Shown here: in pieces, positions 1 to 64,000 of the stretch | Layout of the letters: each line of letters opens with the position of its first letter | How positions within the stretch are numbered: position 1 is the first letter of the stretch | Origin: Chryseobacterium sp. 52 | GTDB lineage: Bacteria; Bacteroidota; Bacteroidia; Flavobacteriales; Weeksellaceae | DNA length: 64,000 nucleotides | Reading direction: 5' to 3' | Assembly: GCF_002754245.1 (NCBI RefSeq) | Contig: NZ_PEEX01000001.1 | Span: 1,344,001 to 1,408,000, forward strand | Program-made: the position numbers and the translations under genes | Notes under the pieces: generated by a model | The model's input: only the letters and a program-made list of their open reading frames with translations | What the model was told of the DNA's origin: nothing | The model's database searches: none

Positions 1-419
1 TTTGATACATACTGACGTTTTACTGTCAGGTATACATAGGATTTATTAAACCTTTCTACTCCGTAGACATTCTTAAAGTCACTCATAGCATGGATAATTA
101 TTCCGTAGAATGGCCCCAGTCTTGGTTCCACATTGAAAACCTTTTGATCCTTCAACTTTATGGGAAGATATTGGTAAAACATCATTTCCTTACAGTCTAT
201 TTCCATTCTCCGTATCACCGCGGGCTTTTCCCCGTAATACTTTAAGAATTCCGCCTTCCTGGACTTGAATAAATTTTCAAAGGTATTCACATCCATGGAA
301 TCGATCGACTTGGTTTTTACATTCTTGAAAATGACCTGGCCGGCTGCTATCTTGGTGATCTCAAAATCCAATCCTGAATATTTGAATCTGTTTCCCTCGG
401 TATAAGATATTGTCTTCAT
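1..419 (-). CDS. Phage-type hypothetical protein, cut by left window edge
   Basis: About 139 codons are visible from the ATG at 419; the C-terminus lies outside the window. The start abuts the stop codon of the small gene upstream (TAA at 420-422), so the two are probably translationally coupled. The visible part is a basic, mixed alpha/beta sequence with no motif I recognise. It belongs to the minus-strand prophage operon. Confidence 0.55.
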   Translation of the reverse strand, partial: MKTISYTEGNRFKYSGLDFEITKIAAGQVIFKNVKTKSIDSMDVNTFENLFKSRKAEFLKYYGEKPAVIRRMEIDCKEMMFYQYLPIKLKDQKVFNVEPRLGPFYGIIIHAMSDFKNVYGVERFNKSYVYLTVKRQYVS

Positions 420-524
420 TTATGATTGACTTTTTTTAGTGATTTTGTTTATTTCTTTTTCGTACGCTTTGAATTCTTTTCTGAACTTCAGGAAGTATTT
501 GATGTAAATGAAAAATTTTTTCAT
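420..524 (-). CDS. Small basic phage peptide, 34 aa
   Basis: A 34-codon frame that starts at 524 and whose stop directly touches the start of the next gene. The peptide opens MKKFFIYIKYFLKF and is Lys-rich and amphipathic. Support comes from the gap it fills in a tightly packed operon and the stop/start junction; no function can be assigned. Confidence 0.45.
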   Translation of the reverse strand: MKKFFIYIKYFLKFRKEFKAYEKEINKITKKSQS

Positions 525-554
525 GATTTGTTTATTGTTTGGTTGTCGTAATTG

Positions 555-818
555 CTATAGTATTTCAAAAACGTGAAAAACTAACTCACTATTATGAAGG
601 TGATAAGATCCTATGTAATCCATCTCGTTTTCTGGCAAAACGTGTCCAGTGCCAAAGGTTAAGAACGTCCTATCTCCGACTGCATTTGATGTATCTAATT
701 TAACCCAAAGACAAGGAGTGCCATGCTGATCTTTGAGCTTTAATATTTCAGCACCAACGTGCATTGTAATAGTCTGCTGATCTGTTGTTTTTAATGGATA
801 TTTATAAATTGTTTTCAT
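555..818 (-). CDS. Small phage hypothetical protein, 87 aa
   Basis: A compact 87-residue protein rich in beta-strand pattern, opening MKTIYKYPLKTTDQQTITMH and ending in an HVFEIL strand. This layout resembles a family of small phage and plasmid proteins (DUF7352-like, from memory). It lies 6 nt after the previous gene in the operon. No catalytic residues are apparent. Confidence 0.55.
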   Translation of the reverse strand: MKTIYKYPLKTTDQQTITMHVGAEILKLKDQHGTPCLWVKLDTSNAVGDRTFLTFGTGHVLPENEMDYIGSYHLHNSELVFHVFEIL

Positions 819-823
819 TTATC

Positions 824-1324
824 TTATTTTAAAGTTGCTTTGTTTATATACTCCGATTCATCCAGGTTGAAGACATTGAAGTGCCATTCTATTAATTTAA
901 TAACTACTTCAAAAGGTAAAAACTTAATATCGAACGCGGAATTATGATTTGCAATAGATTCTAAATCCTTTATTAGTTTAATATTACCATGGTCGTATTC
1001 GACTGGATAAGAATCGTGATCATCAGTAATTTCAAAGTATTCAACAGGTACAAACGTTTCCCCCTCATGCTCTATTTCCTTTGTTAGGTAGGATAGGTGA
1101 TAAAGGATGGGTTTAACTTCTGAATGCTTAATATAATCAGGATTGTTAGATTTGTTATCAACCAATAGACTTACGCTATGAAATGGTTGTTCTCTTACCC
1201 CTAATAATTTACCTATTCTTTTTTCAGAATATTTTGTGACGATTGAATTAAATTCATATTCACATTCTAACTCATACGGCAAGTAAGCCGAATATATTTT
1301 TAAAAGCTCTTCTTTTGTTTTCAT
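824..1324 (-). CDS. Phage hypothetical protein, 166 aa
   Basis: A 166-residue acidic protein that overlaps the upstream gene by 4 nt (ATGA), as expected inside a phage operon. No signal peptide, membrane segment or known motif is visible. Function unknown. Confidence 0.6.
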   Translation of the reverse strand: MKTKEELLKIYSAYLPYELECEYEFNSIVTKYSEKRIGKLLGVREQPFHSVSLLVDNKSNNPDYIKHSEVKPILYHLSYLTKEIEHEGETFVPVEYFEITDDHDSYPVEYDHGNIKLIKDLESIANHNSAFDIKFLPFEVVIKLIEWHFNVFNLDESEYINKATLK

Positions 1325-1599
1325 TGTATGATGTTTTCAGGGTTAAGTATTGATTTTTTAGATATAGAGTAATCAATTTCAGATTTACCAACAATCTTTT
1401 TCTGCTGCTCCTGCTGTACTAGGTCACAGGCTGCGAAAATTGCCTGTTTAATTGTTGGAAGGCTTATATTTGAATATCTGAAAGAAAGCAATAAGTCATC
1501 AAAATCATCAATTTCTAGTGGTTCATTCCCTAATTTAACGGGTTCAAAATCTTGTTCTTTCGCGTACTCATCAAATATTCTTATTTTATCTGTGTGCAT
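1321..1599 (-). CDS. Phage hypothetical protein, 92 aa
   Basis: A 92-residue protein of the operon. The first half is acidic (EIDDFDDLL), followed by a predicted helix. It overlaps its downstream neighbour by 4 nt and is separated from the upstream gene by 2 nt. Unknown function. Confidence 0.55.
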   Translation of the reverse strand: MHTDKIRIFDEYAKEQDFEPVKLGNEPLEIDDFDDLLLSFRYSNISLPTIKQAIFAACDLVQQEQQKKIVGKSEIDYSISKKSILNPENIIQ

Positions 1600-1601
1600 G
1601 G

Positions 1602-2015
1602 CTAGTAAATTGGTGGTTGTGGTTTTTCTATTGGTTGGTAGTGGGAAATATGATCCTTTTGATAAAGGTTATTAAATCTTGTAACGAATCTCCCACTTCT
1701 CCATTCAGCCTGTCCAATTGCATCATACTTTGAGTCCATAACCCAGAACAATCCTGTTAATTTTGGAAGATCTTCTTCACTTTCAATCTTTATCCAACCG
1801 TTGTTATCTCCTAAGCCTTCTAAAGATTGTGGGATTAACATTTGTTTAAATCCTCCTATATCTGGCCATGTAGCTATAAACTTGAATTTTTTTAGATATT
1901 CAGTCCTATTCACTGTACTTGGAACTTCAGCAATCCCATCATTCATATTGACATATTGCTTTATTTCTTCCCAATATTCGCCGTAAGCTTCTTGTATCTT
2001 CTGTTCTTTTGTCAT
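1602..2015 (-). CDS. Phage hypothetical protein, 137 aa
   Basis: I take the ATG at 2015 (MTKEQKIQEAYG) rather than the longer frame to 2054: the shorter start sits 2 nt behind the upstream stop, whereas the longer one would overlap that gene by 37 nt with a basic, low-complexity N-terminus. The body is Trp-rich (YWEEIKQYV, FKFIATWPDIGG, FWVMDS). It resembles phage proteins of unknown role. Confidence 0.55.
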   Translation of the reverse strand: MTKEQKIQEAYGEYWEEIKQYVNMNDGIAEVPSTVNRTEYLKKFKFIATWPDIGGFKQMLIPQSLEGLGDNNGWIKIESEEDLPKLTGLFWVMDSKYDAIGQAEWRSGRFVTRFNNLYQKDHISHYQPIEKPQPPIY

Positions 2016-2017
2016 GG

Positions 2018-2281
2018 CTATAGTTTTTCTAGTTCTTGTTTTACTTCGGACCAATAAATGAGATTGCTTTCTAAATAGTTAACCCCTTTTCGCTCTAAAT
2101 TAATTCTATCTTGAATAGTTTGCAACTCAGTTATAATGTTGTTGACGTCTATTTTAGCACATTCAATTGCGATTTCTTTTTCTACTTCAAAAAATGCATC
2201 GACTGCGCTTTTATTTAGTATTTCAAGCTGTTTTCCTGCAAACTTCTCTACTAACGCTTCAGCTTTTTGTTTTGGTGTCAT
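2018..2281 (-). CDS. Helical phage protein, 87 aa
   Basis: An all-helical 87-residue protein beginning MTPKQKAEALVEKFAGKQ. This opening (proline at position 3, then an A/L/V-K helix, then a second helix with Cys) recurs in small proteins of Bacteroidetes prophages. It probably forms a coiled coil. Role unknown. Confidence 0.6.
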   Translation of the reverse strand: MTPKQKAEALVEKFAGKQLEILNKSAVDAFFEVEKEIAIECAKIDVNNIITELQTIQDRINLERKGVNYLESNLIYWSEVKQELEKL

Positions 2282-2330
2282 AGTATTGTATTTTAAAGTT
2301 TAGTAAAAGGCCCCGAAGGGCCATAAGTAA

Positions 2331-2675
2331 TTAGCATCCACAACTAGTTGTTGCTGTTGCTGTGTAAATGATGGTTTGAACTGACTGTCCATTATTACCG
2401 GTTGTATAACCATCGGTCCATGTAACCTGATAAATACCATCCCCGCTTATTACACAAGACGTTCCAGACGTTGAAAGCCAACTTGTATGACAGACAATGT
2501 ACGGTGCAAGTCTTGTGTTCTCGCCTACCAAATCGATGACAGCAGCCTTTAAACCTGCCTCATCTGCACTAATGTTGGTATTTCCTGTTGTTTGATGATT
2601 TAATTCATCGTTTGAGTTTTGGCATGAAGCCAGCATTACCAACGCTAGAACGCTGATTGAAATTAATTTTCTCAT
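2331..2675 (-). CDS. Small lipoprotein, 114 aa
   Basis: The N-terminus MRKLISISVLALVMLASCQN is a type II signal peptide with lipobox LASC, so the mature protein is lipid-anchored at Cys18. The rest is Thr/Ser-rich and contains four further cysteines, ending in CGC. It is the first gene downstream of a GG-leader peptide gene on the same strand. A surface or self-protection (immunity) role is an inference from that position; superinfection exclusion is an alternative. Confidence 0.65.
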   Translation of the reverse strand: MRKLISISVLALVMLASCQNSNDELNHQTTGNTNISADEAGLKAAVIDLVGENTRLAPYIVCHTSWLSTSGTSCVISGDGIYQVTWTDGYTTGNNGQSVQTIIYTATATTSCGC

Positions 2676-2781
2676 TGTTAAAAAATTTTTGAATTTGCCT
2701 GCGTTGAAACGGTGCAGACTTACCGTGTATTTATTTTACTTAGGATCTGGTTTTAATCAAATAAAATAGCCTGGATTATAA

Positions 2782-2943
2782 TTATCCGAATGTACTGCAC
2801 CACCAGTTAGAAATTTGTTGGACAATTACTGGACGGGCACCAGATCTTAGATCGATCACATTTCCACATCTGTCATCCGTCCAATTCATTCCGCCCCTTA
2901 CTGATTTTAAATCTTCTTTAGAGATTTTCTTTAAATTTTTCAT
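2782..2943 (-). CDS. Double-glycine leader peptide, bacteriocin-like, 53 aa
   Basis: A 53-codon frame too short for routine ORF calls. Residues 1-18 read MKNLKKISKEDLKSVRGG, which matches the GG-type leader common to small Chryseobacterium bacteriocin-like peptides. Cleavage after Gly18 would release a 35-residue peptide with two cysteines (CGNVIDL and WWCSTFG), Trp-rich at its end. No C39-peptidase transporter is visible in the window, so export would depend on a host system. The neighbouring lipoprotein is a candidate immunity partner (inference). Confidence 0.7.
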   Translation of the reverse strand: MKNLKKISKEDLKSVRGGMNWTDDRCGNVIDLRSGARPVIVQQISNWWCSTFG

Positions 2944-3079
2944 AAAAAAAGTTTTTGATTTTTTCGCCTACTTGGAAACGGCATCGGCTATCCGTGTTAA
3001 AAAAGTTTTAGTTGTGAAACATGATTATGGATTCTCTTTAATGTTGCTGAATAATAGTATTCATCCAGTTCACATGCTA

Positions 3080-5050
3080 CTATGCTGCTTTTCGATGTTC
3101 AAACAAGCGTTTTGCGGTCGCTTCACAGATCTTCCTTGCCATTGTTACTTCCACCGCGTTACCGATGAATTTTTTCTGGTCCGCTTGGGTTCCAATCAGC
3201 ACATAATCTTTCGGGAATCCCATGATTTCTTTAAGCTCCTGTATCTTCAGCATACGCATTTTGATATCCATCAAACCATAATGAGCCATGAATTCTTTGA
3301 TCTTCTGCAGCATTGGTGAATCCGTCTCATATATCTCATAAACAACCACGTTTCCTTCAACTTGAATGAAAGGCTGCATTTCTCCTTCTTGGCTAATTTC
3401 AACCAGGTAAGGCGGTGTTTTATCCATTCTTGCTATCAGGGTGAAACACGGCTGATCCAGATCATTTCCGATTCTGCTATATTGAGCATCCATCAGGTAA
3501 TGCCATTTTCGGTTTGCGGTTATTGTTGGGGCGGGATCTTCTACAGCACTTCCGACATTTTTAAAATTGGTGTTCATGATCCATTCAGCGGAAACCTTTG
3601 CATATTTGGGATTTGTTGTTAATGCTCCCAGAACTGTTTCAACGGAAGATGGTTTGCTTTTTCCAAACTGCTGATCAATGAAAGATGTTCCCACCAGCGC
3701 AAAACGATCTTTTGTTAAAACGGTGGGGCACGGCTGATCCAGGTCTTTTGGTTCATCCTTGTAATTGTAAGAAACAAGATATTTAGGATGAATAAAAGCA
3801 AGACGATCTTTCGTTGTTACAGTTGGAGAAGGATCTTCCGGGGAATGAATTCCACCATTTCCGTAATAAGTTGAAAGAAATTGTGTTTGCACCAGCGCGT
3901 GACTATCTATTGTTTTAATAGTTCCGGCAGGACCTTCAACAGATATGTTTTTATGTTCAGGCTTTCCGGAAAAGTATTTTGAAAGGAAATTGCATTCAAC
4001 CTTTGCAAAGCGGTTGTTTGTTGTTACTGCATTGCAGGATTCTTCAACACTTTTCACCCGATGTTCAGGATTTCCAGAATTGTATTGTGCTAAAAAATTA
4101 GCACTCACAACTCCTAATCTTCCCTGACATGATACGGTTGGACATGGATCTTCAATGCTTGGCGGGATATGTTTTCTGGTCTTTCCGTTGATCGAGTTAT
4201 ATTTTAGAATCCATTTATCTTTTCCACCTGCTACAAACTTAATAAGACCATGGTAAATCCTTTCAAGCGTTGCTTCAACAAGGTCTTTTTTTCGTCCGAA
4301 AATGGAAATTCCTTCATCATCGAAATCCAGAACCTCTTTAACTGGTCTCCATTTTTCAAGACTTTCAAACATTCCAGTAATTGGATTTTTCGCGTGGGTT
4401 GGTTCCGGCCAAACCATTGGGAATTCTGGCCTGTTGAATTGTGCAAAGAATCTTTTTCTGCTGGTCAATGCTCCGTAATCTGCAGAATTAAGAATTCTAT
4501 AATCATAGCCATATCCAAAGCCCTTGATGTGATCAACCCACTTTGTATAAAGTCTTCCTTTGTCTTTACTGATCGGTTTTCCATTTATGTCCAAATCCCC
4601 CCAGCTCATGAATTCTTCAACATTTTCAATCTGAATAGAATCAGGACTGATTGCTTCAATGTATCGGTCCAGGTGTTCTGCAAGTGTTCTACTGTCAGCA
4701 TCGCGGGCAAGACCGCCTTTTGCCTTACTGAAGTTTGTGCATTCAAGAGAAGCCCAAAGCACAAGCTTTGCAAAAGGATATTGCCTTTTCATTTCTCCCA
4801 CGTATTCAACCAGAGGGCCTAATTCCAATGTTCTGATATCTTCTGTGAAGTGAAGTGATTCAGGATGATTTTCAGCGTGTGAGGCTATTGCATTGGCATC
4901 GTGATTTACGCATGCAATAACCTTTGCACATTTTTCTCCGTGGATTTTTGCGGTTTCTACTCCGGTAGATGTTCCGCCGGCTCCACAGAATAAATCAACG
5001 TATAGTAAGCTGATTGCTAAAATTCCAAGTTCTATATATTTATTTTTCAT
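3080..5050 (-). CDS. DNA (cytosine-5) methyltransferase with repeated target-recognition region
   Basis: Transfers a methyl group from S-adenosylmethionine to C5 of cytosine in DNA. Motif I VDLFCGAGG is at residues 18-26, the catalytic Cys104 sits in SLECTNFS (variant of the usual PCQ loop), ENV is at 142-144, motif VIII (YGALTSRKRFF) near 192-202 and motif X (GNAVEVTMA) near 630. At 656 residues it is much longer than typical C5 enzymes because residues about 300-545 contain eight diverged units of about 33 residues, each with a DP/DQ-x-PT-[VI]-T-like core. It overlaps the upstream gene by 11 nt. No cognate restriction gene is adjacent, so it is probably an orphan phage methylase. Confidence 0.9.
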   Translation of the reverse strand: MKNKYIELGILAISLLYVDLFCGAGGTSTGVETAKIHGEKCAKVIACVNHDANAIASHAENHPESLHFTEDIRTLELGPLVEYVGEMKRQYPFAKLVLWASLECTNFSKAKGGLARDADSRTLAEHLDRYIEAISPDSIQIENVEEFMSWGDLDINGKPISKDKGRLYTKWVDHIKGFGYGYDYRILNSADYGALTSRKRFFAQFNRPEFPMVWPEPTHAKNPITGMFESLEKWRPVKEVLDFDDEGISIFGRKKDLVEATLERIYHGLIKFVAGGKDKWILKYNSINGKTRKHIPPSIEDPCPTVSCQGRLGVVSANFLAQYNSGNPEHRVKSVEESCNAVTTNNRFAKVECNFLSKYFSGKPEHKNISVEGPAGTIKTIDSHALVQTQFLSTYYGNGGIHSPEDPSPTVTTKDRLAFIHPKYLVSYNYKDEPKDLDQPCPTVLTKDRFALVGTSFIDQQFGKSKPSSVETVLGALTTNPKYAKVSAEWIMNTNFKNVGSAVEDPAPTITANRKWHYLMDAQYSRIGNDLDQPCFTLIARMDKTPPYLVEISQEGEMQPFIQVEGNVVVYEIYETDSPMLQKIKEFMAHYGLMDIKMRMLKIQELKEIMGFPKDYVLIGTQADQKKFIGNAVEVTMARKICEATAKRLFEHRKAA

Positions 5051-5252
5051 TTTTTGTTGTTAATATTTTTATATCATTCTCTTTGAAAACACTTCTTACT
5101 GTTTCAACTTCTTCAAACATTTGCTGATAATACCCAAGCTCATCGAAAACCATTCTTCCAGAATTCTTTTCCTTCCGGTTCTTCTGGTAAATTATTTTGA
5201 AAGATGCCATTGATTCAGCTTTTTTCAGATTGTCTATTTTCGGATTCATCAT
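5040..5252 (-). CDS. Small phage hypothetical protein, 70 aa
   Basis: A 70-residue basic then acidic protein overlapping both neighbours (11 nt with the methylase, 38 nt with the upstream gene). No motif recognised. It could act with the methylase or simply fill the operon. Confidence 0.45.
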   Translation of the reverse strand: MMNPKIDNLKKAESMASFKIIYQKNRKEKNSGRMVFDELGYYQQMFEEVETVRSVFKENDIKILTTKNEK

Positions 5253-6168
5253 TGATCTTTTTTATTTGCTTTTTTACATGATTGTAAACCAGATCATTTT
5301 TAACCTCAACAATTGCCATCCCCTTAAGCCGGTTAAGGGCAAAATCAATAACATCCGGAAGCACATAATCTTTTGATTTGCATAAAAGTTTCAAGTGAAA
5401 TATTTCATTCCGATTGAATATTGTCTTTTTGTTCTCAGATTCTATGACAAGGATCCTGTGCATTTTTTGTTTGATCACAACTGTTTGAGCAGCTTCATTT
5501 CCCACGAAATTTTTGAAAGCGCCCTTTTTTACCAAGGCTTCATAAAACAGGAAAGCATGTGTGCATTTTTTATTTTCAAGTATCGAATACTTTAACTGCT
5601 CCCAAAGCTTCAGATGTCTTTCTTTTCGCTGTTCTTTGGTTTCTGGTATTGGTGGATTCAAAAACTTTTCAATCATATTTTTACCCCTTTCCAGCTGTTT
5701 ATCTATTCTTTTGTGTTCTATGTAAGCTTTAAGAATTTCACCAGCGGTTATCAAAGAAAGGTTAGGATATACTTTGATGAATTCACCTTCATATTCTGAG
5801 CTTTTATAAGCTTTGTTTTCGTCAAAAATTTTCAATTCCTTTTTCAAGGCCATGGTGTACGCTTCAATTATCTCCGGTGCGGTCAACCTGAATCCTTGAC
5901 AAAATGAAATCCATTCAAGACCCGCAGCTTTCTTATCTGCATCACCGTCAAATCTAGGTGCCAACATTCTAACAATCTTATTCAAAGTATCAATCTGCTT
6001 TCCGCTGTCTTTGAATAAAGGATTTTCAATCTCTAGTTTTAAAATTTCAGGAAGGGTTGATAAAATCTTCAACGGTAAATTGATTGGTCCGGCCGTTAAT
6101 CTTACCGGAGTTGTTCCCGGTGGTGGTGCCAGATCCGTTGCTTGCTGTGTTTGTGGTAAATTGTCCAT
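5215..6168 (-). CDS. Phage replication-associated protein (putative), 317 aa
   Basis: A 317-residue protein beginning MDNLPQTQQATDLAPPPG, a disordered Pro/Thr-rich N-terminus, followed by helical domains. The frame overlaps the upstream replisome-organizer-like gene by 122 nt, so the true start may be further inside. Position and helical composition suggest a helicase-loader or replication accessory role, which is inference only; no Walker motif is present. Confidence 0.5.
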   Translation of the reverse strand: MDNLPQTQQATDLAPPPGTTPVRLTAGPINLPLKILSTLPEILKLEIENPLFKDSGKQIDTLNKIVRMLAPRFDGDADKKAAGLEWISFCQGFRLTAPEIIEAYTMALKKELKIFDENKAYKSSEYEGEFIKVYPNLSLITAGEILKAYIEHKRIDKQLERGKNMIEKFLNPPIPETKEQRKERHLKLWEQLKYSILENKKCTHAFLFYEALVKKGAFKNFVGNEAAQTVVIKQKMHRILVIESENKKTIFNRNEIFHLKLLCKSKDYVLPDVIDFALNRLKGMAIVEVKNDLVYNHVKKQIKKINDESENRQSEKS

Positions 6169-6979
6169 TTTCTAAATTGTTTAACCATTTAGCTTCAAAG
6201 CCTCCCCATTGTTTTTTAGTGATGATTTCGAAAACTTCATTTTTATCTTTTCCTGTTTTTTCGATTTCTCTGATAAAATTGTTGAAAGCAACTTCCGTAT
6301 TAACAAGCCTTTTTTTCTTACGAACTGCAATGAAGTGATCAATCAACTCTTTATTGAAGCCATATTCAATCATTGCATTTTTAAAAAAGAAAACTTTTAC
6401 TTTTGGTTGTTCAGGTTCTTTCGGCTGTTCCGGTTCCCGACTTTCTTTTTTTACGCAACTTTTTTCTTTTTCTTCCAGATTGATATTTATAGGATCAGGA
6501 TTTTCTTCATAAAACAGTTCTGGCTGATCTTCCTTTTTTATAATTTTTACTTTTGCTTCTTTTTTAAAAGAAGAGGAATCTGTTTTGTTTCTGTTTAGTT
6601 TATTAATGGTATCGGTTTGCGTACTGGATTGTGTGTCGGTTTGCGTAACGCTTTGCGTGTCACTTTGTGTTCCATATTGCGTGTCTGTGTGAAACGCAAT
6701 GATTTTATAAATACAGCTTTGGTTTCCTTTTCTTTCTTTGAAGTCGATTCTTCCCAGCTGTTTAAGCAGGTTTCTTGCTCTTATTATCGAAGATTTACTT
6801 AAAGACGTTTTGACCATTAAGGTTGATATAGCCACTGTAAATTCCCCTTTCCAATCAGCGTTGTTTGAAGCTTTGTTATTAACATGTAATAGACCATGCC
6901 ACAAATTGATTGCTGATTCAGAAACAGAATTTGTTTCAAGCCAATCGTAAAACGAATTTATTTCTTTGATATAGTTCAT
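6047..6979 (-). CDS. Winged-helix replisome-organizer-like protein
   Basis: The N-terminal 100 residues read as a winged-helix domain: ESAINLWHGLLHVNNKA, then VAISTLMVKTSLSKSSIIRA as recognition helix, then a wing. This matches the architecture of phage replisome organizers and DnaD/DnaB-type initiators. Residues about 110-130 contain five DTQ repeats, then a charged linker, then a helical C-terminus with a KxWGGFxAKWLNNL segment of the kind seen in DnaD-like domains. Likely opens the phage origin and recruits the helicase. Confidence 0.6.
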   Translation of the reverse strand: MNYIKEINSFYDWLETNSVSESAINLWHGLLHVNNKASNNADWKGEFTVAISTLMVKTSLSKSSIIRARNLLKQLGRIDFKERKGNQSCIYKIIAFHTDTQYGTQSDTQSVTQTDTQSSTQTDTINKLNRNKTDSSSFKKEAKVKIIKKEDQPELFYEENPDPININLEEKEKSCVKKESREPEQPKEPEQPKVKVFFFKNAMIEYGFNKELIDHFIAVRKKKRLVNTEVAFNNFIREIEKTGKDKNEVFEIITKKQWGGFEAKWLNNLENGQFTTNTASNGSGTTTGNNSGKINGRTNQFTVEDFINPS

Positions 6980-7050
6980 TATCTACCAATGAGTTTGTAA
7001 TATTCTGTTTCGTTTAGGAATAAATATCCTAATTATGATGTGTAATAGTC

Positions 7051-7260
7051 TCATGTTGCTACTATTTCAATTTTTAGATCTTTTACTTCTGCATTCCCAA
7101 CATGAAGATCAAAATGTTTATCTGGATGCTTTCCTAAACTTTTGAAAAGTATTTTTTGCTCCCAATGTCCAGGCATCCGAATTTTATTAACTCCTTTGAA
7201 TTCGTAATTGAATCCGTTAATAATCACTTCTTGTTTCAGATTTAATTCTTTAACTTTCAT
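7051..7260 (-). CDS. Phage hypothetical protein, 69 aa
   Basis: A 69-residue beta-rich protein overlapping the HNH gene by 11 nt. It has no recognisable motif; the predicted fold is a small beta barrel or sheet. Function unknown. Confidence 0.5.
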   Translation of the reverse strand: MKVKELNLKQEVIINGFNYEFKGVNKIRMPGHWEQKILFKSLGKHPDKHFDLHVGNAEVKDLKIEIVAT

Positions 7261-7516
7261 ATGTCTTCATATTTTTTAGATGAACTTCTGTTAAGTATTC
7301 TTTAGTAAATGTATTGGCGTGTGCTTTCTCATGGCAGGTTCTACACAATGCAATCAGGTTTTCAATCTGATCCTGCAGGTGCTTTGTTTTGGATCCGAAT
7401 TCAGACCGTCTTTGAATGTGATGAATTTCGGTTGCTTGCTTATGGCAGATCTCGCAATGGTAGAACCCGGAATGAGAAGGGAAAAATTCAATGTAATTTT
7501 TCGTGTGTTTTTCCAC
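7250..7516 (-). CDS. HNH endonuclease
   Basis: An 88-residue protein with the complete HNH layout: CEICHKQATEIHHI (zinc Cys pair followed by the catalytic His-His), then N at LIALCRTCHEKAH, which supplies the second Cys pair and the final His. These are metal- and phosphate-binding residues of the HNH nuclease fold. In prophages such proteins nick DNA during packaging or recombination. The stop/start of the neighbours overlap at single bases, placing it firmly in the operon. Confidence 0.85.
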   Translation of the reverse strand: MEKHTKNYIEFFPSHSGFYHCEICHKQATEIHHIQRRSEFGSKTKHLQDQIENLIALCRTCHEKAHANTFTKEYLTEVHLKNMKTYES

Positions 7517-8238
7517 TATTTATATATTACTGCCAGCCCTTCACAATATTCAAGCTCACGTTGAAACAATTCATTTCTTTTGATTTCAAGCAATTCGGCT
7601 AATTCGACACTTTCAAACCAAAAACGAACACCAGAATCATTATCCTCTAAGCAAATTTCTACTGGAAAACTAACAGCAGATTCACCTTTGAAAATTGGAA
7701 TCTCGATCACAAAGCTTTCAGCGATATCAGTTTTTATTTGCTTATTAAATGTTTTGCCTATGTTACCTCTTGTGTCGGAATTATCAGAAATGTCTTTTTT
7801 TACAGATGCAGTGAAATTCTGATATGAAGAAAGAAGCTTTGCGTTTTCCTCCTTATTTGGGAAAAATCTCCTGTTATATCTAAGGATTTTTATCAGTTCT
7901 TCACGTCTGAAAAATTTACTTTGGTTAATACCAAATTCTTTTAATTCATTAGAATATTCGGCCTTTCCTGAAATTACAGTTCCGTATTCGTCATTTGGAT
8001 TGGTTTCCAATTTTATCGATAGATTGTCGTAGTCACAGATTACAATTGCATTTTCTGGTTTTATTTCTTGAAAGCCATTTGCTTGTTTTAATTTGACCTT
8101 TAAGAAATTCCCGACTGCTGAAAAGTCTCCGGCAACTACTAATCTTGTAGGCTCCTTTGGGGTATTAGCTTGTCCGATAAAGAGGGTAGTTGGTTCACCT
8201 GATAAGCCTTGAACATTTAAATTGATTTTCTGATCCAT
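7516..8238 (-). CDS. Phage protein, DUF2303/YfdQ-like (tentative), 240 aa
   Basis: A 240-residue mixed alpha/beta protein. The length, position beside recombination genes and the C-terminal pattern (FPVEICLEDNDSGVRFWFESVELAEL) resemble the YfdQ/DUF2303 family of prophage proteins, whose function is unknown. The match is by general pattern only and could be wrong. Confidence 0.5.
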   Translation of the reverse strand: MDQKINLNVQGLSGEPTTLFIGQANTPKEPTRLVVAGDFSAVGNFLKVKLKQANGFQEIKPENAIVICDYDNLSIKLETNPNDEYGTVISGKAEYSNELKEFGINQSKFFRREELIKILRYNRRFFPNKEENAKLLSSYQNFTASVKKDISDNSDTRGNIGKTFNKQIKTDIAESFVIEIPIFKGESAVSFPVEICLEDNDSGVRFWFESVELAELLEIKRNELFQRELEYCEGLAVIYK

Positions 8239-8240
8239 AA

Positions 8241-8666
8241 TTAATTGATTTTTTGTTGTTGAGTAATATTAAACATTGATCCAAGCCTTTCATCTGGCTT
8301 CAATCTTCGTGATGAAATGAATTCTCCATCTGCATCAAAGGAGTACATTAAACCATCCTCTTGATCATCTACATGAAATAGTATTCCTTCAATCTCTTCA
8401 TGTCGTGTTTCAATTGCTGATATCAAAGAAGATTTTTCCTTAATGATGGGATCAACTTTCTTTTTAATTCCGGCAACGAAATTTTTCTTTTCGATTTCTA
8501 ATCTGGAAAGCTTAATTTCATTATCAGTCAAAGTTTCTCTTTTTAAGTCCAACTCTTCCTGTGTTAATGCTTTGAAATACGAGGTTTCCTCTGTTGAATG
8601 TGCCATTGCTTGCATATTATCAGCTCGATCTCTTGGCGACATGTTCTTAAAAATGTTTTTGTCCAT
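8241..8666 (-). CDS. Coiled-coil phage protein, 141 aa
   Basis: I take the start at 8666 (MDKNIFKNMSPRDRAD), directly behind the upstream stop, instead of the 11-residue longer frame. Residues about 30-90 form a Glu/Lys/Leu-rich coiled coil. No enzymatic motif. Typical of small structural or accessory proteins of the phage early region. Confidence 0.55.
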   Translation of the reverse strand: MDKNIFKNMSPRDRADNMQAMAHSTEETSYFKALTQEELDLKRETLTDNEIKLSRLEIEKKNFVAGIKKKVDPIIKEKSSLISAIETRHEEIEGILFHVDDQEDGLMYSFDADGEFISSRRLKPDERLGSMFNITQQQKIN

Positions 8667-8667
8667 G

Positions 8668-9114
8668 TTATAAATAAATTTTGTTGTGATATTGTTCAAG
8701 CTGATTTTCGATTTCTTCCAGGTGGACCAGATCTTTCGGTTCCGGCAGATAGATGTTTAGAGTTTTTACTGAATAATTCCTGAATCTTTCAATGGCAGTA
8801 GACATTTCTTTTGTGTCAAGTTCTGTAGTGCTTCGCCAACGCTCCCGGACTTCTCCTGTTTTATAGTTGATGAATTCAGTAATAAATAAATCTCGGTTTA
8901 CTATCCTCTTGAAATGTTCCTGTTTTATTTCTTCAAGGGTGTCACCATATTCTAAAGCATACCAACCAAGAATTAAATGCAGATAGTTGTTTTGACTGTA
9001 GGTCCTGTTTCTCCTTTTTTCCAAAACTTCAATTTTTGCTTTTTTTTCTAACAGGTTTTTCACTCTGTCGATTGCTTTCTTTCTCATATCTGGGTTGGAA
9101 GTGTCGAAAATCAT
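8668..9114 (-). CDS. NinB-like recombination mediator
   Basis: A 148-residue protein that resembles the NinB family of phage recombination proteins: basic N-terminus, then SQNNYLHLILGWYALEYGDT and RSTTELDTKEMSTAIERFR, the region that in NinB carries the conserved S/T-T-x-L-x-x-x-E-M helix. NinB (Orf) binds single-stranded DNA and SSB and helps load recombinases. It lies close to a YqaJ exonuclease, consistent with a Red-like recombination module. Confidence 0.6.
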   Translation of the reverse strand: MIFDTSNPDMRKKAIDRVKNLLEKKAKIEVLEKRRNRTYSQNNYLHLILGWYALEYGDTLEEIKQEHFKRIVNRDLFITEFINYKTGEVRERWRSTTELDTKEMSTAIERFRNYSVKTLNIYLPEPKDLVHLEEIENQLEQYHNKIYL

Positions 9115-9132
9115 TTTAGTTTTTTATATAGG

Positions 9133-9399
9133 TTAATCGCAATATGATCTATTACAATGAGGGCATCCAGTTACTAACTCCCTTCCAGCTTTTTCAACTG
9201 AAATACCAGTCACATAGTCTGGATATTTTACGCCATTCCATTCACTGCCTTTATGATTAACAGCTTCATATATGTTCCTGCTGCAACTCCAACATCTACC
9301 ACTAGTTGGGGCGAAATGAGGAGAGGGATTTTCATCACAGTATTGTTTTTGAGCCTTAGCAGCTTCAACAATGTTGAATGTTTTATTTTCAGTATTCAT
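9133..9399 (-). CDS. Zinc-ribbon-like small phage protein, 88 aa
   Basis: An 88-residue protein with Cys pairs CWSC (residues about 36-39) and CPHC (about 79-82) near the end, plus a further Cys, suggesting a zinc-stabilised fold. Function unknown; may bind nucleic acid. Confidence 0.55.
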   Translation of the reverse strand: MNTENKTFNIVEAAKAQKQYCDENPSPHFAPTSGRCWSCSRNIYEAVNHKGSEWNGVKYPDYVTGISVEKAGRELVTGCPHCNRSYCD

Positions 9400-9400
9400 T

Positions 9401-10126
9401 TTATATAGTATTTAAAAGTTGTTGTTTATGTTTTTCGGCCAGTGATAATCGGATTTTGGCTTTTTCAATATATCCTTCATTCCTAAGGATTTCAATGACA
9501 AAAAGATGAAGTTCTTTGTTCGTGAAGCGATCATCATAATCAATGAAGTAGCAGCGTTTTCTTCCGGTTGACAGGAGGTTTCCTTGAATTTGACAGTAAA
9601 TATCCTTTTCATGTTTCTTGAAATCCTCTTCACTCTTAATATTTTTAATTCTAAAAAGATGTGTTTTACTATCTGGACATTTCACCTCAGCAATATCTTC
9701 TTCTCCAATTAATCCATCCGGGGTTCCTCCGAAATAAGAACACAACTGGATGAATTGTTGATCAGATCCGGTAGCAATACATTTAACTCCATACTTTTCC
9801 TCGAAAGCAGCAATTCCTTCAAGCTCCTTTTCATTTCCTCGGTCCATGGAATCATTGGAGAATTTTTTTATACACCGACCATCTGTAAGAATTTCAAGTG
9901 CCTTTTCTTCAATGTATGTCAACGCTCCTTTGGGTAATTCGTTGATCTTATCTTCGTATGTCATTAATCTGCCAAGCTCAGAAGATGTAAATTTTCCCAG
10001 GCGGGATTTAAACCATTCTTCACGCTTTATTTCAGCATCTGACATCTGATCCATTGAAGCCAGAGCCGACTGATGTTCGGCTCTTAATGCTTCAAAATCT
10101 ACAACAATGTTATCCCTCGTCAGCAT
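9401..10126 (-). CDS. YqaJ-type viral exonuclease
   Basis: A 241-residue member of the PD-(D/E)XK lambda-exonuclease superfamily. Visible motifs: EWFKSRLGKFTSSELGRL (substrate-binding R/S), NDSMDRGNEKELEGIAAFE (conserved G-x-E), the metal-binding GGTPDG, and the catalytic IAEVKCPDS. Such enzymes resect double-stranded DNA ends to 3' overhangs for annealing by a partner. The small gene upstream (10110-10544) and the NinB-like protein are the likely partners. The start overlaps the upstream gene by 17 nt. Confidence 0.85.
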   Translation of the reverse strand: MLTRDNIVVDFEALRAEHQSALASMDQMSDAEIKREEWFKSRLGKFTSSELGRLMTYEDKINELPKGALTYIEEKALEILTDGRCIKKFSNDSMDRGNEKELEGIAAFEEKYGVKCIATGSDQQFIQLCSYFGGTPDGLIGEEDIAEVKCPDSKTHLFRIKNIKSEEDFKKHEKDIYCQIQGNLLSTGRKRCYFIDYDDRFTNKELHLFVIEILRNEGYIEKAKIRLSLAEKHKQQLLNTI

Positions 10127-10544
10127 TATTGAATAGGTTTATGTTTAGTTCATCAACATCAAATAGTGGAATGTCATTTCCTCCAGTTGTTTTTGTTGAT
10201 CCAGTACAGGTAATTCTTACCCCTTGACCGATTTGAGTGTTCATTAGTGCTTGTACAAGAACCGTTTGACCCGCAACAAATGCTTTGATTCCATCATGTA
10301 ATTTTGCCAGGAAATACGTATTTCCTTTTCCGTCCGTTGCTTCTTTAAAACCAAGAAAGAAACATTCTACAGGCTTTCCTTGGTCGGCAATCCATTCTTC
10401 TTTTTTTTGGTACGAAACGGTTAACTTTCTGTTAGTGTCAGCGTTCTTTAATGCTCCTATTGCATTGGTAGAAGGCATTATAAAAGTTACTTCTCCATTT
10501 TTTGGATATAACTCAGCTTTAGGTTCTTGATCTTTGTTTGACAT
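10110..10544 (-). CDS. Possible ssDNA-binding (OB-fold-like) phage protein
   Basis: A 144-residue beta-rich protein with an acidic C-terminal tail (NLFNNADEG). Its position immediately upstream of the exonuclease and its beta pattern suggest an SSB- or annealase-accessory role. This is inference; no SSB signature is clear. Confidence 0.45.
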   Translation of the reverse strand: MSNKDQEPKAELYPKNGEVTFIMPSTNAIGALKNADTNRKLTVSYQKKEEWIADQGKPVECFFLGFKEATDGKGNTYFLAKLHDGIKAFVAGQTVLVQALMNTQIGQGVRITCTGSTKTTGGNDIPLFDVDELNINLFNNADEG

Positions 10545-10562
10545 TTGTATAAGATTTTAATG

Positions 10563-11765
10563 TTATTTGAAATTTTTAATTGCTGAAATTGAATCTGAAA
10601 TTGCATCCTGAATTCTTTTCATGGCGTTTACCAATTCTTCTTTTAATTTTTCATCTGTGATTTCAGGATCATCGATTGAATATTGTAAACTCTGTAAGAA
10701 TTCAACAGCCTTCTGCTTTTCTGGCTTTAGTGATTCCAGTCTTGCAGCTTCTGCTTTTGCTCTCTTTTTGGCATCCTCCGCTTCTTTGGCTTTCCTATCA
10801 GATTCTTCTTTGGCCTGTTGTTCAGCTTTTTCGGCAGCGATTTTATCAGCTTCCTCTTTGGCAATACGGTTTTTCTCATCCTGAATTTTTTTATTTTCAG
10901 CATCAATTTTATCCTGCTGTGCCTTTAGTTCAGCATCCTGTCTTTCTTTTTCATCAGCCAGCTTTTTACGTTGTGCTTCAAGTTCTGCCTCTTGATCAGC
11001 TTTTATTTTAGCAAGGCGGGCTTCTTCTGATTTTCGATCTGCTGCAGCCTTTTCTTCAGCCGCTTTCTGATCAGCCAACAATTTTGCCTGAGCCTCAGCA
11101 ATTTGTTTTCTTTCTTCATCCATCTTAATTTTTTCAAGCCTTTGTGCTTCTGCTTCTTCAAGCGTTTTAATTTTGGATGAAAGTGTATTTTTTATAAGCA
11201 TCAATTTTTCGTTGAAATCAAGTTCAAATTCTTCGAACTGAGAAACATCTGTTTTGAAGATATTCTGTTCAAAATATAACTTTAGTGACTCAATGGTTTC
11301 GAAAGAAAGTTTGTTGATCTTAGTAGTTGCTTCATCAATGATAGAATTGATTAAATTTTTGATGTTCGTTTTTCTTTCTTCTTCCAGACGTGCTTTTTCC
11401 AGCTTTTCTTTTTCCTTTGCTTCTTCCCATCGTTTAACCTCAGCTTGTTGCTTATCTTCATATGGCCTTGTTATAGCAATCAATTCTTCACTTACACCAG
11501 CAACAGCTTCACGAAACTTTTTAATCTTAGAGGCAATTAATTTGTCCTGATTTTGAATTTCCGTTCTTGCAGTTACAAGTGTTGTTCTGGACTTCTTGGC
11601 ATCATCATAAGTTTTATTGTCCGTGATTTCAACGAAGGGGTTGTCTTTCACAATTTGAAGCTGTTTTTCCTTCATCCCCTGTAATTCGGGAAGAGAATTA
11701 ACATTTACATTTTCGATTTGAAACAAGTTCTGTTCTGGCATTGTTGGTGTGTTTTCGTTTGACAT
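10563..11765 (-). CDS. Long coiled-coil phage protein, DUF1351-like
   Basis: I take the ATG at 11765 (MSNENTPTMPEQNLF); a frame 17 residues longer exists. The N-terminal 200 residues resemble DUF1351-type phage recombination-region proteins (KxRTTLVTARTEIQNQ, then KRWEEAKEKEK). Residues about 210-340 form an almost uninterrupted Ala/Glu/Lys coiled coil reminiscent of TolA. Likely a scaffold near the recombination module. Confidence 0.6.
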   Translation of the reverse strand: MSNENTPTMPEQNLFQIENVNVNSLPELQGMKEKQLQIVKDNPFVEITDNKTYDDAKKSRTTLVTARTEIQNQDKLIASKIKKFREAVAGVSEELIAITRPYEDKQQAEVKRWEEAKEKEKLEKARLEEERKTNIKNLINSIIDEATTKINKLSFETIESLKLYFEQNIFKTDVSQFEEFELDFNEKLMLIKNTLSSKIKTLEEAEAQRLEKIKMDEERKQIAEAQAKLLADQKAAEEKAAADRKSEEARLAKIKADQEAELEAQRKKLADEKERQDAELKAQQDKIDAENKKIQDEKNRIAKEEADKIAAEKAEQQAKEESDRKAKEAEDAKKRAKAEAARLESLKPEKQKAVEFLQSLQYSIDDPEITDEKLKEELVNAMKRIQDAISDSISAIKNFK

Positions 11766-11812
11766 TTTTATAAATTTTAATATTTGAATTTTGAAATAAG
11801 GGTGATGAAAAT

Positions 11813-11890
11813 TCACGGTGTTATATTGTAAATACCTCCGATGCTTCTGTAAAATTTTATGAAGCGTACCAATTCTTCATTATCTATCAT
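11813..11890 (-). CDS. Tiny phage peptide, 25 aa
   Basis: A 25-codon frame whose start at 11890 overlaps the upstream stop in an ATGA junction. It opens MIDNEELVRFIKFYRSIGG. Evidence is only the junction and position, so it may be spurious. Confidence 0.35.
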   Translation of the reverse strand: MIDNEELVRFIKFYRSIGGIYNITP

Positions 11891-12189
11891 GATGCAGCCA
11901 GGTATTGATTCTGTGATAACTTTCTATAATTACGGAACCAGATTGCAATCATTCTTTTTATCTGCTTATATGCTCTAAGAGATTTTCCCATAATGCCTCT
12001 TTGATTTGGAAAGTGCGAACGATAAATAATAAACTTTGATCCCTCGATTCTAATTGAATTTCCATCTTCCAGCCAGACGAATCCACGTGTTAAAACTTCT
12101 TCTCTTCCTGATCTCCATGTTACCATTTTATAGAACTGGAAATTGCGAACTTGTTTTCCTAAGATTGTTTTTTGTACATTTGTTCTCAT
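11887..12189 (-). CDS. Basic phage hypothetical protein, 100 aa
   Basis: A 100-residue, strongly basic protein with a beta-hairpin-rich first half (FVWLEDGNSIRIEG) and an Arg/Lys-rich helical end. Near the start of the early operon. Unknown function, possibly nucleic-acid binding. Confidence 0.5.
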   Translation of the reverse strand: MRTNVQKTILGKQVRNFQFYKMVTWRSGREEVLTRGFVWLEDGNSIRIEGSKFIIYRSHFPNQRGIMGKSLRAYKQIKRMIAIWFRNYRKLSQNQYLAAS

Positions 12190-12233
12190 AATGATTGACT
12201 TTAGCGAGTTAATTTTTCTACTTAGCTACCTGT

Positions 12234-12434
12234 TCACGCAGGTAGCTTCTTTATTTTATACTGTTTGGCAATTATTAATGCCTTCTGCAATTCTTTTGTA
12301 TCTTCTTTAGTTTGCCGGTCCGGGGCAATTACCACACTGCCCCGAATGGCTTTTAAGTCAGCTTTGACATGAGACAGATCAGTCTCTATTTTATCTATGT
12401 AGGACAAAAGCGCATCAAATTTATCTTCTGTCAT
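12234..12434 (-). CDS. Small phage hypothetical protein, 66 aa
   Basis: A 66-residue protein with an N-terminal coiled coil (FDALLSYIDKIETDLSHVKADL) and basic C-terminus. No function recognised. Confidence 0.5.
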   Translation of the reverse strand: MTEDKFDALLSYIDKIETDLSHVKADLKAIRGSVVIAPDRQTKEDTKELQKALIIAKQYKIKKLPA

Positions 12435-12444
12435 AATTCTTATT

Positions 12445-12717
12445 TTAAGGTTCTTGTTTTATAAGTTTGTTTCTGTTCGCAATCACTTTTTTTAGAGCTT
12501 TCACTACTTCAAAGTGATTCTTCTGGTACACTCTGGAGAATGCTAATCTTGCAGATACTTCAGATATTCTTAACATATCCCCGACAAGCTTCCAGTCTCC
12601 ACGTCTTTTGTCTTTAAGTAAATTTTTCAGACCTTCTAAGTATTCATTTTCCACCTTGGACGCATATGAATCTTTTCTTTCCATGGGGGTTTTTACGGTA
12701 TTTTCTATTTTATTCAT
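12445..12717 (-). CDS. Early phage regulator-like protein, 90 aa
   Basis: First gene of the lytic-direction operon, divergent from the repressor. I take the start at 12717 (MNKIENTVKTPMERK); the longer frame to 12804 would run through the operator region. The centre (GDWKLVGDMLRISEVSARLAFSRV) reads like a helix-turn-helix. A Cro-like or early activator role is inferred from position. Confidence 0.55.
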   Translation of the reverse strand: MNKIENTVKTPMERKDSYASKVENEYLEGLKNLLKDKRRGDWKLVGDMLRISEVSARLAFSRVYQKNHFEVVKALKKVIANRNKLIKQEP

Positions 12718-12764
12718 TAGCATTTGATTTTTTGTACTACTTTTGCTCTGATAACAGTACAAAT

Positions 12765-12821
12765 GTAATAACATTTTAATAACTGACAATAACTTTAATG
12801 ACAAAAGTTATTACATGTTAT
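12765..12821. promoter_or_regulatory. Repressor operator cluster in divergent promoter region
   Basis: GTAATAAC at 12765-12772 is the exact reverse complement of GTTATTAC at 12807-12814. Two more half-sites lie between (TTAATAAC at 12776-12783, CAATAAC at 12787-12793) and GTTATC follows. This is the expected layout for operators of the S24-type repressor encoded next to it, controlling both divergent transcripts. Confidence 0.65.
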
Positions 12822-12850
12822 CAATTTATAATGATTCTAAATAATGATCC

Positions 12851-13639
12851 ATGGACAATGAAACTTTAAAAAGAAAAACTGCAGGATTTTATAATTATGT
12901 AAGAGAGCGGGATATAAGGAATAAGGACATAGTCAATGCAACACAGTTTGCTAAAGGGAATGTTAGCAATTATATGTCTGGTAAGGTTAATCCTTCTGAA
13001 AACTTTTTAATAACATTTGAGAAAGCTTATAATGTCCAGCTAGAAAAATTTGAAAAATCTGGCATAGGATTTATTGAACTGGAGCACCATAATTTAAACA
13101 GAATAAACCCAACTACAAGTTCTGCATTAGCAGATTTGTCACGCATAACAAGAAAGCGTAAAGGACCCGGAGAAGGTCGAATTATTAATGATTCAGAGCT
13201 AGTGCCAGCAATTCAATATATTGTTCCTATACCTGGACAAGCTGGCCTTAAAAAGGCATTCTTTGCTCCTGATGAGTACATTGAAGAAAATTTTGATAAA
13301 GAAACTATTTTAGTTAGGCCGAAAGACAGAGGGGTTTATCACAAAATAGAAGTGGACGGAAATTCGATGCCAGGAATAGTAGAACCGGGGGATTGGGCGA
13401 GATGTGAGGATATACCAAAGATCTACTGGACAGAAAAAGGAACCTTTAAACCTGACAAGGTATACTGTTTAATCCATAGACATCTTGGAATACTATTTAA
13501 AAGAATTTCTTCCACATTTAGAGAATCAATTACATTATCATCTGATAATATAGATAAAGAAGAATATCCGGATGAAGTTTTTGATCTGGCAGAATTCTCT
13601 AAAATATTGAGAGTTGTTGTTGTTGAAAAAATATTATAA
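12851..13639 (+). CDS. CI-like phage repressor, S24 (LexA-type) family
   Basis: A 262-residue protein with an N-terminal helix-turn-helix (residues about 15-60, with NATQFAKGNVSNYMSGKVNP as recognition region) and a C-terminal S24/LexA-like self-cleavage and dimerisation domain. The catalytic serine lies in DGNSMPGIVEPGD and the general-base lysine is likely in GILFKRIS. It represses lytic genes and is inactivated after DNA damage. The divergent operators at 12765-12821 and its orientation opposite to the operon fit this role. Confidence 0.88.
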   Translation: MDNETLKRKTAGFYNYVRERDIRNKDIVNATQFAKGNVSNYMSGKVNPSENFLITFEKAYNVQLEKFEKSGIGFIELEHHNLNRINPTTSSALADLSRITRKRKGPGEGRIINDSELVPAIQYIVPIPGQAGLKKAFFAPDEYIEENFDKETILVRPKDRGVYHKIEVDGNSMPGIVEPGDWARCEDIPKIYWTEKGTFKPDKVYCLIHRHLGILFKRISSTFRESITLSSDNIDKEEYPDEVFDLAEFSKILRVVVVEKIL

Positions 13640-13914
13640 TGTTAGTATCAGATACACAAATATTAAAACTGCCTCAAATCTTGAAAGATGAGGGCCGGAT
13701 CAATCTCATAAAAGAATTTTATGAAGATACTGGTATTCCTAAAGCTTGGTTTTCGAATGTCAAAAATCAGGAGAAACGAGGAAGAGCTTTTCATTTTACA
13801 GCTGGACAGATCCAGGTGATCCTGAAGGTTTACAATATTGATGCTAATTGGATTTTTGGAATCGGAACAAATGTATATAGATCCGGAAATAAAAGATTAG
13901 AAAAAAGCCTGTAA
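13639..13914 (+). CDS. Small protein downstream of repressor, HTH-like
   Basis: A 91-residue protein whose start overlaps the repressor stop (TAATG). The pattern TGIPKAWFSNVKNQEKRGRAFHF and the GQIQVILKVYNIDANWIFG end resemble a Cro/C1-type helix-turn-helix. It probably modulates the repressor or excision. It is the last gene before the tRNA-derived att repeat. Confidence 0.6.
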   Translation: MLVSDTQILKLPQILKDEGRINLIKEFYEDTGIPKAWFSNVKNQEKRGRAFHFTAGQIQVILKVYNIDANWIFGIGTNVYRSGNKRLEKSL

Positions 13915-14053
13915 TCAAGGCAAAAATACACTCTTTAGAAGTTGAACTTTTGGCTGAACTTTTAAAGGAAAATATAAACGATCATTAAAATTATTAATTT
14001 ATAAAAGATTGATTTTCAGCACAATTCTTTTTTCATGACATACGGGGTACTGC

Positions 14054-14096
14054 CTCATAATCAGGTGGTCCCTGGTTCGAGCCCAGGTGGGACCAC
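14054..14096 (+). repeat. att-like repeat 1: 3' half of a CAU tRNA
   Basis: A 43-bp segment comprising the anticodon loop (CAT), anticodon 3' strand, variable loop, T-arm (CCTGG/CCAGG) and acceptor 3' strand TGGGACC of a tRNA, probably elongator Met. No matching 5' acceptor (GGTCCCA) exists upstream, so it is a fragment. It matches 19736-19778 at 42 of 43 positions. Its position at the end of the prophage identifies it as an integration junction. Confidence 0.85.
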
Positions 14097-14108
14097 TTTT
14101 TAAAAAGA

Positions 14109-14146
14109 AAAACCCTTGTAAATTAAACACTTACGAGGGTTTTTTG
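14109..14146. terminator. Rho-independent terminator
   Basis: AAACCCTTGTAA and TTACGAGGGTTT can pair (one G-U) around a 9-nt loop and are followed by a T-run. It probably terminated the intact tRNA gene whose 3' end is repeated here. Confidence 0.7.
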
Positions 14147-14359
14147 TTTTTATTTGTACTAAAAATGTACTAAAAGTAATTCTATTGGTTAAAAATACAA
14201 GTATTATATTTCTCTAAGTACTGCTTTTTAAAGAAAAGTCTTTATAAACCACAAACTAATTATTTAATCAATTGCCCAAGAAATTTAATAAATGTGTTAC
14301 TTTTTGTATTATCATTTCAGGATTGCAGTAATAATATTTTATTGTACAGCCAATAAATA
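14147..14359. other. AT-rich spacer, no gene seen
   Basis: Between the att-like repeat and the first minus-strand gene of the second element I see no reading frame with coding character, no repeat and no RNA structure beyond AT-rich sequence. Confidence 0.5.
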
Positions 14360-14563
14360 TTAACTAAAAGTTTTTAAAATTAACCAAAAGGTAAATGCAG
14401 ACGCTGTTGCAGACGCAAAAGCTTTTGCATCAGCAGGTCGCTTATCTTCTTTTATCGTACTAGATCGTTCTATAATATCTGAAATACCTCTTACAATACC
14501 TATTTCCATATTTCTAGTATTTCGTCCCTGTTTATTTGCTGCTTTTGTATATCCAATAACCAT
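14360..14563 (-). CDS. Hypothetical protein, 67 aa
   Basis: A 67-residue frame overlapping the upstream gene by 32 nt. The end (AKAFASATASAFTFWLILKTF) could be a single membrane segment. It may be a frame-shifted tail of the upstream gene rather than an independent gene. Confidence 0.35.
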   Translation of the reverse strand: MVIGYTKAANKQGRNTRNMEIGIVRGISDIIERSSTIKEDKRPADAKAFASATASAFTFWLILKTFS

Positions 14564-15008
14564 CCTTTAGATTTCTGAATTCTTCATAAACTTTGAGAAT
14601 ATATTCAAGATTATCTTTCTCTTGATTTAATAGTTTACCCATAAACCCATCAGATATAATATATCTTACTAATTCATCCTCAACATCATTAATTTCAATT
14701 TCCTCTTTATTAAGTTTATCTAGAACCGTTGGTGCTGTGGAAGAGATAAATCGGTCTCTTATATCAGCAGGCATTTTATTCCAAATATCTTTCCTATTAA
14801 CATATTCAGAAATATCAGAAAATGTCGAAATAGAAATTAAATCTAAAATATCAAAATCAAAGCTTGCATCTTTAAGAATATTATCCAATACAAAATTAAC
14901 TGTTTCCTTTTCTTTTCCATGAATACCATAAAATACTTCTTTCTTCTTCAATATTAACTTTTTCCACATCTCTAGCCAAACTTCATTATATGGATCAAAG
15001 TCTTTCAT
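14532..15008 (-). CDS. Hypothetical protein of the integrated cargo element, 158 aa
   Basis: A 158-residue acidic helical protein with no recognised motif. It lies downstream of the KAP NTPase gene on the same strand but is separated from it by two strong hairpins, so it is probably transcribed separately. Codon use is very AT-rich like the NTPase. Function unknown. Confidence 0.5.
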   Translation of the reverse strand: MKDFDPYNEVWLEMWKKLILKKKEVFYGIHGKEKETVNFVLDNILKDASFDFDILDLISISTFSDISEYVNRKDIWNKMPADIRDRFISSTAPTVLDKLNKEEIEINDVEDELVRYIISDGFMGKLLNQEKDNLEYILKVYEEFRNLKDGYWIYKSSK

Positions 15009-15115
15009 TAATGATTTATTATTAAGTATACTATCAACAATTAAATCAATTAATTTTATGTTACTATCTTTTTTAGTAAAAAAAGTTTGGACTTCTTACT
15101 TGTTAATATATAAAC

Positions 15116-15141
15116 AAAAGTATGCCAACTGGCATTCTTTT
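15116..15141. terminator. Hairpin, probable terminator
   Basis: AAAAGTATGCCA and TGGCATTCTTTT form a stem with a 2-nt apex (one mismatch) ending in a T-run. It lies just upstream of the 158-residue gene. Confidence 0.5.
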
Positions 15142-15270
15142 GTTATTTTGTTTTATTCTTTTTACAAAGACTAAATATTAATTTTATTAAAATTTTGTCT
15201 CAAAAATAGTTGCAAGTTCATTATGGAGTTGCTATCTCTTTTAGAACAAAAGCTTTTAATATTAGGATAT

Positions 15271-15300
15271 AAAAAAGAGTGTCAATTGACACTCTTTTTT
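15271..15300. terminator. Perfect palindromic bidirectional terminator
   Basis: The 30 bp are fully palindromic, centred on GTCAATTGAC and flanked by A6 and T6. It can terminate on both strands and separates the NTPase gene from the 158-residue gene. Confidence 0.75.
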
Positions 15301-15399
15301 TATTCGTTTATTTTTCTAACAACAATTTTATAGGAAAATTGTTGCTTTATTAAAATTTTTTTTCAAATGTAATTGCAAGTTCAAAGTTCTCTTTTTACT

Positions 15400-18300
15400 T
15401 TAATTTCTATTTACTGACTTTTCAACAGATCTACCCACAATCAATTTATCATCATCTTTAAAATATATATTAGCAACAAATCCATATTCCTTTAGATTTG
15501 TTAAAAATTGATGGTTTTGATTTGTGTTTATAACTTCTATATCATTTCCGAGAAGAATCAAAGAAAAAGGTTTTCCTAAATTTTTCAAATATTCTTTGAT
15601 ATTTATAGTATCTATATTATCCTTTTCAATATTCAAAAGAAAAATTTTATCCTCAATTGGCAATTTTGAGAGAAGTACTGCATCAACAAAATACTCCGAA
15701 TAATTATTAAATTTCAAAACTTTCAGACTTTCAATTACATCTTTAAGAAAACTCAAACTACTAGCTTCATACATTTCATTCTCAGTTAGATAATTTAAAA
15801 TTTCCATTTTAAGAGAAGTATTTATTTTAGAAGCTATAATCTTCCCCCAAATATCTATCGAAAGATCTAATGTGGCATAGTTTTGCTTTAAATCATATTC
15901 ATTTTTTTCACATAAATATTTTACGTTAACCTCTGACAATACTGATAAATTTTTAGAATTTACATTAATTAAATTATATTCAATTAATTTATTTATTCTA
16001 CTCACATTATTAATTACGCTTATATCATCAAAATTAAGTGTCATAGATACTATCAAAACATTAAATGCATTATTCGATATATCTGAATTTACAAGAGAAA
16101 TATTAAACCTGTCAATAATCTCTGAATTGAATATTGTATTTTCTTCTAAAGGATCATTTATACAGCCTTGGCTTAATGTATTGAAATTATCAGAAATATT
16201 AAGAAAACCTACTAACAAATTATCAATTATATAGTTTGTATTTTTATAATATAAAAGAACATTTTTCCAATTAGATTCAACCTTATTTAAAGAAAAAATT
16301 TGATTCCAGAATTTACTATTATTAATGACCGATATATCTTTTATTCTAAAATTTAATTTTCCAATTAAAGCCATAATATTTTCCTCTTTAATGATGACAT
16401 CATTAATTAATTTTTCCACAGTACTGTTTTCCTCTTCTATATTATTTTCCAACTTTAATAATACTTCTTCTACATATTCATTAATATTATTCTCAATATT
16501 CTTTTTCAAATATGTAATATCGGAACGGAGTAGATAAGAATAATTAGATTTAGTGAAATCTAAATTATTAATTTGAATATTATTAAGCTTATCAAGAAAT
16601 AGATTTACATTATTAATATTTATTTCATATAAATTGTGTTCTAAAATTTCTAAAAGAATCTCAACTATAAAGGTTTTATAACTGATTTTATTAAACTTAA
16701 CATCAAGGTCTTTTAGTTTATTAATAATTTCACTGTGTGTATTTCTTTCGAAATTATTAATCAAAAAATCATCATAATCATTAACAAATTTAGTAAGATT
16801 CTTATTTTTATTAAGAGAATAAATTATTTCAATGGTGGTATATGTAATTATTCTATCTGTAACGTCCTTTTTCTTCTTTAAATCAAATTCATCTCTAAGA
16901 TAAATTAAGTCCCAAAAGCCGTCCCATAAAGAAAATCGTCTGATAAAATCATTTGTTTTACCATATAGTTTTGAAAAATCAATATATTGATTTATAAATG
17001 CAATAGGCTTATCTCTTCCACTACTTAATGTATTAATTAACTCCTCTAACTTATTATTAATAAGATCGTCAGTTTTATAATTACTTAACAAATAAGAAAA
17101 AATATAAAAATTTAATACTGATTCTTTTTTAAAATTATTTATTCCTAACTCAGAAATAAAATTTTTAAGCTCATCAATCATTTCATTAAACTCAGTATTA
17201 TCTTCTTGAATAATCCTTATCTTAAGATTATTATCTTTCTGAGTTATTGATTCAGGATAGAAGAGTGAGATATAATTTGAATAATTTTCATTTACATAAT
17301 TACTCCTGATTAGCATTTTTAAGAGGTCATAATTATCATTGATTTCTTCAATTTTACTTTCTCTAGCAATATCATCTTCTAAATCAATTTGTGAATTTGC
17401 ACTAGTGATAATATTTGTAAAATAACTGTCAATTTTTTTTCTATCAGAATTTTGGAATAATTGAAATAATGATGAATTATTTATATTAGAAATACTCCTT
17501 TTAATTTCTCTAATACCGCTCTCATTGATAGATACTTTATTATTTATTTTATCTTCTATAAATTTTTTTCTTTCTCTATACTTAATATTATCACAAACTT
17601 TTTTCTCAATATCGCTAAACTTTATAAGATGTCTTCCAAGATAAGAATAATAAATTTCATCCATATCGACCATTTTTTCAAATAATTCACTTGTAGCCAG
17701 GTTTTCAAGTGTAGTTTGTATCTTATCCACGTAATATACTGTAGCACTTCGACTCTCTAATAATATTTCATATAAATATAGTTTACGTAAATCTTTAATA
17801 CTATTCTGACTCTCATTTAAAATTTCTTTATTCCCTTTTTCCAAATAATGAATTCTATTTTTCAAGTCATTACTTAATTCATCAGAAAATTGATGTTTCT
17901 GCTCGAAGATTTTATATATTATTCCAGATTTATTTTGTAAGTATTTAAAATCCAGTGGATATAAATTTTTCATTACGATAAGTGCAAACAAGCTTGTACC
18001 ACTCACATCTTTGTCTTCATTACTTTTTATCTTATAATAAGTCTTAAATTCATTAACTATATTTATAAGATTTCTCATATCATTTATATAGGGTGATACA
18101 TCATAAATAATATCTTCTACTAGTAATCTTTTATCTATAAATTTTTCTTTGAGTCTTTTAAGAAGTTGTGTATTAGAGTTACTATAATCAACAACAGGAA
18201 TTATAGGTATTATTAAATCAAAAAATTTAGTTTTTTCATTATTCTTACTGAATAATTCATCTTTTACAGCATAAACAAAAGTTACTTTTTGAACTATATC

Positions 18301-19191
18301 TTTTGAGTTATTAATTATTATATTTAATTCTCTAAGTTTAATAAATACTTCTACTGCATCCTCAAACCTATCTATATCTTCTATAAAAACAATTTGAGTT
18401 TTGGTCTTTTCGAAGAAATAGATTAATTCATCTACATGCTTATTAATAATTGAAATATCCTTATCCTTTGGAACAAATTCAGCATCACTAAAACTTATTT
18501 TACTTACTTTTAATTTAAAAAATTGTTTAAAAAGCTTTTGAAAAATAAAGAAAACACCTAGTAAAAAAGTAAATTTCATTATATAAACATAAGTAGAAAC
18601 TTCTGTCTCATTTATGAAATATACTTTTTCATATATTTTATCAAAGAAGAGATAAAGTATTGAAAATGCCCAAAATATGAAAAATATTATTTTAATAAAG
18701 ATTAAATTATCGTAAGTAATTCTTTCAAATCTAGAATCTTTTAGATTTTTTTTCTTCTCAAAATAGAGTATTTGTTGAACGATACTTGTTTCAATATCAA
18801 CCTCTGTCTGTTTATTTTTCTCTTCAAACTTTCCAAGGTTTATATCTAATGTTCTAAACTCAGGATTGTTTTTTTTAAACAAATTCAGTATTGTACTTTT
18901 TCCAGTACCAAAAGAGCCTGATATTGCAATATTTTTTACATTTTCATTCAATACCCCCCACTTTAAAGATTGTAAGTAGGTTTGAAGATTATAATTTTTT
19001 TCTTCTTCTTTAGATATATAGGGAGTAAGATCTTCAAAGTTATCAGGATTTTCATTTTTGTTTACTAAAACCCTAATCTTCCTTCTCCCCAAAAAGAATA
19101 TTGCCTCTGATAATATGTTTAAATAAAAATCAGTTAGCAATGTTTCTAGCCAAACAATTTTCTGTTTAACTTTGTTTAATAATTTTTTCAT
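15400..19191 (-). CDS. KAP/YobI-type membrane P-loop NTPase, 1263 aa
   Basis: A very large protein with Walker A GSFGTGKST at residues 92-100, two hydrophobic helices inserted shortly after it (about 165-185 and 203-225), and Walker B IVFIEDIDRF near 262-271. A membrane hairpin inserted into the P-loop domain is the signature of the KAP family; the N-terminus (DLTPYISKEEEKNYNLQTYL) looks like the YobI subgroup. The remaining 850 residues are Asn/Ile-rich and helical, with no enzymatic motif. KAP NTPases occur in defence islands and are thought to act as membrane-associated sensors or scaffolds. Codon use is far more AT-rich than the flanking chromosome, supporting transfer. Confidence 0.85.
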   Translation of the reverse strand: MKKLLNKVKQKIVWLETLLTDFYLNILSEAIFFLGRRKIRVLVNKNENPDNFEDLTPYISKEEEKNYNLQTYLQSLKWGVLNENVKNIAISGSFGTGKSTILNLFKKNNPEFRTLDINLGKFEEKNKQTEVDIETSIVQQILYFEKKKNLKDSRFERITYDNLIFIKIIFFIFWAFSILYLFFDKIYEKVYFINETEVSTYVYIMKFTFLLGVFFIFQKLFKQFFKLKVSKISFSDAEFVPKDKDISIINKHVDELIYFFEKTKTQIVFIEDIDRFEDAVEVFIKLRELNIIINNSKDIVQKVTFVYAVKDELFSKNNEKTKFFDLIIPIIPVVDYSNSNTQLLKRLKEKFIDKRLLVEDIIYDVSPYINDMRNLINIVNEFKTYYKIKSNEDKDVSGTSLFALIVMKNLYPLDFKYLQNKSGIIYKIFEQKHQFSDELSNDLKNRIHYLEKGNKEILNESQNSIKDLRKLYLYEILLESRSATVYYVDKIQTTLENLATSELFEKMVDMDEIYYSYLGRHLIKFSDIEKKVCDNIKYRERKKFIEDKINNKVSINESGIREIKRSISNINNSSLFQLFQNSDRKKIDSYFTNIITSANSQIDLEDDIARESKIEEINDNYDLLKMLIRSNYVNENYSNYISLFYPESITQKDNNLKIRIIQEDNTEFNEMIDELKNFISELGINNFKKESVLNFYIFSYLLSNYKTDDLINNKLEELINTLSSGRDKPIAFINQYIDFSKLYGKTNDFIRRFSLWDGFWDLIYLRDEFDLKKKKDVTDRIITYTTIEIIYSLNKNKNLTKFVNDYDDFLINNFERNTHSEIINKLKDLDVKFNKISYKTFIVEILLEILEHNLYEININNVNLFLDKLNNIQINNLDFTKSNYSYLLRSDITYLKKNIENNINEYVEEVLLKLENNIEEENSTVEKLINDVIIKEENIMALIGKLNFRIKDISVINNSKFWNQIFSLNKVESNWKNVLLYYKNTNYIIDNLLVGFLNISDNFNTLSQGCINDPLEENTIFNSEIIDRFNISLVNSDISNNAFNVLIVSMTLNFDDISVINNVSRINKLIEYNLINVNSKNLSVLSEVNVKYLCEKNEYDLKQNYATLDLSIDIWGKIIASKINTSLKMEILNYLTENEMYEASSLSFLKDVIESLKVLKFNNYSEYFVDAVLLSKLPIEDKIFLLNIEKDNIDTINIKEYLKNLGKPFSLILLGNDIEVINTNQNHQFLTNLKEYGFVANIYFKDDDKLIVGRSVEKSVNRN

Positions 19192-19233
19192 TGTTCCTAG
19201 TTTGAAGCCAAATTACAATTTTCAAACTAAAAA

Positions 19234-19473
19234 TTAAAAAATATTTCTTGATAAGATTAGTTTGCCTTTTAAGGAAAATTCATTCGTTTCTACCTGTTTG
19301 TAAAGTTTTATTAGGCCTCTTCTTATTAGACTTTCAATTTCATTCAAGAATATTTCGAAATACAATTCTAGAATTGAATTGTGCTTTATTTTCAGTCCAG
19401 TTTCGGAAGCAGAATCAAGATTTCTTATACTCTTTATATAATATTGAAAAGAATCAGCAAGTAAAATTTTCAC
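19234..19473 (-). pseudogene. McrC-like fragment
   Basis: A 79-residue frame (GTG start) whose end, LIRRGLIKLYKQVETNEFSLKGKLILSRNI, matches in pattern the central part of McrC, the partner of McrB GTPase in modification-dependent restriction. Full McrC is several hundred residues, and neither the remainder nor McrB is present. I read it as a remnant of a former restriction module in the cargo element. Confidence 0.5.
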
Positions 19474-19735
19474 ATAATTTAAAATTAAACTTATAAAAAA
19501 TCACATTTATTTTGAAGATATAGAATTTAAATTCAAAAAAACATGAGGTAGAAAATATGAATTCACTATCGTAAACCACAGTGATTAAGTAGTAGCTCTA
19601 TATTCTCCAACTCTAAACTGATTGCTAGAAATTTTTATAAAATAGTCAAAATACTGAATAAATCATCAAACTATAAAAAAGTTTCCCCTATTCTGTACCC
19701 TTGATTTGTAGGGAGTTGTGATTTTTCGTTTATGA
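19474..19735. other. AT-rich spacer before the right att-like repeat
   Basis: No convincing reading frame or structure. It contains the promoter region of the McrC remnant on the minus strand and ends at the second tRNA-derived repeat. Confidence 0.45.
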
Positions 19736-19778
19736 CTCATAATCAGGTGGTCCCTGGTTCGAGCCCAAGTGGGACCAC
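19736..19778 (+). repeat. att-like repeat 2: 3' half of a CAU tRNA
   Basis: The same 43-bp tRNA 3' half as at 14054-14096, with one change (G to A) that breaks the T-stem (CCAGG to CCAAG). Again no 5' half is present. It marks the far end of the 14.1-19.8 kb element and the return to ordinary chromosome. Confidence 0.85.
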
Positions 19779-19781
19779 AAT

Positions 19782-19814
19782 AAAAAAACACTCACATTAT
19801 GTGAGTGTTTTTTT
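19782..19814. terminator. Rho-independent terminator
   Basis: AAAAAACACTCACAT and ATGTGAGTGTTTTTT form a near-perfect stem with a T-run directly behind the second tRNA fragment. Confidence 0.75.
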
Positions 19815-19900
19815 GTTGTTACAAGACTCGTTTAATTATATTTAACGTTTTCTAATTTTCCTTACATTTTATAAACAAATTCTCCTGCTTTAGAATACTG

Positions 19901-20119
19901 TCAGTTTTTACCGTTGAATCTCACAATTTCATCACAGAAGGGCCTGATCATTTGAGAGTGACAGGAATTACAACCTTCACAGATATAAAGATCACGGCCT
20001 TCAACCTCTAAGTGAAGTAAGGCTTGACAGCTAAAATTGTAAGAACATTTTTCTTGATCGTCATGATCGTCATAATTTCCGCCGCACCTCCATTGTATGA
20101 TGTCAATATTTGTTGGCTG
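19901..20119 (-). pseudogene. Cys-rich reading frame without a start codon
   Basis: A 72-codon frame bounded by stops on both sides, with no ATG, GTG or TTG before its conserved-looking part. It contains seven Cys, including CEGCNSCH and a C-terminal [14 protein letters not shown], so it has protein-like composition. It may be the surviving end of a truncated gene left by the integration, or start at a non-standard codon. Confidence 0.35.
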
Positions 20120-20178
20120 TTAAAGATTTAAATTCTAAAGTCTTGTATAAAAGAAGGTCTGAGACAGGAGAGTTTTAT

Positions 20179-21672
20179 CTATTTCATATCCGTCAGTTTT
20201 TTCATTTCATACCCTTCAAAATCACAGACAGCCTGCCAGGATAAAGAGAGAGCCTTTGCAATACCTTTTCCATAATTTGGATCTGCCTGATAACAATTTC
20301 TGATATGACGGATCTGGATAAACTGTTGAGCTGCTCCTACAGCTTCAGCCGTGTTGTTAAACAATACTTCTTTCTGTTCATCAGACATTAATCTAAAAAG
20401 ATTGCCGGGCTGTGTAAAGTAGTCATCGTCTTCACGGTGATCCCAATGGGCAGCATATCCGGATATAGCCAAAGGAGGTTCCTGATAAGAAGGCTGTTCC
20501 TGCCATTGACTGAAACTGTTCGGTTCATATGCTATTTTACTGCCGTAATTTCCATCCGTTCGCATAGCGCCATCCCGATGATAAGACATATAAGGGCATT
20601 TTGGAGCATTCACAGGGATCTGATGATGATTTATCCCTAATCGGTACCGCTGTGTATCGCCGTAAGAAAACAAACGTCCCTGCAGCATTTTGTCCGGAGA
20701 AAAACCAATCCCGGGAACGATGGATGTAGGATTAAATGCTGCCTGCTCAACCTCTGCAAAATAGTTTGAAGGATTTTGGTTCAGTGTAAATTCACCTACA
20801 GGAATCATTGGATAGTCTCCGTGAGGCCATACTTTCGTTAAATCAAAAGGATTGATATGATACGTGTCTGCATCAGCTTCTTCCATAATTTGGATATACA
20901 TTTTCCACGTTGGAAAATTGCCGTCTTCAATGTTCTGATACAGATCTCTCTGATGACTCTCCCTGTCTTCGGCAATAATTTTGTTAGCCTCTGCATTGGT
21001 GAGATTCTCTATTCCCTGTTGTGTTTTGAAATGGAATTTAACCCAGAAACGTTTTTGTTCATGATTGATAAAGCTATACGTATGGCTTCCAAAACCATCC
21101 ATATGGCGGTAGGATTTAGGCAGCCCACGGTCACTCATGGTGATGGTTACCTGATGGAGAGATTCAGGAAGAAGAGTCCAGAAGTCCCAGTTGTTGTCTG
21201 CACTTCTCATGTTTGTACGGGGATCTCTTTTTACGGCATGATTCAGGTCTGGAAATTTTAAAGGGTCACGCAGGAAAAAAACGGGTGTATTGTTTCCTAC
21301 TAAATCCCAATTTCCTTCTTCAGTATAGAATTTTAATGCAAACCCTCTGATATCTCTTTCTGCATCAGCTGCACCTCTTTCCCCTGCTACGGTTGAAAAA
21401 CGGATAAATAATGGAGTTTCCTGACCTATAGCCGCGAATAAATTCGCTTTTGTGTATTTTGTGATATCATGGGTCACTTTAAAAGTTCCATAAGCTCCGG
21501 AGCCTTTTGCGTGCATTCTGCGTTCTGGGATAACTTCACGGTCAAAATGTGCCATTTTCTCCAGAAACCAAACGTCCTGTAATAGAGCCGGACCTCGGCT
21601 GCCGGCAGTTAAAATATTCTGATTATCCGATACCGGAGCACCGGTTCTGTTTGTTAGATTGTTTTTTTTCAT
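20179..21672 (-). CDS. katA: Catalase (small-subunit, monofunctional haem)
   Basis: Decomposes hydrogen peroxide to water and oxygen in the cytoplasm. At 497 residues it has the usual length of a clade 3 small-subunit catalase. Visible are the opening [59 protein letters not shown] and the proximal haem-ligand motif [14 protein letters not shown]. The distal His lies in the [12 protein letters not shown] segment. Single-gene transcript on the minus strand; not linked to the mobile elements around it. Confidence 0.96.
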
Positions 21673-21893
21673 CTGAAAAGCTTTTTTAATTTGATGTAAA
21701 GCTAGTCTCTTCCTGTTTTTTTAATCTAATCCAGATTCATTAAAAAAATATAGTCCAATGAATCCATTAACAGCATTTTACAAATCAGGGTAATCACAAA
21801 AAAAAACAGTAAAAATCTTAAGATCTCTACTGTTCCTATGGTTTGATAAATCCCACATCGTTTTCAGGATTCATCAATATAAAACTGATTTTT

Positions 21894-24035
21894 TTATTTT
21901 CCTCCGCCGCTATTCTTTTCTACATCTGTCTTTGTGTTATCTTTTACTTTCTGGTTTCCGAAACGTTTCACGAAAGAAAGTGAAAATCCATACCAGTCGG
22001 ACCTTAAAGCAGATCTGAAAGTTCCGTCCTGACTGTAGGTGGTGTTATCAAAATTAGGTCTGCTGAAAATATTCATTAGCTGAAGACTTACTTCCATCTG
22101 AGTTTTAGGGAATATTTTTGTTGCTGAGATATTGTGGAAAATATTGGTTTTATTGGCGTATGAATTTCCGTTGTTCTGGTTAGAAAGCTCCACCCATGCA
22201 CTCAGATTAATATTTTTGTTAAAAAGATTGGTATACGACAAGTTGGCCGAAGCTCCCACATAGCTGATATAATCTTTCCCTTTAAGATCATTGACCTGAT
22301 TAAAATCATGGTTGTCAATGTAGTACCATCCAACTCCTACATTCACATTCATCTTGTTTTTCAGGAAAGTCTGATTGGTATTCGCAAACAGGTAATATTT
22401 CTGCACTTTTCCGTTGAAGTTCGCAGGCAGGGTAACCGTTTTACCACCTTCGTCTGCAAAAGAAGTCCAGTAGTCTCTGTCTGTATACATATACCTTGCG
22501 GAAAGGAAATACTTTTTCATAATTCCCAATTTCATATAGAGTCTGTGGCTCGGATTTGGCTCCAGATCCATGTTTCCACGGGAAAATGTTCCTTCATTGG
22601 TTGGAACAAGGAAAGGATTGAACTCTGCATACCAGGGACGCCAAAGATTACGATTATAGGTTAAACTCAGATCATATTTATCTGAAAAAGAATATTTTAG
22701 TAATAGATTAGGAAGTAACGTACCATAAGAGTCTTTTCTTTCTGTACCGGCTACATCCTGTCTCATTTTGTAATCAATATGCTCGTAGCGTACTCCAATT
22801 CTGGTTTCCAGCTTCTCGAAGAACGTTTTGCTATAGTTCGCATAAAGGGAATTGATGTTATCCTCATAATGGAAAACGTCATTTGTAGAGAGACCGCTCA
22901 ACTTATTTCCTGAGATACTGTTGGGGATGACATTATTGTTGAAATCCATTTTTCCTCCTACTTCAAAGGTCCCTTTTCCAATAGGCTGGGTATAATCAAC
23001 TTTAATATAGTAGTTGCGGGTCTGATTATGGGAGTTGATGTTTAAATAATCAGGTGCAGATGAATTACCATAGGTCTTTAGGAATGAGTCGGTACCTTTC
23101 TGCGAGTTGTAGTTGGAGCCTAAATTAATATCCAGAATCTTATTTTTCTCTTTATCATAATATTTATAAAAAAGATTGGTTCCCAGCGTACGGTAAAGTC
23201 CTGTTACATCCTGATCCTGATGATAAGAATCGAAAAATTCATTATTATTTTTGGTTCTGTATAAATCGGCATCAGAAGTAGAAGTATTCTTACTTTGATA
23301 ATATTCAAGGATAAGCCCGATGTTATTTTTATCATTCAGTTCATATTCAGAAGTAGAAGATAGAGAAGGACTTTTACCCTTACCCATAGTTTCATTACTG
23401 ACATTCGTTACATCATTGTCCTTATATAAACTGTTGGTGCTGACGTTTTTCTGAACATAAGTATTATCACTGTAACTCCCGATAAGAGTCTGGGTGAAGC
23501 TTTTCTTATGATAATTCAGATTAAGATTCGTATACTGTGAGTTTTTGGTATTCTGCCTGTTATTGAAGGTTGCGCTTCCCTTCATTCCTTCATCATCTCT
23601 CTTTTTCAGAACGATATTGATGACCGATCCTGTTGTTTCATAACGTGAAGACGGACTTGTAATTACTTCAATTTTCATCAGGTTATCGGCAGGAATGGTT
23701 TTTAGATATTCCTTTAATTCCTTCCCTGTAAAAACAGATTTTCTGTCGTTGATATAAACCGTCACCGATTCACCTTCTGCTTTCACAGCATCATTATTAT
23801 CAATACTTATCAAAGGGGTCATTCTCAGAACATCCCAGGTCGTATTTCCTGCCAGAATAGAGCTGTTGGACACATTAAATACTGTTCGGTCAACTTTAGA
23901 TTCTACCGTAGGTTTTCTTGCAGTTAGAGTAACTCCTTCAATTTGATTTTCCTTCTGCTTAATAGTATCATTTTTGGCTTGTGCAAAAACCAAAGTGCCT
24001 ACTAATAAAGCAGCCGAAGATATAATTATTTTCAT
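21894..24035 (-). CDS. TonB-receptor-like outer-membrane beta-barrel protein
   Basis: A 713-residue protein with signal peptide MKIIISSAALLVGTLVFAQA. Residues about 30-150 form a plug-like domain (DVLRMTPLISIDNNDAVKAEG, then IEVITSPSSRYETTGSVINIVLKK). The rest is alternating aromatic strands ending in a barrel that closes with WYGFSLSFVKRFG. This is the Omp_b-brl-type family of Bacteroidetes, related to TonB-dependent receptors but lacking the carboxypeptidase-like N-terminal domain. Substrate unknown. Confidence 0.88.
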   Translation of the reverse strand: MKIIISSAALLVGTLVFAQAKNDTIKQKENQIEGVTLTARKPTVESKVDRTVFNVSNSSILAGNTTWDVLRMTPLISIDNNDAVKAEGESVTVYINDRKSVFTGKELKEYLKTIPADNLMKIEVITSPSSRYETTGSVINIVLKKRDDEGMKGSATFNNRQNTKNSQYTNLNLNYHKKSFTQTLIGSYSDNTYVQKNVSTNSLYKDNDVTNVSNETMGKGKSPSLSSTSEYELNDKNNIGLILEYYQSKNTSTSDADLYRTKNNNEFFDSYHQDQDVTGLYRTLGTNLFYKYYDKEKNKILDINLGSNYNSQKGTDSFLKTYGNSSAPDYLNINSHNQTRNYYIKVDYTQPIGKGTFEVGGKMDFNNNVIPNSISGNKLSGLSTNDVFHYEDNINSLYANYSKTFFEKLETRIGVRYEHIDYKMRQDVAGTERKDSYGTLLPNLLLKYSFSDKYDLSLTYNRNLWRPWYAEFNPFLVPTNEGTFSRGNMDLEPNPSHRLYMKLGIMKKYFLSARYMYTDRDYWTSFADEGGKTVTLPANFNGKVQKYYLFANTNQTFLKNKMNVNVGVGWYYIDNHDFNQVNDLKGKDYISYVGASANLSYTNLFNKNINLSAWVELSNQNNGNSYANKTNIFHNISATKIFPKTQMEVSLQLMNIFSRPNFDNTTYSQDGTFRSALRSDWYGFSLSFVKRFGNQKVKDNTKTDVEKNSGGGK

Positions 24036-24231
24036 TCAAAATGATATTTCACTTATAAGACACTTATTGTGGAGGGTTTGTTACATCAAACTGGGAAAAT
24101 AACTAAAATTTAACAAAGGAATGTGTTGGTATTAAACCTCGTATTTGTATGAAATATATGATATGTTTCTTGGTTACATTTTAATTTTATAAAGAGTTCA
24201 GCGTTCTGTATTTCTCTTTCTTTTATAAAAA

Positions 24232-24429
24232 ATGACCCTTATTTTGATTGTAATACCTGTAGGATTTTTTTTTGCAGAATATTTCTTACGAAAAGAATAT
24301 CAATTTGAGAGTTCGCAAAAATTATATTTCATGAAATATAAAGTAAAACAGGCCCCATGTTCGTCAATTGATACGAATAAGAAATCTAATTCTTATATTT
24401 ATTCTTCTGATCTAATGCTTAACGATTAA
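24232..24429 (+). CDS. Doubtful small membrane protein, 65 aa
   Basis: A 65-codon frame with one hydrophobic N-terminal segment (MTLILIVIPVGFFFAEYFL) and no features after it. Reported for completeness; composition after residue 25 is not protein-like and it may be spurious. Confidence 0.25.
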   Translation: MTLILIVIPVGFFFAEYFLRKEYQFESSQKLYFMKYKVKQAPCSSIDTNKKSNSYIYSSDLMLND

Positions 24430-24455
24430 GACTCAGAACATAAAAAAACAAGGGA

Positions 24456-25502
24456 ATGAATTTAAAGAAACAAATGGGACAGTTTCCCAATGAAAAAAGA
24501 AAAGAATATTTTGGTACACTGCCTAATTATATCAACGGAAAATTTCAGAATATCCTCCCTACACCAGCCCTGCTGGAAGGGGAAAGTATGACCAAATTAC
24601 TCCTGCAGACCTTGTGTAAAATAGAGAATGTATCTCCCAAATCTCCTATCCCTTTTGTAACGACAGATTTAAAGAACCTTACACCTGAAGAGAATGTTCT
24701 GATATGGTTTGGGCACAGTTCTTATTTCATCCAGATTGATGGAAAAAAGTTTCTTGTAGATCCTGTTTTCAGTGGAAATGCTTCTCCAATGCCCGGTTCC
24801 ATAAAAGCTTTTCCCGGATCTGATCATTACAAACCGGAACATATGCCTGATATTGATTTTTTAGTTATTTCCCACGATCATTGGGATCATTTGGATTATT
24901 CAACGGTTCAGGCCCTGAAAGATAGAGTAGGTCAGGTAATATGCGGATTAGGAACCGGACAGCATTTTGAATACTGGGGATGGGATAAGGATCAAATTAT
25001 TGAAAAAAACTGGTGGGAAAGTATTGACCTGAAAGATGGTTTCAAAATTACACTTACCCCGGCAAGACATTTTTCAGGAAGACTTCTGAACCGGAATATC
25101 TCACTCTGGACTTCTTATGTACTGGAAACTCCTTCAAAAAAACTGTTTTTGGGCGGTGACAGCGGTTATGGAGATCACTTTTCTGAAATCGGAGAAAAAT
25201 ACGGTCCTTTTGATCTGGCTATTATGGAATGCGGACAGTACAATGAAAAGTGGCCTTATATCCACAGCCTTCCCGAACAGATCATCAAAGAAGTGCAGGA
25301 ACTCAAAGCCCAAAACTTTATTCCTGTTCATCATTCTAAATTTAAATTAGCCCAGCATCCCTGGTTTGAACCCTTGGAGCTGGTTTCAAAATATGCAGAA
25401 GAAAACCATGTCCCCATTACACTTCCAATGATTGGAGAAAAAGTAAACCTCAATCAGCTTGGTGAGGTGACTTGGAAAAAATGGTGGAAAGAATTTATTT
25501 AA
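24456..25502 (+). CDS. NAPE-PLD-like metallo-beta-lactamase-fold hydrolase
   Basis: A 348-residue MBL-fold protein. The metal site reads SHDHWDHLDY (HxHxDH), with further ligands in TPARHFSGR, the GGDSGYGDHF aspartate and PVHHSKF. N-terminal VLIWFGHSSYFIQIDGKKFLVDP matches the UlaG/NAPE-PLD (Lactamase_B_2) branch. These enzymes hydrolyse phosphodiester or amide bonds of small molecules or lipids; the substrate here is not evident. Housekeeping neighbourhood. Confidence 0.88.
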   Translation: MNLKKQMGQFPNEKRKEYFGTLPNYINGKFQNILPTPALLEGESMTKLLLQTLCKIENVSPKSPIPFVTTDLKNLTPEENVLIWFGHSSYFIQIDGKKFLVDPVFSGNASPMPGSIKAFPGSDHYKPEHMPDIDFLVISHDHWDHLDYSTVQALKDRVGQVICGLGTGQHFEYWGWDKDQIIEKNWWESIDLKDGFKITLTPARHFSGRLLNRNISLWTSYVLETPSKKLFLGGDSGYGDHFSEIGEKYGPFDLAIMECGQYNEKWPYIHSLPEQIIKEVQELKAQNFIPVHHSKFKLAQHPWFEPLELVSKYAEENHVPITLPMIGEKVNLNQLGEVTWKKWWKEFI

Positions 25503-25516
25503 GGTATTTTAAATAC

Positions 25517-25547
25517 AAAATCCGGCTCAGATCTGAGCCGGATTTTT
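25517..25547. terminator. Bidirectional rho-independent terminator
   Basis: AAAATCCGGCTCAG and CTGAGCCGGATTTT are perfect complements with almost no loop, followed by further T. It lies between convergent genes and can serve both. Confidence 0.85.
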
Positions 25548-25578
25548 ACATTCATGGACAACTAACTTTAAAAAATAT

Positions 25579-26430
25579 CTATGGTTCCTTATGATCCACT
25601 TTGGTATGGATGATATCATAATACACAGAAGGATTTCCTGCATCTGGAGTAATTCTGTAGGTAAATTCCGAATTATTCAGCGTAAGAATATCAACAGTTC
25701 TGGTGAAAATTACGTTTCCATTGGCATCCAAAGCAGTAATCGTTCTTTTCTTCCCATCCGGAGAAACAGACCATGTTCCCTGAGATCTCAACACATTGTT
25801 TAATCCGTAAATAGTAAAGGTTCCGTTGGCTTTAAAATAAGAATAGCCTACATATCCGGCTACACTTGCATCCGTCAAAGCTACTGGATTTCCGGTTTTA
25901 TCTTTTGCTCCTGTAGTTTCCCAAGGCGTAGAAGCTAAAGTAATCTGTCCATTGGAAGGCTCAGCATGAGATGTCTTAGTATGGATAATATCATAATAAA
26001 CAGATGAGTCATTTGGATTAGGGCGAATTCTGTAGGTGAATTCATTATTATTTAACACAAGGATATCTACAACGCGGCTGAAAATTGAAGTTCCGTCAGG
26101 ATTGAGGGCTGTTATCGTTCTTGTTTTTCCCTGAGGATCTACAGACCATGTTCCTCTGGATCTTAAAACATCATTCAACCCATAAATAACAAAATTACCA
26201 TCGGTTTTGAAGTAAGAAAAACCGACAAAACCATTCACACTGGGATCATTAAGGCTAACGGTTTGTCCGTTTTTATCTTTTGCTCCCGTCGTTTCCCATG
26301 GAGTAGATGCCAGAGCCTCTGAGGGAGTGATAGATTCCGTAATCATATGGTCATTATCGGAGCATGAAACAGCAGCTGTAGACAAAAGCATTGTCATAAA
26401 CAGATAACATAATTTTTTTAAAGTATTCAT
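25579..26430 (-). CDS. DUF4822 lipoprotein with two tandem domains
   Basis: A 283-residue lipoprotein (signal peptide ending AAVSCSD, Cys at about 23). Two near-identical domains of about 118 residues follow (about 41-155 and 167-280), each starting STPWETTGAKDK, passing through GYSYFK..G.F.IYGLN.VLRS.GTWSV and ending YRI.P....VYYDIIHTK. This matches DUF4822, a family of unknown function, usually single-domain; here it is duplicated. Confidence 0.85.
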   Translation of the reverse strand: MNTLKKLCYLFMTMLLSTAAVSCSDNDHMITESITPSEALASTPWETTGAKDKNGQTVSLNDPSVNGFVGFSYFKTDGNFVIYGLNDVLRSRGTWSVDPQGKTRTITALNPDGTSIFSRVVDILVLNNNEFTYRIRPNPNDSSVYYDIIHTKTSHAEPSNGQITLASTPWETTGAKDKTGNPVALTDASVAGYVGYSYFKANGTFTIYGLNNVLRSQGTWSVSPDGKKRTITALDANGNVIFTRTVDILTLNNSEFTYRITPDAGNPSVYYDIIHTKVDHKEP

Positions 26431-26603
26431 AAGCGATATTTTTATTCATTGCAAACATATTCCTTATGAAAATCAAAATCTTGTATGAATTATCTCTTTT
26501 TTTGTGCAAAATATAAATTTAAATAATTGTTTTACAGTGTTTTAAATGTGTAATTAATACCTTGTTGTATTAGAGTTAATATAATTATATTCGTTTAAAA
26601 AGT

Positions 26604-26611
26604 TATTTTTG
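26604..26611 (+). promoter_or_regulatory. -7 promoter box placed for a leaderless mRNA
   Basis: TATTTTTG fits the Bacteroidetes TAnnTTTG box. It ends only 3 nt before the ATG at 26615, so transcription would start at or next to the start codon. Confidence 0.45.
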
Positions 26612-26614
26612 AAT

Positions 26615-27328
26615 ATGAATAACAGAAATCGCGGAAAAAATACAGGCGACGATGTACTTTTCGGGCCGGAAAAACAGGTTGATAAGCTCAAAAGTGCGGT
26701 TCAGGACATGATGTATTTGTTAAGCAGAGATTATCCTGAAAAAACATCCTCTGAACTGGTAGGAAACCGATATAAACTGAAAACACGGCAGATTCAGGCT
26801 TTGCGCGGTGCTTCTGCATCAGAACAGCAGGTTCAGAACAGAACAATCAGGCAGCTGGAAGTATCGGAACTGAAAAATAAAATCCTTTATCTGGATGGTT
26901 TTAATGTATTGATCCTGATGGAAAGCCTGCTTTCCGGGGCTTATGTTTTTGAAGGAATAGATGGGTGTTTTCGGGATCTTTCCGGTGTTCACGGAACTTA
27001 TAAAAGAGTCAACCAGACACAGAAAGCAATAGAACTTATTGCCCTGTTTTTCAGGAAAGCTGAAATAGAGAAATTAGTCTGGATTTTTGATAAACCGGTT
27101 TCCAACAGTGGAAGAATAAAGCAGATGGTTTTGGATTTTGCTCAGGAAAATAACCTGAATTGGGAAGGCTTACTGGAGTTTAATCCGGATAAGTTTTTGG
27201 CTGAAAATTCCGAAATAGCGGTGTCTTCGGATGCCTGGATTTTGGATCATTGTCAAAAATGGTTCAACCTTATTGCCCATCTGATCACAGAAGAAAAACT
27301 CGATGTCAATTTATTGAAAATGTATTAA
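26615..27328 (+). CDS. DUF434 protein with PIN/NYN-like nuclease pattern
   Basis: 237 residues from the ATG at 26615 (a TTG at 26609 is also in frame). The first 70 residues are a helical DUF434-type domain with ELVGNRYKLKTRQIQALRGAS. The rest carries YLDGFNVLILMESLL, an acidic turn in IFDKPVSNSGRIK and SSDAWIL, spaced like the acidic residues of PIN/NYN RNases. I infer an RNA-cleaving or RNA-binding role from these motifs and from the island context. It opens the RNA-centred island and is followed after 2 nt by the next gene. Confidence 0.6.
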   Translation: MNNRNRGKNTGDDVLFGPEKQVDKLKSAVQDMMYLLSRDYPEKTSSELVGNRYKLKTRQIQALRGASASEQQVQNRTIRQLEVSELKNKILYLDGFNVLILMESLLSGAYVFEGIDGCFRDLSGVHGTYKRVNQTQKAIELIALFFRKAEIEKLVWIFDKPVSNSGRIKQMVLDFAQENNLNWEGLLEFNPDKFLAENSEIAVSSDAWILDHCQKWFNLIAHLITEEKLDVNLLKMY

Positions 27329-27330
27329 AA

Positions 27331-27981
27331 ATGGATCTTTTCAAACCTTATATTCCTTTAATTTCAAATTCATGGAAAGAAAGATATCAGGCTGTTCTAG
27401 CAGAAGAGCATCTCAAAAGTCTGGAAAATAATATTCTGAAATTTCAAAACAATACCACGGAATGGGAACTGCCCTATTTTAACGAAGAAATTAAAACAGA
27501 CAGAAATGAAAGTTTTAAATTTTTTATTGACGTATTTCAAAGTAAGGATTCCGATGAGGTTAAAGCAGCTCGGCTGGAAGCAATCCATTTTGAACATTGG
27601 CTGAATATTCTCGGACAACGCCTGACTTCTGCCAGTATCCGGAATGAAAATGCTGTTCCCCCTTTAAAAGATACTCTGCTGGAAGCCTGCCGTAGACCTT
27701 TTAACGCTGAAATTACCATTGCGCAAAGAGCCTGTGAAAAACATATCGGCAGAATGGATGACCCATTCTGGGGTGAAATTAAAGGCAATAACCAACAAAA
27801 ACAGGAAAAAGTAATGGAAAAGATCAGCTATATTCTGGACAACAGAACCTGGTGGAATGTCTTTTATCATTACAAACACGAACTTGTTTTTGAAGTCAGA
27901 GAAAAACAGGGCCACGGAATCAGGTGGAGCCATGGAGGAAAAAAGCTGATCGGTTTTCTAGAAATATTTATCAACGAATGA
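27331..27981 (+). CDS. Island hypothetical protein, 216 aa
   Basis: I take the ATG at 27331, 2 nt behind the DUF434 stop; a TTG-started frame from 27250 would overlap that gene. The protein is helical and Trp-rich (FEHWLNILGQRL, DNRTWWNVFYHYKHEL) and ends in a KQGHGIRWSHGGKKLIGFLEIF segment with conserved-looking Arg/His/Lys. No family recognised. Co-transcription with DUF434 is likely. Confidence 0.6.
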   Translation: MDLFKPYIPLISNSWKERYQAVLAEEHLKSLENNILKFQNNTTEWELPYFNEEIKTDRNESFKFFIDVFQSKDSDEVKAARLEAIHFEHWLNILGQRLTSASIRNENAVPPLKDTLLEACRRPFNAEITIAQRACEKHIGRMDDPFWGEIKGNNQQKQEKVMEKISYILDNRTWWNVFYHYKHELVFEVREKQGHGIRWSHGGKKLIGFLEIFINE

Positions 27982-27995
27982 AATAAAAAATTCAC

Positions 27996-28031
27996 TGCGT
28001 AAAAAGATTGCGTACTGTGCATTTAATTTTG
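27996..28031 (+). promoter_or_regulatory. Island promoter with shared operator motif, copy 1
   Basis: TGCGTAAAAAGATTGCGT at 27996-28013 lies 10 nt before the -7 box TAATTTTG (28024-28031). The same motif at nearly the same distance precedes -7 boxes at 47.15 and 53.94 kb. It would control the SDR gene and its downstream tRNA-like RNA. Confidence 0.65.
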
Positions 28032-28049
28032 CAGATATAAACTGAAGTA

Positions 28050-29414
28050 ATGGATTTTTCAGATCAAAAATTTTCGCAAAACGAATGGGAAACATGTCTC
28101 AAGGTTCTTCATGCCCTGAAAGATGATCCGTTTCTTAATCCTGACAATAAAACTTTTTCAGGGTTGATTACGAAAATTCATAAAAATGCCAAAAAACAGA
28201 ACCGCCACGAAAATTATTCCCAAATGAAATCTCATGATTTGGAGATCAATTCCGGATCTGTATTGATGCAAAAAGCACTGACAGGCGTTTCGGGTTATTC
28301 TGATGATGAAAAAGAGGAAAATAAACTCACCCAACTTCAGATTCCCAAAAACTGCTACTGCTGTAATCAGAGCTATCACTATGCACATTCTTTTTACTCA
28401 AGACTTTGCCCGGAATGTGCCCTAGAAAACTATGAAAAACGTTTTGAAACAGCAGATCTTAAAGGAAGAAATGTTATCCTGACGGGAGGAAGAGTGAAAG
28501 TAGGATTTGCCACAGCGTTAAAACTGTTGAGAAACGGGGCCAATTTGGTTTTGACAAGCCGTTTTCCGGCACTTGCACTGGAACTGATGCAGCAGGAAGC
28601 AGATTATGAAGACTGGAAAGAAAGACTTTGGGTATACGGACTGGATCTGAGGAATTTAAAAGCCATACAGAATTTTACAGATTTTTATAAAACCCGTTTT
28701 GATACACTGGATATTCTGATCAACAATGCGGCTCAGACTATTAAATATCCCGATGAATATTACCTTCCGGTTATCCGTCGAGAAAAAGAAAAAGTAATAG
28801 AATTTAAAAATATTAAAAATTTAATTCCCAATCAGACCGAAATTTCAAGGGAAATTGCAAAGCTTGAGTATGCTGAGAATGAAGAAACTCATGTTTCTCT
28901 TACGCGTTTTGGACAACCGGTTGATGACCGGGAAAAAACAAGCTGGAATTCCACATTGGAAGAAGTCTCAGTGTATGAGCTGATAGAAGTGAATCTCATC
29001 AATCATATTGCTCCATACTTTCTGATCAAAGAACTAAAGCCGTTGATGAAAAACTCAGCATTTCAGGAGAAATTCATCATCAATGTGACGTCTTCAGAAG
29101 GAATTTTCAGTTACGACAATAAAACAGTGTTCCATCCGCATACCAATATGACAAAGGCTGCACTGAATATGATGACGCTGACCTCGGCAAAGGAATTTGA
29201 AAAAGATCAGATCTATATGAGTGCGGTAGATGTTGGATGGATTTCCACAGGTGCCAAAGAAAGTCTGAGAAAAAAACAGTTTGAGCAGGGATATATTCCC
29301 CCGCTGGATTCTGTAGACGGAGCCGCAAGGATACTGCATCCTGTTGTGGAAGGAATAAAAGGAAATTATTACAGCGGAGTATTGCTGAAAAACTATAAAA
29401 TAAATACCTGGTAA
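28050..29414 (+). CDS. Atypical SDR-fold protein with N-terminal zinc ribbon
   Basis: A 454-residue protein. Residues about 100-125 form a zinc ribbon (CYCCNQ..., then CPEC). A Rossmann domain follows with ILTGGRVKVG (TGxxxGxG-type nucleotide site) and ILINNAAQ, the NNA-x motif of short-chain dehydrogenases. The catalytic YxxxK is changed: the Lys is kept in TNMTKAAL but the Tyr position is Thr, and an insertion of about 70 residues precedes the NVTSS strand. It may therefore bind NAD(P) without classic oxidoreductase activity. Controlled by the shared operator motif and followed directly by a tRNA-like gene. Confidence 0.75.
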   Translation: MDFSDQKFSQNEWETCLKVLHALKDDPFLNPDNKTFSGLITKIHKNAKKQNRHENYSQMKSHDLEINSGSVLMQKALTGVSGYSDDEKEENKLTQLQIPKNCYCCNQSYHYAHSFYSRLCPECALENYEKRFETADLKGRNVILTGGRVKVGFATALKLLRNGANLVLTSRFPALALELMQQEADYEDWKERLWVYGLDLRNLKAIQNFTDFYKTRFDTLDILINNAAQTIKYPDEYYLPVIRREKEKVIEFKNIKNLIPNQTEISREIAKLEYAENEETHVSLTRFGQPVDDREKTSWNSTLEEVSVYELIEVNLINHIAPYFLIKELKPLMKNSAFQEKFIINVTSSEGIFSYDNKTVFHPHTNMTKAALNMMTLTSAKEFEKDQIYMSAVDVGWISTGAKESLRKKQFEQGYIPPLDSVDGAARILHPVVEGIKGNYYSGVLLKNYKINTW

Positions 29415-29426
29415 CAGATAAGATTC

Positions 29427-29502
29427 GGAAAGGAATAGTTTAACCCGGAGAAAACCAGCTTCTAAGAAGCGAATTATCGGTTCGAATCCGATTTTCTTTC
29501 CA
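29427..29502 (+). ncRNA. tRNA-like RNA A1
   Basis: Acceptor GGAAAGG (29427-29433) pairs with TCTTTCC (29495-29501), A at the discriminator. D-arm GTTT/AAAC with CCGG loop, T-arm ATCGG-TTCGAAT-CCGAT. Abnormal points: four bases instead of two before the D-stem, two extra bases between T-stem and acceptor, and an anticodon arm GCTTC-TAA-GAAGC that cannot form a normal 5-bp/7-nt arm. Lies between two protein genes. Confidence 0.75.
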
Positions 29503-29528
29503 TTTTTTACCATCAAAAAATAAAAGCC

Positions 29529-29954
29529 ATGCTGAAGAAAATATTTGACTTTTTTAGAGATAACAGTCCCGCTGAGGAAATCACAATATATCCTTTTACA
29601 GAAGAACGAAAGCTTTCTTTTGTAGAAAACCTGAATATTCCTGAACCGCCTGAAAATGTATTTTACAAAAAGAAAGATGCAGAGCCAAAAGAAACAATTG
29701 AGGATATAGAAGAATATACCGGAGAATACAAAGAATACTGTCTGGAAAACACCAGCAATCAGCATCTGCTGAAATCACCAGGATATAAGGTTATTGATAA
29801 AGACGGCAGTACGGAAACCTTTAAAATTTCGGGCGATGCTTTTATTTTTCATAATGAGCATAAAATGCTGCGAATAGAAAGTGAATATTTTGTAAAATAT
29901 ATACAGCAGGAATACAATCCCATAACAAAACTGACAGAAAATGCATACGACTGA
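29529..29954 (+). CDS. Island hypothetical protein, 141 aa
   Basis: A 141-residue acidic protein with a short N-terminal amphipathic helix (MLKKIFDFFRD), a disordered acidic centre and a beta-rich end (YKVIDKDGSTETFKISGDAF). Its stop overlaps the start of the next gene by 14 nt, so the two are translationally coupled. Function unknown. Confidence 0.6.
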   Translation: MLKKIFDFFRDNSPAEEITIYPFTEERKLSFVENLNIPEPPENVFYKKKDAEPKETIEDIEEYTGEYKEYCLENTSNQHLLKSPGYKVIDKDGSTETFKISGDAFIFHNEHKMLRIESEYFVKYIQQEYNPITKLTENAYD

Positions 29955-31857
29955 TCCCATCACAAGATATAAAGTATTCTCTACGGAAGACCTTCCGGAG
30001 ACGGCTTCTGATGAGCAGGTAACCGTAGAGATATATGGCAGAAATATCACATGGGATATTGAGGAGCTGAATGGAAACCTGCTTCTTCGGGGAGAAGGAT
30101 GTCATTTTCCGAATCTGAGAACGATCAAAGGATCTCTGTCTGTAGATGCGGCAGACTGTTCTCTTCCCCATCTTAAGACAGTAGAAGAAAATTTCACGCT
30201 TCATTGTTTTGCCCAAATCCGGGAGCTGGAAACAGTAAAAGGGCATTTCAAATGCATTATTGATTTTGATTTTAAAAATCTGGCAACGATAGGAGGAGCT
30301 ATTTCCCTTAAAAAAGCCAATGTCATCGCAAGAGGTAAAAAACTGGTGCAGTCTAGAATCGTCATCCCGATCAATCATCAGTATGAAGTGGAATTTCTTC
30401 CCAAAGAAGGTATTTTCAATGCAGATATTTTTGGGAATGATATTGTTATTCCGCACTCTGAGATCCGTGGAAAGATCAATGTTTACGGTAAAAATGTATC
30501 CTTTCCTAATCTTGAATTTCTTCAGGGGCAGATCAATATAGAATGCCGGGACAAAACCGGACATTATTTTACGCACGATTTTCCTGAGCTGAAGAAAATA
30601 ATAGGACATATCAGATTTGAAAAAACAAAAGCTTCTTTTCAGGTGCTCCGGGAAATCACAGGAAATATTCAATTGGGAACGGGCTGCTATGCCGATTTTC
30701 CACTCTTGGAAACATCTGGGAGTATTTCTATCAATTATAACTGTGGTGCAAGATTTCCACTGTTGAAAAATGTGGACGGAAATATTCATAATCAGGGAGA
30801 GACCTGTCATTTCATTTCTCTTGAAAAGGTAAAAGGAACGTATAAAACCTATCAGACGATTGCTCCCAAAATTCAGGAGGTAGGGGATTTGCTGATGCAT
30901 ACTTCATTGGAATTTGAACATCTTAAGAGAATCAATGGAAGGCTGAATAATGCATTTAAAGTTAATTTTAAATCTCTGGAATACATTCATTATTTCGGGG
31001 ACGAAAAACAGAACGGATCACGACTACCGGTATTGAAGGAGATCCGTTTTTATCTGTATCAGAAAGATGACCATTTTGAGCATCTGGCTAAAAATATTTA
31101 TTTTAAGATCAATGATCGGATGTATCTTTCAAAAGATAAACTGATTCTTTCCGGAATGTCTTTCAATTATGTGGTCCACCAAAAGAATTATAACATTCGA
31201 AAACTGGTCGCTATCTTAAAGTTGCGTCACAGCAGTTTCCGGAATTTTATGACCAGAGAATATAAACGTCAGTGGACACAGTTTGAAACTCCGTTTTTTA
31301 CTGAAATTCTTAATAAAATAGAACGACTGTGGAATATTGTAGATCCTATAAAAATTGAAGAATTCTTTGAGTCTAACGACAGAAACCTGCGTCTTTTCTG
31401 TTTTAATTATGTGGGAGTAGGAAACCTGATGCGGCATTTAGAAGCGGAAAAGATCAATGAGGAAGAAGTGGAACTGAATTATCATGAATACGATCAGAAC
31501 GGAAATAAAACTCAGATCAAGAGAATCAACCGGTATGAATTATATGAAATTGAGAATAAGAGGTTAGGGATTAATGTATGGCGTGAAACGGATAAGTATT
31601 CCTATGCCGTAAAATGCTGGTGCCCTTCCACAGAAAAGGAACACTGGCTTTGGATAGAGCAGGAGTATAAAGGAAATGCACTCACCGCCATCGCCTCTAC
31701 TTTCAGAATACAAGAAAACATAATTCCGCATATCCGGTGCCTGAAAAGACAGGGTGATCTTCTGATCTGCGAACTTGAAAGGGAAGTGATTCCACGAGGT
31801 TTTCCCAGAGCATTGACGCCTTCAGAATATTTCAGTCTGCTGGAAGTGGAAGTATAA
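29941..31857 (+). CDS. L-domain/LRR-like repeat protein, 638 aa
   Basis: Residues about 15-330 consist of repeats of about 20-25 residues with the pattern F-P-x-L-x-x-[IV]-x-G-x-[IL], for example CHFPNLRTIKGSLSV and ADFPLLETSGSISI. They would stack as a right-handed solenoid similar to receptor L domains. A helical linker follows, then a C-terminal domain with Trp/Cys-rich KCWCPSTEKEHWLWIEQEY and FRIQENIIPHIRCLKRQGD. No signal peptide, so cytoplasmic. A recognition or adaptor role beside the tRNA-like RNAs is inference. Confidence 0.65.
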   Translation: MHTTDPITRYKVFSTEDLPETASDEQVTVEIYGRNITWDIEELNGNLLLRGEGCHFPNLRTIKGSLSVDAADCSLPHLKTVEENFTLHCFAQIRELETVKGHFKCIIDFDFKNLATIGGAISLKKANVIARGKKLVQSRIVIPINHQYEVEFLPKEGIFNADIFGNDIVIPHSEIRGKINVYGKNVSFPNLEFLQGQINIECRDKTGHYFTHDFPELKKIIGHIRFEKTKASFQVLREITGNIQLGTGCYADFPLLETSGSISINYNCGARFPLLKNVDGNIHNQGETCHFISLEKVKGTYKTYQTIAPKIQEVGDLLMHTSLEFEHLKRINGRLNNAFKVNFKSLEYIHYFGDEKQNGSRLPVLKEIRFYLYQKDDHFEHLAKNIYFKINDRMYLSKDKLILSGMSFNYVVHQKNYNIRKLVAILKLRHSSFRNFMTREYKRQWTQFETPFFTEILNKIERLWNIVDPIKIEEFFESNDRNLRLFCFNYVGVGNLMRHLEAEKINEEEVELNYHEYDQNGNKTQIKRINRYELYEIENKRLGINVWRETDKYSYAVKCWCPSTEKEHWLWIEQEYKGNALTAIASTFRIQENIIPHIRCLKRQGDLLICELEREVIPRGFPRALTPSEYFSLLEVEV

Positions 31858-31862
31858 ACAAA

Positions 31863-31932
31863 GAAACAGTAGTTTAACCGGAAAAACATTCGACTAAGCG
31901 GAAGGTTACAGGTTCGAGCCCTGTCTGTTTCT
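31863..31932 (+). ncRNA. tRNA-like RNA A2
   Basis: Perfect 7-bp acceptor GAAACAG/CTGTTTC, extended by an A-T pair outside; D-arm GTTT/AAAC with the same AACCGGA-type loop as A1; T-arm ACAGG-TTCGAGC-CCTGT perfect. The anticodon arm TTCGACTAAGCGGAA pairs only with a bulge and has no proper 7-nt loop; its apex contains CUAA. It sits between the L-domain gene and the Sir2 gene. Confidence 0.8.
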
Positions 31933-31950
31933 ATTTTAAAACTAAAAACA

Positions 31951-32787
31951 ATGGAAGAATTAAAAACCATTTTAAACGAAATTATTAAAGATAAAACCGG
32001 ATATATCACTTTTCTTACAGGAGCTGGAATTTCTGCAGAAAGCGGACTTCCAACTTACCGTTCAATAGACGGAATCTGGATCAAAGGGACAAAATACCAC
32101 CGCCCGGAAGAATTCGGAACTTTTAAATATTTTAGTCAGGAACCTGAAGAAGTATGGCAGTACAATCTTTTCTGGAAAAAGATGATTGCAGAAGCCCAAC
32201 CGAATGCCGGACATCTTGCTTTAACTGAAATTGAAAGTCTTTTGGCGGACAGATTCAGATTAATAACCCAAAATGTAGACGGTCTTCATCAAAGAGCCGG
32301 AACCCGAAAATTGTATGAGATCCACGGCAGTAAACAAAAAGTAAGGTGCTCAAATGAGTGCAGTGAGCCCATTGATTTTCCTGAAAATGTAAAGTTTAAA
32401 GAATATACGGAAGATCTTACCCCAGAAGATATTGATTATTTAAAATGTACGAAATGCGGAAACTGGCTTAGACCCAATACACTGTGGTTTGACGAAAGTT
32501 ATAACGAGAAAAACTATCATTTTGATACCGCTAATCATATTGCAGACCATACAGATATCCTTTTTGTAATCGGAACTTCAGGATCTACCACATTGCCTGT
32601 CAATATTGTAGAAACAGTGAAAATACGAGCAAAATGGATCGTGATTATTAATCTGGAGAATGATACGTACTTCCATTCTATTTTAAAGGGAAGTAAAAAA
32701 CTGAATTCTTTTCAGGAAAGCAGTACGGTTGCATTGCCACAGCTGAAAATAATCATGGAAGAAATAATAAACTCTTCAATTTTCTAA
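31951..32787 (+). CDS. Sir2-family NAD-dependent deacylase/ADP-ribose-processing enzyme
   Basis: A 278-residue Sir2 with GAGISAESGLPTYR (NAD site), ITQNVDGLHQRAG, the catalytic His in YEIHGS, and a zinc site CSNEC / CTKCG. NAD-consuming Sir2 enzymes deacylate lysines, but in RNA-repair gene clusters Sir2 and related ADP-ribose enzymes are thought to deal with products of 2'-phosphate removal (recalled from comparative surveys). It is flanked on both sides by tRNA-like genes, which supports an RNA-linked role. It could also be a depletion-type effector, though no effector partner is obvious. Confidence 0.88.
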   Translation: MEELKTILNEIIKDKTGYITFLTGAGISAESGLPTYRSIDGIWIKGTKYHRPEEFGTFKYFSQEPEEVWQYNLFWKKMIAEAQPNAGHLALTEIESLLADRFRLITQNVDGLHQRAGTRKLYEIHGSKQKVRCSNECSEPIDFPENVKFKEYTEDLTPEDIDYLKCTKCGNWLRPNTLWFDESYNEKNYHFDTANHIADHTDILFVIGTSGSTTLPVNIVETVKIRAKWIVIINLENDTYFHSILKGSKKLNSFQESSTVALPQLKIIMEEIINSSIF

Positions 32788-32793
32788 TAAATG

Positions 32794-32862
32794 GAAGCAG
32801 TAGTTTAATGGAAAAACACACATTGCTAATGTGATTTGGAGGTTCGAATCCTGCCTGCTTCC
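32794..32862 (+). ncRNA. tRNA-like RNA A3 (GCU possible)
   Basis: Acceptor GAAGCAG/CTGCTTC perfect, extended by a G-C pair; D-arm GTTT/AAAC with AATGGA loop as in A1 and A2; T-arm GGAGG-TTCGAAT-CCTGC with one mismatch. The anticodon arm is either 4 bp with loop TTGCTAA (anticodon GCU, Ser) or 5 bp with a 5-nt loop. A real Ser tRNA should have a long variable arm; this one does not. Confidence 0.8.
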
Positions 32863-32894
32863 CTTTTTAATTTAAATGAACCTAAATATAAAAA

Positions 32895-33680
32895 ATGAAT
32901 ACATACATTGATATTGGCATTAATCTGACCAATAAACAGTTCTATAATGAACACGAAGAAATTATTAACCGCGCTTTAGATCATGGCGTAGAACAAATGA
33001 TCCTCACCGGAACAAGTGTACGAGGAAGCAAAGAATCTGCTGAAATTGCAGAAGACTATCCTGAAATTTTATTTTCCACGGCAGGAATTCATCCCCATGA
33101 TGCAAAATCTTTTAATCAGGAAAGTATCCGGGAACTTAGAAATCTGTTGCAGTTAGATCATGTGATTTCTGTAGGAGAATGCGGATTGGATTTTGATAGG
33201 GATTTTTCCCCGAGACCTGTTCAGGAAAAATGCTATAGCGCTCAGCTGGAATTGGCGATTGCAGTGGATAAACCTCTTTTTCTTCACGAAAGATCAGCCT
33301 TTAAAAGGTTTAATGAGATCACAGATGAATACCTTCCAAAGCTCCCGAAAGCAGTTGTACACTGTTTTACCGGAACGCTGCACGAAGCGAAAACATATCT
33401 TGATAAAGGATTTTATTTAGGATTTACCGGAGCTATAAGTGATGATAAGAGATTCAAGCAGCTTGAAGATGTTATAAAATATGTTCCGCTGGACCGGATG
33501 ATGATAGAAACAGATGCCCCTTTTATGCTTCCGAAAAATATGCCGAGAATGCAGAACCGCCGCAACGAACCCTCTTTTCTGCCTTATGTGGCACAGACCA
33601 TTGCCCGCTGGAAGAAAATGAGTATTTCCGAGGTGGCAGATGAAACCACAGAAACCACAAGAAATTTTTTCAAATTATAA
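32895..33680 (+). CDS. tatD: TatD-type 3'-5' exonuclease
   Basis: A 261-residue TIM-barrel metal hydrolase. The start YIDIGINLTNKQF is the variant metal site of true TatD (not the DTHCHLD of YcfH/YjjV). Further ligands are in STAGIHPHDA, VGECGLDFD, HERSAF, VHCFTG and IETDAPFM. TatD degrades single-stranded DNA and RNA from the 3' end. Its position directly after a Sir2 and tRNA-like pair suggests RNA trimming here. Confidence 0.9.
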   Translation: MNTYIDIGINLTNKQFYNEHEEIINRALDHGVEQMILTGTSVRGSKESAEIAEDYPEILFSTAGIHPHDAKSFNQESIRELRNLLQLDHVISVGECGLDFDRDFSPRPVQEKCYSAQLELAIAVDKPLFLHERSAFKRFNEITDEYLPKLPKAVVHCFTGTLHEAKTYLDKGFYLGFTGAISDDKRFKQLEDVIKYVPLDRMMIETDAPFMLPKNMPRMQNRRNEPSFLPYVAQTIARWKKMSISEVADETTETTRNFFKL

Positions 33681-33681
33681 A

Positions 33682-33716
33682 AAAGAGCTCTACTTATCAG
33701 GTAAAGCTCTTTTTTT
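33682..33716. terminator. Rho-independent terminator
   Basis: AAAGAGCT and AGCTCTTT pair around a 14-nt loop with a T-run; lies between convergent tatD and deoD and works for both. Confidence 0.7.
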
Positions 33717-33738
33717 ATAGCCAATTGTTTATTCGTTC

Positions 33739-34449
33739 TTAAAGACTTTTTAAGGCAGATTCCAAAGCCAGTTCCATCATTGGTTTAAGGGCTTTTTCTC
33801 TTTCGTCAGCAGAAATTTTTTCGTGGGTAGGAATAATATCCGTCACCGTAAGGATTGTAGCAGCATTCTTTCCTAAATGCTGTGCATTGGCGAATAATCC
33901 GAAAGCTTCCATTTCTACAGCCGGACAGTTATATTTTGTAGCAATTGCAGGAACATTCTGATCTTTTCTGTAGAAAATATCACTGCTGTGTACATTAATG
34001 GATTTTGTAGCTAAAGAAAGTTCCTGAGCTGTTTCATTAATTGTTCCAAAGATATTACCCTGGTGAGGAAGGATCTCCTCTTCAATTTCCCATGCATATT
34101 TTGCATACGTACTTTCACTCGCTGCATTTTCAATATTTAAAATATCAAAAAGCTTAAGGTCCGTTGTATAAGCTCCGCAGGTCCCGATTCTGATAATGGT
34201 ATCTACTTCATACTCCGTAAATAATTCAAAAGAATAAATTCCGATGCTCGGAAAGCCCATTCCGCTGGCTCCTACAGTAATTTCTTTACCTTTATAAAGA
34301 CCGGTATAATAAAAGATTCCTCTTGTTTTGCTTACCAGTTTAGCATTTTCCAAATAATTTTCAGCAATATATTGTGCACGAAGCGGATCCCCCGGCTGCA
34401 ATACTACTTTAGCAATTTCTCCTTTTTTTGCACTGATGTGAATACTCAT
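33739..34449 (-). CDS. deoD: Purine-nucleoside phosphorylase
   Basis: 236 residues from the ATG at 34449 (MSIHISAKKGEIAKV), the usual DeoD length; a longer frame to 34479 adds an unlikely start. Motifs VVLQPGDPLRAQYIAENY, VGASGMGFPSIGIYSFEL, IIRIGTCGAY and NCPAVEMEAFGLFANA match hexameric DeoD. It cleaves purine ribo- and deoxyribonucleosides with phosphate. A minus-strand housekeeping gene inside the plus-strand island, although nucleoside salvage would also fit RNA turnover. Confidence 0.92.
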   Translation of the reverse strand: MSIHISAKKGEIAKVVLQPGDPLRAQYIAENYLENAKLVSKTRGIFYYTGLYKGKEITVGASGMGFPSIGIYSFELFTEYEVDTIIRIGTCGAYTTDLKLFDILNIENAASESTYAKYAWEIEEEILPHQGNIFGTINETAQELSLATKSINVHSSDIFYRKDQNVPAIATKYNCPAVEMEAFGLFANAQHLGKNAATILTVTDIIPTHEKISADEREKALKPMMELALESALKSL

Positions 34450-34697
34450 AATGTTATTTTGAAGGAACAAAGATAGCAACTTTTAGATTGAAATATATAA
34501 AGGTTTAGTGATCAATATAATGTGTTATTTGATTACAATTTCATCTCTTTTATCATCACAAAAAAATAATTTACAATCATCCAGGCACTTGTGGGATATA
34601 TAAAAACCGGTAAATACAGTATTAATAAAGAATAATATAGAAGAAGTATTTTTAGGTGTACGTTCTTATTTTAGCAGAAGTTAAAAGATAAACTACA

Positions 34698-35087
34698 ATG
34701 AAAATTGAACATATTGCTGTTTGGGTAAAAGATCTGGAGAAGATCAGAGAATTTTATCAGAAATATTTTGGAGCCATATCCAATGAGAAATACCACAATT
34801 CTGTAAAACACTTTCAGTCTTATTTTCTAAGTTTTGAAAACGGATGCCGCCTGGAGATTATGAACAGACCGGATATTCAGGAAAGCGGAAATACCTATGA
34901 TTCCCAGCAGTACGGAATTATCCATCTGGCATTTTCAACAGGAAGCAAAGAAAAAGTAGACGAATTGACAGGAATTCTGAGGAAAGACGGGTATACAATT
35001 GCCGGAGAACCACGGACAACAGGTGATGGCTATTATGAAAGTGTGATTCTGGATCCTGAAAATAATATCATCGAAATTACAAATTGA
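34698..35087 (+). CDS. VOC-family (glyoxalase-like) protein
   Basis: A 129-residue protein with two babaB modules: MKIEHIAVWVKDLEKIREFYQKYFGA at the start (metal His5) and the second half ending GYYESVILDPENNIIEI (metal Glu). Same general layout as lactoylglutathione lyases, but the substrate is unknown. Probably an ordinary metabolic gene. Confidence 0.85.
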   Translation: MKIEHIAVWVKDLEKIREFYQKYFGAISNEKYHNSVKHFQSYFLSFENGCRLEIMNRPDIQESGNTYDSQQYGIIHLAFSTGSKEKVDELTGILRKDGYTIAGEPRTTGDGYYESVILDPENNIIEITN

Positions 35088-35118
35088 TTCAAATTCTAAA
35101 GAATATATTTTTGTGACT

Positions 35119-35158
35119 GATGTTTCGGGCCGCGTCGAAGACGCGGCCCCGAAACATC
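35119..35158. other. Very GC-rich hairpin of 18 bp
   Basis: GATGTTTCGGG-CCGCGTC pairs with GACGCGGCCCCGAAACATC around a GAA triloop with one bulge. It stands out in AT-rich DNA. There is no T-run of its own, but it ends the VOC transcript and precedes the bpX operon. Confidence 0.7.
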
Positions 35159-35376
35159 ATAATATTACATCAAAACAATCACAAAACAACAAACCAGAGG
35201 TTTTAAATATAATAACCGGTATAGATCTGCGTTATCTGCTCAATCAGAGAGAGTAAAAAAGACAGTACAAAATGTTTTATAGTTAATTTAATCAGCGTAT
35301 TTTTCAATTATTTACTGTAAATATTATTTAACTCTCAATCATTCACATAAAAATTTTATTCTATGCGAAATAGTTT

Positions 35377-35384
35377 TATTTTTG
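35377..35384 (+). promoter_or_regulatory. -7 promoter box for the bpX operon, leaderless layout
   Basis: TATTTTTG matches TAnnTTTG exactly and ends 4 nt before the ATG at 35389, so the mRNA probably starts at the initiation codon. The same arrangement precedes DUF434 at 26604. The 218 bp between the hairpin and this box hold no gene. Confidence 0.5.
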
Positions 35385-35388
35385 TTAG

Positions 35389-36027
35389 ATGATGGAAACT
35401 AGATCCCCATTTTTAGATACTGTTTTTCTGCTTCGTAAGAGCGGACACCTTACTGTATTTTCAAATTTACAGGAGATCTCCAAAAAAGAAGAGCAGGAAG
35501 CAGGAGATTATTTTGAAACAGAATTTGAAAAAGAAAGGCTTGAATTTTTGTCAGATGGGATCTCTTGTCATAAAGAGGCAGCAGTGTGGGCGGCAAAAGT
35601 TTTGTACCACAGTGCACAGCTCTATCTTATCCGGGAAAACACAGCAAAAGATCTGGATAAACTGATCCCGAAATTAAAAATAGATCCGGATGTTTCTTCT
35701 GTTTTGTCAGCCGACCTGTCACTGAGATTTCTGCCCCAGATTGCTTCTGTATTGCAGATGGCAGATCCTCATGATCCTTTGGTTAAGATTCTTGAAGATA
35801 TTCTCATTCAGTTTCATTATTCCGGAATAGGATATCCTCTTAATCTGGAAAAAGTCAACTGGGAGAAGGAACTGAAAGACAAAACCTATCGTAAATTATA
35901 TCTCGAAAGAATTGTAGAAAAGAAAGCCTACGAACTGGCGGAAATCCCTTATATTAATCAATTGCTTCTTGCAGATTTTGGGCTGTATAAAGATACTTAT
36001 TGGAGAGAATTAAAAAATAATAACTGA
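35389..36027 (+). CDS. bpX0-like helical subunit of MoxR-vWA-bpX system
   Basis: A 212-residue helical protein (HKEAAVWAAKVLYHSAQLYLIREN; FLPQIASVLQMADPHDPLVKILEDI) with no enzymatic motif. It is the first gene of a six-gene operon whose next member is a MoxR ATPase, which is where bpX0-type helical subunits sit in the ternary systems described by Aravind and colleagues. Assignment rests on position and length. Confidence 0.6.
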   Translation: MMETRSPFLDTVFLLRKSGHLTVFSNLQEISKKEEQEAGDYFETEFEKERLEFLSDGISCHKEAAVWAAKVLYHSAQLYLIRENTAKDLDKLIPKLKIDPDVSSVLSADLSLRFLPQIASVLQMADPHDPLVKILEDILIQFHYSGIGYPLNLEKVNWEKELKDKTYRKLYLERIVEKKAYELAEIPYINQLLLADFGLYKDTYWRELKNNN

Positions 36028-36037
36028 AGAATAATCA

Positions 36038-37171
36038 ATGACTCAACATATTACAAAACTCAATACCGTTCTCAATTACGTAAAAGACACCTTCGTTGGA
36101 AAAAATGATGTCGTAGATCTGCTCGGCATATGCCTTCTGGCAAGAGAAAATGCATTTTTGTACGGACCTCCCGGTACGGCAAAATCGGCCATTGTAAGAA
36201 CACTGTCAAAAACAATCAAAGACGGAAGGAATTTTGAGTACTTATTAACAAGATTTACGGAGCCGAACGAGATTTTCGGCCCCTTTGATATCAGGAAATT
36301 AAAAGAAGGCGAACTTCTTACCAATACAGAAGGTATGATGCCGGAAGCCTCATTGGTTTTTCTTGACGAGATCTTCAACGCCAATTCTGCCATCCTGAAT
36401 TCGCTTCTGACAGCCCTCAATGAGAAGATTTTCAAAAGAGGAAAGGAAACAAAACATCTGCCGGCCCTTATGTTTGTAGGAGCCAGTAATGTCCTGCCGG
36501 AAGATGAGGCTCTGAACGCTTTATTTGACCGTTTTCTGGTCAGAATAAATGTTGATTATGTGAACCCTGAGCTGCTTCAGCAAGTTCTTCTTGCCGGAAG
36601 AAAACTGGAAAACGAAACGGACACAGATATTCCCGAAATTCCTGCAGACGAGATCAGAGAACTTCAGAATCTGTGTAAAACAGTAGACCTGAGACCTATT
36701 TATGAAGTCTATTTAAATACCATTATCAGCCTCAGAAATACAGGAATTGCCATTTCTGACCGTAGAGCCGTAAAACTTCAAAACCTGATCGCAGCAAGTG
36801 CTCTGATCTGTGGAAGAAATGAAGCCGTTCTTTCAGACCTTTGGGTATTGAAGCATATCTGGGATACAGAAGAGCAGATCGAAATTCTGGAAGGAATTAT
36901 CAACAGAACCATTGAAAAAGACGATCATCCGAAATCCCATCCTCAGGCTATGCAAAACAAAACTCCAAATCCTGAAGAAGTCATGAAGGATGTAAAGATC
37001 CTTGTCGAAAAATGGAACAGCGGAATGTTGAGCTTTGAAGAGCAGAATGTGATCAAAGATAAATTGAGATACCTGCAGACACGCTGCGATTGGGTAAGAC
37101 ATCCGGAGCAGAAACAATATATCCAGCAAGAAATTGAAAGCTTATGGCAGAAGATCCTTCAAAGTGTATAA
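36038..37171 (+). CDS. MoxR-type AAA+ ATPase
   Basis: A 377-residue AAA+ protein. Walker A is LYGPPGTAKSAI (residues about 37-48), Walker B LVFLDEIFNAN, followed by the MoxR/RavA signature SAILNSLLTALNEKIFKRG, sensor 1 FVGASNVLP and arginine finger ALFDRFLVRI. It remodels partner proteins, classically through a vWA domain, which the gene two positions downstream provides. It is the motor of the ternary system. Its end overlaps the next gene by 28 nt. Confidence 0.92.
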   Translation: MTQHITKLNTVLNYVKDTFVGKNDVVDLLGICLLARENAFLYGPPGTAKSAIVRTLSKTIKDGRNFEYLLTRFTEPNEIFGPFDIRKLKEGELLTNTEGMMPEASLVFLDEIFNANSAILNSLLTALNEKIFKRGKETKHLPALMFVGASNVLPEDEALNALFDRFLVRINVDYVNPELLQQVLLAGRKLENETDTDIPEIPADEIRELQNLCKTVDLRPIYEVYLNTIISLRNTGIAISDRRAVKLQNLIAASALICGRNEAVLSDLWVLKHIWDTEEQIEILEGIINRTIEKDDHPKSHPQAMQNKTPNPEEVMKDVKILVEKWNSGMLSFEEQNVIKDKLRYLQTRCDWVRHPEQKQYIQQEIESLWQKILQSV

Positions 37172-37887
37172 AAGAATTTTGGGCAGAACTTCCCCGTGCT
37201 GATGAAGATTTCCTGGGATCTATCCGTGACTGGAAAAATGTGCAGATTGCAATAGATGATGATACTGTATGGCTCAAAGGCTTCACCGAAGAACAGGCTA
37301 TATCTGCAGATATCCAGCAGCTTCCGAATTGTATGCTTTACGAATTGCGTGAAGGGCTTCTGTTCAAAAAAGCAGCTTTGGTACCCAGCAAAAAAATGAG
37401 AACAGCATTGCTTTGGTCTCCCATAGATAAAGCTTTACGTTTAACTTTTCCGGCATCTAACCAGAACTATTTTGGAATCAGTGAAAAAGTTCAGGTCAGA
37501 TTAAAACCCGGAACGGAAGAATATGCTGCCATAGCCCTGTTAAGTACGATAACAGAAATTAAAGAAAGTATACCCGTACAGCCGAGTTTTAAACTTGAAA
37601 AAATTGAATGGACAGTTATTGACAGTAGAGCCCTGTTTTTGGGAACCCCACTGTTAAGTCTGCCGGGAAAAACATATTGGACCAAAGACGGACATCTTTT
37701 GCCTACAGGTTTCGACTTTGAATTTAAAAATTTAAGTACTCTTCTGCAGCAGAAATACAATGAAGAACTGGACAAATGGCTGTTATGGAACGAAAACGGA
37801 ACTTATCTTCCCATTAAAAAAGAAAATTTTAGGCAGCTGTCCGTAAGCTCATTCCGCCTTACTGAAAAAACTAAAGAATGGATTTAA
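37144..37887 (+). CDS. bpX-type subunit (bpX1/2-like), 247 aa
   Basis: A 247-residue mixed alpha/beta protein opening MAEDPSKCIKEFWAELPRA, with a pattern of short strands ending in Trp/Leu-rich segments. It overlaps the MoxR gene by 28 nt and the vWA gene by 10 nt, so all three are coupled. Such beta-propeller-system subunits (bpX) occur only with MoxR and vWA proteins. The exact bpX class cannot be fixed by eye. Confidence 0.6.
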   Translation: MAEDPSKCIKEFWAELPRADEDFLGSIRDWKNVQIAIDDDTVWLKGFTEEQAISADIQQLPNCMLYELREGLLFKKAALVPSKKMRTALLWSPIDKALRLTFPASNQNYFGISEKVQVRLKPGTEEYAAIALLSTITEIKESIPVQPSFKLEKIEWTVIDSRALFLGTPLLSLPGKTYWTKDGHLLPTGFDFEFKNLSTLLQQKYNEELDKWLLWNENGTYLPIKKENFRQLSVSSFRLTEKTKEWI

Positions 37888-40259
37888 CAGAATATTTTCA
37901 GTCATACGAAAACTACTTCTGGGAGTGGGAGACCGACGAGGATATTGCCGGAGATTCCGGGTACCATGACAATAACCTGATCTCAATACCTGGTGTTGGG
38001 GCAATAGCTTACAGGCCTTACGTAATGGAAATCCTGAAAGAACTGCAGTCTCAGGGATGGCCTCCGTTTGGTGCCCTGCTGATGGTTCTTTATGCTACAC
38101 AAGACGGATATACAGACTTTGCAGGACCTTTGGAACATACAGCCAATTTTCACAGCATTGGAAATTTTGATTTCACTGCAGAAAAAAGCATTGAGTTCCT
38201 TGAAAAGCTCAAATCATTAAATAAAGTTTACAAACAGGGACAAAACAGAATCATACTGCTGCAGACCCTTTTTAAAGATGCCCATAACAGAATCGCTCCC
38301 GGCAGAGCAGAAATGATTCTGACAAATTACTATAGAAAACCTCTGTTGCTTGCCGTAAGCGCTGAAAAAAAATATGCAGGACCATCTGCGATCAACAGAG
38401 ATTTAAGTACATTAGACCTTCTGAACGAAAGATTCCCTACCGTACAATCTATTGTTGATGCGATGCGGGACTATATTGACGAACCTGAACTCGATGATGA
38501 AGTGGTAGAGGAAGAAACTACAGTAGAAACAGACAAAGACTTTATCCAGCAGCTGATCGAAGAACCAAAAACTTTTCAGGTCGGAAGCCTGATCAAAAGG
38601 ATCTGGAGCGGACTGAGAATTCCAATGAAACACCTTTCACCGGGCGAACAGCCCATTGGAGGCATTTCTGATATGGCCAACAAAGGAGATCTGCACAGAA
38701 TGCTTTTGTCTGAATTTGCCAATGATGATGAAGTATTCATGAACCGTGTTGCAAACAATGAAGCCCTGTATATTCAAAGAGAAATACCGCCCGAAGAAAA
38801 TATTTTTGAACGCATCATTTTAATTGATACTTCCCTGAGAAATTGGGGAACTCCTAAAGTATTGGCTTTTGCATCCGCTATTGCGGTGATCAGACATCCC
38901 AAAGCCCATTCGGAATGTAAGGTTTTTGCTTTGGGACAGGCTGGTTTACCGATTTCTCTCGATAAGCAGGAAGATATTATTGAAAATCTTAACCAGGTGA
39001 GCCCTATTCTGGAAGTTTCAGACGCACTGGGAAAATTTTTTAATCAGGAACATACTGAAAAAGACCTTGAAGTTTTCTTCATTACCCATCAGGAAAATCT
39101 GGCAGATGAAAAGATGCGAAAAGTCATTCATGAAAACAGAGACAGACTGAAGTTCCTGATCACCACAACCTCAGACGGAGAACTGAATTTTTATAAACAT
39201 CATAAAGGAGCACGAAAACATATCCAGAAGATAAAACTTCCGCTTCAGGAATTGTGGGCAAACCCGCCACAGCGTAAACAAAAAGCAGATCATATCAACG
39301 GTAAGAAAACCAATCTTCCGCAGAATTATCCAATCCTGTTTCCAACTCCGTCCAATAAAATAGCCCAGTTTTTATATGAAGGCGAATTTTATATTCTGAG
39401 TTCAAAAAAACAGCTGTTGAAGACCTATCTTTCTGATAATTATTATGACAGGAATTCCTATGATTATTATAAAATCTATCATGGCTGTGAAGTTTTGACA
39501 GAAGATATTTCTGTAAAACCGAGAGGGCAGTTTGCATTGGCAAAAAATAAACAGCAGCATTTTATTCTATGCCAGTATCAGCCCGATAAAAAACTGATTT
39601 CAAAACTGAATCTGAGTACAAAAGAATACTCAGAAATGAATATTACCGGACTCAATATTCCCAATTCCTATCATCTGATCTATTTCAGTAGGAATTTTTA
39701 TCTGCATCAGCCTGTGAACTCCACTCTTTATAAGATCAATTTAGAAGGAAATATATCTATAGAACCCATTGTTAATGAGGATCGTGAAATAGATAAGAAT
39801 GTGACAAAAGCCGAGGCGGAAGTAGTTAAACTGAACCGCAGCGGAATGAAAATAATCAGTAATTTCAACAGAATGGGAATCAATGAGAATAATAATCTCG
39901 TGATTTCAGGAAATGAACTGGGTAAGTTATATGACAACTCCCTGAACCTCTATAAAAACAGATTCACAGTTAAAATCATTGCAGAGCAGAATAAAAATAA
40001 ATTTACCTTTCAGGATGGCAGCGAAATTATTACAGATGCCCGTGGAATGCTCACCTTTAAAAGCAGCAGTACCGGTATTCCTACATTTTATATCCCTTCC
40101 ACTGAATATGGCTTTTTAGCATTGTCTACCAATACAGAATACGGGGGTTCAGAATATTATCTTCCGAAACAGACCCTGTTGAAAGTAAAGACCCTGGATG
40201 AAATGTATTCCCAATATTTAACAGCATTTATTGATCAGATCTTGGATTATGGAGTTTAG
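37878..40259 (+). CDS. vWA-beta-propeller protein of the ternary system
   Basis: A 793-residue protein. A helical N-terminus (about 1-210) and a Glu-rich linker lead into a vWA-like domain starting FERIILIDTSLRNWG (about 312), followed by AIAVIRHPKAHSECKVFALG, VFFITHQENLADEKM and LKFLITTTSDGEL. The MIDAS DxSxS is degenerate (DTSLR). Residues about 480-790 look like propeller blades with Tyr-rich strands (GEFYILSSKKQLLKTYL, QHFILCQYQPDKKLIS, NFYLHQPVNSTLYKINL). It would receive signal or substrate for MoxR. Confidence 0.75.
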   Translation: MDLTEYFQSYENYFWEWETDEDIAGDSGYHDNNLISIPGVGAIAYRPYVMEILKELQSQGWPPFGALLMVLYATQDGYTDFAGPLEHTANFHSIGNFDFTAEKSIEFLEKLKSLNKVYKQGQNRIILLQTLFKDAHNRIAPGRAEMILTNYYRKPLLLAVSAEKKYAGPSAINRDLSTLDLLNERFPTVQSIVDAMRDYIDEPELDDEVVEEETTVETDKDFIQQLIEEPKTFQVGSLIKRIWSGLRIPMKHLSPGEQPIGGISDMANKGDLHRMLLSEFANDDEVFMNRVANNEALYIQREIPPEENIFERIILIDTSLRNWGTPKVLAFASAIAVIRHPKAHSECKVFALGQAGLPISLDKQEDIIENLNQVSPILEVSDALGKFFNQEHTEKDLEVFFITHQENLADEKMRKVIHENRDRLKFLITTTSDGELNFYKHHKGARKHIQKIKLPLQELWANPPQRKQKADHINGKKTNLPQNYPILFPTPSNKIAQFLYEGEFYILSSKKQLLKTYLSDNYYDRNSYDYYKIYHGCEVLTEDISVKPRGQFALAKNKQQHFILCQYQPDKKLISKLNLSTKEYSEMNITGLNIPNSYHLIYFSRNFYLHQPVNSTLYKINLEGNISIEPIVNEDREIDKNVTKAEAEVVKLNRSGMKIISNFNRMGINENNNLVISGNELGKLYDNSLNLYKNRFTVKIIAEQNKNKFTFQDGSEIITDARGMLTFKSSSTGIPTFYIPSTEYGFLALSTNTEYGGSEYYLPKQTLLKVKTLDEMYSQYLTAFIDQILDYGV

Positions 40260-41955
40260 AATAAAACCTTTCCCGAAAAACACGTATCCTAAGAAAGGAC
40301 TCTTGATCAAAGACCCTTCACCCCTGATGTGGCTTCATGAAATGGAAGTGTTGGGCATACCTCTCAATAGAGTAAAATCCTATGCTATTCCGGCAAATGA
40401 ACCTAATGTTCTCTATGGTTGTCTGCTTGTATTTTATGATGAGGCTCCGCAGGAAATTGGAAAAAATGCCTATTTCCAGTGTGTTGATGATCATCTTTTT
40501 ATTCCTGAAAATACCGTGTTTTATCCTAAAATCAATCCGGAAGACTGGCAGTCTGTCGGTTCACGGTTTGTTATCATGCATCCGGCATTCGGATGGGTAA
40601 AGCTGTCAGAGGAAATAGACTGGATTTCTGTGATCGAGGAACCCGAAATATCAGTAGAAAAAGTCAGAAAACCATCGAACGGGGTGAAAATTATTCAGCA
40701 CATTGAAAGTTTTGCCGTTGAGATGGATGACGAAAAACTTTTAGCAACCCTCCAACAACCCAGAAACGAAGAAGAATGGATGAAAAACCTGCCTTTCGAT
40801 CTGAAAAAGGTGATGGCCGGGAACAAAAAAGAAATTGAAAAATATTTAAAATATATAGAACAATATCCAGACAGAGCCGTAGAATTAGGTGTTCCACTGG
40901 ATATCATGGGGACTTCCCGTGGCGACGGCTTTGGAAACTTCACTTTTGGAGATAGCTGGCTAAGCACACTGTTTGGAGGCTCCGGAGGTAAAAAAGAAAC
41001 GGCAGGAACCCGAAATTTCCGCAGAATATTCTGGGCTGTTGTTGTGATTGCGATACTCCTCAGAATCTTTATGCCTTCAGATAAAGACAGAACGCAGAAA
41101 GAAGACTTTCTTGTTTCATCCGGTAAAATCATGAACGGCAAGGAAAAAACCAATGCTGATATGATTGCTTATCAATCCGGAGTTACAGATATTGATATGA
41201 AAATTGATTCTATTTACGGAAGAGAAAGAAAAAGTCTTTCCCGTGAATATTCTGCTGCAGGCGCGGCCATGTCAAAAGACCAGAACGAAAGAGAGAAATA
41301 TAAAAAATCAGGAGGCAGAAATCTCGGAGAAGTTGGAAATGAAATCGAAAAACTCAATACCAGAGAACAGAACAGCAGAGATTCCCTTAAAATCGTTTAT
41401 TCAAAAAAAATCACAAAACATCTTGTTCAGCAGGAACAAACCATGAAACGTAAGATTTCAGATTCACTGAAACAATACAGCAAAGGAAAACCTGTAAATG
41501 GCGAGATCGTAAAATTTGTTTTAAAGAAAAAGCAGGTTCTGATGGCAGATTCTCTCGGGCGTCTTTACGGGACACTTGATATGATGAATCTTCCTCCGGC
41601 TCAAGTTAAAGGTTCAAAAACAGGAACCCTTGAATCAGGTGAAAATAAATCCAGCGAAAAAGCTAAGGTTTCGGATATCCTGTATCTGGTGATTTTTATG
41701 TTCGGAGCTGTGGGGATTTATTCCTTCATCTTCAAAAGAAAATCATTAAACCTTGGCGGAGAGCATGTACCACTTTGGGTGAAGATGATTTTATCAGTTG
41801 TTCTGGTTTCCATGCTTGTTTACCTGTTTTATCCTTTAATAAAAATGTTCGGGTACAACTGGTTTGTATGGATTCTGGTGATCTGTGTAATCCTTCTTCT
41901 GTATCGCCTGTTCAGCGAAGACAAAACCATTTTAAATGCCGAAGACAATGAATAA
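40249..41955 (+). CDS. Membrane bpX-type subunit, 568 aa
   Basis: I take the ATG at 40249 (MEFRIKPFPKNTYPKKG), which overlaps the vWA stop by 11 nt. The N-terminal 230 residues are a soluble bpX-like domain. Then come one membrane segment (FWAVVVIAILLRIFM, about 265), a charged region of about 190 residues, and three more membrane helices at the C-terminus. It would anchor the system to the inner membrane. Confidence 0.6.
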   Translation: MEFRIKPFPKNTYPKKGLLIKDPSPLMWLHEMEVLGIPLNRVKSYAIPANEPNVLYGCLLVFYDEAPQEIGKNAYFQCVDDHLFIPENTVFYPKINPEDWQSVGSRFVIMHPAFGWVKLSEEIDWISVIEEPEISVEKVRKPSNGVKIIQHIESFAVEMDDEKLLATLQQPRNEEEWMKNLPFDLKKVMAGNKKEIEKYLKYIEQYPDRAVELGVPLDIMGTSRGDGFGNFTFGDSWLSTLFGGSGGKKETAGTRNFRRIFWAVVVIAILLRIFMPSDKDRTQKEDFLVSSGKIMNGKEKTNADMIAYQSGVTDIDMKIDSIYGRERKSLSREYSAAGAAMSKDQNEREKYKKSGGRNLGEVGNEIEKLNTREQNSRDSLKIVYSKKITKHLVQQEQTMKRKISDSLKQYSKGKPVNGEIVKFVLKKKQVLMADSLGRLYGTLDMMNLPPAQVKGSKTGTLESGENKSSEKAKVSDILYLVIFMFGAVGIYSFIFKRKSLNLGGEHVPLWVKMILSVVLVSMLVYLFYPLIKMFGYNWFVWILVICVILLLYRLFSEDKTILNAEDNE

Positions 41956-42967
41956 ACAGAAATTTATAGACAAATTCCTGATTGCATTTATGATCCTTGC
42001 GGTGTTTAAGATCATTGGGATTGCAGCACAACTGTTTCACGAAAGCTTTTGGAGTGTAGTGGGGACATTGGGGGTTTTCCTTTTGGTAGCTTTTATTATC
42101 ATGATCATAATTACAGCTTTAAAGGATAAAGAACAGAATAGAAAAAACTCTGGCAGAAGAGGTTCAGGAGGCGGGAATTTTTATCTTGAAACAACATTAT
42201 TTGACAGGATCCGAAGCAAATACGAAGAGCTTGCTGAGAAATACATTGCTGAAAAGGATTATAAAAAAGCAGCAAAAGTATATATGAATCTTCTTCAGGA
42301 CAATTTCCGTGGGGCAAAAACGCTGGAAAACGGAGGTTTCTACAATGAAGCCGCAGCAGTGTATCTTAAAAAATTAAACAATAAGTCAGAAGCCGCATCC
42401 TGCTACGAGAAAGCAAAGCAGTACAAAAAAGCAATTGATCTGTATAAAGAAATGCAGCAGAAAGAAAAAGTAGGAGACCTTTACATCCATATGAATGATC
42501 ATAAAAGTGCCCATCATTATTATCAGATGGTGGTAGATGATTATACTGCCAACAGTCAGATGGTAAAGGCTTCGCTGATATACAGCAAGAAAATGGAACA
42601 GCCGGAGGAAGCTCAGAAAATACTGCTGAAAGGTTGGGACGAAGATAAAGACGCATTCAACTGCCTGAATAATTATTTTGCCAATGTCTTTGATATCAAA
42701 AAACTGGAAACCCAAATTCAGGGACTCTATCAGAAAACACCTTCCTATAAAAAGGTGATCTACTTAGAAGCTATGAAGCATGAGTTTAAAAAAGATCCTA
42801 AGTTACAGGCTGTAACCCGAAATATTGCTTACGAAATTATCGCAGAAAAAGTAGGTACACGGTCTGAGATCATTAATGAACTGAAGCATTTCAACCCTGA
42901 TGATCCGGTGATTCTAAAAGATATTTCAAGGTTTAAAACCGGAAGGAATAAGATGTTAAGGAATTAA
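41936..42967 (+). CDS. Membrane-anchored TPR-like bpX-type subunit, 343 aa
   Basis: Two hydrophobic helices at residues about 14-33 and 38-60, then from about 85 a run of TPR-like helical hairpins (AEKDYKKAAKVYMNLL, GFYNEAAAVYLKKL, SEAASCYEKAKQYKKAIDLYKEM). The start may instead be the ATG at 41948, whose codon overlaps the upstream stop. Last gene of the six-gene operon; a cytoplasmic adaptor on the membrane is the likely role. Confidence 0.65.
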   Translation: MPKTMNKQKFIDKFLIAFMILAVFKIIGIAAQLFHESFWSVVGTLGVFLLVAFIIMIIITALKDKEQNRKNSGRRGSGGGNFYLETTLFDRIRSKYEELAEKYIAEKDYKKAAKVYMNLLQDNFRGAKTLENGGFYNEAAAVYLKKLNNKSEAASCYEKAKQYKKAIDLYKEMQQKEKVGDLYIHMNDHKSAHHYYQMVVDDYTANSQMVKASLIYSKKMEQPEEAQKILLKGWDEDKDAFNCLNNYFANVFDIKKLETQIQGLYQKTPSYKKVIYLEAMKHEFKKDPKLQAVTRNIAYEIIAEKVGTRSEIINELKHFNPDDPVILKDISRFKTGRNKMLRN

Positions 42968-43000
42968 AAATTGGGTTGGATTTCCAGTAATTGAAAAAAA

Positions 43001-43082
43001 TAAGCCGGCTGAGGTTCCCGAAACCACTATATCACAGTTACCATAATTAAGCTGTTTTTCCAGTTAAACTATCCTCCTGCTT
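43001..43082 (-). ncRNA. tRNA-like RNA A4 on minus strand
   Basis: Read on the minus strand: acceptor AAGCAGG pairs with CCGGCTT (one mismatch); the D-arm GTTT-AACTGGA-AAAAC is the same as in A1-A3; T-arm GTGGT-TTCGGGA-ACCTC has one mismatch. As in A1, extra bases lie before the D-stem and two extra bases between T-stem and acceptor. The anticodon region (about 20 nt, containing TTAA) does not make a normal arm. Opposes the bpX operon and may help end it. Confidence 0.65.
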
Positions 43083-43146
43083 AGGGAGCAAAAGTATTAT
43101 TTTCATTGCTGAAAAACAATTTTTCATATCTTTGCGCCAGAAAATT

Positions 43147-43275
43147 ATGACACTACAAAGAGCACATATCAATGTAAATCTATGCGATAGCCCTTCAATA
43201 AAAGGATTATTCGGATACGAATGGATGATATGGAATGAGGCGAAATGTGCTTGCTTTGAAAATTATTTACAATAA
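43147..43275 (+). CDS. Mini-ORF 1, 42 aa
   Basis: A 42-codon frame with its own promoter-like upstream (TATCTTTG about 20 nt before the ATG) and a strong hairpin 30 nt behind its stop. The peptide contains GLFGYEWMIWNEAKCACFENY, Trp- and Cys-rich. It belongs to no family I recognise. The promoter-ORF-terminator design suggests an independent small gene or a structured RNA. Confidence 0.45.
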   Translation: MTLQRAHINVNLCDSPSIKGLFGYEWMIWNEAKCACFENYLQ

Positions 43276-43304
43276 ACCCGTAAGAATTTAAACAAAATAC
43301 CGCA

Positions 43305-43332
43305 GAAACGCCTCGAGATATCGAGGCGTTTC
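43305..43332. terminator. Perfect 12-bp hairpin
   Basis: GAAACGCCTCGA and TCGAGGCGTTTC pair perfectly around GATA. It lies 30 nt after mini-ORF 1 and probably ends that transcript, although the following T-run is interrupted. Confidence 0.7.
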
Positions 43333-43468
43333 TTGTGTTTTAGGCCATAAATTATTTAGAATGATAAAAAATAACCATAAAAACGAAAAATTTTTAATTA
43401 ACAATGCAAATTTAATACGATAAATAAGAGTGATAAGTAACCCGATGAGAGACAGTCATTTAGGTATT

Positions 43469-43506
43469 TAAGAGATCCGCAGGATATTGCGGACGGAAAT
43501 CTCTTA
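43469..43506. other. Two-tier hairpin in the spacer between mini-ORFs
   Basis: TAAGAGAT/ATCTCTTA forms an outer stem, CCGCA/TGCGG an inner one. The surrounding 320 bp between the mini-ORFs contain no coding frame. Confidence 0.5.
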
Positions 43507-43655
43507 TTCTAAATTTAAGTATAAGTATTTGATTTTCAATTATTTAAATCAAAAATAAATTTGCAGATTAAAAAAAATCATACTTACTTTGCAACCGAAA
43601 ATTGAAAGCAACAGTTTTTCAGGATTCAAAAACTTTTTAAAATAACAAGAATATA

Positions 43656-43772
43656 ATGAAACAATTACATAACATATCTAATCAGTATTCGAGACTACAC
43701 GGACTGGATCCGAAGGGAGGATTATGTATTCTTGATAGTGAATTTATAGATAAAAGGTGCTTATATACGTAG
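43656..43772 (+). CDS. Mini-ORF 2, 38 aa
   Basis: A 38-codon frame preceded by a TACTTTG -7-like box about 70 nt upstream and followed by a strong terminator. The peptide (MKQLHNISNQYSRLHGLDPK, ending DKRCLYT) resembles nothing I know. Its layout parallels mini-ORF 1. Could be a leader peptide for the tRNA array downstream, though a terminator intervenes. Confidence 0.4.
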   Translation: MKQLHNISNQYSRLHGLDPKGGLCILDSEFIDKRCLYT

Positions 43773-43802
43773 GTTTCAGTGATCTGATACGTCGAAAAAT
43801 AT

Positions 43803-43833
43803 AAAGCGCCTCCCGAAAAGAGGCGCTTTTTTT
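43803..43833 (+). terminator. Rho-independent terminator before the tRNA array
   Basis: AAAGCGCCTC and GAGGCGCTTT pair around a 7-nt loop, followed by T7. It is only 3 nt before the first array tRNA, so read-through or its absence decides whether mini-ORF 2 transcription enters the array. Confidence 0.85.
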
Positions 43834-43835
43834 AT

Positions 43836-43907
43836 GGTTTCTTTAGCTTATTTGGTAAAGCGTCGGTCTGTGGAACCGGAGAACAGGGTTCGATCCCCGG
43901 AGATACC
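43836..43907 (+). tRNA. Array tRNA 1, His (GUG)
   Basis: Anticodon arm TCGGT-CTGTGGA-ACCGG, D-arm GCTT/AAGC, T-arm GTTCGATCCCC with one mismatch. In one alignment G43836 pairs with C43907, the G-1:C73 pair typical for His; the acceptor has one U-U mismatch. CA follows the discriminator. Confidence 0.8.
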
Positions 43908-43915
43908 CAAGTCAT

Positions 43916-43989
43916 AATCTCATAGCTCAACAGGTTAGAGCACCGGTCTTTTAAACCGGGGGTTGAAGGTTCAATTCCTTCTGGGATTA
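43916..43989 (+). tRNA. Array tRNA 2, Lys (UUU)
   Basis: Acceptor AATCTCA/TGGGATT, extended by an outer T-A pair; anticodon arm CCGGT-CTTTTAA-ACCGG; T-arm GAAGG/CCTTC. Starts with A instead of the usual G. Discriminator A then CA. Confidence 0.88.
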
Positions 43990-43995
43990 CAAAAC

Positions 43996-44069
43996 AATTC
44001 TGTAGCTCAATTGGATAGAGCGTTGGTTTTCTAAACCGAAGGTTAGAGGTTCGATCCCTCTCAGAATTA
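43996..44069 (+). tRNA. Array tRNA 3, Arg (UCU)
   Basis: Acceptor AATTCTG/CAGAATT perfect, anticodon arm TTGGT-TTTCTAA-ACCGA, T-arm AGAGG/CCTCT. Begins with A. Spaced 6 nt from tRNA 2. Discriminator A then CA. Confidence 0.88.
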
Positions 44070-44076
44070 CACAAAA

Positions 44077-44148
44077 GGTCTATTGAGGTAAAGGCTAACC
44101 TGCCCGACTGTCTCTTGGGTACTGCGGGTTCGATTCCCGCATAGACCG
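44077..44148 (+). tRNA. Array tRNA 4, Asp (GUC)
   Basis: Acceptor GGTCTAT/ATAGACC and T-arm GCGGG/CCCGC perfect. Anticodon arm CCCGA-CTGTCTC-TTGGG gives GUC, but position 37 is U where a purine is the rule. D-arm AGGT/ACCT. Discriminator G (as in Asp) then CA. Confidence 0.85.
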
Positions 44149-44152
44149 CAAA

Positions 44153-44210
44153 GGTTCACGGAAAATTTCAGCTCCGACTGTCTCTCGGAAAAGAAGATGA
44201 AAGTGAATCT
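44153..44210 (+). ncRNA. Array element 5: T-arm-less Asp-like RNA (GUC)
   Basis: Only 58 nt. Acceptor GGTTCAC pairs fully with GTGAATC (one G-U), and the anticodon arm TCCGA-CTGTCTC-TCGGA has the same loop as tRNA 4, including U37. In place of variable loop and T-arm there are only about 15 purine-rich bases (GAAAAGAAGATGAAA), with no TTCG loop. The D-region is weak. It starts 4 nt after tRNA 4 and looks like a reduced partner of it. Confidence 0.75.
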
Positions 44211-44216
44211 GCAAAA

Positions 44217-44288
44217 CTGGAAAGATAACGGTGGTTGTTTACCCGCCTTGGACGCGGGAGGTCATAGGTTCGAATCCTATTTTCCAGA
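44217..44288 (+). tRNA. Array tRNA 6, Pro (UGG)
   Basis: Acceptor CTGGAAA/TTTCCAG, anticodon arm CCCGC-CTTGGAC-GCGGG, T-arm ATAGG/CCTAT, all perfect. The D-arm is irregular (TAAC/GTTTA). Unlike its neighbours, a full CCA follows the discriminator A. Confidence 0.85.
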
Positions 44289-44296
44289 CCAATTTT

Positions 44297-44368
44297 GCTC
44301 CATTCGTCTAACGGCCAGGACGCCTGCCTTTCGAGCAGATGATAAGGGTTCGATTCCCTTATGGAGTA
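44297..44368 (+). tRNA. Array tRNA 7, Glu (UUC)
   Basis: Acceptor GCTCCAT/ATGGAGT, D-arm GTC/GAC as in bacterial Glu tRNAs, anticodon loop CTTTCGA (UUC), T-arm AAGGG/CCCTT. Its last 25 nt are identical to those of array tRNA 13. Discriminator A then CA. Confidence 0.88.
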
Positions 44369-44374
44369 CAAAAA

Positions 44375-44455
44375 GTGAATAGTCAATAGTGAATTTTGTT
44401 TCGCAAGTAAATGTTAAATATTGATAGTCAAAGAGATTGATCATTGACTATTCAC
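44375..44455. repeat. Inverted repeat IR1 between array blocks
   Basis: GTGAATAGTCAAT (44375-44387) and ATTGACTATTCAC (44443-44455) are exact reverse complements enclosing 55 AT-rich bases. Related sequences recur in the other long spacers of the array. Confidence 0.8.
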
Positions 44456-44467
44456 AAAATAAAAAAC

Positions 44468-44541
44468 GATTTCGTAGCTCAATTGGTTAGAGTGTCGGTC
44501 TGATACACCGGAGGTTGAAGGTTCGAGTCCTTCCGAAATTA
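44468..44541 (+). tRNA. Array tRNA 8, Ile (GAU)
   Basis: Acceptor GATTTCG/CGAAATT (one G-U), D-arm GCTC/GAGT (one G-U), anticodon arm TCGGT-CTGATAC-ACCGG, T-arm GAAGG/CCTTC. Looks fully canonical. Discriminator A then CA. Confidence 0.9.
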
Positions 44542-44546
44542 CAAAT

Positions 44547-44618
44547 GATTTTGTAGCTCAATGGTAGAGCAACGGCCTGTTAAGCCGAAGGTTGAAAGTT
44601 CGAATCTTTCCAGAATCG
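44547..44618 (+). tRNA. Array tRNA 9, Asn (GUU)
   Basis: Acceptor GATTTTG/CAGAATC, D-arm GCTC/GAGC, anticodon arm with loop CTGTTAA and one A-A mismatch at its base, T-arm GAAAG/CTTTC. Discriminator G, as in bacterial Asn tRNAs, then CA. Confidence 0.9.
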
Positions 44619-44649
44619 CAGATAACTAAATGTTAATTGTTTCAATAGA

Positions 44650-44726
44650 GAAGAAAAAAGGTGTGTCAAGAGCAGAAGATCTTTACGCCAAATATGGAAA
44701 ATACCGACAGCCTTTTTCTTTTTTTT
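44650..44726 (+). ncRNA. Array hairpin element H1
   Basis: Non-tRNA element: GAAGAAAAAAGGTGTGTC pairs (one bulge) with GACAGCCTTTTTCTTTT, closing a loop with core AGAGCAGAAGATCTT. The 3' arm ends in a long T-run, so the stem can double as a terminator. Same design as H2-H4. Confidence 0.7.
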
Positions 44727-44808
44727 AGAAGTTAGAGGGTAGAAATTAGAAGGGGTGTAGATTCACTATCAACTATCAACTATCAATGATCATTTATTAA
44801 TCACATCT

Positions 44809-44890
44809 GATGGTTCGCCGAAGTGGAAGAGTCGGGGCTGTCTGCAAAACCGTTGCACACGCTGAGTGGGTTTGAATCCCATAGCCATCT
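44809..44890 (+). tRNA. Array tRNA 10, Cys (GCA) with long variable arm
   Basis: Acceptor GATGGTT/AGCCATC, anticodon loop CTGCAAA (GCA) on a stem with one mismatch, T-arm GTGGG/CCCAT. The variable region TTGCACACGCTGA is class II in length, although Cys tRNAs normally have a short one; the body (CGCCGAAGTGGAAGAGTCGG) is nearly that of array tRNA 11 (Tyr). Discriminator U, as in Cys. Confidence 0.75.
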
Positions 44891-44917
44891 CAAATAACTA
44901 AAATGAGATTAGTTCCG

Positions 44918-44994
44918 GAGAAAAGTAAAAGTTTGTCGAGCGTAGAAGTTCTTATATCAAACTAAAAAAATAAAGACAAGCTTTGTTTTTCTTC
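44918..44994 (+). ncRNA. Array hairpin element H2
   Basis: GAGAAAAGTAAAAGTTTGTC pairs with GACAAGCTTTGTTTTTCTTC; loop core GAGCGTAGAAGTTCTTATATC. Almost identical to H3 (45089-45166), including the AAACTAAAAAAATAAA part. Confidence 0.75.
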
Positions 44995-45015
44995 ACAAAA
45001 AAAATTAGAAATAGC

Positions 45016-45040
45016 CGGAAGTCATCAGTTGGCGGATAGC
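45016..45040 (+). pseudogene. Possible truncated Tyr-type tRNA 5' fragment
   Basis: CCGGAAGT-CATCAGTTGGCGGATAG resembles the first 26 nt of array tRNA 11 (CCGGAAGTGCGCCGAAGTTGG), but no anticodon or T-arm follows. Weak evidence. Confidence 0.3.
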
Positions 45041-45088
45041 TATCATGTGTCAAAACATCATTTATTATTTATAAAATTAGTTAGTTCA

Positions 45089-45166
45089 GAAGAAAAAATA
45101 AAAGTTTGTCAAGCGTAGAAGTTCTTATATCAAACTAAAAAAATAAAGACAGGCTTTGTTTTTCTT
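45089..45166 (+). ncRNA. Array hairpin element H3
   Basis: GAAGAAAAAATAAAAGTTTGTC (plus strand 5' arm) pairs with GACAGGCTTTGTTTTTCTTC. Loop core AAGCGTAGAAGTTCTTATATC as in H2. The changes relative to H2 (AAGC/GAGC, GACAGG/GACAAG) keep the stem: a U pairs with G or A. Confidence 0.78.
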
Positions 45167-45227
45167 CACAGAGGGATTAGAAATTAGAAAATTATCCATG
45201 ACTAATTACTTATTGCTCATCATAACC

Positions 45228-45311
45228 GGAAGTGCGCCGAAGTTGGAGAGTCGGGGCAGACTGTAACTCTGTTGCTTCATTGCTGAGTAGGTTCGAATCC
45301 TGCCACTTCCA
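45228..45311 (+). tRNA. Array tRNA 11, Tyr (GUA)
   Basis: Acceptor GGAAGTG/CACTTCC perfect, anticodon arm GCAGA-CTGTAAC-TCTGT, class II variable arm TTGCTTCATTGCTGA as expected for Tyr, T-arm GTAGG/CCTGC. Discriminator A then CA. Confidence 0.9.
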
Positions 45312-45317
45312 CAAAAA

Positions 45318-45388
45318 CCGCTGATAATGTAACGGCAGCATGCAGGAAAAGTACTCTTGTTGTTCAGGTTCGATTCCTGGTCAGTTGG
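45318..45388 (+). ncRNA. Array element 12: Gln-like RNA with abnormal anticodon loop
   Basis: D-arm ATGT/GCAT, anticodon 3' strand TCTTGTTGTTCAGG and T-arm follow those of array tRNA 17 (Gln), but the loop reads AAAGTAC instead of CTTTGAC: U33 is lost and the nominal anticodon would be AGU. Acceptor has one mismatch. No CA after the discriminator. It is probably not decoded as a normal tRNA. Confidence 0.65.
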
Positions 45389-45396
45389 TTTAAAAC

Positions 45397-45468
45397 GCTC
45401 TGTTAGCATAGCGGTAAGTGCATCCGGCTTTCTACCGGACGACAAGGGTTCGATTCCCTTATGGAGTA
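45397..45468 (+). tRNA. Array tRNA 13, Glu (UUC), second copy
   Basis: Acceptor GCTCTGT/ATGGAGT pairs only with three G-U wobbles; anticodon arm TCCGG-CTTTCTA-CCGGA perfect, with U37; T-arm AAGGG/CCCTT. The 3' 25 nt equal those of tRNA 7 while the 5' half differs, as if the 3' half had been converted. Discriminator A then CA. Confidence 0.82.
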
Positions 45469-45472
45469 CAGA

Positions 45473-45558
45473 TGTGAATGGTCAAAATTCAATAATGAAT
45501 ACATAATACCATGAAAGTTCAGATTGAGAAAATACAATTGATCTACTGATCATTCACA
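45473..45558. repeat. Inverted repeat IR2 between array blocks
   Basis: TGTGAATGGTCA (45473-45484) and TGATCATTCACA (45547-45558) pair with one G-U. Same family as IR1. Confidence 0.7.
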
Positions 45559-45564
45559 GAAAAG

Positions 45565-45648
45565 CAGGAAAGAGAAAGGTTTGTCAAGCGCAGAAGATCT
45601 TACAGACACAAACTAACAGGCATAGTTTTATACAGACAGACCTTCCTC
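45565..45648 (+). ncRNA. Array hairpin element H4
   Basis: AAGGTTTGTC (45576-45585) pairs with GACAGACCTT (45635-45644); loop core AAGCGCAGAAGATCTTACAGAC. The more distal loop differs from H2/H3 but core and stem position are kept, with compensating changes (GGTT/GACC). Confidence 0.72.
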
Positions 45649-45656
45649 CAACCTTA

Positions 45657-45720
45657 ATAATGAGAATGCAATTGTGAATAAAACAAATTTTTAAATTACT
45701 AATTGCCGATTACTCATTAT
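45657..45720. repeat. Inverted repeat in long array spacer
   Basis: ATAATGAG and CTCATTAT form the outer stem, GCAATT and AATTGC the inner one. It precedes tRNA block IV. Confidence 0.6.
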
Positions 45721-45731
45721 CTATAAATTTT

Positions 45732-45805
45732 GCGGGAGTGGCGGAACTGGCAGACGCACTTGATTTAGGCTCAAGATATTGAGGGTTCGAATCCCTTTTC
45801 CCGTA
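45732..45805 (+). tRNA. Array tRNA 14, Leu (UAG) with short variable loop
   Basis: Acceptor GCGGGAG/TTCCCGT (two G-U), body TGGCGGAACTGGCAGACGC as in Leu tRNAs, anticodon arm CTTGA-TTTAGGC-TCAAG. The variable region is only ATATT, although Leu should have a class II arm. Discriminator A then CA. Confidence 0.85.
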
Positions 45806-45810
45806 CACAG

Positions 45811-45884
45811 GTCTCTCTATTCCAATTGGCAGAGAAAACGGCTTTAAACCCCGTAAAGTCCCGGTTTGAATCCGGGGAGAGATA
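45811..45884 (+). tRNA. Array tRNA 15, probable Leu (UAA), short variable loop
   Basis: Acceptor GTCTCTC/GAGAGAT, T-arm CCCGG/CCGGG perfect. Anticodon arm ACGGC-TTTAAAC-CCCGT with one C-C mismatch gives UAA; other registers are possible. Weak 3-bp D-arm. Short variable loop AAAGT. Discriminator A then CA. Confidence 0.7.
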
Positions 45885-45892
45885 CAAATAAA

Positions 45893-45965
45893 GGATCAGT
45901 GGTGTAGAAGGTCTGCACATTTGTCTGAAAAGCAAAGGGGAACCGTTCAATTCGGTTTTGATCCA
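45893..45965 (+). tRNA. Array tRNA 16, Phe (GAA)
   Basis: Acceptor GGATCAG/TTGATCC, D-arm GTGT/GCAC, anticodon arm TTTGT-CTGAAAA-GCAAA, T-arm AACCG/CGGTT with TTCAATT loop. Discriminator A then CA. Confidence 0.85.
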
Positions 45966-45973
45966 CAAAAAAA

Positions 45974-46046
45974 TGATTCATAGTGTAATTGGTCAGCACA
46001 CAAGACTTTGACTCTTGTTGTTCAGGTTCGAGTCCTGATGAATCAA
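45974..46046 (+). tRNA. Array tRNA 17, Gln (UUG)
   Basis: Acceptor TGATTCA/TGAATCA, D-arm GTGT/GCAC, anticodon arm CAAGA-CTTTGAC-TCTTG, T-arm TCAGG/CCTGA. Parent-like sequence of the altered element 12. Discriminator A then CA. Confidence 0.9.
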
Positions 46047-46053
46047 CAAAAAT

Positions 46054-46124
46054 ACTCTGATAGTGTAATGGTAGCATCTCAGTCTCCAAAACTGATGGTA
46101 TCGGTTCGAGTCCGGTTCGGAGTG
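46054..46124 (+). tRNA. Array tRNA 18, Trp (CCA)
   Basis: Acceptor ACTCTGA/TCGGAGT (one G-U), D-arm GTGT/GCAT, anticodon arm TCAGT-CTCCAAA-ACTGA, T-arm ATCGG/CCGGT. Discriminator G, as in bacterial Trp, then CA. Last element of the array. Confidence 0.88.
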
Positions 46125-46140
46125 CAAAAAGTGAGTGATC

Positions 46141-46187
46141 AATGGTGAATTTTACTTTACGTGAATTTAAATTGACAATTCACTATT
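46141..46187. repeat. Inverted repeat IR3 closing the array
   Basis: AATGGTGAATT (46141-46151) and AATTCACTATT (46177-46187) pair with one G-U. Same GTGAAT/ATTCAC family as IR1 and IR2. It separates the array from the protein operon. Confidence 0.65.
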
Positions 46188-46226
46188 CAAAATTAATATT
46201 TAAACAGAATTTAAAACATGTAAAAA

Positions 46227-46712
46227 ATGGAAACGCAACAAGAAGTATGGCAGAATATGAATGGGAAATTTTTCCAGAAACCTATCATCCAATTGGTAGA
46301 AGAAGCCATTATCCGTGAATTAGCTAATGGGCACCGCCTGAAAGTATGTGTGGGCTCAGATTCCCACGTTTATGGTGAAGCGATCAGCTATGCTACGGCA
46401 GTAGTATTTGTACGTGAGGGAAAAGGAGCGTTTACCTTTATCAGAAAAGACAGAGAAATACAGAAGATCAGTATCAAAGAACGAATGCTGAATGAGGTCA
46501 ACAGATCTGTAGAAATTGCTTACGCTATCTGTGCCGTTCTGGATGCTTATGGTGTGGAAATGGAGGTGCACGCAGACATTAATACCGACCCGGATTTCAA
46601 GTCAAATACAGCATTGAAAGATGCTATGGGATATATTCTGGGAATGGGATATGTGTTTAAAGCAAAGCCTTATGCATTCGCAAGCTCCAATTGTGCTGAT
46701 ATGATGGTTTAA
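46227..46712 (+). CDS. RNase H-like protein, YkuK family (DUF458)
   Basis: A 161-residue protein with the YkuK pattern: KVCVGSDSHVYGEAISYATAVVFV (first strand with the catalytic-type Asp), Glu in the NEVNRSVEIAYAI helix, Asp in EVHADINTD and GYILGMGYVFKAKPYAFASS at the end. YkuK has an RNase H fold of unknown substrate. Starting 100 nt after the last array tRNA, it is likely read with it. An RNA-processing role is inferred. Confidence 0.85.
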   Translation: METQQEVWQNMNGKFFQKPIIQLVEEAIIRELANGHRLKVCVGSDSHVYGEAISYATAVVFVREGKGAFTFIRKDREIQKISIKERMLNEVNRSVEIAYAICAVLDAYGVEMEVHADINTDPDFKSNTALKDAMGYILGMGYVFKAKPYAFASSNCADMMV

Positions 46713-46759
46713 TAAATAAAATTGTATTCACAGGCTTTCGGGCTTAAAAAAATAAAGCG

Positions 46760-47131
46760 ATGGAAATGACCAAAAGATTATTATTTCTGGATGATATAAG
46801 ATATCCAATTGAGGCCTATCATTATACCAGACAGGATGTCTTTCTCAGAAAAGACTGGCATATTGTAAGGAATTACGAACAGTTTGTCAACAGAATCCTG
46901 GAAAAAGGACTTCCGGAAATGATATCTTTTGACCATGATCTTGCAGATGTGCATGATCTGAAACCTAATTCTGAGGAATACACTGAGAAAACAGGCTATG
47001 ACTGTGCCAAATGGCTGATTGAATATTGTATGGATAATTATTTAGACTTACCAAAATTCTATTGTCATTCCATGAATCCGGTGGGCAAGAAGAATATTCT
47101 AAGCCTTTTGGAAAATTTTAAACAACTGTAA
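46760..47131 (+). CDS. Cyclic-phosphate-processing receiver domain protein (cREC)
   Basis: A 123-residue receiver-like fold with RLLFLDDIRYPIEAY at the start, MISFDHDLADVHDL in the middle, GYDCAKWLIEY and FYCHSMNPVGKKNI at the end. This is the cREC pattern (LDDxR, SFDHDL, H-S-x-N-P-x-G) defined in RNA-repair operons, where it is proposed to open or process 2',3'-cyclic phosphates on cleaved RNA. It lies 47 nt after the YkuK gene. A deleted second copy follows it. Confidence 0.82.
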   Translation: MEMTKRLLFLDDIRYPIEAYHYTRQDVFLRKDWHIVRNYEQFVNRILEKGLPEMISFDHDLADVHDLKPNSEEYTEKTGYDCAKWLIEYCMDNYLDLPKFYCHSMNPVGKKNILSLLENFKQL

Positions 47132-47147
47132 GCAACATTTTTAGATC

Positions 47148-47183
47148 AGCGCAAAAAGATTGCGTTATTACTTTTTTACTTTG
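47148..47183 (+). promoter_or_regulatory. Island promoter with shared operator motif, copy 2
   Basis: AGCGCAAAAAGATTGCGT (47148-47165) stands 11 nt before the -7 box TACTTTG (47177-47183). It matches copy 1 at the AAAAAGATTGCGT core. It would drive the deleted cREC copy and the RNA ligase. Confidence 0.7.
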
Positions 47184-47205
47184 CACAATCATAATATCAA
47201 AGATT

Positions 47206-47277
47206 ATGGAAAGAAAGAAGTTAAAGATGATTGATCGAAAGGCAGGAAAATATTCTAAGTCTTTTGGGAAACTTTAA
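47206..47277 (+). pseudogene. Internally deleted second cREC copy, 23 codons
   Basis: A 23-codon frame (MERKKLKMIDRKAGKYSKSF...). Its second half and the bases behind its stop (AATATTCTAAGTCTTTTGGGAAACTTTAA, given here only by position 47249-47277) match the 3' end of the cREC gene at about 47092-47125. It therefore looks like a cREC duplicate that lost its middle, while keeping promoter and both ends. It might serve now as a leader for the ligase. Confidence 0.6.
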
Positions 47278-47292
47278 AAAATTGTAATTAAA

Positions 47293-47883
47293 ATGAAAAA
47301 GATAAGTACATTATTCAAAAAAGATATAAATAATTTAGGAAGAGTAATTAACGAAATTAATCCTGAAAACAACTGGGTTTTGGAGGGGAAAGCTATTGCT
47401 ACTCAAAAATTTGATGGTTCTGCGTGTGCTGTTATCAATGGTAAATTATACAAAAGATACGATGCCAAAAAAGGGAAAACAGCTCCTGCAGGTGCAATCC
47501 CGTGTCAGGAGGCAGATTTTATTACTGGTCATCACCCGCATTGGGTAAAATGTGATATTACTAAAAAAGAGGACAAATATTTTTGGGAAGGATTCAATGC
47601 TTTGGCGGAATCAGGCAAGGTAGAAGATGGTACTTATGAGCTTATTGGTGAAAAGGTACGAAGCAATCCTGAGAATATTAAAGGCCATTTATTAATAAAG
47701 CATGGAAATAAGATTCTGGGGTTAGAAAGTCTGGATTTTGATTTTATCAAAAATTTCCTTAGCAATATTGAGAATGATATGGAAGGTATAGTTTTCCATC
47801 ATATTGCTGATCATCGTATGTGTAAAATCAGGAAATCTGACTTTGGAATACGTAGAAAAACAGTAAAAGAACTCGTTGTTTAA
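47293..47883 (+). CDS. Compact RNA ligase (nucleotidyltransferase fold)
   Basis: A 196-residue protein with all core motifs of the covalent nucleotidyltransferase superfamily: motif I QKFDGSA (Lys39 would be adenylylated), GKLYKRYDAKKG, motif III-like YELIGEKV, motif IV MEGIVFHHI and motif V HRMCKIRKSDFG. It seals RNA with ATP through ligase-AMP and RNA-AMP intermediates. It lacks additional domains, so end-healing must come from neighbours such as cREC, the phosphoesterase and the exonucleases. It is the sealing enzyme of the island. Confidence 0.85.
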   Translation: MKKISTLFKKDINNLGRVINEINPENNWVLEGKAIATQKFDGSACAVINGKLYKRYDAKKGKTAPAGAIPCQEADFITGHHPHWVKCDITKKEDKYFWEGFNALAESGKVEDGTYELIGEKVRSNPENIKGHLLIKHGNKILGLESLDFDFIKNFLSNIENDMEGIVFHHIADHRMCKIRKSDFGIRRKTVKELVV

Positions 47884-47946
47884 AACAGAATTTAAGTTTC
47901 GGTAGGTCATCTTATCGAAACTTTTTTACATCTAAAAATTAAAAAA

Positions 47947-48891
47947 ATGATACAGGCAGAGATAAAAAGTCTTTTGAGAGAAGACATCAGCATAGTAATA
48001 AAAATAGCCAATTCAGGAAAACATTATTTGTGTGACTGCGGTGAAGCCAGTCAGCTGACGGTAAAAGAAATACAGTCGGTTTCAGCAATATTCATCAGTC
48101 ATACCCATATTGATCATTTTTCAAATTTTGACGGAATTTTCAGACATCAGATCGGCAGCGGAGAAAAAGTTGTGATCTGCGGACCGAAAAATATCCATCA
48201 TCAGATTGAAGCGAGGTTAAAATCTTACACATGGAATCTCATTGATGAAAATGCGATTGAATATGAGATCCGGGAGATTGTTTCTCCGGAGGAAATTAAA
48301 GTGTATACCATCCGTCCGCCTCACTGGAACCTGGAATGGGTAAAAACTCAGAATTTTCTTTTCGAGGACGAGCATGTAAAAGTAAATTTTGCAATTCTTG
48401 ACCATAAAACAGACTCCATCGCTTATCTGTTCAGTGAAAAAGATTCCATCACTTTTAATGGAGAGGCTTCCGGCTTCAGGAAAGGAAAATGGATCAGCGA
48501 ACTGAAAACAGCATTTGAAAATAACGATGAGGATAAGGAAATTGAGATTGAAGGAACCACTTACAAATCTTCTGATCTCTTTCATTTACTAACCAATAAT
48601 CCCGGTTACAGGCTTGGTGTAATTATGGATCATGCGGTGGATGAACAGAATTATGAGAAGATAAAGACTGTTTTTAAAGATGCAGATATGGTTTATATCG
48701 AGACATTTTATAAAGATACAGATCAGGAATTTGCTAAAAAAAACTATCACAGTTTTGCCTCTGCATCAGGAAATATGATGAAAATCTGTGAGGTAAAAGA
48801 AGCAGTACCGATTCACTTTTCAAGAAGATATACGGAAAGTGATGTTATTGAAATTGAAACTGCTTTCTACAAGGCGTTTCGCGGAAATTAA
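47947..48891 (+). CDS. RNase Z-like metallo-beta-lactamase nuclease
   Basis: A 314-residue MBL protein. HTHIDHF (residues 52-58) is the HxHxDH metal site; VIMDHAVDEQNYEKI carries a further metal Asp, and the end HSFASASGNMMKICEVKEAVPIHFSRRY mirrors the HS-x-A...H-F-S-x-R-Y region of tRNase Z. tRNase Z cleaves tRNA precursors after the discriminator base. It differs from housekeeping RNase Z in having a shortened start and an inserted acidic segment at about 175-205. Next to a tRNA array it is the natural candidate for 3' maturation or trimming of the tRNA-like RNAs. Confidence 0.72.
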   Translation: MIQAEIKSLLREDISIVIKIANSGKHYLCDCGEASQLTVKEIQSVSAIFISHTHIDHFSNFDGIFRHQIGSGEKVVICGPKNIHHQIEARLKSYTWNLIDENAIEYEIREIVSPEEIKVYTIRPPHWNLEWVKTQNFLFEDEHVKVNFAILDHKTDSIAYLFSEKDSITFNGEASGFRKGKWISELKTAFENNDEDKEIEIEGTTYKSSDLFHLLTNNPGYRLGVIMDHAVDEQNYEKIKTVFKDADMVYIETFYKDTDQEFAKKNYHSFASASGNMMKICEVKEAVPIHFSRRYTESDVIEIETAFYKAFRGN

Positions 48892-49075
48892 TTAAAAATG
48901 GAAACTACAAAAGCACATGTGTTTTTATAATTAGATAAGACTTAATACTCTCAGGGGATAAGATGAAAATCAGCGATTCTCAAAAAACTAATGTGTTCTT
49001 ATTTACCATTGAGTAAAAAACTAAAGTATTTAAAAACTTTTGTGCTAGAAATGAAACAAACAAATTATTAAAAAA
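48892..49075. other. Spacer of 184 bp, no gene seen
   Basis: AT-rich sequence between the RNase Z-like and phosphoesterase genes. I see no operator motif, hairpin or tRNA-like fold. It may hold a promoter for the downstream genes. Confidence 0.4.
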
Positions 49076-49642
49076 ATGAAACCAAATATATTTTTTACAG
49101 CTGACCATCATTTTGGTCATACCAATATTATAAAATTTTCAGACAGGCCCTTCGCATCTTTGGAACAGATGAATGAAGAACTGATCAAAAGATGGAATGA
49201 AAAGATAGGTACCAATGACACGGTCTACCATCTTGGCGACATCAGTTTAGGAAAGCCCGATTTCACCAAAGAAATTCTTGACAGACTGAACGGTAAGATC
49301 CATTTGATCAGAGGAAATCATGAAGGGGCAGCATTGACCTATCCCAAACGATTCGAATCCATAAGAGACTATCATGAGCTGAAAATTGATGAACCGGAAA
49401 ACAGTAACGGCAAGCAGAAAATTATTCTCCTGCATTACGCCATGCGCACATGGAACGGCTCACACCGCGGAGTCTGGCAATTATACGGTCATTCACACGG
49501 AACACTGCCCGATGATGAGACGGCTTTAAGTTTTGACGTAGGCGTAGACTGTCATGATTTTTACCCGATTTCATACGAAGATGTGAAAGAACTGATGAAA
49601 CGAAAAAAATGGTCACCACCATTTGGACCTCGAGAAGAATAG
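49076..49642 (+). CDS. Calcineurin-like metallophosphoesterase
   Basis: A 188-residue protein with the full two-metal motif set: ADHHFGHTNI, YHLGDIS, LIRGNHE, LLHYA and YGHSHG. Members of this compact group hydrolyse phosphomonoesters or cyclic phosphodiesters, including 2',3'-cyclic ends. In this operon it could remove cyclic or 2'/3' phosphates before ligation, which is inference. Confidence 0.85.
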   Translation: MKPNIFFTADHHFGHTNIIKFSDRPFASLEQMNEELIKRWNEKIGTNDTVYHLGDISLGKPDFTKEILDRLNGKIHLIRGNHEGAALTYPKRFESIRDYHELKIDEPENSNGKQKIILLHYAMRTWNGSHRGVWQLYGHSHGTLPDDETALSFDVGVDCHDFYPISYEDVKELMKRKKWSPPFGPREE

Positions 49643-49730
49643 GGAGCTATACACAAGAAGTAATGAGTGGCAGTTATAGTAATCATTAATGAATTCTACA
49701 CGACTACTTTTTACATTTTATAAAAAAACA

Positions 49731-50276
49731 ATGAACACAACAAACGAAATATTAATTATCGACCTGGAAGCCACCTGTTGGGAAAACGACAGAATTCCCA
49801 TCGGGCAAAAAGTTGATATTATAGAAATAGGGATCTGCAAGTTGGATTTACAGTCAAAAACCATTTCCCAAAAACAAAGCATTTATGTAATTCCCGAAAG
49901 ATCGGAAATCAATCAATTCTGTACCGGATTGACGGGAATTACTCCGCAACTGATAGACGATAAAGGAATCTATTTTGAAGAAGCCTGTGAGAAAATTAAA
50001 GAAGAATATCATTCAATGCCACTTACCTGGGCAGGGTATGGAAACTTTGATAAAGAGCAGATTTTTGAACAATGTGACTGGCTCGGAATTGAAATCCCTT
50101 TTTCTTATGAATATCTGAATATCATGGAAGAGTTCAGAAGCCATTTCAGACTTCAAAAAATGATTGGCTTGAAAAGAGCCCTTTATCATCTGAAAATGGA
50201 TTTTGAAGGAAACCATCACAGCGGAGCAGACGATGCTTATAATGCGGCCAAAATTTTACAGAAGATTTTGGAGTAA
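49731..50276 (+). CDS. DEDDh 3'-5' exonuclease, ERI-1/KapD type, copy 1
   Basis: 181 residues from the ATG at 49731 (a longer frame begins at 49689). Exo I: IIDLEATCW; Exo II: WAGYGNFDKEQIFEQC; Exo III: HHSGADDAYNAAKIL, with the His and Asp of the DEDDh class. The phrase IDLEATCW is typical of 3'hExo/ERI-1 relatives that trim RNA 3' ends. Its paralogue follows after 24 nt. Confidence 0.88.
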   Translation: MNTTNEILIIDLEATCWENDRIPIGQKVDIIEIGICKLDLQSKTISQKQSIYVIPERSEINQFCTGLTGITPQLIDDKGIYFEEACEKIKEEYHSMPLTWAGYGNFDKEQIFEQCDWLGIEIPFSYEYLNIMEEFRSHFRLQKMIGLKRALYHLKMDFEGNHHSGADDAYNAAKILQKILE

Positions 50277-50300
50277 AGTACTAACAATAAATTTAAACAA

Positions 50301-50852
50301 ATGAAAACAACAGAAAATATATTAATTATAGACCTGGAAGCTACCTGCTGGGACGACAGACCACCCAGGGGCCAGGAAAGTGAGATCATTGAGATCGGAG
50401 TGTGTATGATGAATGCCACAACCGGTAAGATCTCAAAAAATGAAGGCATTCTTGTGAAGCCACAATACTCAAAGGTGAGTCCTTTCTGTACTGAGCTGAC
50501 TTCTATCACGCAGTCTATGCTGGATTCAGAGGGAATCATGCTGGAAGATGCACTCGATATTCTGAGAGCAGAATACGATTCTGAAGATCTCACCTGGGCG
50601 AGCTACGGAAATTATGATCTGAATATGCTGCAAAATCAGGCCAGAAGATTCAATGTAGATTATCCTTTGAGCGATGATCATATCAATGTGAAAACATTGT
50701 TCGGGGAACTGCATCCCACCGTTCGTAAAAGTGTCGGAATGGCAAGAGCTTTGGGAGAACTGAATTTTACCCTTGAAGGTACGCACCACAGAGGGGTAGA
50801 CGATGCGAAGAATATTGCAAAGATTCTGCATTGGTGTCTTCAAAAAGCTTAA
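50301..50852 (+). CDS. DEDDh 3'-5' exonuclease, ERI-1/KapD type, copy 2
   Basis: 183 residues, the same motifs as copy 1: IIDLEATCW, WASYGNYDLNML, HHRGVDDAKNIAKIL. The two are roughly half identical and arose by tandem duplication, so they may act on different ends or form a pair. Confidence 0.88.
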   Translation: MKTTENILIIDLEATCWDDRPPRGQESEIIEIGVCMMNATTGKISKNEGILVKPQYSKVSPFCTELTSITQSMLDSEGIMLEDALDILRAEYDSEDLTWASYGNYDLNMLQNQARRFNVDYPLSDDHINVKTLFGELHPTVRKSVGMARALGELNFTLEGTHHRGVDDAKNIAKILHWCLQKA

Positions 50853-50914
50853 TTAAATTTTGATATAAAACCTTTAAAATTCGTATATTTAAAAGTATTT
50901 CGAATTTTAAATTG

Positions 50915-51940
50915 ATGATTGAAAAGTATAATCTTTTAGAACATATCAGAAGCCGGCCGGGAATGTATATAGGTGCTTTAAATGACTATGGATATGAAGA
51001 ATTATTAAACTACTTGATTACAGACTTTATAATGCTGGATATTTACGAGTTTACTTTTTCATTAAAAAAAGACAATCAATTAATCATTGAAGTTTCCGGT
51101 CATAAAACTTTTCTTCCCATTGTAAACGCCCTGAAAGATCTTCATAATTATCAGGATAATATATTTTATTTATCATTAGCCGGAATTGTTGCACTATCTG
51201 AATTTTCGAGCTTCGAAATGAATGGTAAATGTATTTTAAGATCCAAAAAAGGAAGTCCTGAAATTTTAGAAGATACGGATGATCATACGTTGAATAGAAT
51301 AAAGATTGAGTTTACACCCGATAAAGAAATTTTTAAAGACTTAATTGTCAGTTATGACTGTCTGAATGAGTTATTTAAAAGGTTTTGTTTTCTGAACCCT
51401 CAAATAAAAATTAAAAGTATTGATGAATCCAAATTTGAAAAACAAATTAATTTTTTTCATTACAAAAATGGATTGGCCGAAATAATCGAGTATGAATTGA
51501 AGAAAAACGCTCTGTATATTTCTCCTGTTTTTAAATTAGATTTTCAAAAAGACACAGAATTTTCCTACTCATTGGCCTTAGCATTTGTAGAGGATTATGG
51601 GTTGAAACTTAATAAAATTAAAGTGTATGCCAACTACAAAGAAACAATTTTGGGAGGCTCATTATTGGATGGAATTTTTCAGGGTCTTAAGAAATTTTTT
51701 AAAGAAGAATCTTTAAAAAGAAATTTAAAATTAAGTGTGACAAATGCAAAACTTCGGAAATATCTTTTTATTTATGCTTCGGTAAAAGGTGAACTGGTGT
51801 ATTTAGGCTCAGTAAAATGGAAATTAGGCACTCCTAAGGTTCAGACTGAGATCAGGAAATTTGTTTATGATGAATTGAAACTGTATTTCACCCATAAAGA
51901 CGAAGAGATTTTTGAGATTTTAAAAATTTTACAAGAATAA
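50915..51940 (+). CDS. Degenerate GyrB-like (GHKL/transducer) protein, 341 aa
   Basis: 341 residues from the ATG at 50915. The opening LLEHIRSRPGMYIGALNDYGYEELLNYL copies the start of type II topoisomerase B subunits (IRKRPGMYIG), but the Bergerat-fold Asn/Asp motif (ExxDNSxD) and the G-rich ATP lid are absent. The remainder has the length of ATPase plus transducer domains. It may keep the dimer fold without ATP hydrolysis. Last plus-strand gene before a terminator. Confidence 0.65.
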   Translation: MIEKYNLLEHIRSRPGMYIGALNDYGYEELLNYLITDFIMLDIYEFTFSLKKDNQLIIEVSGHKTFLPIVNALKDLHNYQDNIFYLSLAGIVALSEFSSFEMNGKCILRSKKGSPEILEDTDDHTLNRIKIEFTPDKEIFKDLIVSYDCLNELFKRFCFLNPQIKIKSIDESKFEKQINFFHYKNGLAEIIEYELKKNALYISPVFKLDFQKDTEFSYSLALAFVEDYGLKLNKIKVYANYKETILGGSLLDGIFQGLKKFFKEESLKRNLKLSVTNAKLRKYLFIYASVKGELVYLGSVKWKLGTPKVQTEIRKFVYDELKLYFTHKDEEIFEILKILQE

Positions 51941-51952
51941 AGATATCAATGG

Positions 51953-51976
51953 CTCCCTTTTTAAAGGGAGTTTTTT
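51953..51976. terminator. Bidirectional rho-independent terminator
   Basis: CTCCCTTT and AAAGGGAG pair around TT, followed by T6. Ends the exonuclease/GyrB-like unit and the convergent hydrolase gene. Confidence 0.85.
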
Positions 51977-51977
51977 C

Positions 51978-52868
51978 TTATTCCATACACAAGTCTCTTA
52001 TACTTTCAGAAACCAACTCATATAGCTCAGCATGAATAGAATGCCCCATTCCTTCTATTAGAATCAGTTCAGAACTGGTAATTGAATCAGCAATGTCTTT
52101 TCCACAATCCGGGTGGAAAATGAGATCTTCCGTTCCGTGAATGACTAAAACAGGAGCCGTTATTTTTCGAAGTACTTCAGTATCATACTGGAATGAACCC
52201 ATAGCGAGCAGCTGCCTGAAAATTCCGTTTTTAATTTGAGAACGGTATAATTCTTCTTCAATGATTTTTGTTTCCTGTTTTTCATCCAAGGGATAAACAT
52301 TGCCATTGGTTTTTTCCGCAAAGAGTAGTTTTTGCTTAATATAACCTTCTTTATCTACCATTGGATCAATGGAAGGCTGCATCATCATAGCCATGACTTC
52401 AGGATCGGAGGGTGGGAGAGAAGGACGTAAAGAGGTAGACATAATAATCGTGAGTGATAAAATCCGTTCCGGAAAATAAGACCCAAGCAACTGGGCAATA
52501 ATACCACCCATGGATCGACCTGCAATATGAACTTTTTCAATACCCAGATAATTCAGAAGTCCGATTACATCTTCAGCCATATCCACTAATGAATACGGAA
52601 GGTCTTCTTTTTTGAAACTTGCCAGTGTATGTTGAATTCCCTTATCGAAATTCAATTCTTTTTCTGAAATAAAAATTGAACCTCCCGAATCTCTGTTGTC
52701 AAAGCGGATCACCTTAAAACCTTTGTTTACAAGTAGCTTGCAAAAATGATCGTCCCATCGGATCATTTGACTTCCCAATCCTGAGATAAGAACAATACTC
52801 TGATTATTATTATCACCAAAAATCTCATAACATACGCTGATATTATTGATGTCTGCTGTCTTTTTCAT
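51978..52868 (-). CDS. Alpha/beta hydrolase
   Basis: A 296-residue alpha/beta-hydrolase: oxyanion region VLISGLGSQM, nucleophile in HIAGRSMGGII (G-x-S-x-G), acid in VIHGTEDLIFHPD, and His in EGMGHSIH. Likely an esterase or aromatic-compound hydrolase. Minus-strand gene; with the MarR and GIY-YIG genes it forms an inserted divergent block inside the island. Confidence 0.88.
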   Translation of the reverse strand: MKKTADINNISVCYEIFGDNNNQSIVLISGLGSQMIRWDDHFCKLLVNKGFKVIRFDNRDSGGSIFISEKELNFDKGIQHTLASFKKEDLPYSLVDMAEDVIGLLNYLGIEKVHIAGRSMGGIIAQLLGSYFPERILSLTIIMSTSLRPSLPPSDPEVMAMMMQPSIDPMVDKEGYIKQKLLFAEKTNGNVYPLDEKQETKIIEEELYRSQIKNGIFRQLLAMGSFQYDTEVLRKITAPVLVIHGTEDLIFHPDCGKDIADSITSSELILIEGMGHSIHAELYELVSESIRDLCME

Positions 52869-52995
52869 TATTTTGTTACATTAAATAAAATTTCTTTCAC
52901 AGGTAGTAACCTTGAATCCTTAATAACATCTTCAATATTCTTTTGACATAAATGTTTCCCTGTTTCAAAAGCAGGAGATAGATCTTTTTCTGACA

Positions 52996-53334
52996 TTAAT
53001 ATAAAAGAGAGTCACACTCAGAAATTACGGTTTTTTCAGCCTGGGTAATTTCTTGACGATAATTGATATAAGGAGTTTCCTGCGGGAGAACAATGGCCAC
53101 AAATTCAAAAGTAAATGCCTCACTGCCATATTCTGTCCAGTCGTTTTGAAATGATATATTGGAAAATTGCCCGGTATTGAGTGAAAATTTCATCTTATTA
53201 ACAAGAGCTTCCAGATGTAATGATCCCTGAATATAACGTTTTTCATTCACCCTATTGGTAACTGAAAGAACGCCCATGGTAACGGGATGATTTTTTGCTT
53301 TTTCTCTGAGCTGCTGCCTCAGTGTATTCTTCAT
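52996..53334 (-). CDS. Small GIY-YIG nuclease-family protein
   Basis: A 112-residue protein. TMGVLSVTNRVNEKRYIQGSLHLEALVNKMKF corresponds to the GIY-YIG start (here G-V-L...Y-I-Q-G), then NDWTEYGSEAFTFEFVAIV as in stand-alone flavobacterial members. The exact GIY and YIG triplets are altered, so activity is uncertain. Confidence 0.65.
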   Translation of the reverse strand: MKNTLRQQLREKAKNHPVTMGVLSVTNRVNEKRYIQGSLHLEALVNKMKFSLNTGQFSNISFQNDWTEYGSEAFTFEFVAIVLPQETPYINYRQEITQAEKTVISECDSLLY

Positions 53335-53351
53335 AATATATAATTTTTTGA

Positions 53352-53777
53352 TTACTGAATATTACCTCCCAGTTCTTGAATAAAATCTGCAGCAATACGG
53401 AGTGTTTTACTTTTCTTAGGAGGTAGGATTTCCTGCGTGATGTTTTCGGCAGTCTTTTTAGCCTCTTCAAATATTTTCTTTCCTGTTTCTGTAATGACAA
53501 CATAGCTTACTCTTGCGTCTCTCTCATTCGCTTCTCTGGATACCAATCCTATTTTTTCCAAAGGATTAAGCAATCTTGTAACTCCTGAAGCGGTAAGCCC
53601 TATTTTTTCAGCAAGATCGATTCTTCGCATTTTACTTTCAGAAGAATGATACAGGATGTAAAGAATCACAAAATCATTCAGCCCAAGTCCGTGCACATTT
53701 AAAGAATCAAACTTCCTGGCCATTACCGACTGCAGTTTATTGATGTTAATTAAAAATAATAGTTCGGTGCTTATCAT
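53352..53777 (-). CDS. MarR-family transcriptional regulator
   Basis: A 141-residue winged-helix protein: MRRIDLAEKIGLTASGVTRLLNPLEKIGLVSREANERDARVSYVVIT is the complete MarR recognition helix and wing. It probably regulates the hydrolase block. Confidence 0.9.
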   Translation of the reverse strand: MISTELLFLININKLQSVMARKFDSLNVHGLGLNDFVILYILYHSSESKMRRIDLAEKIGLTASGVTRLLNPLEKIGLVSREANERDARVSYVVITETGKKIFEEAKKTAENITQEILPPKKSKTLRIAADFIQELGGNIQ

Positions 53778-53943
53778 TGATTTATATTTGAGTTGTCAAG
53801 TAATTTGTGTTTGCAAATATATATATAATTTAATGAATTAATTTTTTTTTGGTGGTTATCTTTAATTGTTTTTTTTGTACAAATAACTGTTTTAAGAAGG
53901 GAGTATGTAAATTTTCAGTAAAATTTGATGGAAAAAATGCACT

Positions 53944-53978
53944 ACGCATAATGATTGCGTAATTATACTTTTACTTTG
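53944..53978 (+). promoter_or_regulatory. Island promoter with shared operator motif, copy 3
   Basis: ACGCATAATGATTGCGT (53944-53960) is an imperfect palindrome (ACGCA/TGCGT) 11 nt before the -7 box TACTTTG (53972-53978). It controls the Cys-rich gene and possibly the permuted tRNA-like RNAs behind it. Confidence 0.65.
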
Positions 53979-53998
53979 CATCAACAAATATAAATGAT

Positions 53999-54355
53999 AT
54001 GAAAAATATTCAGCTTTTATGTAAATCATGCAGTATAAAACTAACGGAAGTTTTACATGTTGTTTCAGAATCGAAGATAAAATGGGAATACGAGCAGGAT
54101 ATATTAGGAGAGAAAGAAGCTGTGATTTCTATGCATCTTGATACCATGTATATTTTAACAAATCTTGATGATGAAGAGCTGATCAATCATCCCGATTGCA
54201 ACAGATTTTCCGGGTGCTGCGGGAGTTCAGGCTCGAATGGAGTAAACAGACTCTGTAAAAATGGACATGAAGTGGCAACTGAAACTTCAGATTGCTGTAC
54301 ATCTTTATATCTGTCATTCAGTTCAGATCATGTAATAATAAAAGAAATACCGTAA
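53999..54355 (+). CDS. Cys-rich island protein, 118 aa
   Basis: A 118-residue protein with an N-terminal CKSC pair, a second cluster NRFSGCCGSSGSNGVNRLC and CC near the end, nine Cys in total. The spacing suggests a zinc-binding fold. It is under the shared operator and directly precedes the tRNA-like cluster before the Band-7 gene. Possibly an RNA-binding or sensor protein. Confidence 0.6.
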   Translation: MKNIQLLCKSCSIKLTEVLHVVSESKIKWEYEQDILGEKEAVISMHLDTMYILTNLDDEELINHPDCNRFSGCCGSSGSNGVNRLCKNGHEVATETSDCCTSLYLSFSSDHVIIKEIP

Positions 54356-54502
54356 AACTGTATTTCTGTAAAGATATCAGGCGGGTCATGTTGGGTGTTT
54401 CAGTATATCACCATTGCAGAAGAATTTGTTGAGAAACATTACTTCTTTCTGTTCAGCCTGACCTGAAGGTTTTAGGGGTTTGCCATAAAACTTCTCCCAT
54501 GT

Positions 54503-54573
54503 GCTATGTGTCGAAGGTTCGAGTCCTTCTGTTTCCTTTGGGAAATATAACTCAGTTCGGATAGAGTAATAGC
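54503..54573 (+). ncRNA. Circularly permuted tRNA-like RNA P1
   Basis: Order in DNA: anticodon-stem 3' strand GCTAT (54503-54507), variable loop, T-arm GAAGG-TTCGAGT-CCTTC (54513-54529), acceptor 3' strand TGTTTCC (54530-54536), TTTG, acceptor 5' strand GGAAATA (54541-54547), D-arm ACTC/GAGT, anticodon-stem 5' strand ATAGC (54569-54573). All stems pair (acceptor 7/7 with one G-U, anticodon 5/5), so a full cloverleaf forms with its ends in the anticodon loop. Confidence 0.7.
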
Positions 54574-54581
54574 TTTTATGC

Positions 54582-54658
54582 GAAGGTTCGAATCCTTCTC
54601 TCAATATAATTGAGATAGCTCAGTTGGTTAGAGCACTACACTTCCCATGTAGTTGAAG
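54582..54658 (+). ncRNA. Circularly permuted tRNA-like RNA P2 (Gly UCC)
   Basis: T-arm GAAGG-TTCGAAT-CCTTC (54582-54598), acceptor 3' strand TCTCAAT (54599-54605), ATA, acceptor 5' strand ATTGAG A (54609-54615, 7/7 pairs), D-arm GCTC/GAGC, anticodon arm CTACA-CTTCCCA-TGTAG (UCC, Gly), then TTGAAG, which is the beginning of the T-stem again. The break is thus at the variable loop/T-stem border. Confidence 0.7.
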
Positions 54659-54660
54659 AT

Positions 54661-55128
54661 AGACTGAAAATCTATTTTTTACAAAGTTTTCAATGTTTCT
54701 TTAAAAAACATTTTGTTAGGGGAAAAGTTGAGGTTTTTTCAGTTGTTGAATCAACACTTTTGAAAAAGCCAGTAAGAGAAGATTTTTTCTGAAGATGAAG
54801 TTCAGACGATGAATACATGAATTTAAATGCATTTTCTAAAAAGGATGATTTTCCGCGTGAGCGATGGTAACGGATATCCTTTTTTGTCACATGGAGCGTA
54901 GTCGAAATGGGAACAAAAAAGATAGAAGAGAACGTAGCGACCCAAGCTGCTGCTGTAGCGATGGCAAGGGACACGCCCAAGGTCTGAATACTTAGAGAAT
55001 AAGTTTAGAGCCATTATTCTGAAAACGAATGAAATTTTTCGAAAAGCTTTGCTTCCGCCATTTTTTGGAATAAAGAACCTCGGTTTTCCTTTTTTTAAAC
55101 AAATAATAACACGTAAAAATAAAATATA
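54661..55128. other. Leader region of the Band-7 gene, no gene seen
   Basis: 470 bp between P2 and the Band-7 gene. A 7-nt-loop hairpin ATAGA-CTGAAAA-TCTAT (54658-54674) begins it. The middle has the GC-richer phrase CATGGAGCGTAGTCGAAATGG that is reminiscent of dispersed repeats. Frames here have no protein-like composition. A long 5' leader for the Band-7 mRNA containing P1/P2 is possible. Confidence 0.4.
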
Positions 55129-56646
55129 ATGATAAAAAATGTACAAATTAAAGCGTATCAAATTGGTTTGGTCTTCAAAAACCGAAACTTAACTGAAATT
55201 GTAAAAGAAGGTAATCATTGGGTGCTTGGAAATAAATCTGTAGACATCTATGAAATGAAATCCCCGTTTGAAGCAGGTGAAGATTTACCTATTCTCTTGA
55301 GAAATGAAAACTTGAAAAGCCTGTTGGAAGTTATAGATGTGAAAGATGGAGAGATCGTTTTAATGTATGAAAACGGAACCTTCAAAGAAGTCTTGAACGT
55401 GGGTCAGTATGCTTTCTGGAAAGGAATGATCAACAGAGAATTCCGGAAAATAGATATAGCAAAAGTTGAAATTACAGAGGACGTTTCTAAAACAGTCCTG
55501 GAAAATATAAAGTTGAAAAATTTCGTAAGAAAGTTTATAGTGACCAACCAATATAAAGGATTATTACTGATTGACGGAAAATTAGACCAGGTGTTGGAAG
55601 CCGGCACGTACTACTTCTGGAACAATGAAATGATTGTTGAACTTAAGAGCATCGATCCCAATTATGAAGTTAAATCTCAGTTAGGAGCGGGTATAGATTT
55701 ACCTGTTCTGTTGAAAAATGAAAACTTGAAAAACCAGTTGGAAATGGTAGACGTAAAAGACGGAGAAATCATTCTGACGCATGAAAACGGAATCTTCAAG
55801 GATGTCTTGTATGTGGGTCAATATGCTTTCTGGAAAGGAATGATCAAAAGAGAATTTCAAAAAATAGATGTAACGAAAGTTGAAATTACAGAAGAAGTTT
55901 CTACTACAATTCTGGGGAATATTAGGGTGACGAATTTAGTAAGAAAGTTTATTGTAACCAATCAGTATAAAGCATTATTACTGATTGACGGTAAATTGAT
56001 CAAAGTTCTGGAAGCAGGTACCTACTACTTTTGGAATAACGAGATTTCTGTAGAAGTAAGATCTATTGATATGCGTATGCAGCAAATGGAAATTGCGGGT
56101 CAGGAACTTTTAACCAAAGACAAAGCTATGCTTCGTATCAATTTCTATGTGCGTTTTCAGGTGGAAAGCATTGAAAAGGCATTGATGGAAAATAAAGAAT
56201 ATGATAAGCAATTGTATATTCTGATGCAACTGGCATTGCGGGAGTTTGTGGGAGCTTTAACATTGGATGAGCTGTTGTTGAAAAAAGACGCAGTAGGAAA
56301 AGAAATCCTAGAAAATCTGGGTAACAAAGCCGAAGATTTAGGTCTTAAAGCTTCCGATGCAGGTATCCGGGATGTGATCTTAACAGGAGAAATGAAGGAA
56401 ATCATGAATCAGGTGTTGATTGCTGAGAAAAAAGCTCAGGCTAACAGCATTATGCGCCGTGAAGAAACAGCTTCCACAAGAAGTTTGCTGAACACGGCAA
56501 AACTGATGGAAGAGAATGAAGTTTTATGGAAGCTGAAAGAAATGGAATATATGGAGAAAATCGCCGACAAAATTGGAGATATCACCGTTTCTGGAAACAG
56601 CAATATTGTTTCCCAGCTAAAAGAGATCTTCGTTAACAGAAACTAA
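55129..56646 (+). CDS. Soluble SPFH/Band-7 protein with duplicated N-terminal module
   Basis: A 505-residue protein with no membrane segment or signal, unlike most slipins and prohibitins. Residues about 55-185 and 190-315 are a tandem duplication (LPILLRNENLKSLLEVIDVKDGEI versus LPVLLKNENLKNQLEMVDVKDGEI, both ending EAGTYYFWNNE). An SPFH core follows (RINFYVRFQVESIEKALM, LQLALREFVGALTLDELL), then a helical oligomerisation end (MNQVLIAEKKAQANSIMRREE). SPFH proteins form large rings; in RNA-repair clusters they are proposed scaffolds bound to a tRNA-like RNA. Here two permuted tRNA-like genes lie directly upstream. Confidence 0.85.
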   Translation: MIKNVQIKAYQIGLVFKNRNLTEIVKEGNHWVLGNKSVDIYEMKSPFEAGEDLPILLRNENLKSLLEVIDVKDGEIVLMYENGTFKEVLNVGQYAFWKGMINREFRKIDIAKVEITEDVSKTVLENIKLKNFVRKFIVTNQYKGLLLIDGKLDQVLEAGTYYFWNNEMIVELKSIDPNYEVKSQLGAGIDLPVLLKNENLKNQLEMVDVKDGEIILTHENGIFKDVLYVGQYAFWKGMIKREFQKIDVTKVEITEEVSTTILGNIRVTNLVRKFIVTNQYKALLLIDGKLIKVLEAGTYYFWNNEISVEVRSIDMRMQQMEIAGQELLTKDKAMLRINFYVRFQVESIEKALMENKEYDKQLYILMQLALREFVGALTLDELLLKKDAVGKEILENLGNKAEDLGLKASDAGIRDVILTGEMKEIMNQVLIAEKKAQANSIMRREETASTRSLLNTAKLMEENEVLWKLKEMEYMEKIADKIGDITVSGNSNIVSQLKEIFVNRN

Positions 56647-56997
56647 TCATCATCATTATAAGGGGCAGCTTGTGTAAAACAGACTGCCTCTGTTTATAAA
56701 ATAATGATGAAAAAGAAGATAAAATACACTTTACGGAAAACAATTAATCCATATTTTTAGCATTGGCTGGAGAGATAGATTTTCATTATTCTATTGATAA
56801 TTATCCAAAATGATTTTTGCCTTAAATGGGAGTTTAATATTTTTGTATAATAAAAAGAATTCTATTTAACTTTTATTCAGAAATGCTTGCAGAAGTCCTA
56901 TTGAAAGCATAATTTTTTGTTAAAAAAATCACTTTGTAGGGATATTTAAAGGTCTGTCAGTCATTTTTTTGTTATTTTAGTCCCCAAGATTGGAATT
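56647..56997. other. Intergenic region, promoter only
   Basis: 350 bp. Shortly after the Band-7 stop, GGGGCAG and CTGCCTC may pair as a weak terminator. TATTTTAG about 18 nt before the next ATG is a candidate -7 box. No tRNA-like fold or operator motif was found. Confidence 0.4.
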
Positions 56998-59547
56998 ATG
57001 CTTATTGGAGATGAATTGAAAACGATTTATTTAAATTACAGAATCAAGGAAATTGTTCCTTTTCTGATAAAGCTGACCCAAAAAGAGAAGAAAGAAACTG
57101 CAGTCATTGTAAAGAAATTTTTAAACAAAGACTGGGGGCATAATCACATTTCCATGCTTACCGTTCTTGCCTGCAGCAATACAAAAGATCAGTATGAAAA
57201 CCTTGCTTCCGGGTATTACGCAATACCGGCACATCTCGTCGATGAATTATTCCAGTCCTGTGTGCCAGAATGGATAGGAAGCAGCTACGTTTTTTTAAGA
57301 AATATAGACTACCTTAAAGTCCTGGAATGGCAGCAGAAAGGTTATTTTACACTCAGTGACGAAGTCACGGCCAAGCTTCTTTCAGAATCACTAGCTTCAA
57401 ACCCTACTGCAGAAGAAATTCTTTTCTCTTATCCGGTAACGATAAATTCCCATATCTGGCTGTTATTTCAGTATGATTCTAATTTGACCGACAACTATAA
57501 CAACGGAAAAAACTGGAAAATTCTTCTGAAGGATCTTCTCAAAGAAAATAAAATTGAACGTTCAAGACTTTTAAAGTCGTGTCTTCATGCAATCGCCCTT
57601 AATTTTTCAAAAGACCATAATACATGGTTTTTAGAACTTTTCTCTTACCTTGAGCCTTCAAATTCTGAAATTATAGAACTTCAGGACAATCTTTTTTCGG
57701 TTTTTCATTCCCCACAGCATTCACTTTTCGTTCCTGTGCTGAAAATTATAAACCCGGTCATTACAGAATCCGGTTTCAAAACTGATGATTTTCTCCATGC
57801 TGCTGTATCTTTACCCGGTCTTCAGGTTAAAAATATTTTAAATGCATTGCTTCAGACTTTAGATAAAATAGTGAAGAATGATAAAAAATACAGTGAAAAA
57901 GTTTGCCTTTTCCTGCTTCCTGTTTTTCTGAACAAAGAGGCTGCTGTACAGACAAAAGCCGCTAAAATTATCGTAAAATCCGGTGATCCGGATTCTGAAA
58001 ATCTTAAGAATGAAATACGGTCTTATGCCGGATCTTTTCTTTCTGATACCACATCACTGCTTGAAAAATTTCTCCCTCGGGGAAAAAATAATAAAGACAC
58101 ACAATCTGCAGGTGTTGAAGAATCTGGTGCCTGGCATATATCCCAATCGGTTCTACCTATTGAAACTGTCAGTGATTTTATATTTTTTGCACCACAGGTT
58201 TTCAGTAAAAACGAACCTAACGATTTTGATCTTTTTTTAGATGCTCTCGTCAGGTTGAATACTGAAATCAATGAAGAACATCTTATACAGCTGGAGCCCG
58301 CCTTCAAAGCTGCCCTTAAAATGAAAGGAAATGTTGGGATGCATCACTTATATGCCACATTTTTTATGGCTTATGGCTGCATGAAAAGCAAAAAGGCTTC
58401 TCCAATACTTAATGAAGCAAAAAAAGAATTTCCTGATCTTGAAAACTGGGGTGGAAAACGGACCCCTCTGATCTTTAAAGCTTATCAGCAATTTCTTCTG
58501 GGAATATTTCAATTTTTAGAACAGGAGAAAAACCTTCCGTTACTTTCGGTTCCGGATCGTACACCCTGTTGGATCAATATCCGTGTCCTTACCGATAAAT
58601 TAAAAATCTATCAAAATAAAAAAGAGCTTCCGGTTCCTTTCGATTTGCAGAGAGCATTACTCAGAGTAAGAAAAGAAGATTTGGAAGAATCAAAAAAATA
58701 CGCAGAGAAAAAATTGAACAAAGATTATTATGAGTTGCTGACTCCAGTTTTTGATTCCGGATATTTTAAAAATATATATGAAAAGTCTTATTTAGACGGA
58801 AATTTTAGCAGAAAGTTCGGCACCAGAAAAATATATAAAGGATATGTTTCAGAAGAAATTCCTGAGCTTACGGTAAGCGTTGAAAATAAAGAAATTTCAG
58901 CAGATGCACCTCTTTTGGATCATCTATTTAACTCATACCATGGTGTTTATAATCCTGATCTGATCCGTATTGCATATACTGCGCCCTACTTTTCCGGATC
59001 TGTTTTTGCGAAAAAATATAATGAAACACTATCCAATGCTGTATACCAGTATGACAGCAAGCTCAATACAGAATTTTTAGACGCATGGATGAAGTTGGAC
59101 CTTCCGTTTCAGCCAATGCATTATTTATTCCTTTCAGCGGGAATGTTTAGTAAGGATAAAACCTTCTCTGGTACGGCTTTTGAAGCGATTATTCATAGCA
59201 TAGTTTCAGCTGATTTTGATATTGAGGCATTAGGAATAATGATCGGTGAAAAGATCAGTTTCGGTCTTGTACCGGTTAAAAGACTGACTGATGGGATTTT
59301 GGGGGTTATTAACCTGAGTTCCAGTCATAATCAGGCTTTTGAGAAACTATTGATAGCCATTCTTACAGTAATAGATCAGCCTGTTTTGAATCTTAAAAAG
59401 CTTTTAGAGCTTTATGAAGAGCTGCTGAATCTGAATCATTCCAAAACGGATGATGCTGTGGCCGTGAGGTTAAAAGGATGGAAAAACGAAAATAACCTGA
59501 AAAAAATATTACTCAAATTAAAAACAAATGAAAGAAAGACTTTATGA
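56998..59547 (+). CDS. DUF6493-like helical repeat protein, copy 1, 849 aa
   Basis: An 849-residue, all-helical protein without signal peptide. The N-terminus (IVPFLIKLTQKEKKETAVIVKKF) and the helical solenoid (SVSLPG... ALLQTLDKI, LNKEAAVQTKAAKIIVKSGD) resemble DUF6493, found with SWIM zinc-finger proteins and MoxR/vWA systems. The protein end KKLLELYEELLNLNHSK... LKKILLKLK is shared with the next protein. Overlaps it by 20 nt. Function unknown, probably a large scaffold. Confidence 0.75.
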   Translation: MLIGDELKTIYLNYRIKEIVPFLIKLTQKEKKETAVIVKKFLNKDWGHNHISMLTVLACSNTKDQYENLASGYYAIPAHLVDELFQSCVPEWIGSSYVFLRNIDYLKVLEWQQKGYFTLSDEVTAKLLSESLASNPTAEEILFSYPVTINSHIWLLFQYDSNLTDNYNNGKNWKILLKDLLKENKIERSRLLKSCLHAIALNFSKDHNTWFLELFSYLEPSNSEIIELQDNLFSVFHSPQHSLFVPVLKIINPVITESGFKTDDFLHAAVSLPGLQVKNILNALLQTLDKIVKNDKKYSEKVCLFLLPVFLNKEAAVQTKAAKIIVKSGDPDSENLKNEIRSYAGSFLSDTTSLLEKFLPRGKNNKDTQSAGVEESGAWHISQSVLPIETVSDFIFFAPQVFSKNEPNDFDLFLDALVRLNTEINEEHLIQLEPAFKAALKMKGNVGMHHLYATFFMAYGCMKSKKASPILNEAKKEFPDLENWGGKRTPLIFKAYQQFLLGIFQFLEQEKNLPLLSVPDRTPCWINIRVLTDKLKIYQNKKELPVPFDLQRALLRVRKEDLEESKKYAEKKLNKDYYELLTPVFDSGYFKNIYEKSYLDGNFSRKFGTRKIYKGYVSEEIPELTVSVENKEISADAPLLDHLFNSYHGVYNPDLIRIAYTAPYFSGSVFAKKYNETLSNAVYQYDSKLNTEFLDAWMKLDLPFQPMHYLFLSAGMFSKDKTFSGTAFEAIIHSIVSADFDIEALGIMIGEKISFGLVPVKRLTDGILGVINLSSSHNQAFEKLLIAILTVIDQPVLNLKKLLELYEELLNLNHSKTDDAVAVRLKGWKNENNLKKILLKLKTNERKTL

Positions 59548-62224
59548 GATCCTTAATGAGGAAAAAAAACATGAGATTATTCCCTTTCTGAAGCAACTTT
59601 CTGCAGACGAAAGAAAATCCCTGGTCCCTACCATAAAAAAACTGGACAGGGAGATCAGTAAGATTGTAATGACGAAAAACTCCTACCATACTGCCGGTTC
59701 CGCAGAACAGCATTCTATTATTGATATAGCATCGTTTGTCTGCATGGAACAAAAGCATTACGGGAAAAACTACTGGAGTCTTTTCAGAGACAAAGAACAG
59801 ACCAGCAAAATACTGGAATGGGGATGTCCCCATTGGTTTTCAGACTTTATCAATGATTCTATAGATGCTGAATTTACGGCATTTAATTATCAGGATATCT
59901 TAGGATGGGCAGAGAAAGGCTATGTACAGCCTGGTCCCGAACTCCTTGGATACCATTTAAGCCTTCAGCCGTCTGATCTGGAAAAATATCCGGAAACCCT
60001 TGAAACCCACTTTTGGTATTTATGCGAATTTCCTTCGAAATCACTCCCTTTCACCAGAGAATGGCTTCCGTTGGTTCAAAAATTAATTGCCGAAAGTAAA
60101 ATTGAAAGGAAAAAATTTCTCAAAGAATGCCTTCTGGCAGCGAACAGGAATTTTAATAAAAATGTAACAGGATGGTTCATGGATGCCTTCAATATACTGA
60201 AACCTTCTGATGAGGAACTTATTTCGCTTCAGGACGAACTGATGGCGGGATTAGCTTCTGTACAGTCAAAGGCAGTCAATACCGTCTTGGCTCATCTTAA
60301 AAAAATAGTTCCGGATCCTGAATTTAAAACCAGTGAATTTTCTCATTTTCTTCCGAACCTGTTAAGTTCAGAGGTGAAAACCGTTGTTGCAGCCAGTCTG
60401 GCAGTTACCGAAAAGATTTTTCAGAAAAAGAAAACAGATACAGAAAACCTGAGAATGGCTTTGAGTGCAGCATTTGTAAGCAAAGATGAAAGTATACAGA
60501 CCAAAGCAGCAAAGATTATTCAAAGATATATTCCCGTTTCTGAAGACATGAAAGAAGCGTTGTCTCATTATGCTGACAATATATTAGCCAATGTAAGACC
60601 TGGCTTAGCCCAATATATAGAAAACCAACAGGTGGAGCTGGATGCGGTAAAAACAGAAAAGTTAGAACTGATCAGCGAAGAAAGTAAGGTTCAGGAACCT
60701 CAAAGCTTTGAAGATCTGATGTTTTTTCTTCCACAGGCAATAGAAAATCCTGGAACCCATTATTATGATCTTGCGCTGGCAGGACTTGTGCGTTTTGCTG
60801 ATGAAGCAGACTCAGGCTCTGTAAAATTGTTTGAACCAGTGTTTCAAAAAGCCTGTAAAACCATTGCCAAGTGGGAGGTACATCACTTTAATGTATTACT
60901 GTGCAATCTCATCATTAATTACGGACTTTCTCTGATAGAAAGATTCCCGCTTCAGCTTAAAACCCTGGAAAAAATATACAAAAGAACCTGCGAAGACGAA
61001 GCAACGAGAGAAGCTTATTCTACCTATCATAAAAAACTGGGAGCCATCACCGACATTCATGTGGGAGGGCTGGCTATGGAACCGTTCAAAATAATAGCAG
61101 TACATGTTTTTAATAAAATAACATCAGGAGATCAAACTCCGCTGCTGTCTACGGTAACTCATGAACCATGCTGGATAGATCCGTATGCATTGGTGGAAAG
61201 ATTTGAAACGTATCAGAATACGGATGTAAAACCTGATGATCTTGATGTACAGCTTGCATTACAGCGATGCTCACTGGAAAGAACCTCAGACGTATTACAA
61301 TGGGTTGAGGACCGGTTAAAAGGAGAATATAAAGAACTGCTTCTTTTCTTCTTTAATCGAGATGCATCTCCAGAAGGAACATTCGAACATCCGTCATGGT
61401 GGATGACTGCAGGAATTACACGTTCTCCCGGAAGAGTTTTTGAAGAATTTAAAGACTTCGGATATCATGATATTCCTAAAGAATTCCTTACCGGAATTTA
61501 CGACTGGAAAACAATAGACAGTAAAAAGAACTCCTATTATCCTGTTGAACTTAATATCAGTGTTCCAAAATACCACCTGAAAAAAAGACAGCACCAGCTT
61601 TTCCTGGAGTACTTTATTGCCGAACAAAAACATTTTTCTGAAACCCCGGCCTTTATGTGGAGTTTCCCCAATACCTTAGGAAATGTGTTCGCTAAAATTA
61701 TTAAAGATTGTCTGTTTTATTCAGGAATTGCAGAGGTGTATGAAAGAACCCTCGTTCTGAATACTGCACAGGCACTTCATCAGATGAAAAAGCCTCTGGA
61801 CGCAATGGGATATCTGTTTTTGGGAACTATTTTCCTGGATGGAGACAAAGTGATCCGCGGAACAGCTGCTGAAATCTGGCTGGAGCATGTTTCTCACAAA
61901 GTAATGGATAATACCCGTTTGGGGAAGGTTATCGGGCTGCATGAAAAGTTAGAATGGGCGCCTGTAAAAAGGTTTACGGATCTTGTACAGCATCAGATGC
62001 TTAATGTCAGCAAAGATCATAATCTGGCATTGGAAGAGCTTTTTACGTATATTCTGTTACAGATGGAAATACCTGTTACCAATCTTAAAAAAATATTGGA
62101 TATTTACCACGAGGTTCTGGCTTTAAATCAATCGGAGTCTGATAAAAACTTAAAAGAAAAACTGAATAGCTGGAAAGACAATTCCAGTCTGAAAAAAATC
62201 TGCAATCTTCTTCTAAAAAAATAG
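59528..62224 (+). CDS. DUF6493-like helical repeat protein, copy 2, 898 aa
   Basis: A paralogue of the preceding protein: same start (EIIPFLKQLSADERKSLVPTIKKL), the same QTKAAKIIQRYIP motif, LLSTVTHEPCWIDPYALVERFETYQN opposite LLSVPDRTPCWINIRVLTDKLKIYQN, and the same C-terminal KILDIYHEVLALNQSESDK. 2 nt separate it from the SWIM gene. The pair probably forms a heterodimeric scaffold. Confidence 0.75.
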   Translation: MKERLYEILNEEKKHEIIPFLKQLSADERKSLVPTIKKLDREISKIVMTKNSYHTAGSAEQHSIIDIASFVCMEQKHYGKNYWSLFRDKEQTSKILEWGCPHWFSDFINDSIDAEFTAFNYQDILGWAEKGYVQPGPELLGYHLSLQPSDLEKYPETLETHFWYLCEFPSKSLPFTREWLPLVQKLIAESKIERKKFLKECLLAANRNFNKNVTGWFMDAFNILKPSDEELISLQDELMAGLASVQSKAVNTVLAHLKKIVPDPEFKTSEFSHFLPNLLSSEVKTVVAASLAVTEKIFQKKKTDTENLRMALSAAFVSKDESIQTKAAKIIQRYIPVSEDMKEALSHYADNILANVRPGLAQYIENQQVELDAVKTEKLELISEESKVQEPQSFEDLMFFLPQAIENPGTHYYDLALAGLVRFADEADSGSVKLFEPVFQKACKTIAKWEVHHFNVLLCNLIINYGLSLIERFPLQLKTLEKIYKRTCEDEATREAYSTYHKKLGAITDIHVGGLAMEPFKIIAVHVFNKITSGDQTPLLSTVTHEPCWIDPYALVERFETYQNTDVKPDDLDVQLALQRCSLERTSDVLQWVEDRLKGEYKELLLFFFNRDASPEGTFEHPSWWMTAGITRSPGRVFEEFKDFGYHDIPKEFLTGIYDWKTIDSKKNSYYPVELNISVPKYHLKKRQHQLFLEYFIAEQKHFSETPAFMWSFPNTLGNVFAKIIKDCLFYSGIAEVYERTLVLNTAQALHQMKKPLDAMGYLFLGTIFLDGDKVIRGTAAEIWLEHVSHKVMDNTRLGKVIGLHEKLEWAPVKRFTDLVQHQMLNVSKDHNLALEELFTYILLQMEIPVTNLKKILDIYHEVLALNQSESDKNLKEKLNSWKDNSSLKKICNLLLKK

Positions 62225-62226
62225 AT

Positions 62227-63570
62227 ATGGAAGATACGCTTATTTACAATTATCGGAGACCATCGTCTTTGATAAGAGAATCCGCATCTGAAGAATTATT
62301 TCTGTCCAAATACAGCGAAATTCAGAAGAATACGGATGCTCCCTGTTTTTTCTGGGGAGAGGTTAGCCAGCCGTTTATATTGGCAAGATGCCTCATTTCA
62401 CTTTCCAATATTGTGAAATCCAGCTTTAATCTTTCGCCGTTTCAGATGGCAATGCTTAAAGATCCCATCGTTACTGCCGGAAACAGTAGGCTGCGATTTG
62501 AAGGATTTTCACACTGTGCCGGCGTTTATGCAAGAGTAGATGTATTGCCTGACGGACTGCATGGTGAATTCCTTGAAAACGGAACCACCAATGTAGATTT
62601 TAATCAGCCGATGATCACGGCGTTGGGATGCATTTGCCCCAATGAGAAAATTATGCTTTCTGTGGGCGAAAAAGAAGTAGGGCTCTATCAGGAAGAAAAC
62701 AAAGTGATCGAGAGAAAAGTTCCGCTTCCGGTAAAATGGATAAAAGGGCTCAGCACAGTCCAGATTTATCTGTCTGAATCTGAAAAGCTTCATACCTTCA
62801 ATAAGATCCAGACCCAGCAGCTCTTCAGAGGAATTCCGAAAGGACCGGTAAAGTCAGATTATTACCTGATCATCAGAGGAAATAAACCCATGTTTTCGCC
62901 TGTAAAATCAGCAGATGCGGTTTGTATTGGCGGGCTCAACAGGCTGCGTCTTCTGGAACCACTTCTTCCTTATATTGATCAGATGCAGGTATTTCCGCAC
63001 TCAGATATGCAGTCTACGACATGGCAGCTGTATATGGGAAATATAAGGTTCAGTTTTTCATTGTCAAGAGAAAGCTGGCGGGGATTTTCAGGAGAAGGAG
63101 CTGTATTGGACAGCCTGATTGATGATATTTCTGACGACTGGATTGATGCGCTGGATAAATATGCTTATGCTAACCAGTCTTTTAATCCTTCAGCTTTTGC
63201 TTTAGATGAGAATATTAGCCTGAAAAAGACAGATAATCTCACAGGAAGACTCGCTGCGATGGGATTGCTGGGATATGATCTTGATGACAATGGATTTTTC
63301 TATCGAAGGCTGCCATTTAAACTCAATCGGATTATTGGACTAAATCCAAGGATGAAAAATGCAGAAAAGCTGATCACAGAAGGAAAAGTTGAGATCTTAA
63401 ATAAAAGTGAAGCCAGAACCGAAGCCAGAGTACAGGGCACAGGGGTACATCATACCGTTATCATCGACAGTGATAAAGAACGGTGTACATGTGAGTGGTT
63501 CAGCAAATACCAGGGCGAGAGAGGACCATGCAAACATGTTCTTGCCGTAAAGAAATTAGTTCATACTTAA
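62227..63570 (+). CDS. SWIM zinc-finger protein
   Basis: A 447-residue protein ending in a SWIM finger: CTCEWFSKYQGERGPCKHVLA (CxC...CxH; residues about 424-444). SWIM fingers bind DNA, RNA or protein. The remaining part is globular with no enzyme motif. The SWIM, DUF6493-like, MoxR and vWA combination recurs in bacteria, so this trio is likely a functional partner of the bpX system 15 kb upstream. Confidence 0.85.
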   Translation: MEDTLIYNYRRPSSLIRESASEELFLSKYSEIQKNTDAPCFFWGEVSQPFILARCLISLSNIVKSSFNLSPFQMAMLKDPIVTAGNSRLRFEGFSHCAGVYARVDVLPDGLHGEFLENGTTNVDFNQPMITALGCICPNEKIMLSVGEKEVGLYQEENKVIERKVPLPVKWIKGLSTVQIYLSESEKLHTFNKIQTQQLFRGIPKGPVKSDYYLIIRGNKPMFSPVKSADAVCIGGLNRLRLLEPLLPYIDQMQVFPHSDMQSTTWQLYMGNIRFSFSLSRESWRGFSGEGAVLDSLIDDISDDWIDALDKYAYANQSFNPSAFALDENISLKKTDNLTGRLAAMGLLGYDLDDNGFFYRRLPFKLNRIIGLNPRMKNAEKLITEGKVEILNKSEARTEARVQGTGVHHTVIIDSDKERCTCEWFSKYQGERGPCKHVLAVKKLVHT

Positions 63571-63572
63571 AT

Positions 63573-63610
63573 AAAAAGGACAGCTTTATACGATAAGCCT
63601 GTCCTTTTTT
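63573..63610. terminator. Bidirectional rho-independent terminator
   Basis: AAAAAGGACAG and CTGTCCTTTTT pair around a 15-nt loop; ends the SWIM operon and the convergent VOC gene. Confidence 0.8.
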
Positions 63611-64000
63611 ATGAATACTGTTTCATCCATTCTTCATAAGAGATCACACCCAGCTCCGGCTTTCCTTCTCCCTCAAGAACCGCAATGAATTCCAGCTGAT
63701 TGCCGTCCGGATCGTTGAAATAAATAGCAAGAGCTGGCATCCACGCAAAAACCATTGGCTCATCAAGGCCATCTTTCAGAAAGTTATAAGGTTTCAGATC
63801 TTTATTCTTCAGAAAATCCACAGAATAATTTAAAATATCCTCTTTACTGCTGGAAAAAGCAAAATGCCTTGGCTGCAGGTTTTCTTTCTGCTCCCACAAT
63901 CCCAGCATGAAGTCTTTACCTTCACCGATCCACAAAAATGCAATGGGGCGGGTTTCATCTCTATGGGCAAGCCTCAGTCCCAATACTTCAGTGTAAAATT
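63609..64000 (-). CDS. VOC-family protein, cut by right window edge
   Basis: The frame continues to the window end without a start: FYTEVLGLRLAHRDE is readable up to 64000, which is the usual first helix of a VOC domain, so about 15-20 residues are missing. The second module ends YFNDPDGNQLEFIAVLEG. Glyoxalase/dioxygenase-fold enzyme of unknown substrate; marks the return to ordinary chromosome. Confidence 0.8.
   Translation of the reverse strand, partial: FYTEVLGLRLAHRDETRPIAFLWIGEGKDFMLGLWEQKENLQPRHFAFSSSKEDILNYSVDFLKNKDLKPYNFLKDGLDEPMVFAWMPALAIYFNDPDGNQLEFIAVLEGEGKPELGVISYEEWMKQYS

What the first reader, a model, noticed from the sequence alone, without database searches (positions are those of the whole stretch)
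43836..46124. Array of 18 tRNA and tRNA-like genes placed between a MoxR-vWA-bpX operon and RNA-processing genes
Eighteen cloverleaf or near-cloverleaf genes lie on one strand with 4-8 nt gaps inside blocks (1-7, 8-9, 10, 11-13, 14-18) and longer structured spacers between blocks. The next genes encode an RNase H-like protein, cREC, RNA ligase, RNase Z-like protein, phosphoesterase and two 3'-5' exonucleases. Known families: cREC and RNA ligase are RNA-repair components, and phages use tRNA arrays to replace tRNAs destroyed by the host. Inference: this is a chromosomal defence or repair system that couples a replacement/decoy tRNA set to repair enzymes.
Basis: partly seen in the sequence, partly recalled or inferred. 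Interest (0 to 1): 0.95.

Follow-up and report, generated by a model that had tools for sequence, protein, structure and literature searches.

The report
tRNA array behind all-amino-acid leader peptides
A bacterial chromosome carries a row of extra, altered tRNA-like genes behind two tiny genes whose peptides together contain all twenty amino acids, an arrangement that likely lets the cell notice when any one tRNA runs short and would then switch on spare tRNAs and RNA-processing genes.

Summary
In detail: ARAGORN tRNAs at 43836-46125 and three further tRNA-like elements make 18. All 20 isotypes exist elsewhere in the genome, so the array is an extra set. It is near-core in Chryseobacterium (Cys-like gene in 111 of 118 genomes); a YkuK-type RNase H-fold gene follows on the same strand in 111 of 111, whereas this RNA ligase is optional (27 of 118). 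The array keeps anticodons and mostly the cognate discriminators, but its commonest anticodon loops differ from canonical ones at 32, 37 or 38 in 14 of 18 families. It also holds a conserved mini-tRNA and an unclassified hairpin RNA. The main new finding lies upstream: two conserved leader ORFs, each followed by a terminator whose 5' arm can pair with a segment inside the ORF. Here the first peptide uses all 20 amino acids within 26 residues; across 41 loci the two together cover 20 types in 39 and 19 in 2. The likely logic is ribosome-mediated attenuation that senses shortage of any usable tRNA. Whether the RNAs are resistant stand-in tRNAs (preferred) or uncleavable decoys is unsettled.

The parts
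43127..43134 (+). TAnnTTTG promoter-like motif 20 nt before leader 1
   Evidence: TAnnTTTG or TAnTTTG within 70 nt upstream of leader 1 in 41 of 41 loci, 39 of them starting at -20 or -21; for leader 2 in 8 of 41, scattered. The motif as a Bacteroidota promoter is recalled
43147..43275 (+). leader 1 ORF, 42 aa, all 20 amino acids (all by residue 26)
   Evidence: found in 41 of 42 loci in which ARAGORN found a His-like gene
43236..43242 (+). leader 1 segment TGAGGCG complementary to the 5' arm of terminator 1
43304..43333 (+). terminator 1 (13 bp stem, T-rich tail)
43656..43772 (+). leader 2 ORF, 38 aa, 17 amino acid types here (17-20 in relatives)
43755..43762 (+). leader 2 segment AGGTGCTT complementary to the 5' arm of terminator 2
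43803..43829 (+). terminator 2 (stem), six bases before the first array gene
43836..43908 (+). tRNA-His-like (GTG)
43916..43990 (+). tRNA-Lys-like (TTT)
43996..44070 (+). tRNA-Arg-like (TCT)
44077..44149 (+). tRNA-Asp-like (GTC), U at 37
44150..44216 (+). mini-tRNA: closing stem plus anticodon arm with loop CTGTCTC, no D or T arm
44217..44291 (+). tRNA-Pro-like (TGG), A at 37, unusual D arm
44297..44369 (+). tRNA-Glu-like (TTC)
44468..44542 (+). tRNA-Ile-like (GAT)
44547..44619 (+). tRNA-Asn-like (GTT)
44651..44715 (+). HP hairpin RNA copy 1 (ends approximate)
44809..44891 (+). Cys-like element (GCA), long variable arm, T73
   Evidence: relatives
44921..44989 (+). HP hairpin RNA copy 2 (ends approximate)
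45094..45162 (+). HP hairpin RNA copy 3 (ends approximate)
45228..45312 (+). tRNA-Tyr-like (GTA)
45318..45388 (+). tRNA-like element with A instead of U at position 33
45397..45469 (+). second tRNA-Glu-like (TTC), U at 37
45569..45647 (+). HP hairpin RNA copy 4 (ends approximate)
45732..45806 (+). tRNA-Leu-like (TAG), short variable arm
45811..45885 (+). tRNA-Leu-like (TAA)
45893..45966 (+). tRNA-Phe-like (GAA)
45974..46047 (+). tRNA-Gln-like (TTG)
46054..46125 (+). tRNA-Trp-like (CCA)
46227..46712 (+). YkuK-family RNase H-fold protein (PF04308), constant neighbour in the genus
46760..47131 (+). cREC (PF20274)
47293..47883 (+). RLIG1-like RNA ligase, optional
47947..48891 (+). RNase Z-like metallo-beta-lactamase (below NCBIfam cut-offs)
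49076..49642 (+). calcineurin-like phosphoesterase
49689..50276 (+). exonuclease, RNase_T family (nearest NCBIfam KapD, below cut-off)
50301..50852 (+). exonuclease, RNase_T family (ERI1-like)
35389..42967 (+). bpX4-bpMoxR-bpX2-bpX0/X1-bpX3-TPR operon
54541..54684 (+). two degenerate tRNA-like elements 5' of Band-7
55129..56646 (+). Band-7/SPFH protein

Best explanation
Two short leader ORFs, whose peptides together contain all twenty amino acids and each of which ends before a terminator, lie upstream of an array of 18 tRNA-like genes and likely act as tandem attenuators that would switch the array on when any usable tRNA runs short. Shown: the ORFs, the terminators, the ORF segment complementary to each terminator's 5' arm, their conservation, the extra tRNA set with kept anticodons and mostly kept discriminators but altered loops, and the constant YkuK/RNase H-fold neighbour. 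Inferred: while translation keeps up, the ribosome covers the ORF segment, the terminator forms and the array is off; if the ribosome waits at a codon whose tRNA has been cleaved or is uncharged, the segment is free, pairs with the terminator arm, and transcription runs into the array. Inferred: the RNAs are mainly stand-in tRNAs whose altered loops make them poor substrates for anticodon nucleases. The neighbouring ligase, cREC, phosphoesterase, RNase Z-like and exonuclease genes would mend, mature or clear cleaved tRNAs. Elements that are unlikely to decode (mini-tRNA, A33 element) would be baits or inhibitors.
For: Leaders: both found in 41 of 42 loci that have a His-like gene. Leader 1 averages 19.0 amino-acid types in the stretch before the pairing segment (29 aa in 35 of 37 distinct ones); random 29-mers of window proteins average 14.3 and reach 19 in 0.1%. 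When columns are shuffled among 37 leader-1 peptides the types before the segment fall to 18.29 from 19.11 (0 of 2000 shuffles reach it; 5 of 2000 over the whole peptide); leader 2 shows this before its segment (2 of 2000) and not over its whole length (1207 of 2000). Terminators follow in 40 of 41 and 41 of 41 loci, with the pairing segment 40 nt (35 of 40) and 27 nt (35 of 41) from the ORF end. With RNA ending at the terminator 5' arm, segment and arm pair in the predicted fold in 38 of 40 and 36 of 41. Flavobacterium has the same layout with different peptides: with a terminator, leader 2 in 26 and leader 1 in 16 of 27 loci. Array: N73 follows the cognate isotype (Cys T 35/35, Asp G 26/26, Asn G 21/21, Trp G 20/21, His C 34/36), and the commonest loop differs at 32, 37 or 38 in 14 of 18 families. 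Partner gene 111 of 111. 20 isotypes exist elsewhere.
Against: No expression data. Pairing segments are short (mostly 6-8 bp) and the finished transcript folds into the terminator, so the switch must be kinetic. Codon-shuffled ORFs reach the same pairing score often enough that only 18 of 40 (leader 1) and 30 of 41 (leader 2) loci are below 5%; in L144 the arm changed and the ORF segment did not. Loci are related, so shuffles overstate significance. Flavobacterium leaders are less complete (14-19 types in about 31 aa). Against stand-in tRNAs: U37 in Asp-like and some Glu-like genes, A33 in one element, the mini-tRNA, N73 departures (Glu-like G in 9 of 45, Phe-like G in 6 of 22), and few or no Ala, Gly, Val, Thr genes. 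Against nuclease evasion: Lys, Asn, Trp and Met loops equal canonical ones. Canonical tRNAs come from this genome only.
Confidence: 0.5

Rival explanations
1. The leaders work as described, but the induced RNAs are decoys: uncleavable tRNA mimics that occupy anticodon nucleases and other tRNA-binding enzymes rather than taking part in translation.
For: The mini-tRNA has no D or T arm, yet its anticodon loop CTGTCTC is invariant in 26 of 26 aligned sequences and its stem keeps pairing through double changes (closing pair AU 17, GC 8). T37 in Asp-like genes (21 of 26) and A33 in one element would be expected to hamper decoding. The same bodies carry different anticodons in different species (Ile/Met, Lys/Ile/Arg). 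The anticodon loop is the best conserved of eight helix and loop regions in 9 of 18 families.
Against: Decoys should copy the canonical loop, but 14 of 18 families differ from it. Cognate discriminators and A20 in Arg-like genes are not needed for anticodon-loop bait. ARAGORN's register gives T37 also in four tandem Leu(TAA) genes outside the island (L037), so T37 alone is weak evidence.
Confidence: 0.3
2. The array makes structural RNAs for a ribonucleoprotein: tRNA-like and HP hairpin RNAs are Y-RNA-like partners of the TROVE/Ro60 and Band-7 proteins of the same island.
For: The only TROVE gene found in the genome starts 559 bp beyond the window; close orthologues occur in 82 of 118 genomes (87 with any match), 79 on the same contig and strand 2.6-25.6 kb downstream of RNH. 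Band-7 has its own tandem tRNA-likes. YrlA of Salmonella has a tRNA-like domain (PMC7790460, passages).
Against: HP hairpins and array persist where no TROVE was found (e.g. L143, L144, L149). No Rfam Y RNA match; YrlA hits are below gathering and lie on tRNAs or tRNA-likes.
Confidence: 0.1
3. The leaders sense general translation arrest (antibiotics, starvation) and the tRNAs merely boost translation afterwards, with no link to tRNA damage, as in the Anabaena trn operon.
For: Uncharged and missing tRNAs stall a ribosome alike; the Anabaena operon of 26 tRNAs is induced by translation-targeting antibiotics (PMC10272220, abstract).
Against: Neighbours are RNA-end processing, ligase and nuclease genes, and loops differ in the manner reported for phage tRNAs proposed to evade anticodon nucleases (PMC10264068, abstract and results).
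Confidence: 0.15
4. An ordinary or phage-derived tRNA cluster, partly decayed.
For: Several elements lack canonical features; tRNA arrays are common in phages (recalled).
Against: Near-core in the genus with a fixed neighbour; helices 98% paired with double changes; conserved leaders and terminators. Phage gene families were not searched.
Confidence: 0.03

Closest known systems
Anabaena trn operon (26 tRNA genes, repressor TrcR; PMC10272220, abstract seen)
   Same: A long operon of tRNAs additional to the housekeeping set, off in normal growth and on under translational stress there; likely the same logic here.
   Different: Controlled there by a DNA-binding repressor, here apparently by leader-peptide attenuation; here linked to RNA-processing genes, with altered loops, a mini-tRNA and hairpin RNAs. 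I did not compare the loops of the Anabaena tRNAs.
Ribosome-mediated attenuators such as trp, his and ilv leaders (recalled)
   Same: Leader ORF, terminator, ORF segment that can pair with the terminator arm.
   Different: Known leaders are recalled to carry runs of one or a few amino acids; leader 1 carries nearly every amino acid.
tRNA array units of mycobacteria and their phages (PMC12803027 passages; PMC5966550 listing)
   Same: Dense arrays of extra tRNAs that differ from the chromosomal copies; anti-defence role suggested.
   Different: In M. avium these lie on plasmids; this one is chromosomal and near-core, with leaders and a fixed neighbour gene.
Phage tRNAs with anticodon-loop changes (PMC10264068, abstract and results)
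   Same: Same anticodons, altered loop positions, Ser represented by GCT only.
   Different: Encoded by the host chromosome, together with RNA-processing genes.
RNA-repair systems with TROVE/Ro or Band-7 and tRNA-like RNA (Burroughs and Aravind 2016; abstract recalled, paper not held)
   Same: Ligase, cREC, phosphoesterase, SIR2, Band-7, TROVE and tRNA-like RNAs in one neighbourhood.
   Different: I cannot tell whether that paper describes this array; leaders, mini-tRNA and HP hairpins are shown here from sequence.
MoxR-vWA-beta-propeller ternary systems (PMC7159879, passages)
   Same: bpX0-bpX4 and bpMoxR are present.
   Different: The paper calls these systems enigmatic, with no conventional effector modules; here they sit beside the array in most genus genomes examined.

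Membership tests
Ribosome-mediated transcription attenuator | Translated leader ORF after a promoter | tested here: inconclusive
   ORF in 41 of 42 loci with a His-like gene; TAnnTTTG-type motif before leader 1 in 41 of 41; synonymous share of single changes 0.30 against 0.19 expected. Translation itself not shown
Ribosome-mediated transcription attenuator | Intrinsic terminator after the ORF | tested here: met
   40 of 41 and 41 of 41 loci; independent scan of the window
Ribosome-mediated transcription attenuator | Alternative pairing of an ORF segment with the terminator arm | tested here: met
   38 of 40 and 36 of 41 predicted folds; ORF and arm changed together in L070, but arm alone in L144
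Ribosome-mediated transcription attenuator | Codons of one or few regulated amino acids | tested here: not met
   18-20 types in leader 1, 17-20 in leader 2: works like an attenuator, but with a many-codon leader
Stress-induced extra tRNA array | Dense array beyond a complete housekeeping set | tested here: met
Stress-induced extra tRNA array | Silent until translational stress | not testable with these tools
   no expression data
Bacterial Y RNA / Ro RNP | Match to Y RNA family models | tested here: not met
   no RF00019 hit at E up to 1; YrlA below gathering
Bacterial Y RNA / Ro RNP | TROVE gene linked | tested here: met
   82 of 118 genomes, 79 linked; here just outside the window
RNA-repair operon | RNA ligase with end-processing enzymes | tested here: met
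   in this window; this ligase in 27 of 118 genomes; a T4 Rnl2-type ligase in some other loci
Known anti-phage defence system | Match to PADLOC models | tested here: not met
   0 of 9 proteins at E up to 0.001

The most novel reading that the evidence does not exclude
This is the first universal tRNA-shortage sensor: tandem leader peptides built as a one-of-each-amino-acid ruler, so that loss of any single tRNA opens an attenuator and releases a whole set of anticodon-loop-altered substitute tRNAs with an RNA-repair kit, a chromosomal immune reserve against anticodon nucleases.
Probability: 0.4. Interest if true: 0.96.

Novelty: new variant of a known kind. Interest (0 to 1): 0.9.

Why it matters
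Known attenuators are recalled to read one or a few amino acids; a leader that reads nearly all would be a general gauge of the tRNA pool encoded in about 40 codons. It would explain how a cell could keep a spare tRNA set silent and release it only when tRNAs are destroyed, would give the bpX/MoxR and YkuK families a testable context, and would place in the host chromosome a strategy proposed so far for phages. It is directly testable with a reporter and single-tRNA depletion.

Tried and rejected
Considered and dropped. (1) Encoded 3' NCA as a special feature: most canonical tRNAs here also end N73-C without an encoded CCA. (2) HP hairpins as Y RNAs: no Rfam match, and they persist where TROVE was not found. 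(3) Ligase as the core partner: only 27 of 118. (4) Array as sole tRNA source: rejected. (5) Missing G-1 in the His-like gene: register ambiguous, not used. (6) Structure of the YkuK protein: mean pLDDT 77.9; the best PDB matches, at E 0.015 or worse, include NurA, RNase H1 and endonuclease V among unrelated folds, none at E <= 0.001, so at most the fold class is supported; the literature places YkuK in a clade with RNases H1 (PMC3985635, passages). (7) RNAalifold inside a script returned no structure for the HP set; pairs were counted directly. (8) Paper searches. One search (leader peptide, attenuation, all 20 amino acids, tRNA) listed 3 papers and (Chryseobacterium with tRNA cluster terms) listed 12 of 57; by title and start of abstract none describes this. 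I read none of the three, and of the twelve only the abstract and outline of one (PMC10272220) and passages of another (PMC12803027). Novelty is therefore not proved.

Full report
Check of the observation. ARAGORN tRNA genes on the + strand between 43836 and 46125; Rfam's tRNA model matches 14 of them above its gathering score. The flanking operons are as described: bpX4, bpMoxR, bpX2, bpX0/X1, bpX3 and a TPR protein upstream, and a YkuK-family RNase H-fold protein (RNH), cREC, RNA ligase, metallo-beta-lactamase, phosphoesterase and two exonucleases downstream. By sequence the ligase resembles solved RLIG1, the lactamase RNase Z (below the NCBIfam cut-offs) and the second exonuclease ERI1.

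The array is an extra set. The window lies in a 5.30 Mb single-contig genome with 92 tRNA matches and seven 16S genes.

Conservation. Among 118 genomes drawn from the genus, the Cys-like element matches in 111, RNH in 114, cREC in 102, of which a few are weak or partial, a strong bpMoxR (E at most 1e-90, counted by eye, one of them partial) in 108, and this ligase in 27. In 111 of 111 genomes with the Cys-like element RNH lies downstream on the same contig and strand, 290 to 2187 bp away (start to start). Four genomes lack RNH, and all four lack the Cys-like element (Fisher p = 4.6e-6, not corrected for relatedness); the link with bpMoxR is weaker (p = 8e-4). Three genomes have RNH without a Cys-like match; in two RNH lies within 1 kb of a contig start, and the third (G068) keeps a His-like gene and two hairpins before RNH. 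In 20 further loci, chosen mostly for lacking cREC or a strong bpMoxR, tRNA genes (3 to 19 per locus by ARAGORN) precede RNH in 20 of 20. In the family, RNH matches in 154 of 296 genomes and 7 of 33 genera; I fetched 8 of the 11 matching genomes outside the genus (five genera) and G068, and tRNA genes precede RNH in 9 of 9. Organism names come from a scan with the ligase: Chryseobacterium, Flavobacterium and others, 63 loci. Many Flavobacterium loci carry smaller arrays next to ligase, Band-7, phosphoesterase, exonuclease and bpX genes, with no RNH match in the stretch held. Of the 63 loci 15 gave no tRNA, four of them Flavobacterium and several of them short contigs.

The wider island. Some loci have a T4 Rnl2-type RNA ligase, in L154 beside the RLIG1-like one and elsewhere without it (recognised by sequence; Pfam run on one, L140: RNA_ligase plus T4_Rnl2_C), R2K ATP-grasp proteins, or a 2H match below the cut-off. 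The only TROVE (Ro60-type) gene found in this genome starts 559 bp beyond the window end. Close orthologues occur in 82 of 118 genomes (87 with any TROVE match), 79 of them on the same contig and strand 2.6 to 25.6 kb downstream of RNH, the other three on different contigs. SIR2, cREC, T4-like ligase and, occasionally, calcineurin-like phosphoesterase together are described as an RNA-repair neighbourhood of phages (PMC9503650, passages).

What the elements look like. Across 114 distinct elements 98.0% of helix cells form standard pairs with 783 double-sided changes, against 65.5% and 210 in shuffles (the alignment was fitted to the cloverleaf model, which favours it). The next counts take all ARAGORN tRNAs of 39 Chryseobacterium loci, a few of them outside the arrays. 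Discriminator bases mostly follow the cognate isotype: Cys T in 35 of 35, Asp G 26 of 26, Asn G 21 of 21, Trp G 20 of 21, His C 34 of 36; departures include Glu-like G in 9 of 45 and Phe-like G in 6 of 22, where canonical tRNAs have A. Arg-like genes keep A20 (A20 as an Arg identity element is recalled). The anticodon is kept and, with few exceptions, U33; the commonest loop differs from the canonical one of this genome at 32, 37 or 38 in 14 of 18 families, while Lys, Asn, Trp and Met do not differ (read). Asp-like genes have T (21) or G (5) at 37 and never A; Pro-like genes have A37 in 33 of 33 and Gln-like genes A37 in 27 of 27, where canonical tRNAs have G. T37 is not unique to the array: ARAGORN's register gives it also in four tandem Leu(TAA) genes elsewhere (L037). 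Some bodies carry different anticodons in different species (Ile/Met; Lys/Ile/Arg). In these loci Ala, Gly, Val and true Thr genes are absent or rare.

The mini-tRNA. Between the Asp-like and Pro-like genes lies an RNA with a closing stem and an anticodon arm but no D or T arm. A search anchored on the Asp-like end found it in 28 of 39 loci. In 26 aligned sequences the loop CTGTCTC is invariant, 97.2% of helix cells pair, and double-sided changes (14 cells) exceed all 500 shuffles (mean 5.3), although the number of pairs with such a change (3) does not; the pair closing the loop is AU in 17 and GC in 8 of 25 distinct rows. I left out of that alignment one degenerate copy (L142) and one in another context (L153).

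A hairpin RNA family (HP). Spacers hold 1 to 5 copies per locus of a hairpin with a stem of about 10-14 pairs and a conserved loop (GAGCGCAGAAG followed by T or A and TCTTA): 138 copies, 133 distinct, in 41 of 42 loci scanned. The stem pairs in 92.0% of cells with 91 double changes against 87.8% and 44.7 in shuffles (0 of 500), and 39-59% when slid. In this genome one copy, used as query, matched only inside the array. The motif was not found in the Flavobacterium loci scanned. It does not depend on TROVE: copies persist in genomes where TROVE was not found.

The leaders. Two conserved ORFs precede the His-like gene. Of 48 loci scanned, ARAGORN found a His gene in 42; leader 1 and leader 2 were found in 41 of these. 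The missing one, L176, has similar ORFs upstream of its first tRNA gene, which is not His. Leader 1 here is 42 aa with all 20 amino acids, reached by residue 26; leader 2 is 38 aa with 17 types, and up to 20 in relatives. Together they cover 20 types in 39 loci and 19 in two. Over 39 distinct peptides leader 1 averages 19.4 types (null for 42-mers of window proteins 16.3, reaching 19 in 4.2%); leader 2 averages 18.8 over 41 (null for 41-mers 16.2); Cys is 6.3% of leader 1 against 1.1% of window proteins. Before the pairing segment leader 1 averages 19.0 types; random 29-mers average 14.3 and reach 19 in 0.11%. Leader 2 averages 17.5 before its segment (mostly 33 aa; null for 33-mers 15.1, reaching 18 in 3.4%), so leader 2 is the weaker case. 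Shuffling each alignment column among 37 distinct 42-aa leader-1 peptides lowers the types before the segment from 19.11 to 18.29 (0 of 2000 shuffles reach the observed value), so losses in one column tend to be made good in another; over the whole peptide the effect is weaker (5 of 2000). Leader 2 (23 peptides of 41 aa) shows it before the segment (2 of 2000) and not overall (1207 of 2000). Shuffles ignore kinship. Single codon changes are synonymous in 0.30 (both leaders) against 0.19 and 0.18 expected.

The switch. A terminator follows leader 1 in 40 of 41 and leader 2 in 41 of 41 loci, its 5' arm starting most often 31 nt (32 of 40) and 26 nt (20 of 41) from the first base of the stop codon; an independent scan finds both here, at 43304-43333 and 43803-43829. 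A segment inside each ORF, 40 nt (35 of 40) or 27 nt (35 of 41) from the ORF end, is complementary to the terminator's 5' arm: TGAGGCG and AGGTGCTT. In L070 the ORF segment and the arm carry matching changes; in L144 the arm changed and the segment did not. When the transcript is folded only up to the end of the 5' arm, segment and arm pair in 38 of 40 and 36 of 41 loci; with the 3' arm present the terminator forms (window example). Codon-shuffled ORFs reach the same pairing score in 7.4% (leader 1) and 2.6% (leader 2) of shuffles on average, so the complementarity alone is moderate evidence; its fixed place is stronger. A TAnnTTTG-type motif precedes leader 1 in 41 of 41 loci (39 at -20 or -21) and is scattered before leader 2 (8 of 41), so both attenuators probably lie on one transcript.

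Elsewhere. Flavobacterium loci have two leaders of unrelated sequence in similar places. Counting only ORFs followed by a terminator, and with patterns written, leader 2 is present in 26 of 27 loci searched (AGGTGC, in one GGTGC, against a GCACC(T) arm) and leader 1 in 16 of 27 (one with an unlike arm), with 14-19 and 15-18 types in about 30 aa. L179, from another genus, has 42-aa and 36-aa ORFs with 20 and 19 types that show no evident resemblance to the others. I did not check terminators in L176, L178 and L179.

Reading. A ribosome-dependent attenuator that contains almost every codon class before its pairing segment would open when any one tRNA is missing or uncharged. What it releases is a second tRNA set with unchanged anticodons and altered loops, next to a nuclease-fold protein and RNA-processing enzymes. 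That fits resistant stand-in tRNAs induced by tRNA destruction, as proposed for phage tRNAs (PMC10264068, abstract and results), and has a precedent in the Anabaena trn operon, which uses a repressor (PMC10272220, abstract). The mini-tRNA and the A33 element, and less clearly U37, suggest that not every element can serve translation, so decoys remain a serious rival. RNase H-like YkuK is grouped with RNases H1 (PMC3985635, passages); our model supports at most the fold class.

Limits. No expression data; canonical tRNAs from one genome; null peptides from 32 window proteins; related loci; the 2016 review of RNA-repair systems, which by my recollection of its abstract mentions a novel tRNA-like RNA with Band-7, could not be read.

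Noticed in passing
window 29429-29501, 31862-31933, 32794-32863: Three lone tRNA-like genes between ORFs of SDR, SIR2 and TatD proteins; they share an unusual D arm (TAGTTTAA) and odd anticodon loops. Some Flavobacterium loci have tRNA genes next to SDR and TatD genes too.
   Followed up: partly
window 54541-54684: Two degenerate tRNA-like elements in tandem just 5' of the Band-7 gene; similar pairs occur in several relatives.
   Followed up: partly
window 43361-43520: Further conserved stretches between the two attenuators, readable as short ORFs beginning MKKNNHK and MRDSHLG in relatives; role unknown.
   Followed up: no
G000:C1:1408559-1410073, 559 bp beyond the window end: The only TROVE/Ro60-type gene found in the genome, at the end of the same island.
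   Followed up: partly
L037 (G000:C1:888550-889250), outside the window: Four near-identical tandem tRNA-Leu(TAA) genes with, in ARAGORN's register, T at position 37.
   Followed up: no
window 56998-63570: Two large DUF6493/DUF7824/DUF7825 proteins and a SWIM zinc-finger protein follow Band-7.
   Followed up: no
window 50912-51940: A 342-aa protein with a GyrB-like domain after the RNA-processing genes; a relative occurs in some other loci.
   Followed up: no
window 27250-27981 and 29941-31857: ORFs without Pfam or NCBIfam match near DUF434/DUF5616; the first is kept beside SDR in some Flavobacterium loci.
   Followed up: no
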